Source of the DNA: Pyropia yezoensis
Lineage: Eukaryota > Rhodophyta > Bangiophyceae > Bangiales > Bangiaceae
Direction: 5' to 3'
DNA length: 64,000 nt
Assembly: GCA_009829735.1 (NCBI GenBank)
Contig: CM020620.1
Span: forward strand, 1,240,001-1,304,000
A model generated the notes under the pieces. The model searched no databases. It was not told where the DNA came from and saw only the letters and a program-made list of their open reading frames with translations. Below are positions 1 to 64,000 of the stretch, piece after piece; the stretch's first letter is position 1; every line of letters begins with the position of its first letter. Made by a program: the position numbers and the translations under genes.

Positions 1-356
1 AGAGACCTCTCCAAGAATCGCGATGCCCCGGACCGTTCGTGCGTCTAAAAGTACGTACAGGTCTGGTCGGTCTCCCGAGTCATCCGTCATGGCCTCAGGA
101 GCCATCCTTGTCACTACGTGGGACTATAGGGTGCAATGGGTGATGCTTGGGGGGCGTGCCGGGGTGTTCTGGGTCGACGTTTGGGGCGATGGAATGGCGC
201 AGGGCGCCAGCAGACGCGGGCGTCGTGTCGCCGCGATGGTCGCCACCGCGACGACGACCGCGCCTGGACGCCATACGTTTCGGAAAAAGTCGGAACGTGG
301 CACTGTAATGAGCAAATGTGGACGAATACGCCCTTAACTGGGTGTGGCTTGGCGGC
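1..356. mobile_element. right end of a related DNA transposon (partial)
   Basis: No coding sequence recognised. Positions 328-354, read on the minus strand, give an end resembling the TIRs of the element at 371-3985 (shared core CACCCAGTTAAGGGCG). Further in, GAACGTGGCAC followed by GTAATG (293-310) recurs in the same orientation at the right end of that element (3901-3926). The window therefore seems to begin inside another copy whose right terminus is near 356. Most of the copy lies outside the window. Confidence 0.5.
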
Positions 357-383
357 CTCGGCTTCCACCACGCCAAAGGCGCT

Positions 384-428
384 CACCCCCAGTTAAGGCG
401 TGCCCAGAGCGGACACTAGAGTTCAGAG
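384..428 (+). repeat. left terminal inverted repeat
   Basis: Inverted match to 3936-3970: 15 identical bases, a 10-bp extra block, then 20 bases with one C/T difference. It sits next to an opposite-facing end of a related element at 328-354. Confidence 0.75.
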
Positions 429-922
429 CGATTTCGGATCAGCCATTGGCCCAGAGCGCTGTGTCAGGAGCAAGTATGGCATATACTGAACATTGTCACA
501 CTATTTCACGGTTCAAGCGACGTGTCTGATGAGAAATGGAGCACAGCTGCCTGGGGCTGCTCTGGAGGGCCTCTTGCGTGGAAATTCGACATGGAATCAG
601 CACATTTCTTCTTATTGAAAAAGCGCACATTGCCTCACAGGCATCGCCACAGCAACGACGAAGTCACACAAGACAGCCCAAGGGTGAGAAGATCCTCTAA
701 GGCAGAAGGGGATCGTTGCACGGGAACAAGAGCAGCTCAGTTATTTCCCCGCATTCCAGAAGGTCTCTTTCATGGGTTGGTCGTCGTATCTTCCTCCTCG
801 GCATGCGCGCAAGTCGCACACGGGGCACGCAGGGGAACCTGAGCGAAGACATTTAAGCCTAGAAGATGTACAAAGGAATGTCCAGAGTACACAGGTCATG
901 TGAAAGAACAGCCAGTGTATCT

Positions 923-3526
923 TTAATCGTCAAGCAAAATGGCAAGGCACATTTCCTCTGCAGCAGCGAGCAAGGCATCGTCGGCCTCTGCTTCGGCCTC
1001 TTTCGCTGCTGCTTCCTTGTCCTTTTGCTGACGATGGGCAGCTATCGTGTTCACAGCCCCTGCCACCATATTAGTCGCCCACTTGTTCATATCGTCCTCG
1101 CGCTTCTCAAGACAGGCTGCCGACTCCCCAGGGCTGGTCCCGGCTGCTGTCTTGGCACTAGTCGTCCGCATGTCCGACTCCTTCGTCGCTTTGCGAGCGC
1201 CAGCCGCCGCTGTGGCCCGACGCTTGCCGAGGTTGAACGACGAGTCGCCCAAGCCGCATCCCACGGCCGCTTTCTGCAGCAATCGCACAGAGCGCTCCAG
1301 GAAGGTGGCTCCAACCAGGGCCTTGATGTTCTGGTTGTCATGCCCATGCCACGCCTTCAAGCCTTGCTCACTGCAGAGGCCGATGGATCCATGCCTGTCC
1401 AGGAAGTCGGGCGCGTGACAGCAGAGGATGTGGAACTTGGGGATGACACTGCACCACTCAAAGTCCGCAATGAGGCCGCCTACAAAGGCAGCTACTCGTC
1501 GATGGAAAGAGGCTCGCTCAGCCGGCGGGATGATCTCAGCCCGGTTCATCACAGGTATGATAGAGCCCCAGAGAGTGCACGCATTGCGATAGGCACGCGC
1601 GCGCGATGCGGGAATAAACGTGTCCAGCAGGTCGCACAAGAGCTCCAGGTTGACAGCAATCGTGTGGCACTGCTTCCCAGCGAACGATCCCCCGTGGTAC
1701 GGAGCCGGGCATACACCCACGCCGGACCGGAGGGCCTCAGCCATTGCCGTGGCGTACTCAGCCGCCCTCTCAGGCCCTTGATCGAACACAACCGCTTCAA
1801 CGTCAAGGATGAGAAGGTAGCCCGTGCCACCCTGGGCCACGTGCAGCGGCATTGGGGCAATGTCAGCAACGTCAATGACCAGGAGGGGCTTCCGCTCAAT
1901 CGACAGGTGCTCGGTCATGCCCAGGGGCTCGTCCATGCCCGCGAGTGGCACATCTTGGTGAGCGAGAGCCATGGCCTCAGCGTCCTCGATCGTACGAAGC
2001 CGGCCCCCCGCCTTGCTTCCAGCTTGCAAATTGCCATAAGTATCCAGGTGCTCGGCGTTCACCTTCGTTGGCCTCGCCCGCGCAGTGCAATACAGGCAAG
2101 GCATCCGACAGGTGGCTCCGGCGTGCCCCAGGTGCGAGGTCATGAAGGCATAGTCGTCCATCATGATGAGGTGGACTGGCCTCAGCTGGTCCCCGACAGT
2201 CACGCCATTGGTCCGCAGGTCGTCAATGTCGTCCGAGAAGAGGTCCGCCATAGTTGCTTGAGCGGCGTAGTCATCCTTCCGGCATGGAAAGGCCCCAAAG
2301 AGGATGGTGTTCTCCCGGCTGCAGGGATGCTTCTGGTTGCCTCATCCCAAGACCGCCTTCCACGTGCTCTGGGTCCCCCCCTTGTCCATCCCAAAGAGCA
2401 CAATGACAGCGTTGCTCGGCTTGCCAGCGAACTCGCGCTCGATGAACGTCCTATTCCTCCACCGGCGCTCAACCATCGCCTCCAGCGCTGCTCGAACGCT
2501 TGCGAGCGTCGCTCCAACCTCCGTCGAGGTCACAAGGTTGCTGCTCTTGGAGAATTCGGCCTTCAGCTCAGCCCGCATCACCTCTCGATTAGCCAGGCGG
2601 CTTGCGGGTCCCCCCTGGAGACGACGCAGAGCAGCCCACGTCTCCTGGGTCAGGCTCCGAGAAAGCACGAACTTGGCCTGCACGTTGACGGGAAGAGGAG
2701 CCAGAGCGCGTCGCGGAACCACGGCAATGACGCGATCACGTGCAGCCCTCCGGCTGAGGTCGCCAATCAGCGTCTCGTACGTGGCCGGGCGGGAATCGCA
2801 CAGGCTCGACAGCGTGTCCGATGCAAACGAAGAGTGGCGCCGCTGCTGACGAGGACCCACGTCCTCACCGAGAGGGACGCTCAGGCGCCGATATAGCATC
2901 GGTCGGTGGTTGCCCCAGCGCGCCCGCACCTCCATGGGCTTCACCAGCTCAAGATACATCTTCACGATGCCCAGCACCTCATCACGCTGCGCGGCGTCCA
3001 TCCACGAAAACGACGACCGTACCAGGGCGATCGCCTCATCAACCGTGCGCGCGGCGGTAGTGGGTGGCACGTCCAGCGCGCATGCTCCTAGCGTCATAAC
3101 CAGCCGCGGGGCGGCAGTCGAGGCCGCACACGAACCACAAGGTAGCGCTGCTGCACGTGTACGCAGCCCGTCCACAGGAGCCAACCCGCAGCTGCTGTGA
3201 CGAGCTCCGGGACCACCGAGCTGGGAGGCACGTGCCTGTCGAGCAGCCAGGGACCGGCATGCAACACAGACCATGATACGGTCTCTCGGAGCGCACGTAG
3301 CCTGCTCCAGCGCCACCTGCGGTCCCCAAAGAAGCGGGAGGATACCCGGTGTGGGGATAATGGTGGGGGGCTCAATGGTCAAAACCAAGGGGTGCAGAAG
3401 GGAGCAGCACGCACCAGGGGGAGTGGGGACATCGTGAGGGGCCATGGCGGTGGACCCGACGTGCACCAGATAGGATGCCACGATGCTCGACGGACGTGAC
3501 GGTGTCTGATCGGGCGTGGAACACAA
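923..3526 (-). pseudogene. transposase-like gene interrupted by one TGA
   Basis: Two ORFs (2342-3526, 394 codons; 923-2251, 442 codons) are in the same frame and separated only by a TGA at 2342-2344; the stretch between that stop and the second ATG is open. Before the stop comes a DKGG motif (residues 381-384 of the first ORF). After it come an N..P.S..NT-type block, a CLYC pair, and near the C-terminus a FHILCCH block followed by SEQGLKAWH. I know this order from unnamed eukaryotic transposase-like proteins with an RNase H-like fold, from memory and not by search. The C-terminus has an Ala/Glu-rich helix. The first roughly 120 codons look non-native, so the true start may be inside. TIRs around it support a transposase role. 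A long plus-strand ORF over the same bases (866-2896) is a shadow. Confidence 0.6.
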
Positions 3527-3734
3527 GGCGCCGCGTGCGACGCTCTCATGTCCGGATCTGACCGTGGGCTCTGGCAGGAGCGGGTGGGGCCGTTCGATTT
3601 GCGCTGTGGATCAGACGGATGCCCGGGAGAATTGTAAAACTTACGTACAAGTGCGAGAGCCCCTGAAAGTTGCATTCGCGCGCGGACTAATTGCCGAACC
3701 ACTTTGAACAATTGACTTTTATGCATGAAAAAAA

Positions 3735-3754
3735 ATGCCCTCTTTACGGGGCAT
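3735..3754. repeat. small hairpin next to an A-run
   Basis: ATGCCC at 3735-3740 pairs with GGGCAT at 3749-3754, just after a run of A. It lies in the T-rich part of the transposon upstream of the transposase. Function unknown. Confidence 0.35.
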
Positions 3755-3935
3755 GTTTCTGTGCTACGGAAGGGATACGGCTGTACCTCTTTTTTCTCTT
3801 GTTATTTCTTTTGTGTTCATGCTTCTTTTTTTCTTGCTGTGTATGGTCGTATATCTTTCTCTCGTCCAACCAGGAAGCCGTATCGAGAGAGAAGTCGCCC
3901 GAACGTGGCACGTGTTGGATGTAATGCAATATTCC

Positions 3936-3970
3936 CTCTGAACTCTAATGTCCGCCCTTAACTGGGGGTG
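3936..3970 (-). repeat. right terminal inverted repeat
   Basis: Inverted partner of 384-428. Partial similarity continues outward to about 3985. Confidence 0.75.
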
Positions 3971-4164
3971 CGCTTTGTCTGCGCCTACTGTACGGTATGA
4001 CCACCCATCCCCCCCCCACTGTCCTCCTCACCCCCCCCACAACGACCCCTGTCCCGCGTTCCCCCCTCCTCCTCCTCCCCCCACCCCCCCCTCCTTGTCC
4101 CAGCCCTACATTTTCCCCCTCCAACGCATGGGCGACGACTCCCCCCCCCCCCCCCCCCTCGGCC

Positions 4165-4752
4165 ATGGCCGTGGACGCGGCGCCCCCCCCCCCCGCCGGC
4201 GCCCCCTCTACCATCTTGCACCTTGCGCCCGCGGCGGCATTTGCGGCCGCCCGCGCCGCCTATGACGCGGCGTGCGCGGGTCGAGGCGGCGGCAGCGGAA
4301 GCGGCAGCGGCGGCGGCGGCGACGGCAGTGACGGCTACGCCCCCGCCGATCTGCCGGCCACTGGCTTTGTCCACTGCGCCCCCGACACGGCGACGCTGAG
4401 GCGGGTGGCCAACCACTTTTACGCCGCCTCCCCGCCAGAGGTGGCGTGGGTGGTCCTTGTTGTGGCCGTCGATGCGCTGCCGGCGGGGGCGCTGGTGTGG
4501 GAAGCCCCGGCGGGGGTGGGCGCCACGCCCCACAGCGACGAAGCGGTGGGTGTAGATGGTGGTGGTGGTGGTGGTTGTGGTGGTGGTAGTGGTGGTGGTG
4601 GAAAGGGCGGGGGGGGGGAGGAACGGTCGGGCCTCATGCCCCACGTGTACGGGCCGCTGCCGTGGGCGGCGCTGGACGTCTACCCGGCCACCCGCGCCGC
4701 CGACGGCACCTTTACAAGCGTCGACCGGCCGCCGCCGGCCAGTGCTCCTTAG
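4165..4752 (+). CDS. DUF952 family protein
   Basis: 195 codons from the ATG at 4165, which has a strong start context (GGCCATGG) and sits 6 bp after an 18-base C run. An upstream in-frame ATG (3997) would add only Pro-rich residues. The fold signature is complete: ILHL at 17-20, GFVHC at 67-71, a VAN-x-FYA helix at about 81-87, a VVLVVAVDAL strand, WEAP, and MPHVYGPLPWAAL at 158-170. This is the layout of the small DUF952 (PF06108) domain, common in bacteria and scattered in eukaryotes, of unknown biochemical role. Two Gly/Ser-rich inserts (about residues 40-57 and 132-152) lie in predicted loops, the second just before the PHxYG motif. Ends with TAG. No signal peptide or membrane segment. 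Confidence 0.8.
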   Translation: MAVDAAPPPPAGAPSTILHLAPAAAFAAARAAYDAACAGRGGGSGSGSGGGGDGSDGYAPADLPATGFVHCAPDTATLRRVANHFYAASPPEVAWVVLVVAVDALPAGALVWEAPAGVGATPHSDEAVGVDGGGGGGCGGGSGGGGKGGGGEERSGLMPHVYGPLPWAALDVYPATRAADGTFTSVDRPPPASAP

Positions 4753-5634
4753 CGGACGAGACGAGAAAAAAAAAAGTCACTCGGTCCTTGTGCCCGTTGG
4801 CCGCCGCCGCCGCCGCCGCCGCTGGTCACCACAATCGCGTGCCCGCGCGGCCGCCGCCGGCCGCGGTGCCGACCGCTGGCCGCTGTCCCCGCTGTGGGTG
4901 TCGCAGCACCCTGGGCGGCGGGGCGGGGTGCCCTTTTCCGTCGCTGACCCCCCAGCTGGCGGGACGGCCCGCCCCGTGCTGCGCTGCCGCCGCCGCCCGC
5001 CCGTGGGGGAGGACTGGCCAGGCGGGTCCTGGACTGGTCGGCAGGGAAGGCAAGGGGCAGACGGCAGGCCGGGAGGGGGGGGGTGCCGTGGGGGGGGGGG
5101 GAGCTGCGGTAAAGGCAGGCACCCGTGGCACGCGCGCTCCCCACCCACCGGTCCCGTGTCGCCCCTTCCACCCGCCTCGGCTCCCGATGCGCGGCAGGGG
5201 AAAGAGGATGTGGGCATGTGGGGAAGGAAACAGCTGCCACCGGGAGCGTGGGCGGGGTGGCGTTCCGGCGCTGACTCCATTGTGTGCGGGGTAAGACCAA
5301 CGGGGACAAAGGGGGGGGGGGGGGGGAGCGGGGGGGGGGGGGGGAGGACAGGAGCAGGCCAGGTCCTCCCCTTCCCCCCCCCCCCCCCACACCCGCCCTC
5401 TGGCGGCATGGAGCACGCAGGTCGGGCCGCCACCGCGAGGGCGGCGGCAGGCGGGCCCGCCTGGGGGAGGGCCACACGCGTCGTCGCTCCTCCCGCTCTC
5501 CGTCTCTATGGCACCCCCAGCCACCGCGGCCGCCGTCCCCCCCGCGCGACGGCAACGCTCGGTCGTGCACGTCGCTATTCGGTGCGCGTCGGTGACTGGG
5601 TGTTCCCCGGGGCCGCGCCCGTGGGGGGGGGGGG

Positions 5635-5670
<36 letters not shown>

Positions 5671-6330
5671 CGCGGCGGCGGTGGCTAACTATTCCCGTCC
5701 TGGGCTCTTGGCCGTCTCCGCCCCCGCTCCCTCCTCCCGCGGGAGGGCGGAGCGGGGATGCGCCTGCTGCGTGCGCGTGGCGGACTGTGGAGCGACGGCG
5801 GGGGTGGATGGGACGCTCGTGCGGGTGCCTTTTTTGGGGGAGAGAGGCGAAGCGGGGGGGGAGGATGGGGGGAGGGGAGGCGTTGGGCGGTGGAGGACCG
5901 GCGGATGGGGGGATGTCGGCAGCTCCCCCGCGCCCAACCCCGCCGCCGCCGTCGCCGCCGCTGCCGTTGCCAATGGGTCTGGCGCCGTGACCGCCCTCCT
6001 GACGCGCGCAGCCACACACACCGCTTCTCTTAATGGGGACACGACGACGGTAGCGACCCTCCCCCCCCCCCCCCCTGCACCCCCCCCCTCCCTGCCTCCC
6101 CCCCTCTGGACCGCTCCGGCCGCACCGAACTGCACCCGTCGCTGAACCGTTTGGCCGGTGTCATTGCCGTGGGGGGCGCTGTACAGTACAGCACATGGCA
6201 CACGCGGCGGCGGGGTGTCGACGCACAGAGTCGTCGGCGCCGCGCAACCGCTTTGTCCGGTCTTGGGGGTGGTGGAGGGGGCGCGGATGCAGGCTGTCGC
6301 TGCTGTGGTGGGGATGGGGGGCCGGAAGCG
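4753..6330. other. GC-rich low-complexity DNA, no supported gene
   Basis: Long C or G runs, a (GCC)n tract at about 4799-4823 and a (GGC)n tract at about 5636-5685. Open frames exist on all strands (for example 4556-6145 plus and 4826-6019 minus), but they translate to Arg/Gly/Pro/Ala-rich sequence without a domain, as expected of GC-rich noncoding DNA. A short gene broken by homopolymer errors cannot be excluded. Confidence 0.6.
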
Positions 6331-6338
6331 CTACTGCA

Positions 6339-6484
6339 AGTTAGATGGCTTTTTCGCCGACGAGCCAATTATGGGTAATTGTCGGCCGTTCACTAGCAGG
6401 TTAGACGCCGGCTTTTCCCGGGGACCTTTCCCAGGATGAGTCGGATGTTTCCCGGAGGGGTTTAACCGATAGTTAGATGGCTTT
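6339..6484 (+). repeat. 14-bp direct repeat pair
   Basis: AGTTAGATGGCTTT occurs at 6339-6352 and 6471-6484, 132 bp apart. A partial third copy (GTTAGACGCCGGCTTTT) lies in between, near 6401. The stretch is less GC-rich than its surroundings. It could be a remnant of a small mobile element or a local duplication. Confidence 0.45.
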
Positions 6485-6519
6485 ATGGCACCTTCCCGGG
6501 GGGGGGGGGGGCGCGATGG

Positions 6520-6660
6520 TGGCGATGAAGATCGTAGTGGTGGTAGTGTTGTTGGTGGTGGTATTGGTGGTGGTGGTGGTGGTGGCGGTGGTGGTGGACG
6601 TCGTCGTTGCCGTCGTGGCGGTGGTAGTAGTGGGGATAGCGCCGGTGGTTCCGGCAGCGG
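6520..6660 (+). repeat. GGT/GTG-rich simple repeat
   Basis: Degenerate (GGT)n/(GTG)n tract. It produces poly-Val or poly-Gly in shadow frames and is not read as coding. Confidence 0.7.
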
Positions 6661-9300
6661 TGGTGGGGACGGTAGCCGAGTGTGTGGGTCGTCTGGCCCC
6701 TGGGCGATCCCGCGACCGACGCCCGCTCCCGCGCGGGGATGGCTTTGCGGCGCGGGGGTGGCGCTGCGCCTCGTCGGCTGGGGGTCACCGCTGCGTGCTG
6801 CGGGGCGTGGACGAGGTGTACCGATGAAGGGAAGGGTCCATGTCATCCAAAGGGGCGGCGGGAGGAGGGGCGGTGGAGACAAGTCTGTTTGGCCACAACG
6901 GGGCACGCCGGGCCGGGGGGGGCGGAGGGGAGTGCAAGGCGGGGCGGGAGGAGGGCAGCAAGTGGCGGGGGACTGTATGGACGGGACGCGCAGCGGCCAC
7001 CCCGCCACCGCGGTGGCCCCGGCCGGCGCGCGCGGACGACTGTGCTCCCCCTCAGAGATGGCCGCCAGCCGTTTGCTGCTGTCGGCGGCGGCCTGCGGGC
7101 AATGCCGCCGTCCGTCCCTTGGCACGGAGCGGCAGCGCCTCGTCGGAGCTTCGCACCACCCACCACGCGCGGCGCACCACCTCTTCGTGCACCACCCACG
7201 GCGCGCCACGCACCACGCGCCGTGCACCGCGCGGGGCGGCGCGCGGGCGGCGGCCGGGCGGGCCCGGCTGGAGCGCCGCTGACGCGCCGCCGCCGGGAGG
7301 CTGACGTGGGGAGGCGGGCGCCCGACGGCGTGCGTCGTGCGCGCGCTGAGGGGAAGCTCTGTCCCCGCTCGTGTCTACACACAGTACCGACCGCAGAGGC
7401 GGGGGGGGGGGGGGGACGTCCCCGCGGTGGCAGCCTCCATGATTGGGGGGATGCGGGGGGGGAGGTCCCCCTCCGCCCCCCAGGGGGGGGGGGGGGCTCG
7501 TCCCTCTCTGCTGCGGTGCGCTTGCTCCTGTCTGGCCTTCCCCTCTCCCTAAAAGCCTGACCGGTCGAACATGCTGGGAGCGATGCACCTAGCTGCGGAG
7601 GGACGGCGCACACACCCCCAGCGCAAGGAGCGCACCTACAGGAGGCACGCACGATTCCCGGTCTCCCCCCGTGTCAACAAAGCGCGTATGGGCTCAGCGA
7701 CCGCCGCTGCCGCTGCTGCGACAGACCAGGGGTACAGTGTGCAAACCCCTCTCCGCCCGCCCCACTCTCTGCCTCCCCTCCAGCAGGACCCCTCACTTCC
7801 CCCCTGTCTTCGTCCTTTCCGCCCCACTCCTGCCGGCATGCCCACCCCGCGCTCCACTCCGCCTCCTCCTGTTGGCATCACCCCCTTCCCCTCGCCCATC
7901 CCCCCACCCCAGGACCCGCCCCTCCACACCGAAAAGATGCCGCATGCAGATTACAGTACTGCTGCCTTCGTTTCACCTGGTACAGTACACTTCGGGTGGC
8001 CACAGAACTCGCGGCGGGGCCGTTTGCGCACCGCCCGCCCGCCCGCCCGCCCACCCGCCGGGTGGCTGCAGCTACTCGAGGCACGCGCCACGCGGGTGCA
8101 CCCCTGTGGCGGCTGGCCGGGATGGTCCTGACTGTCACCCCCCTCCTCCCGCTGCGATGGCGGTCTCTGGCTCCCTATCTGCTTGTCGCTGCCGTCCGCA
8201 GATGGACGGCTGCACCGCCTCATGCCCTCACCGCGCGGCCACCCCCTTTTCCTCCTCACACCTTCCCCTGCCCCCTCCCCCCCCCCGCGGCCCGCTGCCG
8301 GCCCGCAACGCGCGGCTGACGAAGCGCCGGCCGCAGGTAGAGGGCGGCGGCCGCCTTTGAGACTGTAACTGTAGGGAGACACAACCTACAGGATGGGCGG
8401 GGCCAACTTTCACGACGCCTGCCAGGGGCTGGTGTGGCGGCCGGGCGGTGCAGCACCATCAGCCCGGCGGTGCGTCGCCGGGCGGGGGCGCAGGCGCAGG
8501 GGGCGCCCTGACGCGGGGGGGTGAAGAGAAGCAACGGTGAAGGGGAAAGGGGGGGGGGGGGGGGGGGAAAGAGGGGGGCAGCGTGGCTGGGGAGGGTCAG
8601 CGTGGCGCGCACCCCCAGCGACCGCTCGCCGCTGGGCGGCTCGCCGGGCGCGCGACGCCTCCCCGCTGGGCAGCCGCCCGGCGGCCGCCCAGCGGGGCGC
8701 CACCCGCCATCGGGACGCGGGCGCGCCGCGTTGGGGAGCGCGCTGCGCACGGGGGGGGGCGCCAGAGCCGACAGCGGCTCCCGCCCCCCCCCCTCGCCCC
8801 TGCCTCCACCAGACAAGCAGAAAGGCCTCACCTCCCAATGGAGGTTGCAAGATGCGTCAGGGCGGAGCGCGGGGGGGGGGGTGGCGTGTGCCCTCTATCG
8901 CTGTGGTGGGTGGCGCGTAGCACGGTCAAGGCCCACCGCGCGGGGCACTGCCGTAGCCCCCCGCGTGCCAGACGGGCGTGGGCAGGACGGGGCGCGGGGG
9001 GAGGGGGAAGCGAGGACAGGGGAGCGGCTGGGGGGAGGGAGCGGACCCGCTCCGTCGTCGACCGCACCTCGGCGCGCGGTTGACGGCGGGGGGGAGCTGC
9101 CGCGCCCCCCCTCCCCCCTCCCCTCCCCCCCCCGCGGGGGGGAGGGGAGGCGGCCGCCGCCGCTGCCACTCGGTCTGGCGGGCCAGCAAGCAAAGACCGG
9201 TGGAACGGCATGCCAGCGCCTTGACTTCGCATCCCCCCTCCCCCCGTCCCTCCGCGCGCCCACCCCAAGCCGGCTCTGCTAGCACTTTGCATTACATCTC
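6661..9300. other. GC-rich DNA without supported gene
   Basis: Many overlapping Arg/Pro/Ala-rich frames on both strands. None has a recognisable domain, a plausible start context and an end together. Poly-G and poly-C tracts are frequent, for example a run of about 18 G near 8550-8567. A His/Thr/Ala-rich tandem-like stretch is seen near 7150-7240. Confidence 0.55.
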
Positions 9301-9382
9301 GCCTTTGAAAAGTGTACGTGCAACGTGCTAAAATTTCAGTGGTCGAGGGACACGACCCCCTCTCACAGAGACCGCGAACGAC

Positions 9383-9446
9383 GAAATTGGGACGCGTCCC
9401 AATTTCTCTGCCCGTCCCCAATGCGAAAGCTGGCGCGTCCCAATTT
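9383..9446. repeat. 24-bp perfect palindrome plus a repeated half-site
   Basis: Positions 9383-9406 read the same on both strands (arm GAAATTGGGACG). The right arm CGCGTCCCAATTTC (9393-9406) is repeated directly at 9433-9446. It could be a dimeric protein-binding site, a cruciform, or the end of a small inverted repeat element. Confidence 0.6.
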
Positions 9447-12016
9447 CGGCCTCTATGGCCTCCCTGAGAGGGTTGGACCAGGCTCGAGGACGAGTGTTGA
9501 TAAGCCGGATCAAGGTTTGCGCGCTCCGGGATCCGTCGCCAACAGGCCGTCCGCGGCGCTGGTGCAGTGGCGCTGCTGCACCGGTGCAGCCGCTGTGCCG
9601 TCTTCCTGAGGACATCTCAACATGGCGGAGGACAATAAAGACAGGACCTACGTGTTTCCACACTGGCAGTTCACGCACGGAGGGGCGTATGCACGGTGGA
9701 GGGGCGGCCGAACGCGGCATTAAACCACGCTGACCCCTTCCCCCTGCTCCTGGCATTCTCGCTTAAAGCGGGCGGCACTCATGGACGTAGAGAAGCGCGA
9801 GGTGGAACTATCCCAGCCGTACCTGCCGCGGGCGTCGCGGCAAGCACGCGTGACGCGCCGTGCGATGCGCGGACGAGCGCGACGCAGAGCAGCCCGCGGT
9901 CGCAGGCGGTGTCGACTCAAAGGCGCACAGGATGAAAGGGAGACCCCTGGATCAAAAAGTAGCCCATACTTTTGACAGGAAGTCGACACCTGCCCCCCCC
10001 GGGGGGCTCACCAGATGGGTGGCGGGAGCCACGTGGTCGTCCTGCTTTAAAAATGGGCGGCAATGCTGAAGGCTTGCTGCCGAGGCTGATAAGCTCCAAT
10101 CTGACCAATGAACGGTTGTAATTGAATCGGGACAGCCAACCAGAGCCGCGTTCGTCTTGAAAAGCCAGAAGAGCCGGACGACTGGGCTTTTTAACCTTGC
10201 GTGACCCCCCACCCACCTCGAGGCGGCCTGCCCGCCCGTGGCTCTTGACCTCGCCCGCCCCGTCGGCTGTCAGACCCCGCCCCCCGCCCGCTCCGCCGCC
10301 AGGCGTCCCGCTGCGGTGGTGTGGGGGAGGGGGGGGTGGGGGGTGCCGCTTGGCCTGGCACCCCTCACACACACCCCCACCCCCCCCCTCACACCCTCAA
10401 AGCACAAGCTCCTTCCCTTGCCCCTCCGCACGTGTGTATCCATAGGGCTGGAGAACGTCCTTCCCCACAGTGTACTGCGAAATCCTACAGTACGAACACG
10501 AGTGTACGCCGCCGCCCCCGCCCGTCGCCCTGCGCTACGCCACCACGTGCCACGATTCCGCACGGCCGCGGCGCCACGGCGGCGGCGCATAGGCCGCAGA
10601 GGTCGCGGCCGCAGCTGCGGCGGCGGCGGCTGCAGCGGCGGCGCGGCGGCGGCAGCAGCAGCAGCGGCGACGGGTGGCCACGCGCGCGACGACGACCCAG
10701 AAGGGAGGGCCGGGCGGGCGGGCGAGACGGCGAAGGCGCCCGCCACGGACGCGTGCCGCTGGGAAAATGGGGGACACGACAGATAGTGCGTGGAGGCGGA
10801 CGTCCGTGCGCAAGCGGCACCGCCAGGGGGGGGGGGGGTCCCTGAAACACTGAACCATTGAGTGGGTCGGAAGGGGGGGGGCGACTCTGGGTGCCCGCGC
10901 GGGGGCGGTCGACGGCCGGCTTACACGTCTCTGGGCGACCGTTTCCCCCCCTTTTGGGCTGGGACGGCCCCGCGTGATAGACTCTTGCAGGGTCAAGCTG
11001 TTGGGGAGGCGATGGAATCCAGACGCTGGACGCGCGCGCGAGTGCCTGCAGGGGAAGGCGGGGGAGGGGGGAGGTTGGGTGAGGTGGCGGCGTCCCAGCC
11101 ATCGGGCTCGCGGCGTGGCGCGAGCAGGCACGCAGGCGCCACGACGCGCAGACCCTGGTGGGGGGGGGGGGGGGCTTCCTAGGAAGACGGGGGTGGGCGG
11201 ACAAGGGGGACACGGGGGAAGAAGGCTTGTGTCTCAGCAGGGGGCGGGGTAGGGGGCCACCTCGCCCTCTGGGGCATTCACCCACGTTTTGAGCTGCGTT
11301 TGAGAGTACCACGCGATGGGCAGCCGTGTGGCCACGCCCCGCTGGGTGGGGGGAGCCGGGGGTAATGGCTGTTCACCGCGGCCATTACCACCTCGCCCCC
11401 CCACCGAGGCGGCGGCGGCAGCGGCGGCGGCGGCGGCGGCTGCCACGGTACTCGCGCGTGACTTGTTTTTCTCTACTCGCACTGAACCCGCGGAGCGGGA
11501 GGGGGAAGGGGGGGGGTGCGGATGGATGGTGCGGAGCCGCTTTGCTGCCACCGCTTGCAGTGCGTCGCTAGCCAGGTGCGGCCCGCGCTCGCACCAACCC
11601 CGCGGCCGCCCCCCCCTTTGACCGTCAATGGCGGGCTGCACATGCGGGCGATGGGCGACAGCAGGGGGCCAAGGCAGAGCGGGTTTCGCGACAGACACCG
11701 ACGCCCAAACGGGGGGCTCGTCGGCCGCGGGACAGCTTTCCCCCCGCGGCGCCCGGCGCTCGTCTCGTGCCGCGTGGGGAGTTTGGGTGTGGTGGCTGGG
11801 GCTAGACGTGGCCACCGGATGCTGTGCGAGGGGTAGGGGGAGCGGAGGCCGGCGGGCGGCCGACAGCAGGGGGGCGGGGGGGGGTGCATAAGAGGGCGCC
11901 TACCTTGAGCGGGGAGGGGCGCATCGTGCGGCCGCCGCCAACCACCAAACAGGGGGGGTACTCCAGACGCCCCGCCGTCCCCACCTTGGCCGCCCGTGTC
12001 CCGGACGCGCCCCCGA
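9447..12016. other. intergenic DNA without supported gene
   Basis: Mixed composition: 9460-10200 is closer to average GC, the rest very GC-rich with poly-G runs and a (GGC)n tract at about 11408-11443. No frame has a recognisable domain. The last 100 bases lead into the Hint gene. Confidence 0.5.
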
Positions 12017-12030
12017 CCCCCCCCCCCCCC
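12017..12030 (+). promoter_or_regulatory. C-tract upstream of the Hint gene
   Basis: A 14-base C run ends 31 bp before the start codon at 12062. An 18-base C run stands in a similar place before the DUF952 gene. A promoter or 5'-UTR role is inference. Confidence 0.3.
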
Positions 12031-12061
12031 GTCCACCACCACTCTCCCTGTCCCCACCGCC

Positions 12062-13810
12062 ATGGCACGCACACCCTCCACCGTCGCCGCCGCGGCCGTC
12101 GCCGCGGCGGTGGCGGCGGCGGTCGTCAGCACGGGTGGTGCCAGCCCCGCGCCCGCCGCGGCGCTGGCGCCTGCCGCCCGCGCCTTCTTCTCCGACAATG
12201 TGGTGGCCACGTGGACGCGCATCCGCGGCCCGCCGGCGACGTGCCCCACCCCCTGGACGATTGGCGCGTTTGCGTCGACGGCTACGCCGTCGGTCTTCAC
12301 GATGGACCACCCGTCCATGTCGGTGGCCGGCGAGACTTGCGGCTCTGCCGGCGGCCTCGTCACGTACGTGGAGAGCGCGGGGTCGGCGACGGGCACGGCG
12401 GCGCCGCCAGAGCTGGTCAACGCTATCATCACCAACGGGGCGCTGACGCCGCTGGCGGCGGACCTGGTCCGCTCGGGGGAGACGTTCTACCTCGGCATCA
12501 GCAACCAGCCGTTGACGTGCGGCGGCGCCACCCGCGCGCCCGCGGGCACCGTCTACGCGTTTGCCCGGCCGTTTTCGCCCTTCTCCGTCGGCAACGTCGC
12601 TACCGTCGTGGGCGTCAAGTACATGATGATCGTCACTCCGGGCTCCACCGTGCCGTGCGTGTACGCAGCGTCAGTGGACCCGGCGGTGAACCTCGGCACC
12701 CTCCTGCCGGGCGTGCAGCTGCCGCCGGGCGCGCCGGTGGCCGCGCCGAGCGCAAGCCCGGCACCTGGCGCTAACCCCGCACCGGGCGCGTCCCCTGCTC
12801 CCGGCGGTGGTGCGGGCGGCGGCGGCGCAACCCCCGCGCCGGGTGCGTCCCCTGCTCCCGGCGGTAGTGCGGGCGGCGGCGGCGGTGGCGGCGGCGGCGG
12901 CGGCGCGACCCCCGCGCCGGGTGCGTCCCCTGCCCCCGGCGATGGTGCGGGTGCCGGCGGCGGCAGCGGCGGCGGCGGTGGTGGCAGCGGCGGCGGCGGC
13001 AGCGGCGGCAGCGGCGGCGGCAGCGGCGGTGATGACGATGACGATGATGAGGTCGGCGTGGAGCCGTCGGCGCCGCCCACCCCCGCCGGTGGAGACGGCT
13101 CCGTCGGGGCGCCCGGCGGTGGCAGCGGCGGTGGCGACGGCTCGAGCCCGGGCGAGTCCCCCAGCGACGGTTCCGGTGACGGGTCGGGTGACGGTGACGG
13201 CGACGCTGATGAGTCGCCCGAGTCCACAGACGATGACAGCGAGTGCTTCCCGGCGACGGCCAGCGTCGAGGTGGAGGGCGGTGCGACCAAGGCGATGGCG
13301 GACCTCGCCATCGGCGACCGCGTGCGGGCCGCCGACGGCTCCTTCTCCGACGTGTTCCTGTTCACGCACGCAGACCCGACCGCAAAGTCGACGTTTGTGA
13401 CGCTGACCACGGCGGCGGGTGTGCTCACGGTCACCCCAGGCCACTACGTGTTGGTCAATGAAGGCGTCCGCACCGCCGCGTCGGCGGTGGTGGTCGGCGA
13501 CGTCCTCTCCTACATGCCCCCCGCGGGCTGCGCCGCCGCCGCCGCCGCCACCCCCGCAGTTGTCACGGCAACGGGTCGGGTGGTCGCCAAGGGGTTGTAC
13601 AACCCCCAGACGCTGGTCGGCAGCATCGTCGTCGATGGCTTTGCTGCGTCCACCTTCACCACCGCCGTGGAGCCGCGCATGGCTGCCGCCGCGCTGGCGC
13701 CCCTCCGCGCCCTCTACGCCGCAACAGGCATGGCGCTGCGGGGGCTCGAGCGGGGAGGACCGGCGGCGTTGGTCGCCGCGCTACCCAAGGGCAGCCTTCT
13801 TTCTGCTTAA
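12062..13810 (+). CDS. secreted Hint (hedgehog/intein-type) domain protein
   Basis: 582 codons from the ATG at 12062 (context CCGCCATGG). Residues 1-30 are an Ala/Val-rich signal peptide (MARTPSTVAAAAVAAAV start). Residues about 40-225 form a Cys-containing extracellular domain that I do not recognise. Residues about 230-385 are a linker of repeated SPAPGA units, Gly/Ser runs and an Asp cluster. Residues 395-545 are a Hint domain: it opens with the would-be nucleophile Cys395 in ECFPATA, has the VxVEGG..K.M.DL.IGDRV block and the TPGHYVLV block with Thr458 and His461, then GDVL and a late strand region. In this family Cys attacks the preceding peptide bond and the protein cleaves itself; in hedgehog a sterol is added. 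The residue before Cys is Glu, not Gly. The tail after the Hint core is short and Ala/Leu-rich. The longer frame from 11996 lacks a start context. Ends with TAA. Confidence 0.85.
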   Translation: MARTPSTVAAAAVAAAVAAAVVSTGGASPAPAAALAPAARAFFSDNVVATWTRIRGPPATCPTPWTIGAFASTATPSVFTMDHPSMSVAGETCGSAGGLVTYVESAGSATGTAAPPELVNAIITNGALTPLAADLVRSGETFYLGISNQPLTCGGATRAPAGTVYAFARPFSPFSVGNVATVVGVKYMMIVTPGSTVPCVYAASVDPAVNLGTLLPGVQLPPGAPVAAPSASPAPGANPAPGASPAPGGGAGGGGATPAPGASPAPGGSAGGGGGGGGGGGATPAPGASPAPGDGAGAGGGSGGGGGGSGGGGSGGSGGGSGGDDDDDDEVGVEPSAPPTPAGGDGSVGAPGGGSGGGDGSSPGESPSDGSGDGSGDGDGDADESPESTDDDSECFPATASVEVEGGATKAMADLAIGDRVRAADGSFSDVFLFTHADPTAKSTFVTLTTAAGVLTVTPGHYVLVNEGVRTAASAVVVGDVLSYMPPAGCAAAAAATPAVVTATGRVVAKGLYNPQTLVGSIVVDGFAASTFTTAVEPRMAAAALAPLRALYAATGMALRGLERGGPAALVAALPKGSLLSA

Positions 13811-13877
13811 TGCGGCGGCGGTGAAGGAGAGCCCGAAGTCCTGCGTAGGACGGATATTCCGCGAAGAATAATGGTCT

Positions 13878-13883
13878 AATAAA
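13878..13883 (+). terminator. AATAAA-type polyadenylation signal
   Basis: AATAAA about 68 bp after the stop of the Hint gene, in an AT-rich stretch. Confidence 0.5.
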
Positions 13884-13936
13884 ATCTTGTCCGAAACATA
13901 CAATTGTTTGTTAAATACTCTTCCCTCATTCTGCTT

Positions 13937-14013
13937 GGGGGGACCGCAACCCCCGAGGATTGCGTCTCTAGGGGGGGCCCCCCCAGTCCCCCCTCTAATT
14001 GGGCGGTCCCCCC
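13937..14013. repeat. inverted repeat (GGGGGGACCGC)
   Basis: GGGGGGACCGC at 13937-13947 pairs with GCGGTCCCCCC at 14003-14013. Further G7/C7 runs inside could pair as well. It lies just downstream of the Hint gene poly(A) signal and may be a small foldback element. Confidence 0.55.
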
Positions 14014-14929
14014 AGGATTTGGAATACGACTAATATTGTTCCATGATCAGCCAAGGGGCTATCTCAGCACAGTCGTGCATTCCGTGAAGTACGGAACCAA
14101 TGCCTCTGGCCCTCCCCGGCCACCTCCCCGACCTCTCCGTGGCGCAGACCGCATCGTATGCACAAGGCGGTCACTGTTTCCACGCAATGAGGAGGGGGGG
14201 AGGTGTACGTTTGTCGAGGGGTAGGACGGCAGCTGCCCCCCCGCGGCCGCAGCCACCGCGCAGTGGGGCCACCCGCCAGTCGCTTATTTTCCTCGCATTC
14301 GGCCCAAATCGCCCCTGTCGGATCTCGCAAGGTCGGCCCGACAGCCCTCAGCGACCCCGTAAAGGCCGAAAACTGTACATGTTTTGTGTCCAGTGGACCT
14401 CACGAGGAGGGGGTTGCCCCGTTCGTCTCGCCTTCTTCAAGACCACGACCACGACGACAAGGTGCTCCTCCTCGAGAAAAAACGGTAGCTCTCCGACTAT
14501 TTCCGGCTGAGATCGTACCTCCCAAACACATGTTTGCAGACACCTGCTTGCAATAAACATGTCAGTAAATACAGCAGACATGTCGTCCCCTGTTTAGGGA
14601 CACGTTCAAACAAAACACTGTTTCTCAGGTATTATGCGGATGCATGGAAAACGGCCCCTTCGCCGGGAAAAAACCAACAGGGATCTTGCACACCCACTGC
14701 ACGATTCATGGGGGATTTGCCATGGCAATTTCCGCCGGCCGCACGTTTCGTGCGCGAGACAGTGCTGTCTTGCACGCCAACGCACTCACCTCCCACCGGC
14801 GAGCACCGGCGAGCAAGCCCCCTTAGGCGCCACCGAACGTGAATGTCATTGCCCGCTCTACCACCCATGCCGCCCTCACGCAAGCCCACACGCACACCTC
14901 CCCCCGCCTACCCACTGTTTACGACAACG
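14014..14929. other. intergenic, no supported gene
   Basis: Moderate GC. The frames present (for example from 14203 and 14634) have no domain. An AATAAA occurs near 14552 without a matching gene. Confidence 0.5.
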
Positions 14930-15414
14930 GCGACCGCTACGCCGGCCGCCATCCCACCCCCCGCCTACTGACTGGGCGCGACTACGACGCCCGCCCTCCC
15001 CCACCGGCGTCTGCCCTCTCTTTTGCCTCCCGACTGGGCACGACTACGACGCCCGCCCGCCTCCATCAGCGTCCGCCCTCTATTGCGCCTACCAACTGGG
15101 CACGGCTACGACGACCGCCGACGTTCCCCTGCTTCCCCGCCTACCGACTGTCTACGACAACACACCCTCCGGTGCCGTCCTCCCCCCATCGGCGTCCGCC
15201 CGCTCTTCCGCCGACCGACCGGGCACGACTACGACGCCCGCCGACACCTCCTGCACGCCTGCCTCCCGATTGGGCACGACTACGACGCCCACCGACGTTC
15301 CCCTGCGCCCCCGCCTACCGACTGTCTACGATCACTACACCAACCCGGGTCGGCCCTCCCCCACGGGCGTCCGCCCCTCTCTTCGGCCTACCGACTGGGC
15401 ACGACCAAGACACC
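14930..15414 (+). repeat. degenerate minisatellite
   Basis: Irregular tandem units carry the core GGGCACGACTACGACGCC, followed by CCGACGTTCCCC and CTACCGACTGTCTACGAC variants. Copies are near 14965, 15032, 15098, 15225, 15276 and 15397; spacing varies from about 50 to 127 bp. All three forward frames stay open, which explains the long Pro/Thr/Arg ORFs here. The last unit is cut by the LTR of element A at 15415 and seems to resume at 22021. Confidence 0.7.
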
Positions 15415-15883
15415 TGTGGCAAAAACCACTTGCACACACGGCACCCAAGTTGGGGCGGTGTACAAGGGCTGCCTCCCGTGTCGGGGGAACCGGAAGAAGT
15501 GCAAGTCGCACACACTCTGTCCCTGTTGTGGGGCAAACCCCCCACTGACAAACAAGAGGATGGGGTGTGGTCCAACAGTTTCTTGGTCGGGACGGGGACG
15601 CAGGGCCAAGCCCCGCTGTCCCTCCCCTTATCCTCCCAGGGTCCACTCAGAATCTCGCCACTCAGAATCTCCCACCCCAGCACCTGCCCACCGGGCCACA
15701 CGAAAGTTCAAGACGATAAATGCAGAAAACCCTCAAATCCACGTTGGATTTACTAGTAAGCTAACTATCCCAAACTTAGGGAATATGGACCCAAATGCAG
15801 AGGGAGGAACGGATCAGGCTAGTGGCCTGCCGCCCCTTGCATGGCACGTGTTGCCCCCCTACCTGCGGGTCAATACTGCCACA
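15415..15883 (-). repeat. LTR of element A (3' in element direction)
   Basis: 469 bp, TGTGGCA...TGCCACA, about 98 percent identical to 21552-22020. Confidence 0.9.
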
Positions 15884-18308
15884 CCTTCGTCTGGAATACC
15901 AACTTACCCCCAGTTGGGGTGTGTGAGTGTACCAGCACCCAGTCACCCTGCTCGGGGACATGCTTAGCATTGCGCACCTTTTTGTCAAAGGTACGTTTGT
16001 AGCGCTTTTGTGCTTTGTCCATCTCAGCCCTGACTTTATGGATGAGGTTTTCAAGCCTAGCAGCGAACTCCGCCTTACTCTCAGTAGGAGTAGGCTTACT
16101 GCCACCATCCTCCCTAGTTGGGAGCGGCCGCCGCACGGCAATAGACCGCACGCGACGGGGGGTCACAAAAGCGAGGGGTACTTCCCCGGTAGATGAGTGA
16201 ACCTGCGAATTGTAGGCAGTGGTAAGAATAGAAATGTATTGGTCCCACGTTTTCACATGCTCCCTCACATAGTGGCGCAGCTGCCGAACAATAGTTTTGT
16301 TGAAGCGCTCCACCTGCCCGTTAGTTTGTGGGTGGTAGGGGGTAGCATAGTTTGCCTTAATCCCCAACATATCCAGCACTCCCTGAAACAGTACAGACGC
16401 AAATTGCGGTCCATTGTCCGATAGTGTACTATCCGGAATGCCATACGCGGCAACCCAGTGATCTAGGAAGGCTGACACGACCGACATGGCCGTGATCTCT
16501 GCCAGTGGGATCGCTCGCATAAGTTTCGTGAAGCGGTCACAGATGACCAGGAGGTACTGGTTGCCCTCCTCGGTCACTGGCAGTGGCCCAAGGATGTCCA
16601 TTGCCAACGCGGCAAAGGGCTCCTTGGCCGGGAACAATAGCATAGCCGTAGTAGGCCGCCGTTCCATCAGACGGTTCTGTGCACAACTTGTGCAGGCAGC
16701 CACCCAACTGTAGATGTCCACCACCATGGACGGCCAGTAGTACCTGGTCCTCAGGGTCTGGTACAGTTTACTAGACCCCAGGTGTCCATTCGTGGGAGCG
16801 TTGTGCTCCCTCTCAAGGATACTGTCCTTGAGGGATGCGGGGACGACAAGTTGTTCGGTCCCCTAGAATACCCCCCTCCTCATAAGGAGGCCATCGTCTC
16901 CCAGAAAGAACCGCGTCTCCGCCACTGTATCCAGTGTATCCCTCTGCGATTTACAGAAGGGATCCTCGGCCTGGGCCTTCACCACCTCGTCCAGGGACAG
17001 GGGCAAGTACTTCTTGTTCCCTGGCGCCTCGGGGTTCAACACCTGACCCGAGCGCGTGACTACCCCCACGATGGGGATGTCCTCATCGGCTGGGTTAGTG
17101 TCCAGCCCCTCGGTAGGTACCCGAGAAAGGCCGTCGGCAAGGGCATGTTGCCTGCCAGGTCGGTACTCAATATCAAAGTTGAAGGGTGCCAGTCGCACCC
17201 TCCACCGATTGAGACGAGTATTCGTACAGTCCGTATTAAAGATGAACTGCAACGCGCGGTGGTCACAGCGGATGAGGAACTTCTCACCCTCTAGGTAGTG
17301 CCGAAGTGACGTCACCGCCCACACCACTGCGAGTCCTTCCAACTCGGTGACTCCGTAGTTCTTCTCGGCCGAGTTCAGCCCCTTGCTGAAGTATCCCACC
17401 GGCAAGCACTCCTTGTCCGGCTGCAGCTGAAGCAACACACAACCAAGTTGGTCGTAGCTAGAATCCACATCCAGGATGTAGTGGCCTCCCAACTTGAGAA
17501 TAGCCAGGATAGGGGGCTTCAGCAGAAGGTCCCGAAGAGTCTCAAAGGATTCCTGCTCCACCCGACTTGGGGGAGGCAGGTTCTTCGATAGCGTTGAGCT
17601 CACTAACTCATTCAACGGCTTCGCCACCTTGGCGAAGCCCTTTGTGAAACGTTGGTACACGTTACACATTCCGAGGAAGCTCCTCATCTGGGTCTGGGTC
17701 CGGGGGTACTGAGCCTCACGGATGGCCCTCAAGTTCTTTTCGTTGACACTGAGACGCCCCGGACGGACAACATGTCCCAAGTACTCCACCTCTTGAGTGA
17801 AGAGGTGGCACTTACTCGCCTTCAGTGACACACCGGCGTCAGCAAGTAGCTTTAACACCTGGCCAAGATGGCCAATGTGCTCCTCCGGACTTTGGGAGAA
17901 CACAATGATATCGTCCAGGTACACAAGACAGATCTGCCACCGTACTCCGGCCAGAATCATGTCCACAGCGCGCTGGAAAGTTGCCTGCGCGTTACACAGA
18001 CCAAACGGTAGACGCTTGCACTGGTAGGTACCACAGTGACAGGTAAAGGTAGTTTTATGCCTGTCCTCCGGGGCAATGGGAATTTGCCAGTACCCCGCGT
18101 TACAGTCCAGGGTAGAGAACACGTTCGCCTCCCCCAGAGAGTCCAGACAGTCGTCCATTCTAGGTAGGCGATAACTGTCCTTCACCGTGCTCTCGTTGAG
18201 CTTACGGTAGTCGATACAGAACCGGGGGGTCCCATCAACTTTGGGGACGATAATCACCGGACTCGCCCACTCGGCGTTACTCGCCTCGATGACATCGAGG
18301 GCCTCCAT
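15870..18308 (-). pseudogene. element A pol: reverse transcriptase, RNase H, integrase
   Basis: One frame with a TAG at 16863-16865 separating RT/RNase H (481 codons) from integrase. RT motifs in order: RFCIDYRKLN, LPFGLCNAQATFQR, LVYLDD (catalytic YLDD). RNase H: ILDVDSS, TELEGLAVVWAV, IRCDHRAL, HALADGLSR. After the stop the frame continues through an HHCC zinc finger (H..H in EHNAPTNGH, C..C in CTSC) and the integrase core with AMDILGPLP, LSDNGPQF and the E of NGQVERFN. The frame ends at 15870, just inside the LTR, so the usual integrase C-terminal and chromodomain part is absent. Upstream, a further TAG and a frame change (18309-18356) separate it from the protease. Cannot be made as one protein from this copy. 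Confidence 0.85.
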
Positions 18309-18355
18309 GCGAGCAGCTTGCTCCTAACGAGGGCCCTTGAACGGGGTCCTCCCCT

Positions 18356-19489
18356 CTACGGTTGTTGGCGTATAGGGGGTGCACCGGGCTTCAACTCGAT
18401 CCGGTGTTGGGTGGCTCTCATGAGTCCCAATTGGCCATCCCACAACTTGTGATATTGGTCCAAGAGGCGTTCAACTTGAACCCTCAACCTGGGGGGAACA
18501 CCCTCCATGTTCACATGGGGCCGAGGAGAGGCGGCCGACTTGGCTTGGTGCTTCTCCTTTCCGAACTTCGGGTCGCTGCTTGCGCCCGCGTTGAGGGTGA
18601 CCGCTACTACCGGTCCCTCGTGTTGGTCGATATAGCCGAATTTGGCTCCCGACTTGAAGTACTTGGGCGACGAGCTCAGGTTCATCACCTGGATCCTCCA
18701 CGGGACTCCGGCTTTGGAGTCCATCGTGCCAAGGGCAACAAGCACTTGGTGCTTGCGAGCAAGACGGGGGTAAGGGTGCACCAACCCGTTCCCCGTATAA
18801 TCAGTTACAACATCAACGTGCGCCACCGAGTTGGGGGGCAACGTGACTTTACGGGCTAAACGCAGGGTAGCAGTAAACCCTTGCCTCACAGAGAAAACAT
18901 GCTTCGACTGTGAGACTGTCACAGGAGCCACAGACTTTCCCTTACCAAGAGTGGGGATAGTCTCCCCATTCATCAACTTGACCCAGTACCCAGGGCCACA
19001 AATCAAAGGCACTTGTGTTACGACATAAGGGGTACCCAGAAGCAGGGGTACCGATATATTCTCAACTACACCATATGTCACGTCGACCTCATGGGTCCCC
19101 AACCAAGTTGGTAAAGTCACGGCACCAACGATGGGAAGTACCCCGCCATTGATATCGATCAGATGGTCAGCTTTAGACTTCCAGCGTTGGAGCTTCATCT
19201 CCTTTGGTAATAGCGACTTGCGTATCAAGAAGGCTCCTGACCCGGTATCAAGTACGATACGGGCACAACAGGCGCGGCCGGGGGCAAGTTGCACCCGTCC
19301 AGCCACCTGGAAGTTCTCACCCGTCAGCACCGCGATGACCCGACGTGAGTTTACGTTCTTGGGGAGTCCTACCCGAGGTGGGCGGACTCCCTTAGGTCGC
19401 CGCAGTATCCGGCACGGTTGATTCGTCCTCTTGACCCACTTGGCCGAGGATGCCGTTGTGAGCTTCGGACGGCCAGCTCCAACGGTCAT
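18356..19489 (-). CDS. element A protease and start of pol
   Basis: 377 codons. Contains the retropepsin motif LDTGSGAFLI (about residue 81), followed by the usual LLGTPYV element and a linker to RT; it ends with TAG just before the RT frame. Its ATG (19487-19489) overlaps the stop of the zinc-knuckle frame as ATGA, which suggests translation by termination and re-start. Processing of Gag-Pol is the known family role. Confidence 0.75.
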   Translation of the reverse strand: MTVGAGRPKLTTASSAKWVKRTNQPCRILRRPKGVRPPRVGLPKNVNSRRVIAVLTGENFQVAGRVQLAPGRACCARIVLDTGSGAFLIRKSLLPKEMKLQRWKSKADHLIDINGGVLPIVGAVTLPTWLGTHEVDVTYGVVENISVPLLLGTPYVVTQVPLICGPGYWVKLMNGETIPTLGKGKSVAPVTVSQSKHVFSVRQGFTATLRLARKVTLPPNSVAHVDVVTDYTGNGLVHPYPRLARKHQVLVALGTMDSKAGVPWRIQVMNLSSSPKYFKSGAKFGYIDQHEGPVVAVTLNAGASSDPKFGKEKHQAKSAASPRPHVNMEGVPPRLRVQVERLLDQYHKLWDGQLGLMRATQHRIELKPGAPPIRQQP

Positions 19490-21456
19490 TCGTTTCCCGC
19501 CGACTTGGCCTCCGAATCTGAGGACGAAGGGGAAGACGACGAGTCCGAGGACGACGTGTCCGCCCCCTTCGCCGAGGGTGTGGCGACCGCCAGCACCGGT
19601 CGAGACCCACCCTCGCGGTGTGAACGTACTTCGTTCGTAGCCGACTTCTTACTTGCATTCCTAACAAGTTGTTGGATGCGTTTACTCAACTTGGGGCAAT
19701 CATATGCCCAGTGTCCATCGGAGTTGCAGTTCCAACACCGATTGTCAGTTCCCGGAGGGGTCTTCCCAACTGGGGAAGACGAGGAGATACCCTAGGAAGC
19801 TCCCACGGCAGCTACCACCCTCTCCTTGCGGATTCGGCGCGCCTCTCTCAACTCTCTGGCCTGGCGCGCCTCCTCCCGTTCCTTGGCCAACTCGGACTGA
19901 CGCTCCTGGCGTTGTTCCTCCCGCAACTTGCGGTAAGCCTCGCCTCTGCGGTAGGCGAACCTAGCCAACTCGGCCAGGGTCGCCCGGGCAGTGTTATGCT
20001 CCCGGGTCTCCATCCGAACTGACCAATGGAGTCCCTCCACAAACCGACTCTCCACCACGGCTTGTGGATGAAGAAGCCCACAAAGATTGTTGAGCTTACG
20101 GACTCGCTCCGCAAAGGACAACTCGTCCTCCGCCTTTTCCTGATGGGCTTGCGTAAATTCCTCGACTTGAGAAGCCAGCGCCGCTTCATCAACCATGGCT
20201 CTCAACAACCAGTTGACGAGCTCCGAATAGGACGTCACCTCACCCGCGCCTCCACTTGAGGAGCTGGGCATGACGGACATAAGTTCTGTCCGCAGGTCTC
20301 CCTTCGTAAACTCCTGTAGCATGTAGAAAGCCATGCCTTCACTTATGGCATTGTCGTCACAGGCTTTTGTGAAACGACGTAGGAACTCAAAGACACGGAG
20401 GGGGGGAGTTTCATCCCACTCCGCTTTGTGCCCAAAAGAGTGAAGTGCATTCTTCTTGGCACGGCCCATGGCTCGGGCCTGGTCAGGACCATACGCCACC
20501 GACATGTTGTGGAGGGCGTAGGTCTCACAGTCAAAGATCCTCTGGTAGACCGGGTTGGCTACCTGGATCTTGGGCGGCACCTCACGTTGAGGGAACAGCC
20601 GCTGTGGCACTGGGGCAAGTTCACCCTCAGTGCCTGTAGTCCGGCGCGGCGCGCTTGGTGTAGCCGCCGGCGTTTCCGAGGGGAACTCCCCCGTGAAGGG
20701 CGTACGCCCCACCGAGAATGGTGCGGCTCCCACGTTGGGAGTCACAGGGGTCCCCCCCTGTTCGGGGCGACCCGGAATAGGCGTCAGGGGAGATTCCCCC
20801 TGCGCCTGCGGACTCGAAAGCCCCAATCCGGTCTGGACATTAAGGCCATCTGGCAAACTCGCCACAATCTGATTCAGAATAGTATTCGTCATCGTGACCA
20901 CCAGGTCCGGCAAAGTCTGCCGCAACATATTGGTCGCCTCCCGACGGACAGTTTCCGCGAGGACTGGATTGACGACTCCAGTTGAGTCTCGGTCCGCCTC
21001 CGGGAGTCCACCTGAGGGGTAACCACGTTCCTCAGGGGTCTCAACCGGGGGCATGAGCGCGAGCCCATCGCCGACCAACGGAGGTCCGCCGTCCTCCGAA
21101 AGCCTAGTTGGCGACGGCTCCAAGCCAAAGTTGGCTCCAACCCGAGTGGAACCCGCGGGGACAGTCCCCACCCCTTGGGACGTTCCCGTTGAGTATACCA
21201 CACGGTGGCCAGACTTCGGCCCACCCACATCAGAAGTGTCACCCGAGTGAACTCCCGACTGAGTCGAGGTGGCCTGTTGCCCGCCCACACTTCCAGTCCT
21301 GCTGGCTTGAGGGACCTCTAGTCCCTCTGCGACCTCAGGTAAACCCACCTGTGTCTCACCAGTATTCAAAGGCACTGAGGTACGAGCGTCACCCGTGTAC
21401 TCCCCGGACGACGGGGGGTCCGAACTAGCCATGTTGGCTGACGATCCGTATGACAA
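19486..21456 (-). pseudogene. element A gag with internal TAG
   Basis: The capsid frame (19792-21456, 554 codons) has a long Pro/Ser/Gly-rich N-terminal half, a helical capsid region (about 320-510) and an Arg/Glu-rich helix at the end. A TAG at 19792-19794 (context TCC TAG GGT) is followed in the same frame by about 100 codons containing a perfect CCHC knuckle, CWNCNSDGHWAYDC, then a Ser/Asp-rich tail ending at 19486. Capsid and nucleocapsid would be joined if the TAG is read through; otherwise this is a nonsense mutation. Element B has a stop at the same place. Confidence 0.75.
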
Positions 21457-21530
21457 GGTCCAAGTCCACCGTTCCTCTGAGACAGAGGGCCCCCTACACC
21501 CGGGTGCACCCGGAGGTAAAGTTTACCTCT

Positions 21531-21549
21531 GTCCCCTGCTGCTCCACCA
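21531..21549 (-). promoter_or_regulatory. primer-binding site of element A
   Basis: On the minus strand TGGTGGAGCAGCAGGGGAC starts 2 bases after the LTR. The TGG start fits pairing with the CCA end of a tRNA. Nearly the same site is used by element B. The tRNA is not identified. Confidence 0.7.
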
Positions 21550-21551
21550 AG

Positions 21552-22020
21552 TGTGGCAAAAACCACTTGCACACACGGCACCCAAGTTGGGGCGGTGTAC
21601 AAGGGCTGCCTCCCGTGTCGGGGGAACCGGAAGAAGTGCAAGTCGCACACACTCTGTCCCTGTTGTGGGGCAAACCCCCCACTGACACACAAGAGGATGG
21701 GGTGTGGTCCAACAGTTTCTTGGTCGGGACGGGGACGCGGGGCCAAGCCCCGCTGTCCCTCCCCTTATCCTCCCAGGGTCCACTCAGAATCTCGCCACTC
21801 AGAATCTCCCACCCCAGCACCTGCCCACCGGGCCACACGGACATTCAAGACGATAAATGCAGAAAACCCTCAAATCCACGTTGGATTTACTACAAAGCTA
21901 ACTATCCCAAACTTAGGGAATATGGACCCAAATGCAGGGGGAGGAACGGATCAGGCTAGTGGCCTGCCGCCCCTTGCATGGCACGTGTTGCCCCCCTACC
22001 TGAGGGTCAATACTGCCACA
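21552..22020 (-). repeat. LTR of element A (5' in element direction)
   Basis: 469 bp, TGTGGCA...TGCCACA. Would hold the promoter of the element; no TATA box assigned. Confidence 0.9.
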
Positions 22021-22230
22021 ACTCCCAGCGACGTTCTTCGCCCGTTTCTGCCTACAGGACATCCTCACCATCGTGAACTGTTACGATCTACTGCACTTGA
22101 TCCCGTCCACACCGGCTATCTGCTGGTGGTGTGTCGTCATCGTGGCGTGCATCACTGGCCCCGCCTCTATCGACCGCCCATCATTATGATGCAGGCGGTG
22201 GGCACAGTCGCTTGCCCCTGACACTGGCAG

Positions 22231-23289
22231 TTGCTCTCCCGCTTCACTCTCGGGCGGACTGCCATGTTTGAGGCACGCCCTGCCGCACCCCCCGTCGCAT
22301 CTACAGGCGACGGCAATGCCGGCCACGACGACAGTGGAGGTGGAGAATTTGTACCAGGTCAGTGGCAGCTCTTTAAAGAACGTGACGCAAGTGGGACTTT
22401 TGTCAGTGACATTCGATGTCGGCGAAAGCCACAAGCATTCACAATTCCCATCATCATTTTACATGTTGAACCGGCTGAAGGCATTGACACAGAACCACCG
22501 GGCTCTTCCTCCTCCACACCTCCCGACACGCGCACATGGCTGATACGGGGCCCCGTGCGCGGCTATCCGGATGATGCTTGGCGGCTCTCCACGCTTGCCA
22601 CGGTCACGGCCGCGTCTCCCATGCCCCCGCACGAGGTGTACGTGCGCTCCATGACGTGGTTGGCTCCTGGCACCAACGTTGACGTCGATGACGCACACGC
22701 TTCCAGAAGAGCGGTGTTCTTGGCGCGCTGGCCATCTGAAAATTACTGGGATGAGACGACGGCGACGAGCTCGTTTGCCACTGTGAGGCAGCACGACTCT
22801 CTGTCTGAAGAAGACGTTGAGGAAGTGCTGCGACCGGCGTCTGCCAATGTGCGAACGTCTTGCAAGCGCATCTCCGAAGGCTTTGTGGTGCTGGAGCATC
22901 GCCGCAATGCCATCAACGACCCGGTGAACCGGAAGGGCGTTGCAACACTCCTCCGCCAGCGCTCAATTCGTGCACTCAGAGCCTTCCGCAACCGCGGTGC
23001 TGCCAAAATGAGAGCAAGGTGGAACCAACTGATCCGCACGATGGGCGCGGGAGCGGTAGCCGGCATTCGTCGCATTCTGGAGTTGGATCCCTCGCAACCC
23101 TCAAGGGGCACGGGCAAGGGGTCCACGCGCATCCGCTTATCAATGGGGAAGACCCAGATACATTTTCTGACGTCTCGCGAGGAACTTCGCGAGATCCGCA
23201 GTACCAAGTTTGACCGGGCCAGCCGTGTCCAGCACTTCTTCTGCAAAAGACCGCTGCTGCCGCTGCCGCCGCCGTCCGTCGCTGGCTAG
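22231..23289 (+). CDS. hypothetical protein
   Basis: 352 codons, or 341 from the internal ATG at 22264. Family not recognised. The protein has a mixed, globular-looking composition unlike the Arg/Pro shadows nearby. A basic helical segment (about residues 215-270, LRQRSIRALRAFRNRGAAKMRARW) is followed by GKTQIHFLTSREELREIR. No signal peptide or membrane segment. It lies between elements A and B and stops 27 bp before the element B LTR, so its normal 3' end may be displaced. It could also be part of an older element. Confidence 0.45.
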   Translation: MLSRFTLGRTAMFEARPAAPPVASTGDGNAGHDDSGGGEFVPGQWQLFKERDASGTFVSDIRCRRKPQAFTIPIIILHVEPAEGIDTEPPGSSSSTPPDTRTWLIRGPVRGYPDDAWRLSTLATVTAASPMPPHEVYVRSMTWLAPGTNVDVDDAHASRRAVFLARWPSENYWDETTATSSFATVRQHDSLSEEDVEEVLRPASANVRTSCKRISEGFVVLEHRRNAINDPVNRKGVATLLRQRSIRALRAFRNRGAAKMRARWNQLIRTMGAGAVAGIRRILELDPSQPSRGTGKGSTRIRLSMGKTQIHFLTSREELREIRSTKFDRASRVQHFFCKRPLLPLPPPSVAG

Positions 23290-23311
23290 AACGACGCCCC
23301 GCGCCCCATGG

Positions 23312-23316
23312 GGCAG
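23312..23316. repeat. target-site duplication GGCAG (left)
   Basis: The 5 bases directly before the first element B LTR. The identical 5 bases follow the last element B LTR at 48832-48836. The inner LTR at 33673-34033 is followed by GACTG, which does not match. Confidence 0.65.
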
Positions 23317-23679
23317 TGTAGCAATATGGTTGGCCGTATTGCAACCCTAATACTAGGGGGGCTACTTCTAACCCTTAACTTCCAATTTGATAGTTCGTAC
23401 TGGTCACGGTATCTATAAGTTACGTATGACCAGAGGGACTTGCATCTTGGGGTGGAGGGTAGTTAGTAGTGTCTCCGAGGGTTTATAACGTGGGGGCCGG
23501 CGGCGAATCCACCGCCGGCCAAGGTAGAACAACAAACCCCTCCCATTTGGGCTCCCATCTTGGTCCCGTGGCTTGCGCTCCAAGGACAGCAACCTTGGCC
23601 TCCCAGTGACGTTGGTGCCGATCCCCCTTGGTGAGTGTTCCCTGAGAGTGGACGTGCGACGGATCCCTATTGTGCTACA
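23317..23679 (+). repeat. 5' LTR of element B copy 1
   Basis: 363 bp, TGTAGCA...TGCTACA. A TTTATAAC stretch at about 23483-23490 could be a TATA-like element. It differs from the LTR at 48469-48831 by about 4 substitutions. Confidence 0.92.
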
Positions 23680-23680
23680 T

Positions 23681-23699
23681 TGGTGAAGCAGCAGGGGAC
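23681..23699 (+). promoter_or_regulatory. primer-binding site of element B copy 1
   Basis: TGGTGAAGCAGCAGGGGAC, one base after the LTR; 18 of 19 bases match the element A site. Confidence 0.75.
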
Positions 23700-23898
23700 G
23701 GGTTTCCGTCACCCTTGGGGTGACGCCGTCTTCGGCCCTGGCACACGGATAGGGATCCGGTCCTTTTCTTGTACTCGTGGTGTTGCGACCTGATCGATTG
23801 TGTTGAGTTTTTACCTGTGACGGTGATCTACTGTTACTCTCCCCAATCTACCCCCTCGCTCTCTTATTCGTGGTGATTGTTACGTCGGTCGACTGACT

Positions 23899-25494
23899 GT
23901 GACGATGTCTACCCAAGAGACGGGGAACGTTCAAGATGACGGATCGGCGTCGACGCCGACCCCGGAGGTGACTACGGGAACTGGGATCGGGAACCCGATC
24001 GACAACATTGAGACGCCAATGCTTTCCGGTGCCGGATCGACGTTTGGCACGGCTCGGACGGCAGGAGGCGGTTGTCCGCCTCAACTGTCATCGACCGACC
24101 TCACTCCGCCGCCTCCTTCACCAGGGGATTCCCTGATGGCATCATTGGCCCGCATCGAGGCCCGGTTTTCCGGGCTCGACGCCCGTCAAGATCGGACGGA
24201 GGACGCAATGGCAGTGTTGATGTCAACACGCCACACGACGGGACCCCGACGTGTTCCTCCCACACCGGTACGGTTCGAACCGGCCGGACTACTTTCGGAG
24301 TCCACCAGGGTCAACCCCGGTGTTGCTACTCCTGGACAACCCCCGGACACAACGGGGTATGGATCCGACTCGTCGGCTGAGTTGGAACGTAGCCACAGGG
24401 AGCGATACGCTCGGAGCACCCGAAGCGGACTTCACGGACACGACCCGGCGGATACTTACGCCGGTGGAGAGTCGGTTATTGGGGGAGGGGGTACCATCTC
24501 ACAGTACCCCCACGACGAAGGAGGCCAGGCAACTCGGGTTCCCGAGGTGCCGACGCCTGAAGTACCATCTTCAGTGGTGGAAGCTATGACCGCGCAGGTA
24601 ACTGCGAGCCTACTGAAGCGGATGGATTCCGATGAGTTTGCTCATCAACTGGCTAAGCGACTGGATATCCAGGACGCCGACACGGAGATCGTCAACGAGG
24701 TCTTCCGGTCGGTACTGACTCCCGAACGTTATCGTTTGGAGGACCGCTCTACCATCGTATCGGAATCGATGCCTAATACGTCGCATCGGGCGATCCGCTC
24801 TATGCAGTCCCTTATGAAGGGAGTCCCTATGTTCGGGCGGCCGAACGGACGCCCGTTGGCAGTCATCGGCTTCTTGACTAGCTTCAAGGCAGCCGCAGAC
24901 AAGGCGCTTGTCAACGAGGGGCTGGCCCTGGAGATCCTCCCGTTCTTTGTTGATGAACGGGTGCGAGGCATTCTTCGCCAGGCATCCCCGATGCCGGGAA
25001 TGAGGGTCGCGGCCACCCCCATGGATTACCGTGGGATCCTCAAGGAGCTGCTGAGCAGTTACCTCAGTGAGGACAAGTGCGAGGACCACTACCGGGCCCT
25101 GCGCACTGCCACCGCCCAGAGCTGGGAGGATGAGGGGATGTTTGGACGCCGGATCCAAGAGCTCGACTACGAGCTGGGACAGCTCCTCGGAGAAGGGGAG
25201 CTACGGGCCATCCTGTTCGCAGGAGTACCCAACTACGTGCGGACATCCGCTCGGGGAGCCTATACGGCACGGACCAACTTCAGTCGACTGATGCATATGT
25301 GCAAGTCCCTAGGGGACGCCTACCGGGTTCTACACCCGGAGTGTGCCTTGGCCCCGAAGCCCAAGGGTGAGGGAGGCAAGCCCAGTCTTACCCCGGTACC
25401 GAGGCCAGAGAAGGTGGAACGTAAGGCCGCACCAGTACTGGTGGCGACCGATCATCCCCCTATTGGTGAGGATGAACCTCTAGTTGACAAATAG
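23899..25494 (+). CDS. element B Gag, capsid part
   Basis: 531 codons from ATG 23899 (weak context), about 200 bases after the primer-binding site. The first 230 residues are Pro/Ser/Thr-rich. A helical capsid-like region follows (about 260-490), with RPLAVIGFLTSFKAAADKAL, a long LKELLSSYLSED block and LGQLLGEGELRAILFAGVP. No zinc knuckle; that is in the next ORF. Ends with TAG in context AAA TAG GGC. The frame then stays open for 57 more codons to a TGA at 25669-25671. Confidence 0.75.
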   Translation: MTMSTQETGNVQDDGSASTPTPEVTTGTGIGNPIDNIETPMLSGAGSTFGTARTAGGGCPPQLSSTDLTPPPPSPGDSLMASLARIEARFSGLDARQDRTEDAMAVLMSTRHTTGPRRVPPTPVRFEPAGLLSESTRVNPGVATPGQPPDTTGYGSDSSAELERSHRERYARSTRSGLHGHDPADTYAGGESVIGGGGTISQYPHDEGGQATRVPEVPTPEVPSSVVEAMTAQVTASLLKRMDSDEFAHQLAKRLDIQDADTEIVNEVFRSVLTPERYRLEDRSTIVSESMPNTSHRAIRSMQSLMKGVPMFGRPNGRPLAVIGFLTSFKAAADKALVNEGLALEILPFFVDERVRGILRQASPMPGMRVAATPMDYRGILKELLSSYLSEDKCEDHYRALRTATAQSWEDEGMFGRRIQELDYELGQLLGEGELRAILFAGVPNYVRTSARGAYTARTNFSRLMHMCKSLGDAYRVLHPECALAPKPKGEGGKPSLTPVPRPEKVERKAAPVLVATDHPPIGEDEPLVDK

Positions 25495-25667
25495 GGCCAC
25501 CTGTTGCTACCGGCGACGCCGGTGATTGATGAGCACGGTACTGTAGCGTACATCGCCCCGGCTGAGACCCAGTTCCAGGTCAGCGAGGGCACGGGACGTC
25601 GCGTCCCGTACGTACGGACTACGGGGTACTCCCCGTTGACGGGTAACCCCCACCAGCCCCTGCCTAC

Positions 25668-26087
25668 ATGAGCAGTACGTACGGAGGCACCTCCGCAGAT
25701 TGCGGGCCGACCCAACCGGTTGGGGGAGTCCATGTTCCGGTTGACCCAAGGACCCAAGGCCTACCGGGAGCAGGCACTCGGGCGCCCGAGGGAGGCAACC
25801 GCAGCTACGGGGCTACCCCGATGCGAACTCAAGGAGGGACCGGCACGTCCGGATGTATGTTGTGTGGGGATCCACAGCACTGGGTGTCTTCCTGCCCACT
25901 CATCCCCGAGGAGTCTCGGCGGGCAGCGGCGCAACGCAAGGCATCCACCGGGGGGTATCCCGCCAGAGCACCCGGACCCGCACCGGGTAGGCAGCCAGCT
26001 CCAGGTGGCGTACTGGCCGTCGAGGAGGCACCTCCGCAGCCGGATGTCCCGGCGGACAGCACCCTACCAAGGGCGGGAAACGAGTAA
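25668..26087 (+). CDS. element B nucleocapsid zinc-knuckle ORF
   Basis: 139 codons with one CCHC knuckle, CMLCGDPQHWVSSC, in a Pro/Gly/Arg-rich chain. Its ATG overlaps the TGA ending the post-TAG capsid frame (ATGA at 25668-25671). It ends TAA 8 bases before the pol ATG. The knuckle binds nucleic acid in this family. Making it as a separate ORF is odd; usually it is the C-terminus of Gag. Confidence 0.65.
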   Translation: MSSTYGGTSADCGPTQPVGGVHVPVDPRTQGLPGAGTRAPEGGNRSYGATPMRTQGGTGTSGCMLCGDPQHWVSSCPLIPEESRRAAAQRKASTGGYPARAPGPAPGRQPAPGGVLAVEEAPPQPDVPADSTLPRAGNE

Positions 26088-26095
26088 GAGGAAGG

Positions 26096-29000
26096 ATGAC
26101 CGGGGGGCGCTGGGGTAACCCAAGCAAGCCACCCCGGAGTACCGCGGGGAAAGCCCCACGGAGAGCGCGGTTGAGCCGACGCCGCATCAACCCCCGGGTA
26201 CACCTTCCGGCCCCGACGACACGGCGTCAGGGGATTGATGACCAACCACCAAGGTTGGGTGGAGAGGACGGGAAGCCCCGTCACATGGAACCAGACAAGG
26301 GCCCTGTTCAGGATGCCCGAGCTACACCGGATATCGGTGTAGGCCACGTGCTGTTTACCTTGGAGAACTTCAAGGTATCAGCCACACTGGGGGTTGACCC
26401 CCAGTCGACACGATCGTACTACCCTGTACTGGATACAGGGGCTGGACCCAACCTTATTCGAAAGGATACCCTCCCGGACAGGTGGCTTTCGCGAGTCAGA
26501 GTGACTCGGGGACCCACCATCAAGGACGCGAATGGTCGCCTCATTCGTACGACCGCAGCGATGTCGCTGCGGGTTACCATCGGGGAACTCACCACGGAAG
26601 TCGACTTCCTGGTGTGTGAGACCCTATCGGTGCCCTGCATACTGGGGTGCACCTTCATCAACGTTCACGTTGATGCAATCCGGCCAGGCCGGAGGACCGT
26701 CGAGCTTCAAGAAGCCGACGGGACGAAGCGAGGACACACGGCTATCGTCAGGGACCTGACGCTACAAGGGAGCCACGTTAACGTGGCTGAGGTGTACGCA
26801 AGTGTCGAGCCGAAGACACTTCGGTTGGCCAAGCGAACTCGCTTTGAGCCGTTGTCGGAGACAGTCCTCCCGGTTAACTGTGACCTCGCAGGCATCTGCA
26901 GAGTCAAGTCCAACTTGCGGACGTACAAGCGCCATGGGTTGACCATGGCCAACGGTCTCATAGACCTCCCATCAGGAGGGTCGTCCCTCCTAGTGATGGC
27001 GAACTATCGCCGTAAGGCAGTCACCCTCCCGAAGGGAGCTATCCTCGGGATTGCCGAGCTCTACGAAGGAGATATCCTTACCCCTGACAAGGAAGGTCAA
27101 GTGGACCCACTTGAGGTGCTGGCGGTCGCCGAGACCACCGAGCGACAGCAACCCGATGAGGGGAAGCCTAGTCGACCATCATTACCGGCGGATATTCCGC
27201 CGAAGGACCAAGAAGCATTGAAGGCACTGGCCGAGGCTGACCTCGACCACCTTCCCCCTTCCGTAGCCGAAGGGGTACGACGGATGTTAAGAAAGCATGA
27301 CGTCATGTGGACAGGCGGAGCCCTGGGTACCATTGGGGCATCCCAACATCGTATTGACCTGGTACCAGGCGCACGCCCCGCCCGGTCACAAACGCACCGA
27401 GCGGGACCTATGCAACGAGAGATCGTTGATGGAAAAGTGAAGAGGATGAGTGAAGCGAAGGTGATACGACCTTCGATGTCGGAGTGGGGTGCCCCAGTCG
27501 TTATCGTACCGAAGAAGGATCAAACCCCTCGGTTTTGCATCGATTATCGACGCCTCAACTTGGTTACCAAGAAGGACTCCTACCCTTTACCAAGGATGGA
27601 TGAATGCATCGACTTCCTGGTGGAAGCTACGGTGTTTACCACCATCGACTGCAATGCCGGATACTGGCAGATCCCGGTGGCGGACGAGGATATCCCCAAG
27701 ACGGCATTCGTCTGTCACAGTGGGGTGTACGAGTTCCACTGGATGCCCTTCGGATTGTCCAACGCCCCCGCTACATTCCAGCGGGCTATCGACATCATAC
27801 TGTCGGGGGTGAAGTGGCGTAACTGCCTAGTGTACCTCGATGACGTCATCGTCTTCTCGCGTAACATGGATGACCATGTTCAACATGTTGACGAGGTACT
27901 CACCCTCTTGCGGAACGCCGGGGTAACCCTGCGTCTGAAGAAGTGCGCCTTCTTCCAACAGACGGTCGAGTATCTGGGCCACCAGATAACCCCTGGTAAA
28001 CTAGGGGTACTCGAAGCCAATACCCGGGCACTCCGGGATGCCCGGTTCCCTAACACCCAGACGCAGCTCAAGAGCTTCCTGGGAATGTGCAATGTATACC
28101 GACGGTTCGTCAAGGACTTCGCTCGGATAGCTAAACCGTTAACGGTTCTTACGAGCAGTACCCTGCCCAACGTACTCCAACCCCCTTCGCCTAGCGAAGA
28201 GGAGGCATTCGAGTCGCTGAAGCGAGCCCTACTATCCCCACCCGTCCTTGCGATACCGCACCGACGGGGTACCTTCGTCATCGATGTCGATGCGTGCGAC
28301 ACCCAAGTGGGATGCACCCTGCTACAGGGGGAGACGTTGATCGGTACCGATAACGTTATCCCGGACCTACGTCCGGTAGGATACTTCAGCCGGACACTCA
28401 ACCCGGCTGAGCGTAACTATAGTGCCACCGAGCGTGAATGCCTCTGAGTTATATGGGCAGTGCAACTGCTCCATCCATACCTGGAGGGCTCCAGGTTCAT
28501 CGTGAGGTCCGACCACGAACCCCTACGATGGCTCCTCAACCTTGGTGACAAGGATTCCGATAGCCATGGGAGGCTAGCCCGATGAAGGCTAAAAATGGCC
28601 GAGCACGACTACCGTACCGTGTATAAGGCTGGGTCAACCCACCATCTCGGAGACGCATTGTCTCGACTCGACACCCCGAGCGGGGATACCCGCCCGGTGG
28701 ACGAGGACATCCCGGTGGTACCGGTGTGCATGGTGGGTAACGCTACCCAAGGTATGGTTGACCATACCATGGCACACCGAGCATGCCCACTAACCCTCGC
28801 GGACTTCCGCGAGGCACAAGCCAATGACGACGACTGTAGACGTCATCGCGCTAACCTCCTGGCCGGTACGGCCGGCATCTTCTCCGAGAACGAAGACGGA
28901 CTCATATACCGGCGGGCACCCGCCGATGGACGACATCAAGTCGTGGTTCCCGTGTCCTTACGGCAAGCCGTCATGGAACGAGAACACGAGAACCCCACAG

Positions 29001-30262
29001 CCGGACACCCGGGGGGTTCACGTATGTTCGCAGCAATGCGAAGGTTCTTCTACTGGCCAGCAATGGCCGTCGACGTGGTCGACCACGTAGGGGGATGCCA
29101 CCCCTGTGCGCGTAACCGCATGAGTCTACATAGGCAGGCGTCTGCCATGAAGCTATTCCCACCCGATGGGCCCAACGAGCAAGTCGCTATCGACATACTC
29201 GGGCCACTTCCGGTAACGGAAGAAGGGAACAGGTACATCCTGCTCATGTCTGACCGCTTCACTAAGCTGTCACGAGCGGCAGCCATCCCGAATGATACGG
29301 CATACACCATCATGAACGCAGTGGTTGACCACTGGATCAGTGCATTCGGAGTCATGAAGCAACTCCTCTCCGACAACGGAGCAAACCTTACGTCAGCATT
29401 CTGCACTAAGGTCCTGGGCATGTTCGGTATCGAACCACGTCGGGCATCCGACTACCACTCGCAAACCAACGGGCAGGTGGAGCGGTTCAACCGCACCATC
29501 GTCAAGATGCTACAGTGCTACGTGGCAGAGCACACGAACACTTGGGACAGGCTTCTGTCCGTACTCACCCTGGCATACAATGCCAGGCCGCATCGGAGCA
29601 CGAACATCGCTCCGCTGGAGTGGGTCATGCCACTAGGCGTCGGTAACCTGACGCTGCCACCAGGCAGGTGCACTCGGTATGATACACCGAAAGGCCGACC
29701 GGCCGAACGTATCCACCTAGCTTGGTTGGCCAAGCTATCGTGGATGATCCCTAAGCTCAAGGGTGCCCTTGACAGAACACAACTTCGATATAAGAAGAAC
29801 TTCGACGCCCGGTTACGGGTGCGCAACGCAACCCTGATGACAGGTGACTGGGTCTACATCAGACGCCAGAAGTCGTGGGGGAACAAGCTCATGCAACCGG
29901 TCAAGGGACCGTACCAGATTCTCCACAGAGATGACCACTCTGTTATCTTACACTCCGATACGGAGATCCAACTCATTAGTGTGAATGATGTCACACCTGC
30001 TCCGAAGCCGGAACAGCCTCAGCCGGTACCGGCTGGGTTGCTACATGAAGCTCTTACAACCCACCGGTCAGATGACCCGGTGGGACCGGATGGGATTCCA
30101 TACCAAGTAGAGAGCGTGGTCGGACACAGCGACCCGAACCTACCAGGACCCTGGTACGTGAAGGTTATGTGGGTCGGATACGACTCACCCACCTGGGAAC
30201 AGGCGGCGAATATACCCCGCCAACTCCTCATGTCTTACATGAGGCGACGACGCCTACTGTAA
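26096..30262 (+). pseudogene. element B pol (protease-RT-RNase H-integrase-chromodomain) with two TGA codons
   Basis: 1389 codons in one frame. Protease LDTGAG with Asp113. RT: FCIDYRRLN, MPFGLSNAPATFQR, LVYLDD (Tyr580-Asp583). RNase H: VIDVDACDTQVG, ATERECL, VRSDHEPLRWL, HLGDALSRL. Integrase: HHCC finger (EHENPTAGH...CHPC), AIDILGPLP, LLSDNGANL, and E in NGQVERFN. C-terminal chromodomain at about 1330-1385 (YQVESVVGH, VKVMWVGYDSPTWE), which in chromoviruses guides insertion to chromatin. TGA codons at 28445-28447 (codon 784) and 28583-28585 (codon 830) fall inside RNase H. The second stands where relatives usually have Trp (LAR-stop-RLK). Both are also in copy 2. Either this family is dead, or the stops are read through. 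Confidence 0.88.
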
Positions 30263-30299
30263 CAACCCAACCGACACCGACTTCGGCTGTTGGGGGGTG

Positions 30300-30470
30300 A
30301 GGCTTATACCTACTAAGTAGGGCGTGACATGGTTACGGCAGACTTAGGTTTTTAAGTCAAATCAGACTTAGGTTTCTAAGTCGAACCAAGCTTAGGCAAC
30401 TAAGTAAAACCTGAACCTTAATAAGTTAACTTAAAGGTAAAGGCTAACTTCGATAATATCGAAGTAACTA
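30300..30470. repeat. AT-rich cluster of tandem hairpins
   Basis: Three tandem units of about 24-25 bp are each a hairpin: GACTTAGGTTTTTAAGTC (30341-30358), GACTTAGGTTTCTAAGTC (30365-30382) and CTTAGGCAACTAAG (30391-30404). A further near-palindrome ACTTCGATAATATCGAAGT lies at 30447-30465. The AT content contrasts with the GC-rich surroundings. It sits between the end of pol and the end of the opposite-strand ORF, so a role in ending both transcripts is plausible. Present in copy 2. Confidence 0.75.
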
Positions 30471-30715
30471 GGGGGCTTACACGGGAGGATGATCTCCCCT
30501 AGCCAAGACACAAAGTGAGGGAGGATGACCTCCCCAAGCATGAACCAACCGGAAGAAGTTGGGCGGGAGGCAAGGCACTACTGAGCCAGAAGGGGTACTC
30601 CCCAGGGCAGCAAACAGAGGCAAGCAATGCCCCAAAGGGGATGAGTTTATACTCACTACTACCCGGCCACCATAAGGGTCACCGGGGCCCTCTCCCGCAC
30701 TAACAATAGCGCTCC

Positions 30716-33081
30716 TCAGTGGGTAGACCCACTGCCCGAGGGAGGCCACTCATGCGTAAGCGCGTATGTCTCCGTGCTCCACCGGTCGGCAATCTCACGA
30801 CGGTCAATCACCCGAGTTACCTCGGTGCATAGCTGGACGAGGGTGCTGCGGCCAGCCTCCACGTCCTCCAGAGCTTTCTGAAGGCGGTCAAGCACGCCAC
30901 CGAAGCAACGCGCTGACCCAACTAGCGCAGCACCTGGGGGGATATCCCCCCAGCTAACAGAGAGACCCTCCCGCATTGCGCGGGCAACAAGGGCGTCAAC
31001 GCCCTCATACCAGAGACGGGGACCCCCGTCTTGTATGACAGGGGCGGGAGCGGACACTGGCGCAGCCAGAGGAGCCAGAGGAGCCGACACGGCTACCACC
31101 GGAGCCGGTGGCACCTGATACGAGGCTCGGTAGGACCCTACCGAAGGGGCTCCACCGTAACCCCGGCGGAGCTCCGCCCGACGACGGGACACTTCACGCT
31201 CCCCACCCGCAGAGCCCCACTCTCGGGGACGACGGCCAACCGCCGCCGGTATCGGGTTACCGAACCACGGGGCAAGGACCTGAAGAGGGTCATGGATAAC
31301 CATGGGAATACCCAGGTCAGGAACGGCCTCGGTGGACGCCCACCCATGGCAACTAGGCTCACCCGGCTGAGTACGCCGGATACGCATCGAGTGACGAGGC
31401 AAGGGGGTAGCCCCAGCCCGCGGGTCCCGGTACGGGGGAAGGGCCAACACCCCAGCCCAGTTCACGGCATCGTGAACAGCCAGCAGGGCCTCGAACTCCC
31501 GGGCCAACCCGGTCTTGGCAGCTATCAGGTCCACGCCCAACTGCGCGATGTGCCGACGGACACCCGTCGGAAGATGAAACAGGCGCCCCTGCCGGCGGAC
31601 GGACAGCAAGAAGGAGGACGCCTGCCCGAGGGTAGCCTGAAGGGTGAAGGTACCCTGCAACGGGTGGACCGGCCGGGAGGCCAACACACTCCCGAAGTAT
31701 CGGAGACAGGAGCCGGTGTCAAACCGGAAAGCAGGGGCGGGTTCCCACCCCTCCTGCCATAGCGGCGGGCGCACGGGAGTGTATACCGGCGCACGACCGT
31801 TGCCGGTCTGCAACGCACACGCTATATCCGTGCGAAACGCATCCGCCATGACACCATGGTTACGTCGCCAGCTTGACGCCGACTTCAACCCCGCCATAGG
31901 CGGGTAGGGAGCCGTCAACGACAGATACGGGGATACCCCCGGGTAGTAATCAAAGTCGGGATACCGACCGGTACTGCCCACCGTCTCCCCAAACGCAACC
32001 GGCTCCGCCGCCGCCGCAATCCCCCGAGCACTAGCCGGGTAGTCAATCTCCCGCGGCAACGCGGGAGCAATCAGGTCGCATACCCCGAAGGCGGGGTCGA
32101 GGTAGACCTCACCCCGTCCCACCCGAGTACGCCAGAGCTGCGCATGCCGGTCGTCCGGCTGACTCAGGATCCAATGGTGTTCCACTCGCACCGCGTTCGG
32201 CTGGTTGACCAGCCGCACCAGCTCCCGCTCCCAACTCGGGTCCACCTTGACGCGCCGGGAGGACTCTCCACGGGGATGGGGCAGGTGGAAGTCCACCCGC
32301 ATCCGCCCATCGGACTCCATTGACTCTTGCACAGTCAGGGCTCGAACCCGAGCCACCAAGTCGAACATCGACATGGCGGGTTGACCCGCCGCCACGGCGA
32401 CGCCGCCACCCAACGGGGCAACCCGGGCAGGACCAGGAAGAATAGGGGGCGCCGGGGATGCCCCACCGGAAGAGGGGCCGGCGCCGGAGTCGCACGCGGC
32501 CGAGGAGGAAGAAGAAGGACGCGTTTCCGGAGTAACTACCGGAGTCCACAGCCATCGGGGTAGACCCACCTTGACCACCAGACGCCCGCGGCACCGCGGG
32601 CAGAGCATCGCCGCCACCCCGGACCCGACGTGGGTACCACGGGGGCAGCACGGGTAGACCCGCTACCCGCCGCAGCGGACACACCAACCGGGCGGGCACC
32701 CGCGCCGTCTTGACCCGCCGGGCTGGCCGGGTGCCGCCACCACCATCCGCCACGCCGGCGACACCGTCTTGAGGTAGAGCCACGCCGGTACCGGCGACAG
32801 AAGCCATCCGGGCCGCCGGAGGAGAAGCGGTAGAAGCCACCGCTGCACGCGGTTTGTCCGCCACACGACGGAGCCGTCGTGCCGCTACACACGGACGACA
32901 ACCCGCCCGGCGCGCCGTCCGGGGCCACACGAACGGTCACCCGGTCGTCCTCGTCCCCCGACGAGCTCGCTAGGAAGCACTCGGCGGCGGTGGCGGAGAC
33001 GGGAACGTCGTCCACCATCACCTCTTCCCCCTCTTCAGGCAGGAGGTCGTCCTTGCCCCCGGGTACCTGGGGGTCCGACAT
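30716..33081 (-). CDS. opposite-strand ORF of element B, unknown function
   Basis: Two overlapping frames on the minus strand: 32536-33081 (starts MSDPQVPGGKDD, acidic) and 30716-32617 (633 codons to the stop). One frame change is needed near 32540-32617 to join them. About 450 residues at the C-terminal side have balanced, globular composition (for example YPDFDYYPGVSPYLSLTAPY and FSSVLASRPVHPLQG-like blocks), quite unlike antisense shadows. No membrane segment, signal peptide, zinc finger or enzyme motif is seen, so it is not an envelope protein. It converges with pol and has about 590 bp between its start and the 3' LTR for a promoter. Both copies keep it with one Ala/Val difference in the C-terminal frame. 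Extra antisense ORFs at this place are known in some plant LTR elements; I see no link in sequence. Confidence 0.65.
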
Positions 33082-33654
33082 GGTGTAACCGGGGTGGTAG
33101 TGGCGCCCCTTGCAGAAAAGCCGAGGCCGGCTCGACCCGGTACGAGGAACACTCGCGCGGACGAGCCAGGGAAGCGCGGGCGCCGGCGCTTATGACCACA
33201 AAACGGCCACGAGAAGCGCCTCAGGCGCGCGGGTCAACCGCGCGCCCCACGAGGCTACGAACGGGCTCCACCCAGGCACCTGGGCGGGCCGGGGCCACAC
33301 CCCCGTACGGGGCAACCAAGAGGGGTTCACCCCGAAAACGCCCCGCGAAAAGCGGGAGCGGCCGCCCCCATTCACTCGGTAACACGAGAGGGGCTCCCCT
33401 ACCACCAGACACCTGGTGGCGGAGCCGCTTGCACCACCCCTCGGAAAGGGGGGTCGTGAACAGAACCCGCATCGGGAATTTAACGGTCCGGAAAACGGAT
33501 CGTGTGTGTACCACACAAAAGGGGGCACCCCCCTCAGACAACCTCGAAAAGGGGTGTCTGGCGCGACGGGGTGCAAAGCCCCACCCGACTGGTAAACGGT
33601 CACGCGACCCACTTACATTCGGTAACCCGAATGCAACTCGACCGAGGACGGGCC
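33082..33654. other. noncoding stretch before the 3' LTR
   Basis: No convincing ORF. Short direct and inverted motifs, and several differences from copy 2 that are one-base homopolymer changes. It probably holds the promoter of the opposite-strand ORF. Confidence 0.4.
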
Positions 33655-33659
33655 GAATC

Positions 33660-33672
33660 TAAGGGGGGGATA
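33660..33672 (+). promoter_or_regulatory. polypurine tract
   Basis: AAGGGGGGGATA-type purine run directly before the 3' LTR, as needed for plus-strand DNA priming. Confidence 0.75.
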
Positions 33673-34033
33673 TGTAGCAATATGGTTGGCCGTATTGTAA
33701 CCCTAATACTAGGGGGGCTACTTCTAACTCTTAACTTCCAATTTGATAGTTTCGTACTGGTCACGGTATCTATAAGTTACGTATGACCAGAGGGACTTGC
33801 ATCTTGGGGTGGAGGGTAGTTAGTAGTGTCTCCGAGGGTTTATAACGTGGGGGCCGGCGGCGAATCCACCGCCGGCCAAGGTAGAACAACAAACCCTCCC
33901 ATTTGGGCTCCCATCTTGGTCCCGTGGCTTGCGCTCCAAGGACAGCAACCTTGGCCTCCCGGTGACGTTGGTGCCGATCCCTTGGTGAGTGTTCCCTGAG
34001 AGTGGACGTGCGACGGATCCCTATTGTGCTACA
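33673..34033 (+). repeat. 3' LTR of element B copy 1
   Basis: 361 bp, TGTAGCA...TGCTACA. Followed by GACTG, not by the GGCAG that precedes the 5' LTR. Confidence 0.9.
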
Positions 34034-34743
34034 GACTGTCACTGGTGACTGTTGCCGCCACGGTGGTCGCGTTCATGGCTATTGCGTCTTTCCCGTCGAG
34101 CACTATGGCTCAACGGAGGGCTCACACGGATCCAGGGACACGTAGTCGACCTTTTGATAATTATGAACGCGCAGCCTCGTGATCGTTTCTTTTCGCAATA
34201 ATTTACTCTATAAGTTTGACATGATAATTGTTACCTCTCAACCCTGAAGTGGAGTGCAAAGAGCATGAGCAGAAAGAGCTCGTCAAGCTGCATCGACAGT
34301 TATGAGAAAATACGAAACTTGGTCGCGCAAAAGAATGAGTCTTCTATTGTGAACCGCCACAGATACCTATCTCGATAGATCGATAAGTACTAAATGAATC
34401 GACGCCTACCTAAGTACGTGATAGACTGCGGATCACGCAGTAGTTTGCGCCGCGAATACAGTCATGACCCGGTTATATGGCACCCTTGCGCTCTTTGTAG
34501 CCCCGTTCCAGCGATGCAGTGTCGTGGCGTCAGCTCCCAGACGTCGCCGGCTCGCTGGCGATCGTTCCCCTTTCCACTGCGATCACTGTGAATTCAAGCC
34601 CAAAGTCATTGTCGATCGCGTGATTCTGAGGCCGAGCTCGATTACATGCGTTCGGTCGACCGCATGCAGCAGGGCCCAATTCTGTACTTGACTTGTTTGT
34701 GGATGACGTCACATTTGCTGCCGCGAGCCGGGGCAACTCCGAG
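34034..34743. other. intergenic, no gene seen
   Basis: About 700 bases, AT-richer than average. No frame with a recognisable domain. Confidence 0.5.
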
Positions 34744-37701
34744 TCAGGGCGGATCCGTGCAGCGGGCCATTCGACTTAGCGTGACTGTGTCCGACCAGCC
34801 CCCCCCTCCACCACCCCCAACCTTTGCAACCTGTGCCGCCCGCCCCCTCCACCCCCCCAAACCATTGCCGCCCCTACCCCGACTCCCCCCCTCTGATGGA
34901 AGTGGCGCACACAGGGAACACGTCCGTAAATGAAAAAAAAGCCGGTCATTGACTGTCGCCGGTGGACGATGCGCCGTCGTCCATGCCCTCCAAGGCGTCC
35001 GTCCCCCCTCCTCAAACACAATCGCGTCCACAGTAGCAGCCCTAACGCCCTCATCGTCCTCTCTTTTCAGCCAGTCCTCCACGGCAATTTCCCTCTCAGG
35101 CCCAGGGGCGTCCCCAAAAGCTCGCTCCCCAAACCGACAGCCGGCCATCAAAGTGGCTACCGATGTCACGTCCGAGTGCAGCGATCTCGAGGAGGTGCGG
35201 TACTCCCTGTGGACTGCGGCGACGTCCATTGAAACTGCAGCTGGCAAAATGGTCGACTTGAGCCAGCAGTGGGCAATCGTAGATGGCTCGACGGCATTCC
35301 ACTGCGTCAGCACAATCTCTGCCGCGTCTTGTAGATGCGCCGCCGCCCCATCCCGGACACCACGGATCTCAGCCGGCGGGGCACGGGGGCGAGAGCGCCG
35401 GCCACTCGGTAGATCAGAATCTGGGGCCGTCGCAGTGGGCCAGTCGGACGGCCAACCCCGAATTCCCGGTCCGGCCGCAACGGAATCAGATCTGGAAGCG
35501 CCGTCACTCGCAGCTGCCACAGCAGAATTTTGATCCGCAAGAGGCAGCCCCACCGCCACCGTATCCTCCCGCCTCTGTCAGCCGTGCCGCCGCGGTCGCT
35601 CCGGCTCCCACGGGTGCAATCGGGGTGGCGTTAGAAGTGGTGGCGCCGGCCACCGTCTCGGCCGGCGGCGCGCCGTATCCCGCCACGCGCCGCCCGCCGG
35701 ACAGCCAGACGAGAAGCGTGCCGGACCGTGGCCCGCAGCACACTCATTTCCGCCGCCGTGACCGGTGCGGGCGGCGGTTCCTCGCATGGTTCCGCTTCAG
35801 TCGTGGGCCACAAACCGTTGGCCGTGAGCCACCGACTGTCGCGCGGCACCGCTGGGGGCACCGTCGCTGGGGACGCCCCGCCACTGGGGTTCCATCGACC
35901 CCCGCCGCTGGCCCGGACTCCACAACCGCCGCCGCCACTGGGCGCCGCTTGGGCCCGCCACGCTAGCACTGGCCGGCCCCGCACCCACCACAGGGGGCCT
36001 GCTTGGCGCCGCAACGCCCGGCGCGGATGCGTCGGCCACACCTGCCGCCGCCAATGGCGCGCCGCTTGGGCCCGCCACGCGAGCAACGGCCAGGCCTGCC
36101 ACCGCCACGGGGGGGCCCGCCACGCCCGGTGTTTGCCCCGTTGGCCGCATCCGCCGCCGCCACTGCCGCACCAAACGCGCTCGCCACGCCAGCAACCGTT
36201 ACCGGGAGGCCGTCTCGCCCCGCCGCCGCCACTGGCGCGCCGATTGCACCCGCCACGCCAGCAACCGCCACCGGGAGCCGTTTTGCCCCGCCGCGCCTCC
36301 AGTAGCCCCACCCGCCGCCGTCTCAGACAGTGCGGCCGCGCGCGGCGGCTGGATGCCCACACCGGATGGCCGGTCACGTGCGGTACCTGCGGCCGGCGCC
36401 CGCGCCGCCGCTGGTGGCGCTTCGTTGACGGCTGCCAAGTTGAAAGCAGCGACAACCAGGTCTAACAATCTTCTCTTGTATTGCCTTTTTAGGCACGCGA
36501 TGATGCCCAGGTCCAGTGGCTGGTAGACGGAGGTGCAGTTGGGGGGAGCGCGATGAACTTGACCTGCTCGCTCTCGAGGTCGTCGTGGCTCCGCAATTGT
36601 CCGACAATTAAGCCACGGGAAGAGTAGTGTGCGCCCGAACAGCGGGGAGGAAGACCGTCTCAAACCAAGACTTGAAGATGACCGCGTCCATCCACGCACT
36701 CTTTTGCGAGAAGTACAGAATTGGGCATGGGCGGCGAGGCGGCTTGAAGCATAAAGGTTGCTTTGCCTTGCCGATCATCGCAACCGGGATCTTGTGGCTC
36801 CCGTCGCGTTGCACGCTAGGACGAGAGTTACACGATCTTTCGCCTTCATAGCCTTCGTGCCGCGTGCCTGCCGCCGTCCGCCAGCCTGCACGTAAGACCG
36901 GTTGGGGATGCACCGATAGAAGAGCCCAGTCTCGTCCATGTTGTATATCCGCTCCGCCGGGTAGGCCTCGAGTTCCTCGCGTATCTCAGAGATGCGCTCA
37001 GCCGCTCCCTCCGTATCCGCTGACCCACCCTGGCCCCACGGCGCGATATTGCGCAGGTTATTGCGCTTCGCCCAGTTCTGCACGAAGTGGCGGGAGCCCT
37101 TAATGTCTGCCACACCCTGATCCGCCGCAATACGCTTCGCCCTCGCCTCGAGAAGAGCGCCGGATACCGGCACGTGCCGCGCGCCCAGCCGCTGGAGGGT
37201 CGCGTACCACTCCCACAGACCCTTGAAGATCTGCTCAAAGTATGAGCGTCTCCAGCGAAAGGACGATGGGTCCTCAGCCGCAGCTGCCCGGCGCTTGTAG
37301 TCGGCCCGCTTTTCGTAGATACCTCTTGCGGCCGACCGACTAATGTTGAGCGGAAAGATGGCGAGCGTCTCGGTCCACGAGTGACCCGCGTCCTTGACCG
37401 GAATCAGCGAGAGCTTGTCACTCAAAGAAATGGGCGTCCGCCTTTTTCGGATAGGACTCAACCGTGGGCGCTCAGTACCTCGCCCTAGCCCTGGATCGCC
37501 TCGCCCAGCCGCCTGGCTGCCCCCGCTCTGCCCCTCCGCCGTCACCCGTCCTAGCAGCTCCCCCGCCGCCCCGCCCACAGTGCGTGTTGCCCTGGTCGAC
37601 CCCACCGGAGCTAGGTTGACCGACCGGGGCCGCTCGCGCCTCAGACGCCGTCCGCTGCTCCCTGAGGGGGCCTGCCCCCAGGGTACGTCCGACAGGTGCA
37701 T
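34744..37701 (-). pseudogene. pogo/Tigger-type (CENP-B-like) transposase, broken
   Basis: Reading on the minus strand. The first 308 codons (36775-37701) include a helix-turn-helix region, a CENP-B-like second helical part (ARHVPVSGALLEARAKRIA...GSRHFVQNWAKRNNL) and the first catalytic motif YNMDETGLFYR. A second frame (36608-36913) continues the DDE fold (KIPVAMIGKAKQP, QKSAWMDAVIF..WF). The second Asp region (SDNCG, near 36600) and then LPPNCTSVYQPLDLGIIACLK (near 36500) are each in other frames, so at least three frame changes. A stretch of about 1 kb of Ala/Gly/Pro/Arg repeats follows (about 35560-36400). A final frame (34744-35559) holds a C-terminal block typical of the family: DAAEIVLTQW..V.PSTI..CWLKS. 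These enzymes cut and paste DNA at TA sites. I did not find the TIRs. Confidence 0.75.
35560..36320. repeat. imperfect Ala/Gly/Pro-coding repeats in the pogo gene
   Basis: Units containing GCGCGCCGCTTGGGCCCGCCACG and variants recur near 35943, 36057, 36195 and 36240; on the minus strand they read as VAG..GAP.AAAG repeats. They separate the DDE core from the C-terminal helical block of the transposase. Confidence 0.5.
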
Positions 37702-37946
37702 GGGGTCCCCCCCAGAGCCGTGGCGGTGGCTGCTGTTGCTGCGCGAGCGGCAATCTTGATGACCCGCACCGTCTCACGGGACGGGTTTGGGCAGACCTCC
37801 TCTGCCGCGGCCGCCGCGGCCGCGGAGGCCAGATCGCCCACGCTGCCATTCTGATAGGATCTGGGAAGGGTCCGGGGGGGGGTGGGGTCAACTACGACAG
37901 AGGCGCAGAGGGTAGCACAAGTACACAGGAGAAACAAACTCAAAAA

Positions 37947-38446
37947 NNNNNNNNNNNNNNNNNNNNNNNNNNNNNNNNNNNNNNNNNNNNNNNNNNNNNN
38001 NNNNNNNNNNNNNNNNNNNNNNNNNNNNNNNNNNNNNNNNNNNNNNNNNNNNNNNNNNNNNNNNNNNNNNNNNNNNNNNNNNNNNNNNNNNNNNNNNNNN
38101 NNNNNNNNNNNNNNNNNNNNNNNNNNNNNNNNNNNNNNNNNNNNNNNNNNNNNNNNNNNNNNNNNNNNNNNNNNNNNNNNNNNNNNNNNNNNNNNNNNNN
38201 NNNNNNNNNNNNNNNNNNNNNNNNNNNNNNNNNNNNNNNNNNNNNNNNNNNNNNNNNNNNNNNNNNNNNNNNNNNNNNNNNNNNNNNNNNNNNNNNNNNN
38301 NNNNNNNNNNNNNNNNNNNNNNNNNNNNNNNNNNNNNNNNNNNNNNNNNNNNNNNNNNNNNNNNNNNNNNNNNNNNNNNNNNNNNNNNNNNNNNNNNNNN
38401 NNNNNNNNNNNNNNNNNNNNNNNNNNNNNNNNNNNNNNNNNNNNNN
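37947..38446. other. assembly gap, 500 N
   Basis: Exactly 500 N. The gap ends inside the 5' LTR of element B copy 2. The round length suggests a placeholder. Confidence 0.95.
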
Positions 38447-38475
38447 GACGTGCGACGGATCCCTATTGTGCTACA
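38447..38475 (+). repeat. 5' LTR of element B copy 2 (last 29 bp)
   Basis: Ends TGCTACA, followed by the primer-binding site at 38477-38495, identical to that of copy 1. Confidence 0.85.
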
Positions 38476-38694
38476 TTGGTGAAGCAGCAGGGGACGGGTT
38501 TCCGTCACCCTTGGGGTGACGCCGTCTTCGGCCCTGGCACACGGATAGGGATCCGGTCCTTTTCTTGTACTCGTGGTGTTGCGACCTGATCGATTGTGTT
38601 GAGTTTTTACCTGTGACGGTGATCTACTGTTACTCTCCCCAATCTACCCCCTCGCTCTCTTATTCGTGGTGATTGTTACGTCGGTCGACTGACT

Positions 38695-40291
38695 GTGACG
38701 ATGTCTACCCAAGAGACGGGGAACGTTCAAGATGACGGATCGGCGTCGACGCCGACCCCGGAGGTGACTACGGGAACTGGGATCGGGAACCCGATCGACA
38801 ACATTGAGACGCCAATGCTTTCCGGTGCCGGATCGACGTTTGGCACGGCTCGGACGGCAGGAGGCGGTTGTCCGCCTCAACTGTCATCGACCGACCTCAC
38901 TCCGCCGCCTCCTTCACCAGGGGATTCCCTGATGGCATCATTGGCCCGCATCGAGGCCCGGTTTTCCGGGCTCGACGCCCGTCAAGATCGGACGGAGGAC
39001 GCAATGGCAGTGTTGATGTCAACACGCCACACGACGGGACCCCGACGTGTTCCTCCCACACCGGTACGGTTCGAACCGGCCGGACTACTTTCGGAGTCCA
39101 CCAGGGTCAACCCCGGTGTTGCTACTCCTGGACAACCCCCGGACACAACGGGGTATGGATCCGACTCGTCGGCTGAGTTGGAACGTAGCCACAGGGAGCG
39201 ATACGCCTCGGAGCACCCGAAGCGGACTTCACGGACACGACCCGGCGGATACTTACGCCGGTGGAGAGTCGGTTATTGGGGGAGGGGGTACCATCTCACA
39301 GTACCCCCACGACGAAGGAGGCCAGGCAACTCGGGTTCCCGAGGTGCCGACGCCTGAAGTACCATCTTCAGTGGTGGAAGCTATGACCGCGCAGGTAACT
39401 GCGAGCCTACTGAAGCGGATGGATTCCCGATGAGTTTGCTCATCAACTGGCTAAGCGACTGGATATCCAGGACGCCGACACGGAGATCGTCAACGAGGTC
39501 TTCCGGTCGGTACTGACTCCCGAACGTTATCGTTTGGAGGACCGCTCTACCATCGTATCGGAATCGATGCCTAATACGTCGCATCGGGCGATCCGCTCTA
39601 TGCAGTCCCTTATGAAGGGAGTCCCTATGTTCGGGCGGCCGAACGGACGCCCGTTGGCAGTCATCGGCTTCTTGACTAGCTTCAAGGCAGCCGCAGACAA
39701 GGCGCTTGTCAACGAGGGGCTGGCCCTGGAGATCCTCCCGTTCTTTGTTGATGAACGGGTGCGAGGCATTCTTCGCCAGGCATCCCCGATGCCGGGAATG
39801 AGGGTCGCGGCCACCCCCATGGATTACCGTGGATCCTCAAGGAGCTGCTGAGCAGTTACCTCAGTGAGGACAAGTGCGAGGACCACTACCGGGCCCTGCG
39901 CACTGCCACCGCCCAGAGCTGGGAGGATGAGGGGATGTTTGGACGCCGGATCCAAGAGCTCGACTACGAGCTGGGACAGCTCCTCGGAGAAGGGGAGCTA
40001 CGGGCCATCCTGTTCGCAGGAGTACCCAACTACGTGCGGACATCCGCTCGGGGAGCCTATACGGCACGGACCAACTTCAGTCGACTGATGCATATGTGCA
40101 AGTCCCTAGGGGACGCCTACCGGGTTCTACACCCGGAGTGTGCCTTGGCCCCGAAGCCCAAGGGTGAGGGAGGCAAGCCCAGTCTTACCCCGGTACCGAG
40201 GCCAGAGAAGGTGGAACGTAAGGCCGCACCAGTACTGGTGGCGACCGATCATCCCCCTATTGGTGAGGATGAACCTCTAGTTGACAAATAG
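38695..40291 (+). pseudogene. element B copy 2 Gag capsid, frameshifted
   Basis: Matches 23899-25494 but with an extra C near 39208, an extra C near 39427 and a missing G near 39833. The frame is therefore split into 38695-39357, a middle piece and 39935-40291. All three changes lie in short homopolymers and may be sequence errors. The terminal TAG-GGC context is kept. Confidence 0.8.
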
Positions 40292-40463
40292 GGCCACCTG
40301 TTGCTACCGGCGACGCCGGTGATTGATGAGCACGGTACTGTAGCGTACATCGCCCCGGCTGAGACCCAGTTCCAGGTCAGCGAGGGCACGGGACGTCGCG
40401 TCCCGTACGTACGGACTACGGGGTACTCCCCGTTGACGGGTAACCCCCACCAGCCCTGCCTAC

Positions 40464-40883
40464 ATGAGCAGTACGTACGGAGGCACCTCCGCAGATTGCG
40501 GGCCGACCCAACCGGTTGGGGGAGTCCATGTTCCGGTTGACCCAAGGACCCAAGGCCTACCGGGAGCAGGCACTCGGGCGCCCGAGGGAGGCAACCGCAG
40601 CTACGGGGCTACCCCGATGCGAACTCAAGGAGGGACCGGCACGTCCGGATGTATGTTGTGTGGGGATCCACAGCACTGGGTGTCTTCCTGCCCACTCATC
40701 CCCGAGGAGTCTCGGCGGGCAGCGGCGCAACGCAAGGCATCCACCGGGGGGTATCCCGCCAGAGCACCCGGACCCGCACCGGGTAGGCAGCCAGCTCCAG
40801 GTGGCGTACTGGCCGTCGAGGAGGCACCTCCGCAGCCGGATGTCCCGGCGGACAGCACCCTACCAAGGGCGGGAAACGAGTAA
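40464..40883 (+). CDS. element B copy 2 nucleocapsid zinc-knuckle ORF
   Basis: Same 139 codons and CCHC knuckle as copy 1. One C is missing upstream (CCCTG for CCCCTG near 40455), so in this copy the extended capsid frame no longer meets this start as ATGA. Confidence 0.65.
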   Translation: MSSTYGGTSADCGPTQPVGGVHVPVDPRTQGLPGAGTRAPEGGNRSYGATPMRTQGGTGTSGCMLCGDPQHWVSSCPLIPEESRRAAAQRKASTGGYPARAPGPAPGRQPAPGGVLAVEEAPPQPDVPADSTLPRAGNE

Positions 40884-40891
40884 GAGGAAGG

Positions 40892-43800
40892 ATGACCGGG
40901 GGGCGCTGGGGTAACCCAAGCAAGCCACCCCGGAGTACCGCGGGGAAAGCCCCACGGAGAGCGCGGTTGAGCCGACGCCGCATCAACCCCCGGGTACACC
41001 TTCCGGCCCCGACGACACGGCGTCAGGGGATTGATGACCAACCACCAAGGTTGGGTGGAGAGGACGGGAAGCCCCGTCACATGGAACCAGACAAGGGCCC
41101 TGTTCAGGATGCCCGAGCTACACCGGATATCGGTGTAGGCCACGTGCTGTTTACCTTGGAGAACTTCAAGGTATCAGCCACACTGGGGGTTGACCCCCAG
41201 TCGACACGATCGTACTACCCTGTACTGGATACAGGGGCTGGACCCAACCTTATTCGAAAGGATACCCTCCCGGACAGGTGGCTTTCGCGAGTCAGAGTGA
41301 CTCGGGGACCCACCATCAAGGACGCGAATGGTCGCCTCATTCGTACGACCGCAGCGATGTCGCTGCGGGTTACCATCGGGGAACTCACCACGGAAGTCGA
41401 CTTCCTGGTGTGTGAGACCCTATCGGTGCCCTGCATACTGGGGTGCACCTTCATCAACGTTCACGTTGATGCAATCCGGCCAGGCCGGAGGACCGTCGAG
41501 CTTCAAGAAGCCGACGGGACGAAGCGAGGACACACGGCTATCGTCAGGGACCTGACGCTACAAGGGAGCCACGTTAACGTGGCTGAGGTGTACGCAAGTG
41601 TCGAGCCGAAGACACTTCGGTTGGCCAAGCGAACTCGCTTTGAGCCGTTGTCGGAGACAGTCCTCCCGGTTAACTGTGACCTCGCAGGCATCTGCAGAGT
41701 CAAGTCCAACTTGCGGACGTACAAGCGCCATGGGTTGACCATGGCCAACGGTCTCATAGACCTCCCATCAGGAGGGTCGTCCCTCCTAGTGATGGCGAAC
41801 TATCGCCGTAAGGCAGTCACCCTCCCGAAGGGAGCTATCCTCGGGATTGCCGAGCTCTACGAAGGAGATATCCTTACCCCTGACAAGGAAGGTCAAGTGG
41901 ACCCACTTGAGGTGCTGGCGGTCGCCGAGACCACCGAGCGACAGCAACCCGATGAGGGGAAGCCTAGTCGACCATCATTACCGGCGGATATTCCGCCGAA
42001 GGACCAAGAAGCATTGAAGGCACTGGCCGAGGCTGACCTCGACCACCTTCCCCCTTCCGTAGCCGAAGGGGTACGACGGATGTTAAGAAAGCATGACGTC
42101 ATGTGGACAGGCGGAGCCCTGGGTACCATTGGGGCATCCCAACATCGTATTGACCTGGTACCAGGCGCACGCCCCGCCCGGTCACAAACGCACCGAGCGG
42201 GACCTATGCAACGAGAGATCGTTGATGGAAAAGTGAAGAGGATGAGTGAAGCGAAGGTGATACGACCTTCGATGTCGGAGTGGGGTGCCCCAGTCGTTAT
42301 CGTACCGAAGAAGGATCAAACCCCTCGGTTTTGCATCGATTATCGACGCCTCAACTTGGTTACCAAGAAGGACTCCTACCCTTTACCAAGGATGGATGAA
42401 TGCATCGACTTCCTGGTGGAAGCTACGGTGTTTACCACCATCGACTGCAATGCCGGATACTGGCAGATCCCGGTGGCGGACGAGGATATCCCCAAGACGG
42501 CATTCGTCTGTCACAGTGGGGTGTACGAGTTCCACTGGATGCCCTTCGGATTGTCCAACGCCCCCGCTACATTCCAGCGGGCTATCGACATCATACTGTC
42601 GGGGGTGAAGTGGCGTAACTGCCTAGTGTACCTCGATGACGTCATCGTCTTCTCGCGTAACATGGATGACCATGTTCAACATGTTGACGAGGTACTCACC
42701 CTCTTGCGGAACGCCGGGGTAACCCTGCGTCTGAAGAAGTGCGCCTTCTTCCAACAGACGGTCGAGTATCTGGGCCACCAGATAACCCCTGGTAAACTAG
42801 GGGTACTCGAAGCCAATACCCGGGCACTCCGGGATGCCCGGTTCCCTAACACCCAGACGCAGCTCAAGAGCTTCCTGGGAATGTGCAATGTATACCGACG
42901 GTTCGTCAAGGACTTCGCTCGGATAGCTAAACCGTTAACGGTTCTTACGAGCAGTACCCTGCCCAACGTACTCCAACCCCCTTCGCCTAGCGAAGAGGAG
43001 GCATTCGAGTCGCTGAAGCGAGCCCTACTATCCCCACCCGTCCTTGCGATACCGCACCGACGGGGTACCTTCGTCATCGATGTCGATGCGTGCGACACCC
43101 AAGTGGGATGCACCCTGCTACAGGGGGAGACGTTGATCGGTACCGATAACGTTATCCCGGACCTACGTCCGGTAGGATACTTCAGCCGGACACTCAACCC
43201 GGCTGAGCGTAACTATAGTGCCACCGAGCGTGAATGCCTCTGAGTTATATGGGCAGTGCAACTGCTCCATCCATACCTGGAGGGCTCCAGGTTCATCGTG
43301 AGGTCCGACCACGAACCCCTACGATGGCTCCTCAACCTTGGTGACAAGGATTCCGATAGCCATGGGAGGCTAGCCCGATGAAGGCTAAAAATGGCCGAGC
43401 ACGACTACCGTACCGTGTATAAGGCTGGGTCAACCCACCATCTCGGAGACGCATTGTCTCGACTCGACACCCCGAGCGGGGATACCCGCCCGGTGGACGA
43501 GGACATCCCGGTGGTACCGGTGTGCATGGTGGGTAACGCTACCCAAGGTATGGTTGACCATACCATGGCACACCGAGCATGCCCACTAACCCTCGCGGAC
43601 TTCCGCGAGGCACAAGCCAATGACGACGACTGTAGACGTCATCGCGCTAACCTCCTGGCCGGTACGGCCGGCATCTTCTCCGAGAACGAAGACGGACTCA
43701 TATACCGGCGGGCACCCGCCGATGGACGACATCAAGTCGTGGTTCCCGTGTCCTTACGGCAAGCCGTCATGGAACGAGAACACGAGAACCCCACAGCCGG

Positions 43801-45058
43801 ACACCCGGGGGGTTCACGTATGTTCGCAGCAATGCGAAGGTTCTTCTACTGGCCAGCAATGGCCGTCGACGTGGTCGACCACGTAGGGGGATGCCACCCC
43901 TGTGCGCGTAACCGCATGAGTCTACATAGGCAGGCGTCTGCCATGAAGCTATTCCCACCCGATGGGCCCAACGAGCAAGTCGCTATCGACATACTCGGGC
44001 CACTTCCGGTAACGGAAGAAGGGAACAGGTACATCCTGCTCATGTCTGACCGCTTCACTAAGCTGTCACGAGCGGCAGCCATCCCGAATGATACGGCATA
44101 CACCATCATGAACGCAGTGGTTGACCACTGGATCAGTGCATTCGGAGTCATGAAGCAACTCCTCTCCGACAACGGAGCAAACCTTACGTCAGCATTCTGC
44201 ACTAAGGTCCTGGGCATGTTCGGTATCGAACCACGTCGGGCATCCGACTACCACTCGCAAACCAACGGGCAGGTGGAGCGGTTCAACCGCACCATCGTCA
44301 AGATGCTACAGTGCTACGTGGCAGAGCACACGAACACTTGGGACAGGCTTCTGTCCGTACTCACCCTGGCATACAATGCCAGGCCGCATCGGAGCACGAA
44401 CATCGCTCCGCTGGAGTGGGTCATGCCACTAGGCGTCGGTAACCTGACGCTGCCACCAGGCAGGTGCACTCGGTATGATACACCGAAAGGCCGACCGGCC
44501 GAACGTATCCACCTAGCTTGGTTGGCCAAGCTATCGTGGATGATCCCTAAGCTCAAGGGTGCCCTTGACAGAACACAACTTCGATATAAGAAGAACTTCG
44601 ACGCCCGGTTACGGGTGCGCAACGCAACCCTGATGACAGGTGACTGGGTCTACATCAGACGCCAGAAGTCGTGGGGGAACAAGCTCATGCAACCGGTCAA
44701 GGGACCGTACCAGATTCTCCACAGAGATGACCACTCTGTTATCTTACACTCCGATACGGAGATCCAACTCATTAGTGTGAATGATGTCACACCTGCTCCG
44801 AAGCCGGAACAGCCTCAGCCGGTACCGGCTGGGTTGCTACATGAAGCTCTTACAACCCACCGGTCAGATGACCCGGTGGGACCGGATGGGATTCCATACC
44901 AAGTAGAGAGCGTGGTCGGACACAGCGACCCGAACCTACCAGGACCCTGGTACGTGAAGGTTATGTGGGTCGGATACGACTCACCCACCTGGGAACAGGC
45001 GGCGAATATACCCCGCCAACTCCTCATGTCTTACATGAGGCGACGACGCCTACTGTAA
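40892..45058 (+). pseudogene. element B copy 2 pol with the same two TGA codons
   Basis: All catalytic motifs are as in copy 1 (DTGA protease, YLDD RT, RNase H, HHCC and DDE integrase, chromodomain). TGA codons at 43241-43243 and 43379-43381 correspond exactly to 28445 and 28583, so they predate the split of the copies. No further frame change seen over 4.2 kb. Confidence 0.88.
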
Positions 45059-45095
45059 CAACCCAACCGACACCGACTTCGGCTGTTGGGGGGTG

Positions 45096-45266
45096 AGGCT
45101 TATACCTACTAAGTAGGGCGTGACATGGTTACGGCAGACTTAGGTTTTTAAGTCAAATCAGACTTAGGTTTCTAAGTCGAACCAAGCTTAGGCAACTAAG
45201 TAAAACCTGAACCTTAATAAGTTAACTTAAAGGTAAAGGCTAACTTCGATAATATCGAAGTAACTA
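45096..45266. repeat. AT-rich hairpin cluster, copy 2
   Basis: Hairpins at 45137-45154, 45161-45178 and 45187-45200, and a palindrome at 45243-45261, as in copy 1. Confidence 0.75.
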
Positions 45267-45511
45267 GGGGGCTTACACGGGAGGATGATCTCCCCTAGCC
45301 AAGACACAAAGTGAGGGAGGATGACCTCCCCAAGCATGAACCAACCGGAAGAAGTTGGGCGGGAGGCAAGGCACTACTGAGCCAGAAGGGGTACTCCCCA
45401 GGGCAGCAAACAGAGGCAAGCAATGCCCCAAAGGGGATGAGTTTATACTCACTACTACCCGGCCACCATAAGGGTCACCGGGGCCCTCTCCCGCACTAAC
45501 AATAGCGCTCC

Positions 45512-47877
45512 TCAGTGGGTAGACCCACTGCCCGAGGGAGGCCACTCATGCGTAAGCGCGTATGTCTCCGTGCTCCACCGGTCGGCAATCTCACGACGGT
45601 CAATCACCCGAGTTACCTCGGTGCATAGCTGGACGAGGGTGCTGCGGCCAGCCTCCACGTCCTCCAGAGCTTTCTGAAGGCGGTCAAGCACGCCACCGAA
45701 GCAACGCGCTGACCCAACTAGCGCAGCACCTGGGGGGATATCCCCCCAGCTAACAGAGAGACCCTCCCGCATTGCGCGGGCAACAAGGGCGTCAACGCCC
45801 TCATACCAGAGACGGGGACCCCCGTCTTGTATGACAGGGGCGGGAGCGGACACTGGCGCAGCCAGAGGAGCCAGAGGAGCCGACACGGCTACCACCGGAG
45901 CCGGTGGCACCTGATACGAGGCTCGGTAGGACCCTACCGAAGGGGCTCCACCGTAACCCCGGCGGAGCTCCGCCCGACGACGGGACACTTCACGCTCCCC
46001 ACCCGCAGAGCCCCACTCTCGGGGACGACGGCCAACCGCCGCCGGTATCGGGTTACCGAACCACGGGGCAAGGACCTGAAGAGGGTCATGGATAACCATG
46101 GGAATACCCAGGTCAGGAACGGCCTCGGTGGACGCCCACCCATGGCAACTAGGCTCACCCGGCTGAGTACGCCGGATACGCATCGAGTGACGAGGCAAGG
46201 GGGTAGCCCCAGCCCGCGGGTCCCGGTACGGGGGAAGGGCCAACACCCCAGCCCAGTTCACGGCATCGTGAACAGCCAGCAGGGCCTCGAACTCCCGGGC
46301 CAACCCGGTCTTGGCAGCTATCAGGTCCACGCCCAACTGCGCGATGTGCCGACGGACACCCGTCGGAAGATGAAACAGGCGCCCCTGCCGGCGGACGGAC
46401 AGCAAGAAGGAGGACGCCTGCCCGAGGGTAGCCTGAAGGGTGAAGGTACCCTGCAACGGGTGGACCGGCCGGGAGGCCAACACACTCCCGAAGTATCGGA
46501 GACAGGAGCCGGTGTCAAACCGGAAAGCAGGGGCGGGTTCCCACCCCTCCTGCCATAGCGGCGGGCGCACGGGAGTGTATACCGGCGCACGACCGTTGCC
46601 GGTCTGCAACGCACACGCTATATCCGTGCGAAACGCATCCGCCATGACACCATGGTTACGTCGCCAGCTTGACGCCGACTTCAACCCCGCCATAGGCGGG
46701 TAGGGAGCCGTCAACGACAGATACGGGGATACCCCCGGGTAGTAATCAAAGTCGGGATACCGACCGGTACTGCCCACCGTCTCCCCAAACGCAACCGGCT
46801 CCGCCGCCGCCGCAATCCCCCGAGCACTAGCCGGGTAGTCAATCTCCCGCGGCAACGCGGGAGCAATCAGGTCGCATACCCCGAAGGCGGGGTCGAGGTA
46901 GACCTCACCCCGTCCCACCCGAGTACGCCAGAGCTGCGCATGCCGGTCGTCCGGCTGACTCAGGATCCAATGGTGTTCCACTCGCACCGCGTTCGGCTGG
47001 TTGACCAGCCGCACCAGCTCCCGCTCCCAACTCGGGTCCACCTTGACGCGCCGGGAGGACTCTCCACGGGGATGGGGCAGGTGGAAGTCCACCCGCATCC
47101 GCCCATCGGACTCCATTGACTCTTGCACAGTCAGGGCTCGAACCCGAGCCACCAAGTCGAACATCGACATGGCGGGTTGACCCGCCACCACGGCGACGCC
47201 GCCACCCAACGGGGCAACCCGGGCAGGACCAGGAAGAATAGGGGGCGCCGGGGGATGCCCCACCGGAAGAGGGGCCGGCGCCGGAGTCGCACGCGGCCGA
47301 GGAGGAAGAAGAAGGACGCGTTTCCGGAGTAACTACCGGAGTCCACAGCCATCGGGGTAGACCCACCTTGACCACCAGACGCCCGCGGCACCGCGGGCAG
47401 AGCATCGCCGCCACCCGGACCCGACGTGGGTACCACGGGGGCAGCACGGGTAGACCCGCTACCCGCCGCAGCGGACACACCAACCGGGCGGGCACCCGCG
47501 CCGTCTTGACCCGCCGGGCTGGCCGGGGTGCCGCCACCACCATCCGCCACGCCGGCGACACCGTCTTGAGGTAGAGCCACGCCGGTACCGGCGACAGAAG
47601 CCATCCGGGCCGCCGGAGGAGAAGCGGTAGAAGCCACCGCTGCACGCGGTTGTCCGCCACACGACGGAGCCGTCGTGCCGCTACACACGGACGACAACCC
47701 GCCCGGCGCGCCGTCCGGGGCCACACGAACGGTCACCCGGTCGTCCTCGTCCCCCGACGAGCTCGCTAGGAAGCACTCGGCGGCGGTGGCGGAGACGGGA
47801 ACGTCGTCCACCATCACCTCTTCCCCCTCTTCAGGCAGGAGGTCGTCCTTGCCCCCGGGTACCTGGGGGTCCGACAT
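45512..47877 (-). CDS. opposite-strand ORF of element B copy 2
   Basis: Frames 47131-47877 (248 codons from MSDPQVPGGKDD) and 45512-47263 (583 codons). Here the N-terminal frame stays open much further than in copy 1 because homopolymer indels differ, which shows how much of the break in copy 1 depends on single bases. A frame change is still needed near 47131-47263. No domain recognised. Confidence 0.65.
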
Positions 47878-48455
47878 GGTGTAACCGGGGTGGTAGTGGC
47901 GCCCCTTGCAGAAAAGCCGAGGCCGGCTCGACCCGGTACGAGGAACACTCGCGCGGACGAGCCAGGGAAGCGCGGGCGCCGGCGCTTATGACCACAAACG
48001 GCCACGAGAAGCGCCTCAGGCGCGCGGGTCAACCCGCGCCCCACGAGGCTACGAACGGGCTCCACCCAGGCACCTGGGCGGGCCGGGGCCACACCCCCGT
48101 ACGGGGCAACCAAGAGGGGTTCACCCCGAAAACGCCCCCGCGAAAAGCGGGAGCGGCCGCCCCCATTCACTCGGTAACACGAGAGGGGCTCCCCTACCAC
48201 CAGACACCTGGTGGCGGAGCCGCTTGCACCACCCCTCGGAAAGGGGGGTCGTGAACAGAACCCGCATCGGGAATTTAACGGTCCGGAAAACGGATCGTGT
48301 GTGTACCACACAAAGGGGGGCACCCCCCTCAGACAACCTCGAAAAGGGGTGTCTGGCGCGACGGGGTGCAAAGCCCCACCCGACTGGTAAACGGTCACGC
48401 GACCCACTTACATTCGGTAACCCGAATGCAACTCGACCCGAGGACGGGCCGAATC

Positions 48456-48468
48456 TAAGGGGGGGATA
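48456..48468 (+). promoter_or_regulatory. polypurine tract, copy 2
   Basis: Purine run AAGGGGGGGATA just before the 3' LTR. Confidence 0.7.
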
Positions 48469-48831
48469 TGTAGCAATATGGTTGGCCGTATTGTAACCCT
48501 AATACTAGGGGGGCTACTTCTAACTCTTAACTTCCAATTTGATAGTTCGTACTGGTCACGGTATCTATAAGTTACGTATGACCAGAGGGACTTGCATCTT
48601 GGGGTGGAGGGTAGTTAGTAGTGTCTCCGTGGGTTTATGACGTGGGGGCCGGCGGCGAATCCACCGCCGGCCAAGGTAGAACAACAAACCCCTCCCATTT
48701 GGGCTCCCATCTTGGTCCCGTGGCTTGCGCTCCAAGGACAGCAACCTTGGCCTCCCAGTGACGTTGGTGCCGATCCCCCTTGGTGAGTGTTCCCTGAGAG
48801 TGGACGTGCGACGGATCCCTATTGTGCTACA
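48469..48831 (+). repeat. 3' LTR of element B copy 2
   Basis: 363 bp, TGTAGCA...TGCTACA, followed by GGCAG at 48832-48836. Confidence 0.92.
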
Positions 48832-48836
48832 GGCAG
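48832..48836. repeat. target-site duplication GGCAG (right)
   Basis: Identical to 23312-23316, directly outside the last LTR. Confidence 0.65.
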
Positions 48837-48938
48837 GCACTCACGCGGCCACGTCGTCGGCCTCGTCAACCGCCGTAGCGGCGGCGTCGTTATGGCCCAT
48901 CCCACCGCCCCCCCCCACCGTACGTGCGGCCATGGCGG

Positions 48939-50321
48939 TCAAGAGGAGGTGGCGCTGTTGCAGACCAGCCAATGAGAGCTGCCGAGGAGGTCCAGCGCGG
49001 GACCCAGCGCGGGCGCCACCGCTGCACGCAGGCCGTCTGCGACGTCTGCGTCGTGGAAGAGGGCGCTGAGCAGGCTCAGGCAGTGTGCCACCGACTCGGT
49101 CGCTGCCGCCGCGCCGCCGCTGCTCCCCAGGCCGCTAACGCCGCCGCCGCCGCCGCCGCCGCCGCTTGTGCTGCTGTCCTTGGCACAGGGCGGCAGAGGG
49201 CCGCCTGTTTACCCCGCCGGCGGCAGCGCCGCCATCACCCCTTCTGGCGCCGCGTGCCTGTGCGCGAGAACCCGCTGCACAGCCGCCGGTACCAGCTGAC
49301 GGGGCCCTGGCTGGGTAGCGCCCGCTGGAGGGGGAAGAGGAAGGGGCGCTCAGCAGCGCCGCTGCCACCGCAGTACACGAAGCCCGCGTGGCAGGAGGCC
49401 CACAGTACATGCACCATCACTGCGGCGCCGGCGGCCACGTTGGCGTCGGGGAGGCCGTCACCAGGGGAGGCAGGGGGGGGAGGCGCCGTCGTCATCTTTG
49501 TCGTCGACGGCTTCAGAGGCCAGCGGGGCGGCGGCAAGCACCGTCAACATCCCCAGGCGCACCTTTTTGACCGACGGGGAGTAGGAACAAACTTGAGGCT
49601 GGCGCGTCGCCGCGGCGTCCGCGGTCGAGCCAACAAACGACAACGCACTCGCCACCTCCTCCGCCTCCCCTGTCGTGACGCTCCCGACGACGTGGCCGTC
49701 GCTCGTTTCGCCATCATTGGCGGCGGCACCCAACGCGGCGGCGGTGGCTGCGCAGGCCGCTGTCGACGACGTCAGGACTTTGAGCTCCCCCGCCACCGCC
49801 CCGCCCATGGCCGCAGTCGCCGCTGCCGCAAGGCCGCCCACTGCCCGCCGCAGTGCCTCCAACTTCGTGGGAAGTGCCGGCGCCGGCGCTGGCACGCCGG
49901 CGACGGCGTAGCACAGAAGCAGCGCGGGGCCGTGGAGGAGGCCCGTGCCGCACGCGGTGACAAGACCCGTCGGCGCGCGCGCCGTCGCCGCGTCGAGCGC
50001 GTCCGCCGCAGAGTCGACCCAGACGAGGGACGGGACAAAAGGCCGCCCGCCTCCGCCGCCGCCACCTGCTTCTGCCGCTAGGGCCTGCCCGTCGGCCGTG
50101 GCGGCGGCGGTGGCGGAGGCGGCCGCGGCGGCGGTGGCAGCTGCGGCGCTTGTAGCGTGCCCTGCGGCCGACGCCGGCTGGCCGGTGGAGCCCGCGGCTC
50201 TTTCCCCGCTCATGGGGGATGGTGACGGTGACGGTCGGGGGCGGGGTCGGGGACTGGGCGGCGATGCCGGCGGGCGGGGCCGCGTCGCTGCCATCGCGAC
50301 CGTCACCTCAGAAGGCCGCAC
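48939..50321 (-). pseudogene. hypothetical helical protein in broken frames (weak PEX11-like pattern)
   Basis: Three minus-strand pieces read as one protein: 49458-50321 (287 codons, Ala/Pro-rich start, then TGLVTACGTGLLHGPALLLCY and LPTKLEALRRAVGGL), about 49235-49480 (PDANVAAGAAVMVHVLWASCHAGF) and 48939-49208 (ESVAHCLSLLSALFHDADVADG, then LDLLGSSHWLVCNSATSS and stop). The first frame change falls at a run of 8 G (49472-49479). The order of amphipathic helices, a short hydrophobic segment and a C-terminal helix with GSS recalls PEX11 peroxisome-division proteins, but the match is only by pattern and may be wrong. It could instead contain introns. The 3' end lies about 100 bp from the element B insertion. 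Confidence 0.35.
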
Positions 50322-51252
50322 GACGGATGAGGGCGCCAGGGAAGACCGCGGTCACAGGAACTCCAAGAGGGCCTTCAAAGAGAGAAAACGCGGATGTCGC
50401 AGAAACGCATGGCCCCAAGGGAAGTTGAGATCTCCGTCTCACCTGTACCGCAGTGACCAGGCATGCGCTTCCCTTGTTTTAATTTGCCCACGTACTGGAA
50501 TATACGCCAACGACGGCTTGAAGCGTCTGATATGCTTGATTGGAGGAACTTCCAATTGTCTGAGGACCGGTTGGCGGGTCGACCAGTCGTAGTAAGGCTA
50601 GTCCTCACAGAAAGGCAAGGGTTTGGCGTCTAAACAGATGTAGCCAGGGTGTCCCTGGAAAGTTAGGCTCCTCATGAGGTCTCCCACGATAGTTTCAAGG
50701 AGTATGGCGCTCGTCCCCGTCTTCAGGAATGCCCTCACGATTACAATCGCTTGCGACCCAAGCGCGAGAGTCAGTCAGCTCCTCTTCTCTCGGTCACGTG
50801 CAGCTGCATGAGGGGAATGCGTCCCAGCGCTCTGTACGCGGTCGCGGTCGCTGATGAGATGGTGACGGTAGCGTTGGTCGACGGCTGCGTCCTACGACGC
50901 CTCACGTCAGCCGCCCCTCTTCTCCCCCTTTGTCTGTCCCTGGCCCTTCTTGCCAGCGGTCCGGCGTTGCTGGAGCCTGCGCGCGTTGCGGAACAGGGGA
51001 CACCGTGCGGCGCTCCCACAGCAGAGCATCCGCGTTCCAGCACCTCGTTGGGAGAGGCGGGCGCAACTGAGAGCGGTGGAGCCGGATGCGGCTAGTACGT
51101 CCCCGGCGGGTGGTCACGCAACGATTGCCGTTCGAGCCGCAGCTCGTCCTGGTGGACACCGTGAAGGCGCCATCTACACTGAAGCGGATGGCGGAGCATC
51201 GATTGATCGTGCAGTAGCAGCTGACGGGGGTGCGAATCCCCATATACGCACA
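50322..51252. other. intergenic with small ORF
   Basis: No recognisable gene. A 56-codon plus-strand ORF at 50463-50633 (starts MRFPCFNLPTYW) has a protein-like composition but no known domain and may be chance. Confidence 0.35.
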
Positions 51253-52128
51253 ATGTCGTCGAGCAAGCGACCGGCACAGATGAACGGAGATGATGTCGTC
51301 CCCACCGGCCGCCGCACTGGGAAGCAGGCCAAGGTCGTCCGGCCGTCGCCCCCACCTGTGCCAACGGATGACTCGGGTGGCTCAGCAGACTCCGCTGCCG
51401 ATGAGCGTGATACCAGCTTGGACGGCTCATCCGAGTCGGGCGAGGAACTGGACAGCAGTGACGACCCGGACAAGGTGGCGTACAATCAGCCAGGAAAGGG
51501 AGGCCGCGCCAAGGCGGATGCTCCCGCGTATATCCCATCCATCACCTGTACAACGGGAGACGCTGTGCTCCGCGCCGCTGTCGTCCATGCGGTCTTGGCG
51601 CTCGGCGAGTAAAAGGTGTGGAGTGCCGGTCGCCACAACGGGCGAAGCGAGGAGTCAGTGCAAGACATTGCGAACGAGCGTGTGGTGTTTGTGGTTGGCC
51701 AACGGCCGCGACGCTCCGTGCGCCTGCTGCTGGCCATGGAACGGGGAGCATGGGTCATCTCCAATTCTCGGCTTCTTGCCTCCGTGGGCAACCGCTCATG
51801 GAAGCCGTGCAAGCACTTCATCCCCGCGGCCTTCCCTGGCGTCATGGCTGCTCGGAATGCCCACGCGACCGGTGAGTCTTTGCTAAACGGTACGCGTCCT
51901 GGCGTTGAAGGGGTCCTTGACATTGATGCACGGGAGTTTGTTCAACTCGTCGAAGGCGCTGGGGGCGTTTTCGGGAACCGGGACGCGACCGTCACTGTCC
52001 TGGGTATTACTCATTGCCCGGAAGCGCGTGTGCGCATGGGGTCGGTGCAGTATGTGAACCAGCGCTGGTTTCCTGACTCGATTGCGCGGTGGTCGCTACA
52101 GCCGTACTCCACATATGCGGTGGAGTGA
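51253..52128 (+). pseudogene. tandem BRCT-domain protein with in-frame TAA
   Basis: One frame of 292 codons from ATG 51253, interrupted by TAA at 51610-51612 (codon 120). Before it: a Lys/Ser/Asp-rich tail typical of nuclear proteins, then the start of a first BRCT (TTGDAVLRAAVVHAVLALG). After it: VVFVVGQRPRRSVRLLLAMERGAWVIS, the inter-repeat part, then a second BRCT with LLNG, FVQLVEGAGGVFG, and the conserved W..DSI....LQPYSTY end. BRCT pairs bind phosphorylated partners in DNA-damage signalling. Possible explanations: nonsense mutation, or a short unspliced intron around the TAA (GTAAAA begins at 51609). Confidence 0.6.
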
Positions 52129-52934
52129 GTGGAGGGAGATATGGTTAGAGAGTGTTTGTGGAGGAGTGCGCTATGGTGTCCGAAGTTGAGGGCGCGAGTC
52201 GGTCGCCTTTGGTGTATCGGCTTGTCCGGTGTGGAGCTGTGGTTGGCAGCATTCTGGCGCATGGTACGGATCGGATGGGCCCAGCTCGGAACACAACCAG
52301 AGATGAGTGTCTCTGTGACAACAGATGGCACGCAGTCCGGACGCTCGACGGCGCTTCCTGAGTTCGTTCCACTTTACTAAGTGCAGGCCATACGACTACA
52401 ATAAACTAAGGAGAACAGCAGGTGGCTGCCGAGGGGGGGATTAAGCATGAAGAAAGAGAGAGGGGCGCAGTGGGGTGGTCGAAACAGCTTCTTCTTAATT
52501 GAGGAAGCAGTCAGCTGGACGAGAGAGACTCAATGACTGTCGTCATCATGACAAGAGGCCCTATCAGTGGAGCAGCAGCGACCGCAGCTGCCGATCCATA
52601 TCCTTCGAGCGGGCAGGCACAAAAGAAAGCGTCAAAAGTTCCAGTTGCCTCCCGCGCCTTTGTACCCTGTGCCTGATCGCTCTGCCATCACCGCTGCCAC
52701 TGCCAATGCCACTGGTACCTCCCTGTGCACTTCAGCCGTCTTCGGCGCGCAAAACGCTATCCTCACCACCCGTGCGAATACAAGAGGGAGTGGCTCCCGG
52801 TCCCACCTAAAACGGTACACACGACTCAAAGTGCAATGGAGGGTGCCTGGTCGTCCCGGTTCCGATCACAAAACCTGCTTCAATGGAGAGCACGCGACGT
52901 GACGGGAAGTGCGAAGTAATGAGGGCCGTGCCGG
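52129..52934. other. intergenic, no supported gene
   Basis: Short frames only; an AATAAA-like ACAATAAACT near 52398-52407 could serve the BRCT gene. Confidence 0.4.
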
Positions 52935-54168
52935 CTAATCGGCAGCACCTCCCGGCGGGCCTGACCCGGCCACGCCCCGCGAGCCGACCGGCCGGCCCGT
53001 CGTCGCCCCGCCCGCCCCAGCCACGCGGTAACCTTCCCTGACTGCTAGGCCATGTGGATAGGGCCTTGCCCGGCCAGTCCCACCAACAACGTGTGGCTGG
53101 GGCCGGCGGGAACACCGCCAGGCAGGCGGCGGGAACGCGGGGGGTGGTGAGCGCATCATGGGGTGGCTCGCAGCCCCACCCGGGGCGACCGCCACCTCCC
53201 TCGCAAGCGCCATCCACGCTGCCTCTGCGGCGGCCACACGCTCGTCGTCAGCGTCGACACGAGGGTGCGCCGGCGTCGACGGCGCCGCCGGCGGTTGTGT
53301 CGGCGCCAAAGTCGCAGGCGGCTGCGGCGGGAGAGGCGTGAGTAGGGGCGACGCCCGGTGCCGATGCGGACACCGCCGCTTGCAGACGCAAGGCGCGGAT
53401 GCAGCCGTCTAGCCGGCCACCGTCCCCACCTGTCCGCCTTGCCGTGGTCGGGTGCTTGCAGCGACGGACCCGGTGGCGCTGCGCCGCCGCATCGCGGGCC
53501 GCCGCCGCTTCAATCGCACACGCGTCGACTGCGAATATCGCTACCGCAGGGACCGTCGCGGCGGCGCTTGGGGCGCCATCGCCGTGTTCATCACAGCGGC
53601 GACGGCGGTGCGGCGAGCGGGCCTGTGAACCTGCGTCGCTTCTGCCACACAGGGCGATCGAGGCCGTCGCGGCGACCGCGACCGTCTCGGCATGGGGCGA
53701 GTCCTGCCCCCGACGCAGGGTCTCTTTCGATGTGTCGTCGAGTCTCGGGTGGTGCAGCCCGCCGACATCCAGGGCGGCCATCAAAAATGCTGCGATGATC
53801 AAAGAGCACACGGTGGTGGCCTGCTCAACAGACGCAATGACAACCGCCGCCACCCGCAGGGACCAGAGCATTAGCGGCAATCCCAGGACGCCGCGACCGT
53901 CACGAAGGCCGCGACGGTGCCACGATCGGGGGCAGAGTCGTCGGAGGTTGGGCAAGAAGCCCCTCGGTGCACTGTTCAGAGAGGGTGACATAGGGGGGGG
54001 GCGTGGGAGGGGGGGCATGGGGGGATGCGCTGGTGAGCGGTTGGCGACGCGGATGGCGACGCGGATGGCGACGCGGATGGCGACGCGGATCGCGACTCGG
54101 TGGGAGCGACGACGATGGAGTTTCCGTCCCAGCTGCAGCTTCTCCCGATTGCGATAGGCAGAGCCCAT
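52935..54168 (-). CDS. hypothetical protein, possibly two exons or a frameshift
   Basis: Frame 53248-54168 (306 codons) starts MGSAYRNREKLQLGRK, includes an RVAI repeat from the 12-bp tandem repeat, a Pro-rich stretch and two hydrophobic segments (LGLPLMLWSLRVAAVVIASV and TTVCSLIIAAFLMAALDV) that could cross a membrane. An overlapping frame (52935-53309) continues with an acidic/Ala helix (VDADDERVAAAEAAWMALAREV). The opposite strand is also open over 252 codons. Family not recognised. Confidence 0.3.
54041..54112. repeat. 12-bp tandem repeat, about 6 units
   Basis: GGATGGCGACGC repeated with minor changes in the first and last units. Being a multiple of 3 it keeps frames open on both strands. 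Confidence 0.85.
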
Positions 54169-54961
54169 ATGTATCCCATGTCGTCGACTGGAAAATGCTC
54201 ATTGTGTGAAGACACCTGAAGAGGGCTAACGTTTCGTATTAGGGTGCGTTGTCGACCTGGATACCAATATTAAAGTCCACAAAAGGTTCTTAGAACGCGC
54301 GTGCTGTCTAATATGAGCACGTAGCTCTCTACAACGGTGGTTCGATTGTTCCAGCGATACACTTGGCCTAATGAGTCGGCCAACGGACGTCATTGTCTTT
54401 CAGTGCGCTTCGAATTCAAGTGTTGTCCGCTGCATGGAATTGGTCCGCACGTGTTTGCACGTCGTTGCAGGGCAGGTGTCGCCTCGGTTGCGTGTGCTGC
54501 TCCTGCCGGCCGGAAGGACATCAAGGTCTTGGCGCCTGTGACTTTCGTGGTCGGCTGCTTCGCGCCTGTGACTTTAGTGGTCGTGGGTGGGCGTTGCTTC
54601 GATGTCCTGGGGAACGCCATGCATCGACGAATACGCTTTTGGAGCGGCCTGACACGAATGACGCTTGCTGAGGTGTCGGCACGGGTCTGCATGGCAGCAG
54701 GATGGTGTTCCTGTCATTATTGCGTGGAAGCTTGCCACTATCGTTCTTGGTCACGTGGGGAGGCGGCTAGAGGGCGTGGCTGCTGAGGGGTGTGTCAGGT
54801 GGAGGTAAGAGTGCGCGCTGGCGACGTACAATGATGTTGTGAGGAGTGGTGAGAGGGGACACAGGGGTGTGAAGCTTGTGCTTGAGACTCGACCCGCTCC
54901 ATTGCCCAGTCGTCTCGGAGCCCTCTAGTGTCTCACGCCGTCACCAGCACTGTTACCCTCA
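54169..54961. other. intergenic, no supported gene
   Basis: A plus-strand frame of 149 codons (54337-54786) is Cys/Val-rich without a domain; treated as chance. Confidence 0.35.
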
Positions 54962-56497
54962 TTGGACGTTGCTACCTTTGCAGCAATGGGTCGGGTGGGG
55001 CCAACTGAGACCTTCTCGCTGCTGTGTCGTACTGTAGCCGTTGTGACTGCGAAGGACACGGTCAATGGACACAACTTTCCGCTGTTGCTCTTTTTCAAGG
55101 TGGTCACGGGACAGCGCAACCTGACTTTCCCGCACACAGCAGCTGACGCACTGGCGCAGACTACGTAAGTGACGACCACTTTCCAGTGCGCCAAGGTGGA
55201 GGAAGTGGCGAAGCTGCTAGCCGGGGCGTTCCACGTGTCTGTCGCGGCACTGGACATCTCGACAAGAGTGACGGTACGCTTCATGCTCACCCCGTTAATA
55301 ATTCTGGGTGCAGAGGGAGCGGGGGGGGGAGAGGGCGGTGGTGCGGAGCTGCGACGCATGGGAAAGGAGATCTCGGACCGCTGTTGGACCTTTCATGCTC
55401 ATCGTCCGCGGCATGCGCGCCCAGGCAGACCCGTATGTGCGACGATTTGCTGACTGGCCTCAAAGAGCACTTGCTGTCTCGGTCCCCTCCCCATCTGTCC
55501 CGGTGTTTGAACGCGTGTCTGCCTGAACGGCTGCAGTCGAGCAAGCACATCCTCAACCAACCTGCGGATGTCAATGCGGAGCTAGTTAAAAAAGCGTTGA
55601 ATCCGGATGACAAGCAGTGGTCGTTCCAGGCACGCAACGTCGTCCTGGGCTCTTCCCTTGCGCTAGGGTCGCCGGCCACCAGCCTGCTCTGCCCAAAAGA
55701 GCTGTGCCTCGCGGGCGTGGCGGCTATCGCAGAGGCTACGGCGCAACTGACAACGGTGGAAGGGACAATGCCACACGGCTGTACGTCTGTGGCTCCTTGT
55801 GGCGCGCCGGGGAATGAAACCATCATCGAAAAGATTGAGTGGTCGTGGAGCAACGTTCCACGTCGCGGACCCGGACTTCCGCCTTGTCTGGCGGTATCTC
55901 AGCGACCGGCTTCTCGGAGGCTCCAAGGATGGAGGTGCCGCAGCGACAGCTCGTTCTGATGGCGGGGCACCTGTTGCTCTGCCTGCGGCGCCTGCCCGCA
56001 GAGGGCGCCCGCCGACCTCCCCGGCGAACCGGGGCGCGAGTGCGGGGGGCCAGTCGGGCCGTGGGACCAAGCGTGGTGAGGCTGAGCCAGTCGTCCCCAG
56101 CCCGACTTCTGTGCGCAAGCTGCGTCACCGCAAGGCGGCTGCGAAGTATGCCAGGACCCTTGATGTCGCGGCGTCTATCTTGGTTGAGCAGAAGCAGCGT
56201 GCAGCTGTTGTCCGTCCCCTCTTCGTCGTCGGGCGTGTGAGGCCGTTTTCTAAGTGGCCTTTTGGCGGAGTGGTCGTGTTGGGCCATTTTCCATTCCTCT
56301 TGGACCCGACTTCGAAGAAGACGGTCACTTGGACGGCGTATTGCAAGAAGGTGTTGATCTTGAAGAAAGGTAGCCGCTACGAGATCGTCTTCAAGCCAAA
56401 GAAGGTACCGACTGAAGCGTTTGTCGGTCAACAGAACGGGAATGAGCTGCTGGTGGGAGCCGGTGATTCAGTAGCGGCGTCGGCAGCGGCGGTGTGA
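54962..56497 (+). pseudogene. hypothetical gene in several frames
   Basis: Protein-like pieces follow each other on the plus strand: 54962-55165 (ETFSLLCRTVAVVTAKD, HNFPLLLFFKVVTGQRNLTFP), a TAA at 55166-55168 in the same frame, 55169-55453 (KVEEVAKLLAGAFHVSVAALD), then another frame at about 55430-55850 (NAELVKKALNPDDKQW, TIIEKIEWSWSNV), then 55799-56497 (ADPDFRLVWRYLSDRL, a Pro/Arg linker, a basic helix, then VTWTAYCKKVLILKKGSRYEIVF). Family not recognised. Frame changes could be introns or decay. Confidence 0.35.
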
Positions 56498-56503
56498 GCG
56501 GAT

Positions 56504-57211
56504 GTGGTCGCGGCGGCGGGGACGGCGGGCGGACGCGCAGCGGCGGGGGCAGGGGCGCCCGCCGGAGCGCACGAAGGGGCCCAGAAGCCCGACGAGGAAT
56601 CCGATGACGATGAGGAAGTCTGCCCCACTGCGGCTACGGTTGCACATGCGGGTTATCAGGTGCGTGCATCGGTGGCCAGGCGCTCTACCCCTCCTGCTGC
56701 TCCCGTCGGACCTGCAGGTGAGGAGGCCGGTGCGGCCGAGGAGGAGTCCGAAGTAGTAGGCAGAAGTCCCGGCGGGGCATCCATGACACCCTCCAGAGGG
56801 ACGCCGTTAGCGAGTGCAGGGGACCCAGCCAGCTCGGCCGGTGGTGCTACTGGAACTCCGACGGATAGTTGGGATGCGACGGACTTTGGGGTGGCCGACC
56901 TGCCTGAAGACGACCCACAAGCCTCTATGCACGAGTTCTCCCCGCTACCAGACACGCTGGAGGTGCATTTCTTCAAAACGCTGGAGAAGTCCAAGGCTTG
57001 GGGGACACCAGAGGACGACGAGCAGATTGAGTGGTCGGTTATCACTCGATCCCGGCCTTCGTGCTTCACATTGGTGTGCAAGTTTGCAAGCATCATGGAA
57101 TTAGGGCGGTCACAGAGACTGCCGTGTGGGACACATCGGTCGAGCAACATGGTAACGTGTGCCTATCCTGCGCGAGACCCCCGCGACGAAGAGGCAATGG
57201 TGCTGGTGTGA
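56504..57211 (+). CDS. hypothetical acidic protein
   Basis: 235 codons, or later from an internal start. The first half is Ala/Gly/Glu-rich, with an acidic cluster (DEESDDDEEV) and Ser/Thr/Pro-rich linkers; the second half is globular (PDTLEVHFFKTLEKSKAWG, DDEQIEWSVITRSRP). The frame begins 7 bases after the previous stop, in a different frame, so both may be one gene. The EWS motif recalls KIEWSW in the preceding frame. No known family. Confidence 0.35.
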   Translation: MVAAAGTAGGRAAAGAGAPAGAHEGAQKPDEESDDDEEVCPTAATVAHAGYQVRASVARRSTPPAAPVGPAGEEAGAAEEESEVVGRSPGGASMTPSRGTPLASAGDPASSAGGATGTPTDSWDATDFGVADLPEDDPQASMHEFSPLPDTLEVHFFKTLEKSKAWGTPEDDEQIEWSVITRSRPSCFTLVCKFASIMELGRSQRLPCGTHRSSNMVTCAYPARDPRDEEAMVLV

Positions 57212-57422
57212 AGTATGTATGTAGAGCGCGCGTGCGGGTGAAGAGAGACTGCGAGTTCTTTGCGTGGATGGACGAGAGAGAAAGGTGGTACGGGTCTCTT
57301 CTGTGTACGTACATGATGTTATCCTGTACTTCGGGCGACGAGAGTTGTCTCCCTGTGTCTCCCATCCGCCTCCGGACGATCGGAGTGACAAGCCAAAGTG
57401 TGCACGCCTCGCAGCCGCCGTA

Positions 57423-58260
57423 CTAGCCCTCAACGAGCCCACCAACACCGCAACCACCATCCCCGCGACCACTGACGCAAGAAAATCCGCAGATGCACCG
57501 TCTCCGATCTGTCTCCCCACGTACAAAGCCGCCCCCGCCGCCGCCACCGGACGTTTCCCATACAAGGAGCTGAATGTTCGCGTCAAGGAACACTGTCGCC
57601 GTGTGGAGGTCCCGACACACCCAGAACACCGCAACGCCTGCAGGGGCCATGAACGCCTTCACCGCCGTCGAGAAGCGCGGGGATCCCAGAGCACCACCGC
57701 CACTACGGCTTGGTAGGCGGGCCGACTGCACCGGCCGCGGCCGGCCGCGGCCGCACCCCGCAGACCCGCAGCAGGTAGGAGACGCGACCGCACACCCCGG
57801 CATGCTCCGTCGACACGCGCGACGCGAGGTACATCGACGCCGGCTTCATGGACTGCAGTCGCACGACGCCAATCATGGCCATCTCGGGCATGCCGACGCC
57901 GACCATGGCCATCGCGGGCGCTGCGCCAGGCCCGGGCGGCACGCAACACCTCCACTGGCCGCGCGACAAGGGCAGACACCGCCAGCCGGGCGGACGGGCG
58001 GTCGCCGTGGTGGGGGTCGTGCTGCCGGCGGAGCCGATACCGGCATCCCCCTTCCCGCCCCCGGTCGCGCCGACAGCAGCGACTGCCGGCCGCCTTCGGT
58101 TGCACCAACTTTGGGCGCCACTCCTCGCTGCTAGCGACACAATACCTCCGTCACCGCCTCCACAACCGCAACCGCCATCTTGAGGTGTCTTCCTCTCCGA
58201 CGGGGAGCCCGTGGCAACGTCTGCCCTGGCCATCCCTGTACTTACGGCCGTGGCGCTCAC
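57423..58260 (-). pseudogene. possible membrane protein in broken frames
   Basis: Minus-strand pieces in three frames: 57703-58260 (basic Ala/Ser-rich start that could be a targeting peptide, then MAMVGVGMPEMAMIGVVRLQSMKPASMYLASR), 57423-57803 (VKAFMAPAGVAVFWVCRDLHTATVFLD) and a third down to about 57425 (ADFLASVVAGMVVAVLVGSLRAS). Several hydrophobic segments. No family recognised; GC-rich shadow frames are an alternative. Confidence 0.25.
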
Positions 58261-58593
58261 GGTCGCCGGAGCAACGCGCTATGGCGACGCCGCCGCCGCC
58301 CCTTTATCAACCTTCGCCTCCGCCTCCACCGCTCCCCCAACCGACGTCATGGTGGCCGCCGTCGTTCTGGCCGCTGGCCGGGCGGTGGTCCATGGCGCTC
58401 GCTCACCCCGGCAGGGCAGGGCCACCCCCCCCCCCCGCAATCCATCCAACATGTACGGCCAGTGATGGTGGCGGCCACCGTACCCGCGGCGCGGCGCCGC
58501 GCCGCCCCAGACCCGACGCCGCGGTAACATACTCATCGACACTGCCCTGGTGAGGCCCGTGGTGGATACAGAGGCACCCGTCTCCCCTCCGCT

Positions 58594-58621
58594 CCCCCCC
58601 CCCCCCCCCCCCCCCCCCCCC
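58594..58621 (+). repeat. 28-base C run
   Basis: Uninterrupted C tract; length uncertain in any assembly. It is the longest mononucleotide run I saw in the window. Confidence 0.9.
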
Positions 58622-60748
58622 TCGCGCCTCCACAACCATTCCAGTAGGGAGGAGGATGCTCGCTCAGTGACTCACACCGTTGTGTTCGGACCGGAAAAGG
58701 CGGGGAGAGCGCGTGGGCAGGGCGCTGGCTGCGCTCACAGGTAGCACGCACCGCTTTCTCAGGCTCCGTCCGAGATGCCACGACCTAGTCAAAAACCGCA
58801 CCAGTGCGTCGACGCACATGACCCAGATCTGGTTGACCACCTCTTGTGGTGACACGGACATGGTCTGTAAACAATCGTGCACTCCGCCTGTGAAACGCTG
58901 CAAGAAAGCTTGGGTCGGGTGGCATGTGACTGAGTACGCTCGGCACGTCACGAGAAATTTGGTCATCGGAGCGCATGTATGCACGTGCCCATTTTTTTCA
59001 GACGAGAGTGCAGAGCGGTGGTTCTCACGACCAATAGCCTGCGAATTTAAACAGAACAGCGCCTCTCAGCCCGTCGCAACAAATGTCGAAAAAGGCCTAA
59101 ACAGACGGAAACAGGTGCACGCATGCGAATGCGCAGAAAATAAGCGACTGGCGGTTCACCCTGCTGCGCCGCCGCTGGTCCCTGGCCTCCGCTGACTTGC
59201 AGCCAACTGCAGGCCACCACCGCTCCGCGCGGCCTCTCTCGTCACTGCCGCAGCTGGCTTGCAGCCGTCCCACCCCCGCCGCCGCCGTCCCCCCCCCGCC
59301 GCTGCCGTTCCACGCCTGTCACCGCGGCCCCCGCCGCCGGCTGGACGCTGACCCGCGTTGCTACCGCCGACGTCGCTGCAACCGCCCCTGCCGCCGCCGA
59401 GGTCAGACGCCCGCCACCGCTTACCTGCTAGCGAAACCCACGCTTGACGGCCACGGGCTGCTGGCCGTGTGCCCCCGCTGCCACTATCGGTGGCTCTGGC
59501 CGCCGGCATCCCCCCAGCCGTCGCCGCCACCCGCTCCTCTCCCCACCTCCCCCCGCTTGCTCTCCTTTTCTCCCCTCAAACCTCGTCGCATTCAGTCTTG
59601 GTGTGCAACATTTGGTGAACCCTGACCTCGTCCTCCGCCCCCTCTCCCCCCTGCCCCCGCCCCCTCACGCTTCACCCCCCCCTGCTGCCTCCGCGTCGGC
59701 GGCCGCGGTGGCGCCGCCGCAACGGCAGCGGCGACGGCCGGGACAGTACCAGAGTGCCCCCCTCCCCGTGCCACGGCTGCTTCCGTGCCCGCACCTCCCC
59801 ACGGACGCACCCCCCCTTCCCTTCTCTCGTCGCCACCCTCGCCCCGCGCCCAGGGTCGCCCATCGGCACAGCGGCGCTGGTGGCGCGTGCCAAACCCTCC
59901 GGAGTGCCCACCGCTGCGGCCGCCGTTCAGTGGGTGCGCGCCGGCACCGCGGGCACCCCCCCGAGCTGGCCGCCGCTCTCGTTGCCATGCCCGCCGCGGT
60001 CCGGTTGGAAGTGGCGGTGTGCTGTCTGCCGACGATGTTGACGCGGCCGCCCGCCTGGGCATGCTCAGCATTTCCACACCCCCATCCCCTTGTGCCGCCA
60101 TACTCACCGTGTCTGCCGGGGCTGGGCCGGTTGACTCCTGGCTCTCGCACCGCGGTGCCATGCCGTGCCATGCTTTGGGCAGGCGGCGACGGCACGGGCG
60201 AGTCGACCTACAGCGGCCGGGGCAAGGGTAGAAGGGGGGGCGGAGACCGTCCGCCCCTGGGGGGGGGACTGGTTGAGGGGGATGGAAGGGGCTTGCGGGA
60301 GGAGAAGGATGCCCGTCTGCCTTTGCGAAGGGCCCATCGTCGCCGCACCACCTCCCCGTGCTGGGCGAACAAGAAACAATTAATAAAAAGAATTGAAAGA
60401 CGAAGGACAGGAACGGCAGCAAGAGGTCAAGGAGTCGTCATGAGAAAGAGGGGGGGGGGAAAGGGCGGGGGGCGGAGAGGGATGAGGGGGTGGTTGGGGG
60501 GGGGGGTTGCGCGCCATTACCGACCGCGCCCTTTGGTGACACGCGCCGCAGGTGCAACGTGCCCACGCACCGTAACGACCGGCGTAGAACACACTCGTGA
60601 GGGGGTGTGGGGCACGCCAAGTTAGGGTGTGCAGCAAGAATTTCTTTACACCAGCATTTTCAAAGAAACGTGCAGCCCTGTAAGTGGTGGAGAAGAAAAA
60701 CGGGGTTTTTTAACTGCAATTTTCACCCCACGCCACAGAGGCCGTGAG
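58622..60748. other. no supported gene; low-complexity GC-rich DNA
   Basis: 58650-59190 has moderate GC with overlapping frames on both strands and no domain. 59200-60350 is Pro/Arg/Ala-coding low-complexity sequence with frames up to 393 codons (59444-60625) that I read as shadows. A short AT-rich segment (60370-60410) is followed by poly-G tracts. Confidence 0.5.
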
Positions 60749-60780
60749 GCAACCGGGAGAAGGGGGAGGAGAGGGGTAGC
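60749..60780 (-). repeat. direct repeat B2 of DIRS-like element
   Basis: 32 bases identical to 61436-61467 except one G/A; core AGAAGGGGGAGGAGAGGGG. Confidence 0.6.
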
Positions 60781-61348
60781 CAAGAAGCGTTGACTGTTTA
60801 ATTGAGCATAAGAGAAGCAATTACAACAATACAAACCATGGGAGAGGGCCGCGCTAGTCGCGTGCCACCTCCCTCCCGGACAAAGGTGGGGCGTTAGCCC
60901 CTTGCTCCCCCGGCAGTAGTGCGAGAAAACATGCTGAGGAGGCCAGGGGCGCGGCAAAAGAGAGGACGTTGCTGGCCCACCGCCGGCCAGGAGAGGGTGG
61001 CCGGCCCGGCCGCCTTCTGGCCGCCGCCCGGTGGCCGGCCGGCATACGATGGGCGCCCATGGTGGGTGCCCGATAGCGGGGCCGCCCGTGCGCCCGCCCG
61101 CCCGCATCGCGTGCGCTGCCGCGCCGGTTGCCGTGCTGCCGCCGCCTTGGTGCCGCCCCTCCGCTCTGGTCCCGTTTCCCCCCCCCGGCGTGGTGCCCGT
61201 GTACCCCCCTTGCGGCGGCAGTGATGCCAAGCGGCTGCGGCACGCCAGCCGCACGGCGGCGGCGAAGCAGCCAGCAGCGGTTGGGGTCGGTACGAACCCC
61301 GTCCGTCCGCTGCTCGCGCCAACGCTCGCGTTCAAACGGGTGGAGCCG

Positions 61349-62469
61349 CTAGCGCTTACAGCCCGCGTCGCCGGCCGGGCCGCCCACGGGACTGTCCAGT
61401 TGGCAGTCTTGTCCCAGGAGAGGGGGAAAGTGGGCGCAACCGGAAGAAGGGGGAGGAGAGGGGTAGCAATTACGTCGAAGATGAGGGCGCATCCGCGGAG
61501 CGTAGCGCCCAAAATACTCCCAGGCTTCCGCCGCCGGCGCCCAAGTAGCGTCGATGTAGTGGCAGTGGGCGGTCTGAACGTCGAAAAGACCCATCAGTTG
61601 CGCGGTGAGGGTGTCGCGGAGCCCAAGAGCGTGGGCTTCGGATGCTTCGCCGGCGCGGGAAGAGTGGCCTCGCCACTTGGTTCCCAGAGGGGGACGGATG
61701 CGGCACCGGCGTAGTAAGTCCCGCAGCCATGCGCCGACAATCAGCGGGGGCAGTGAGGCTCGCTGGCCCGGCGGCCCGACGAGGCGCTCTGCCGGTGGTC
61801 GGCCAGCAGCGCGGTGGGCCACCCAGTGCTCCCGCAGCAGGGATAGTACGCGGTCAGCCCCCCACCCGCCAGCGGCGACCGGCACCGTGTACACGATGCG
61901 CGCGGCGTCCTTCAGGACGCCCATCTTGTAGTCCGGGATCTGGACCTCCAAGCCCAGCGGTGTGGGGAAGGCGTCGCAGGCGCGCATGTGGAAGGCCGCG
62001 CCTGGGCGGTTGAACAACGTGTACGCCAGCGCAACCCCGGCGATGGCGTTGCGCAGGGGGCCCGGCGTGTCCGGCCCCAGCTTCAGGAAGGATGACACAG
62101 CCGCGGCCGGCAGGGGGCCGCGCTTCCGCCGACGGCCGCCCGCTGCAGCCGTGAACATTCACCGGAGCCGCGCTTGGCGCTCTTGACCAGTGCGTCGCGA
62201 GTGGGGAAGGGGTCACCCGCTAGTGCGTGGAGTGCGGCGGTGGGCGAGAGGTAGGTGCCGAGGGAGCCGGCGGCGACCGTGCCTCGCCGGTGCATGTACC
62301 CAAGGTACAGCACGAGCGTCTCCAGGGCCGCCGGGAGCGGACAGAGGGACGCCTCCCGGCAGAACGCTGCAAAGCGCTCCCAGTGGTTGACGTAGGAGCG
62401 CGCGGTGCTCGGTTGGCACGCTGCCTCCAGCAGGCGGCCGCCGTCGACCGCGCCGGGGCCACTGCCCAA
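61349..62469 (-). pseudogene. tyrosine recombinase of DIRS-like element
   Basis: The N-terminal core-binding part is in frame 62083-62469 (ARSYVNHWERFAAFC, LETLVLYLGYMHRRG), the catalytic part in frame 61349-62158; one frame change lies in the overlap. Catalytic features: Arg in LFNRPGAAFHMR, the H-x-x-R box in GHSSRAG followed by a helix (EAHALGLRDTLTAQLMGLFD), and Tyr in HCHYID as likely nucleophile, then a W..A..YFGRY helix. These are the R..HxxR..Y residues of the family. The C-terminal end runs into the 32-bp repeat at 61436-61467. Confidence 0.7.
61436..61467 (-). repeat. direct repeat B1 of DIRS-like element
   Basis: Partner of 60749-60780, 687 bp away, overlapping the 3' end of the recombinase frame. 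Confidence 0.6.
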
Positions 62470-62509
62470 TCGGTCAGTCAGGATGTCGTCGCAGATGCGC
62501 GCCAGCGCT

Positions 62510-64000
62510 CTAATCTCGGGACGCGGTGTCGGGGTCGCCGAAGCGGAACGCCGCTACTCTCCACTTGGGGGCGGGGGCCGGCTTGGACCGGCTTCTGTGC
62601 GTAAAGACCCCCTCGTGCGCCGGCGGCACCTCCCAGTTTGTGCAGCCCGCAGCCGCTCGGTGCCACCAAGGCTGTGCCTGCCAAACCGGGGCTACCAACG
62701 TCGCCTGCGCGCCCGTCCGCAGGAGCTTGTCCACCACCAGCCCCATCAGCTGGAAGGGGGGGTTCGCCCCGCAGTTCTCTTTCGCCCAATCGTGGGACAA
62801 CGCTTCCACACCCGCCGTGCCCGGGTCGGCCGTCGCGGAGAAGTACCTGCCGCACTTGCGGTTGAGCTGAGGGGTGAACAGGTCCACCCTGTGCGGGCTG
62901 TGCGCCGCCTCTAGCCGGTGGAAGGCAACGTTGGACAGGGACCAGATCGTGCTGTCCGACATCCGGGACAGGCGGTCGGCGGCGAAGTTGACCACCAACG
63001 GCACGCGGCTCGCTGGTAGGTGAACGCCGTGCCGGTCGCATCAGTTGCGCTAGAAGCGGAGCTCCCGCATGAACGCCTCGGAGCGGGACGTCCCGTTGTT
63101 GACGACATGGATGCCGACCAGGGAGTTCATCAGCACTCGTAAAATGGTGTCCTTCTCCGCCCGCAAGAGCCCCACAAAGGACTGAAGAGCCTGCCGAACC
63201 GTCAATAGCTCGTGCTCGTTGATGTGTAGGTGACGGCGCTCCGGTGCGTGAAGGCCGCGGGCTGGGACGGTGCCGTTCCACACCGCTCCCCAGCCGGACA
63301 GGCTGGTGTCGGTGTGGAGAACTACGTCGTCCGGGCGCGGCCACTGCGCCCGGCCCAGAAGTGCGTGGGAAGTCAGTCGAGCCCACCACCGCAGTTCGGA
63401 CAGTCCTTGGTTGGACAGACACACGTCGCGTCCCCGCCCCCTGCCCTCCGACCGTTCGCGCAGCCGCGGCCCCATCAGCTGGAACATGGACTGCGTGCGA
63501 AAGTGGGCCGGTGGAGCAGACAGGTTGGTCGAGATCACGGTGCCGCAGAACGCGCGGAGAGCGCCGAACCGCACCCACCGCCGATGCTTGGCGGCGTAGC
63601 GCAACAGCGCAGCCGCCATCGTCTCGATCTTCTGCACCCGCTGCGGCTGTGGGCGGAAAACGCCCAGCGCCGTGTCCACAACGTGCCCGAGCAGCGGCAG
63701 TGCCGTCGTGCCCTCGCGATCCCTCTTGCGGGGGTGCGTCCGCAACCCGAGCGTCTTCAACAGCCGGGCCGCCGCCGCCCAGCCGGCCACCGCGTCCGCC
63801 TTGGTCGCCGAGCGGCCGACCGTCGCCACCGGCGGGCGACCCCCAAAGTCGTCCACATACGCCGTCACGACGAAACCCATCTCCCGCAGCTTGGCCACCA
63901 CCGGCCGGCAGACCTTGGTCCACGTGAAAGGGGCGATGGCCAGACCGAACGGCACGGACAACGGTGCGAAGACCCTCCCTTGCAGCTGTAAGCACAGGTA
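62510..64000 (-). pseudogene. reverse transcriptase/RNase H of DIRS-like element (partial)
   Basis: One frame with two close stops (TAG at 63050-63052 and TGA two codons later). Upstream of them, 63050-63961 and on to the window edge: SVPFGLAIAPFTWTKV, the catalytic YVDDF, a LLGHVVDT block, then RNase H with HTDTSLSGWGA, INEHELLTV, and a VVNNGTSRS segment where relatives have DN. After the stops: VVNFAADRLSR, FHRLEAAHSPHRVDLFTP and PFQLMGLVVDKLL, the usual tail of DIRS RT/RNase H. The 5' half of RT is outside the window. The longer frame 62478-63995 is a shadow. Confidence 0.75.

What the first reader, a model, noticed from the sequence alone, without database searches (positions are those of the whole stretch)
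30716..33081. Long opposite-strand ORF conserved in both copies of a Ty3/gypsy element
Seen: between pol and the 3' LTR, element B carries on the minus strand frames totalling about 2.4 kb, kept in copy 2 (45512-47877) with one amino-acid change in the C-terminal part. The C-terminal 450 residues look like a folded protein, not a GC shadow. Known: most Ty3/gypsy elements have only gag and pol; a few plant elements carry antisense ORFs at this place. Inference: a gene of its own, possibly regulating the element or captured from the host; no domain recognised.
Basis: partly seen in the sequence, partly recalled or inferred. Interest (0 to 1): 0.75.

Follow-up and report, generated by a model that had tools for sequence, protein, structure and literature searches.

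The report
Antisense gene in nori jumping element
A family of virus-like jumping genes in a nori seaweed carries, on the strand opposite to its own genes, an extra protein gene of an unclassified family that selection has kept working across distant element lineages and that has relatives in a second seaweed species; what the protein does is not known.

Summary
The frame is real, but not for the reason given. The host is very probably Pyropia yezoensis (scaffold sizes match). Both window copies carry the antisense frame broken and are probably one insertion assembled twice, so their agreement proves little. Elsewhere in the genome it is one 789-codon ORF, complete from ATG to stop in 35 of 50 aligned copies and antisense to integrase in all 62 loci examined. 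It behaves as coding: dN/dS 0.45 among 50 copies and 0.30-0.43 between loci at 51-94% amino-acid identity (integrase 0.21 and 0.09-0.24); no internal indel in 44 of the 50; homologues in Pyropia vietnamensis, 46-51% identical over the alignment. Pfam, NCBIfam and PDB sequence searches gave nothing significant; two structure predictions failed. By composition it looks soluble (acidic N-terminus, almost no lysine, no strongly hydrophobic stretch). Best reading: an accessory gene of a Bangiales Ty3/gypsy lineage, in the slot known from plants and fungi (Grande gene23, Retand, Boty brtn), with no match to the Retand TRP28 domain. Nuclear regulation of the element is a guess by analogy. No host-gene source was seen. 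My searches of open-licence papers showed no report from red algae.

The parts
30716..33081 (-). antisense accessory ORF (aORF) of window copy 1, broken in its N-terminal third; one 789-aa ORF in 35 of 50 aligned copies
30716..32617 (-). 633-aa open piece of the aORF: conserved core and C-terminal helical part
   Evidence: homologues
32536..33081 (-). 181-aa open piece of the aORF starting at the ATG used in intact copies (acidic N-terminus)
31247..32251 (-). part of the aORF taken as conserved core (VKVDPSW to WFGNPIP, L004 residues 279-613)
45512..47877 (-). the same aORF in window copy 2
23317..23679 (+). 5' LTR of copy 1 (TGTAGC...GCTACA)
33673..34033 (+). 3' LTR of copy 1
48469..48831 (+). 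3' LTR of copy 2
23899..25494 (+). gag ORF (named by position only; a zinc-knuckle-like C-x2-C-x4-H-x4-C follows in the ORF 25668-26087)
   Evidence: motif read by eye
26096..28447 (+). pol part 1: protease (below cut-off), reverse transcriptase, start of RNase H
28595..30262 (+). pol part 2: integrase, weak chromodomain match
30339..30411 (+). 24-nt tandem repeat between pol and the aORF stop, in the stretch where copies differ most by indels
37947..38446 (.). 500-N scaffold gap directly before copy 2

Best explanation
The feature is a genuine protein-coding accessory gene of one Ty3/gypsy lineage of Bangiales red algae, on the strand opposite to gag-pol between pol and the 3' LTR. Shown: a ~789-aa frame under purifying selection, in constant orientation beside integrase in three well-separated lineages of one genome, with protein homologues in a second species. 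Inferred: it is expressed from an antisense promoter in or near the 3' LTR, and the protein serves the element, most likely as a soluble, probably nuclear factor that modulates the element's own RNA, silencing or integration, as proposed (not proven) for antisense ORFs of plant elements. I give about 0.95 to 'real protein gene', 0.85 to 'serves the element' and 0.35 to 'nuclear regulator'. The confidence below is for an accessory protein gene of the element.
For: Frame: 52 of 70 scored matches have an open frame of at least 800 codons and no stop inside the match (counted). Of 50 aligned copies (one of them, L004, being the reference) 44 have no internal indel in 2.37 kb and 35 are complete from ATG to stop. 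Selection: dN/dS 0.45 over 50 copies and 0.39 over 20, against 0.21 for integrase of those 20 elements. Polymorphisms shared by two or more copies have N/S 0.44 of the expectation under the same mutation spectrum (p = 3.2e-10), integrase 0.11. Between loci at 51-94% aa identity dN/dS is 0.30-0.43 (23 pairs), integrase tail 0.09-0.24 (15 pairs). Homologues: P. vietnamensis proteins and unnamed contigs (alignments 19, 41, 57). Place: integrase antisense and past the aORF's C-terminal end in 62 of 62 loci (59 places), and LTR sequence upstream of its start in 30 of 30 loci L001-L030. Co-inheritance: aORF and integrase distances correlate over 20 elements (Pearson 0.52, 20 of 2000 permutations as high).
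Against: No transcript, protein or phenotype was seen. Constraint is about two- to fourfold weaker than on integrase, and two spacer segments approach neutrality (0.67, 0.76); the four closest pairs between loci reach 0.39-0.64. The mirror frame of the opposite strand also falls below 1 (0.53, 0.56), though it holds 962 stops. The copies compared are the best-scoring ones of a capped list (70 of 3252 candidates), which favours intact frames. Both structure models failed (mean pLDDT 31.4 and 34.6), so a compact fold is not shown. The genomic surroundings of the P. vietnamensis homologues could not be seen. A second Ty3 element in the same window shows no such gene, so Ty3 elements in this genome do not generally need it. 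Nothing here tests nuclear location or regulation.
Confidence: 0.85

Rival explanations
1. A host gene captured by the element, carried as a passenger or still doing a host-like job.
For: GC content 0.68-0.71 against 0.58-0.61 for gag-pol, the different strand, and the lack of any significant transposon domain.
Against: No relative outside elements among the loci examined (62 of 62 beside integrase). No named relative outside Bangiales in the protein searches (about 8000 candidates scored each) and none in viral or prokaryote contigs. Presence in well-split lineages means any capture is old. The plus-strand A excess at fourfold sites is shared with gag-pol, which suits long residence (no host genes were taken as control).
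Confidence: 0.12
2. The frame is incidental: a GC-rich antisense shadow, or an antisense regulatory RNA whose open frame has no protein product.
For: The region is GC-rich, and two other frames of more than 200 codons (243 aa sense, 273 aa antisense) overlap it. Antisense transcripts of retroelements may act as RNA (review PMC7264820, passages).
Against: Longest frame 825 codons in L004 against a shuffle maximum of 414. dN/dS below 1 in this frame, with the four out-of-register frames at 1.09-1.62. Protein homologues in another species with a matching core. No Rfam match over 23000-34500.
Confidence: 0.03
3. A separate transposon nested in the element and carried along.
For: It is a self-contained gene on the other strand.
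Against: No convincing terminal inverted repeats around it (the nine inverted pairs found are 15-20 nt and 75-89% complementary); no transposase domain; same orientation beside integrase in 62 of 62 loci.
Confidence: 0.03
4. An envelope-like or structural third gene, inverted.
For: It lies in the env position between pol and the 3' LTR.
Against: Antisense orientation; no strongly hydrophobic stretch (best 19-residue Kyte-Doolittle mean 1.53, in an Ala/Pro linker); a separate gag-position ORF is present.
Confidence: 0.04

Closest known systems
Antisense additional ORFs between pol and 3' LTR (aORF-3R) of plant Ty3/gypsy elements: maize Grande gene23, rice RIRE2, Silene Retand, Phaseolus PvRetro13 (PMC7264820, passages)
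   Same: Position, orientation, presence in most copies examined, conservation across related species, unknown function.
   Different: Red algal host; no significant Pfam domain. Those proteins themselves were not compared with it. For Grande the review reports an own promoter and a nuclear protein; neither was testable here.
Retand lineage TRP28 (PF04195) antisense proteins (PMC11963269, passages)
   Same: [quoted passage not shown] a tandem repeat lies nearby.
   Different: No PF04195 match. The paper reports Retand in eudicots and Liliopsida and not in other plant groups.
Boty-like elements of Botrytis cinerea with antisense gene brtn (named in PMC7264820 and PMC8365987, passages; the original paper was not seen)
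   Same: Antisense extra gene in a gypsy element outside land plants.
   Different: Protein not compared; fungal host.
HTLV-1 HBZ (named in PMC11963269 passages)
   Same: Antisense gene of an LTR-bearing reverse-transcribing element.
   Different: Animal retrovirus; no sequence relation tested; [quoted passage not shown]

Membership tests
Ty3/gypsy LTR retrotransposon | paired LTRs with TG...CA ends | tested here: met
   TGTAGC...GCTACA, 98.1% identical in copy 1
Ty3/gypsy LTR retrotransposon | pol order protease-RT-RNase H-integrase | tested here: met
   Pfam matches in that order over two frames; RT, RNase H and integrase pass their cut-offs, none of three protease models does
Ty3/gypsy LTR retrotransposon | chromodomain after integrase (chromovirus branch) | tested here: inconclusive
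   PF00385 E 0.039, 14.3 bits against cut-off 25.1
aORF-3R class (antisense ORF between pol and 3' LTR) | antisense, between pol and 3' LTR | tested here: met
   integrase antisense past its C-terminal end in 62 of 62 loci; LTR upstream of its start in 30 of 30 loci L001-L030, 0 of 20 loci L051-L070 and 1 of 12 loci L071-L082, the pieces of the last two groups being mostly too short to show it
aORF-3R class (antisense ORF between pol and 3' LTR) | kept in most copies and across species | tested here: met
   52 of 70 best-scoring matches open (capped list); P. vietnamensis homologues, surroundings not visible
aORF-3R class (antisense ORF between pol and 3' LTR) | antisense transcript from its own promoter | not testable with these tools
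   no RNA data
Retand antisense proteins | TRP28 domain PF04195 | tested here: not met
   no PF04195 match; only DUF6214 below cut-off
Env-like third gene | sense orientation and transmembrane segment | tested here: not met
   antisense; hydropathy maximum 1.53 (no dedicated predictor run)
Captured host gene | homologous host gene outside elements | tested here: inconclusive
   none among 62 loci; searches capped

The most novel reading that the evidence does not exclude
An unclassified protein family, seen so far only in Bangiales, evolved independently of the plant and fungal antisense genes into the same slot. That would make antisense accessory genes a convergent solution of Ty3/gypsy elements, for example a counter-silencing or self-limiting factor made from the opposite strand.
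Probability: 0.3. Interest if true: 0.75.

Novelty: new variant of a known kind. Interest (0 to 1): 0.55.

Why it matters
Most Ty3/gypsy elements do without a third gene (general knowledge). Antisense accessory genes are described in plants and fungi with no agreed function (PMC7264820, passages). A selected, high-copy example in red algae with no recognised domain suggests that the arrangement recurs, and gives a large set of natural copies (down to about 51% identity within one genome) with which to find the functional residues. It also points to a protein family likely missed in a crop seaweed genome, whose gene models were predicted from the repeat-masked sequence (PMC7423979, passages).

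Tried and rejected
Profile searches: Pfam, NCBIfam (window pieces only), PDB sequences (none at E up to 1; best E 0.78) and Rfam gave nothing significant. A recurrent weak DUF6214 match (E 0.014-0.086, below cut-off) was not followed. Structure: two AlphaFold2 jobs failed (mean pLDDT 31.4 and 34.6); only residues 514-576 of the 587-residue piece formed a segment above 50 in the first, so no fold search was run. Reach: viral contigs and prokaryote genome contigs gave no relative. GC shadow, RNA-only, nested transposon and envelope readings were weighed and set low, as given under rivals. Agreement of the two window copies was set aside as evidence. Literature: five searches naming algae and three on antisense genes elsewhere showed no listing of such a gene in red algae; I saw listings only, apart from passages of the four papers cited, and the library holds open-licence papers only.

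Full report
What is there. The window is G000:C3:1240001-1304000 of a 107.5-Mb assembly held in 11 contigs; C1, C2 and C3 are 43.6, 34.3 and 29.4 Mb. These equal the three scaffolds of the Pyropia yezoensis genome paper (PMC7423979, passages), so I take the host to be that nori species. The element has LTRs at 23317-23679 and 33673-34033, a gag-position ORF, pol in two frames with protease, reverse transcriptase, RNase H and integrase, and then, on the minus strand, the reported frames of 181 and 633 aa.

The observation. Coordinates and lengths are right. Of 587 C-terminal residues compared between the window copies, 7 differ: six in the first 8, which I take as out of register, and one at residue 30. 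The frame in the window is broken in its N-terminal third. In most other copies examined it is one ORF of 789 aa starting at the ATG that corresponds to 33081. The window copies' reverse transcriptase frame is also shorter (818 codons) than in many other copies (1423).

Why the two window copies count for little. They differ by 5 substitutions but 15 indels of one or two bases over 10.39 kb, mostly in short runs of one base, which looks like consensus error. Copy 2 starts directly after a 500-N gap. The left flank of copy 1 ends in the five bases with which the right flank of copy 2 begins. These flanks, joined, match two related places across the junction (C1:17733682-17733896 at 90% and C3:7314128-7314345 at 85%). 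The sequence right of copy 1 belongs to a different repeat with 41 matches, the window's own included. The simplest reading is one insertion assembled twice; a tandem arrangement is not excluded.

Is it coding? The longest open frame in the region is 825 codons in L004 and 648 in the window, against shuffle maxima of 414 and 412 in 500 shuffles each. The genome search scored 70 of 3252 candidates and all 70 matched; 52 of them have an open frame of at least 800 codons and no stop, 9 have a stop in the match (counted). Of the 50, which include the reference L004 itself, 44 have no internal indel and 35 are complete from ATG to stop with no indel or stop; two of the other 15 fail only because an aligned end was trimmed. 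These are the best-scoring copies, so intactness is overstated for the family. Measured against window copy 1 over 28 copies, indels are 0.00 per 100 bp per copy in every 150-bp bin from 30719 to 32368, 0.33-3.33 in the N-terminal part where window copy 1 itself is broken, 13.8 in the bin with the tandem repeat past the stop, and 0.26-1.76 upstream of the ATG; the integrase end has almost none, and one bin past the stop (30419-30568) has only 0.02.

dN/dS over all pairs of the 50 is 0.45. In the other frames it is 1.09, 1.43, 1.11, 1.62 and, for the mirror frame of the opposite strand, 0.53 with 962 stops. Integrase pieces of 20 of the same elements give 0.21; the antisense ORF in those 20 gives 0.39. 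Polymorphisms seen in more than one copy have N/S 0.44 of the expectation under the same mutation spectrum including CpG (p = 3.2e-10), singletons 0.76 (p = 0.0015); integrase gives 0.11 and 0.61. That fits selection acting through replication, with decay after insertion. By segment the ratio is 0.31-0.43, except for codons 121-220 (0.67) and 621-700 (0.76).

Deeper lineages. Searches with homologues found further families in the same genome (capped lists). Open frames of eight loci (L004, L006, L072, L073, L079-L082) give 28 pairs: 23 at 51-94% amino-acid identity with dN/dS 0.30-0.43, L004-L006 at 96% with 0.37, and the four closest at 97-98% with 0.39-0.64. Synonymous sites of the most distant pairs are near saturation (pS about 0.62-0.65). 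Integrase tails of six of these loci give 0.09-0.24 over 15 pairs. Integrase lies antisense past the C-terminal end of the ORF in 62 of 62 loci (30 close ones, the 20 further aligned ones, and L071-L082); three of the last 12 repeat places, so these are 59 places. LTR sequence lies upstream of the ORF start in 30 of 30, 0 of 20 and 1 of 12 of these groups; the pieces held in the last two groups are mostly too short to show it. Over 20 elements aORF and integrase distances correlate (Pearson 0.52, Spearman 0.48, 20 of 2000 permutations as high).

Outside this genome. Three rounds against 5.8 billion proteins, with about 8000 candidates scored each, found 7, 9 and 20 proteins at E up to 0.001, 0.1 and 1: hypothetical proteins of Pyropia vietnamensis (Bangiales) and unnamed contigs. 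Identity of the P. vietnamensis proteins is 46-51% over the alignment, 49-61% over the core alignment, and 32-59% by the tool's local measure. Several of their gene models lack parts of the core, which I take as false introns. A tree of 17 sequences on 385 columns has three well-supported groups: the window's subfamily, the L071/L072 lineages, and P. vietnamensis with one unnamed protein. Under midpoint rooting P. vietnamensis lies outside the P. yezoensis lineages; the root is unsure, so whether the lineages predate the species split is open. Viral contigs and prokaryote genomes gave no relative.

What kind of protein. Lysine is almost absent against arginine (K/(K+R) 0.01-0.06; 0.25-0.33 in gag-pol), and no 19-residue stretch exceeds a hydropathy of 1.53. 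No significant domain. Both structure predictions are too poor to use as wholes. A second Ty3 element in the window (15415-22020, minus strand; parts recognised by eye) has its integrase frame running into its LTR, and no antisense frame of 180 aa or more between the two.

How it most likely works. Shown: a selected protein gene that belongs to the element. Inferred: transcription from an antisense promoter in or near the 3' LTR, and a role for the element, most likely in the nucleus. The inference rests on the plant cases: in PMC7264820 (passages) Grande gene23 is reported to have its own promoter and a nuclear protein, and in PMC11963269 (passages) a DNA-binding regulatory role is proposed for TRP28 proteins. 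Membership in the Retand family by domain is not supported: no PF04195 match. The position class fits.

Novelty. A case of a known arrangement with an unrecognised protein, in a group of hosts where my searches listed no such report.

Noticed in passing
23317-48831: Copies 1 and 2 appear to be one insertion assembled twice around a 500-N gap: shared 5-bp duplication on the outer flanks, related sites elsewhere that join those flanks without the element, and indel-dominated differences.
   Followed up: yes
G000, reverse transcriptase hits: Many same-orientation pairs of near-identical elements lie about 5-10 kb apart in the assembly; some may be the same gap artefact as in the window.
   Followed up: no
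34034 onward: The sequence right of copy 1's 3' LTR is the edge of another repeat; 35 of 41 matches start at its first to third base.
   Followed up: partly
15415-22020: A second Ty3/gypsy element on the minus strand (LTRs 98.1% identical) with gag, protease, RT and integrase frames recognised by eye and no antisense frame of 180 aa or more between integrase and LTR.
   Followed up: partly
30339-30411: 24-nt tandem repeat between pol and the antisense ORF stop, in the stretch with the most indels between copies.
   Followed up: partly
G000: 142 of the 150 scored RT matches have the same score, suggesting identical RT proteins and a very recent burst of this family.
   Followed up: no
30716-33081: Fourfold sites of the antisense gene are nearly free of A on its own strand (0.05-0.07 A, 0.17-0.29 T): an A excess on the plus strand as in gag-pol but stronger.
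   Followed up: partly
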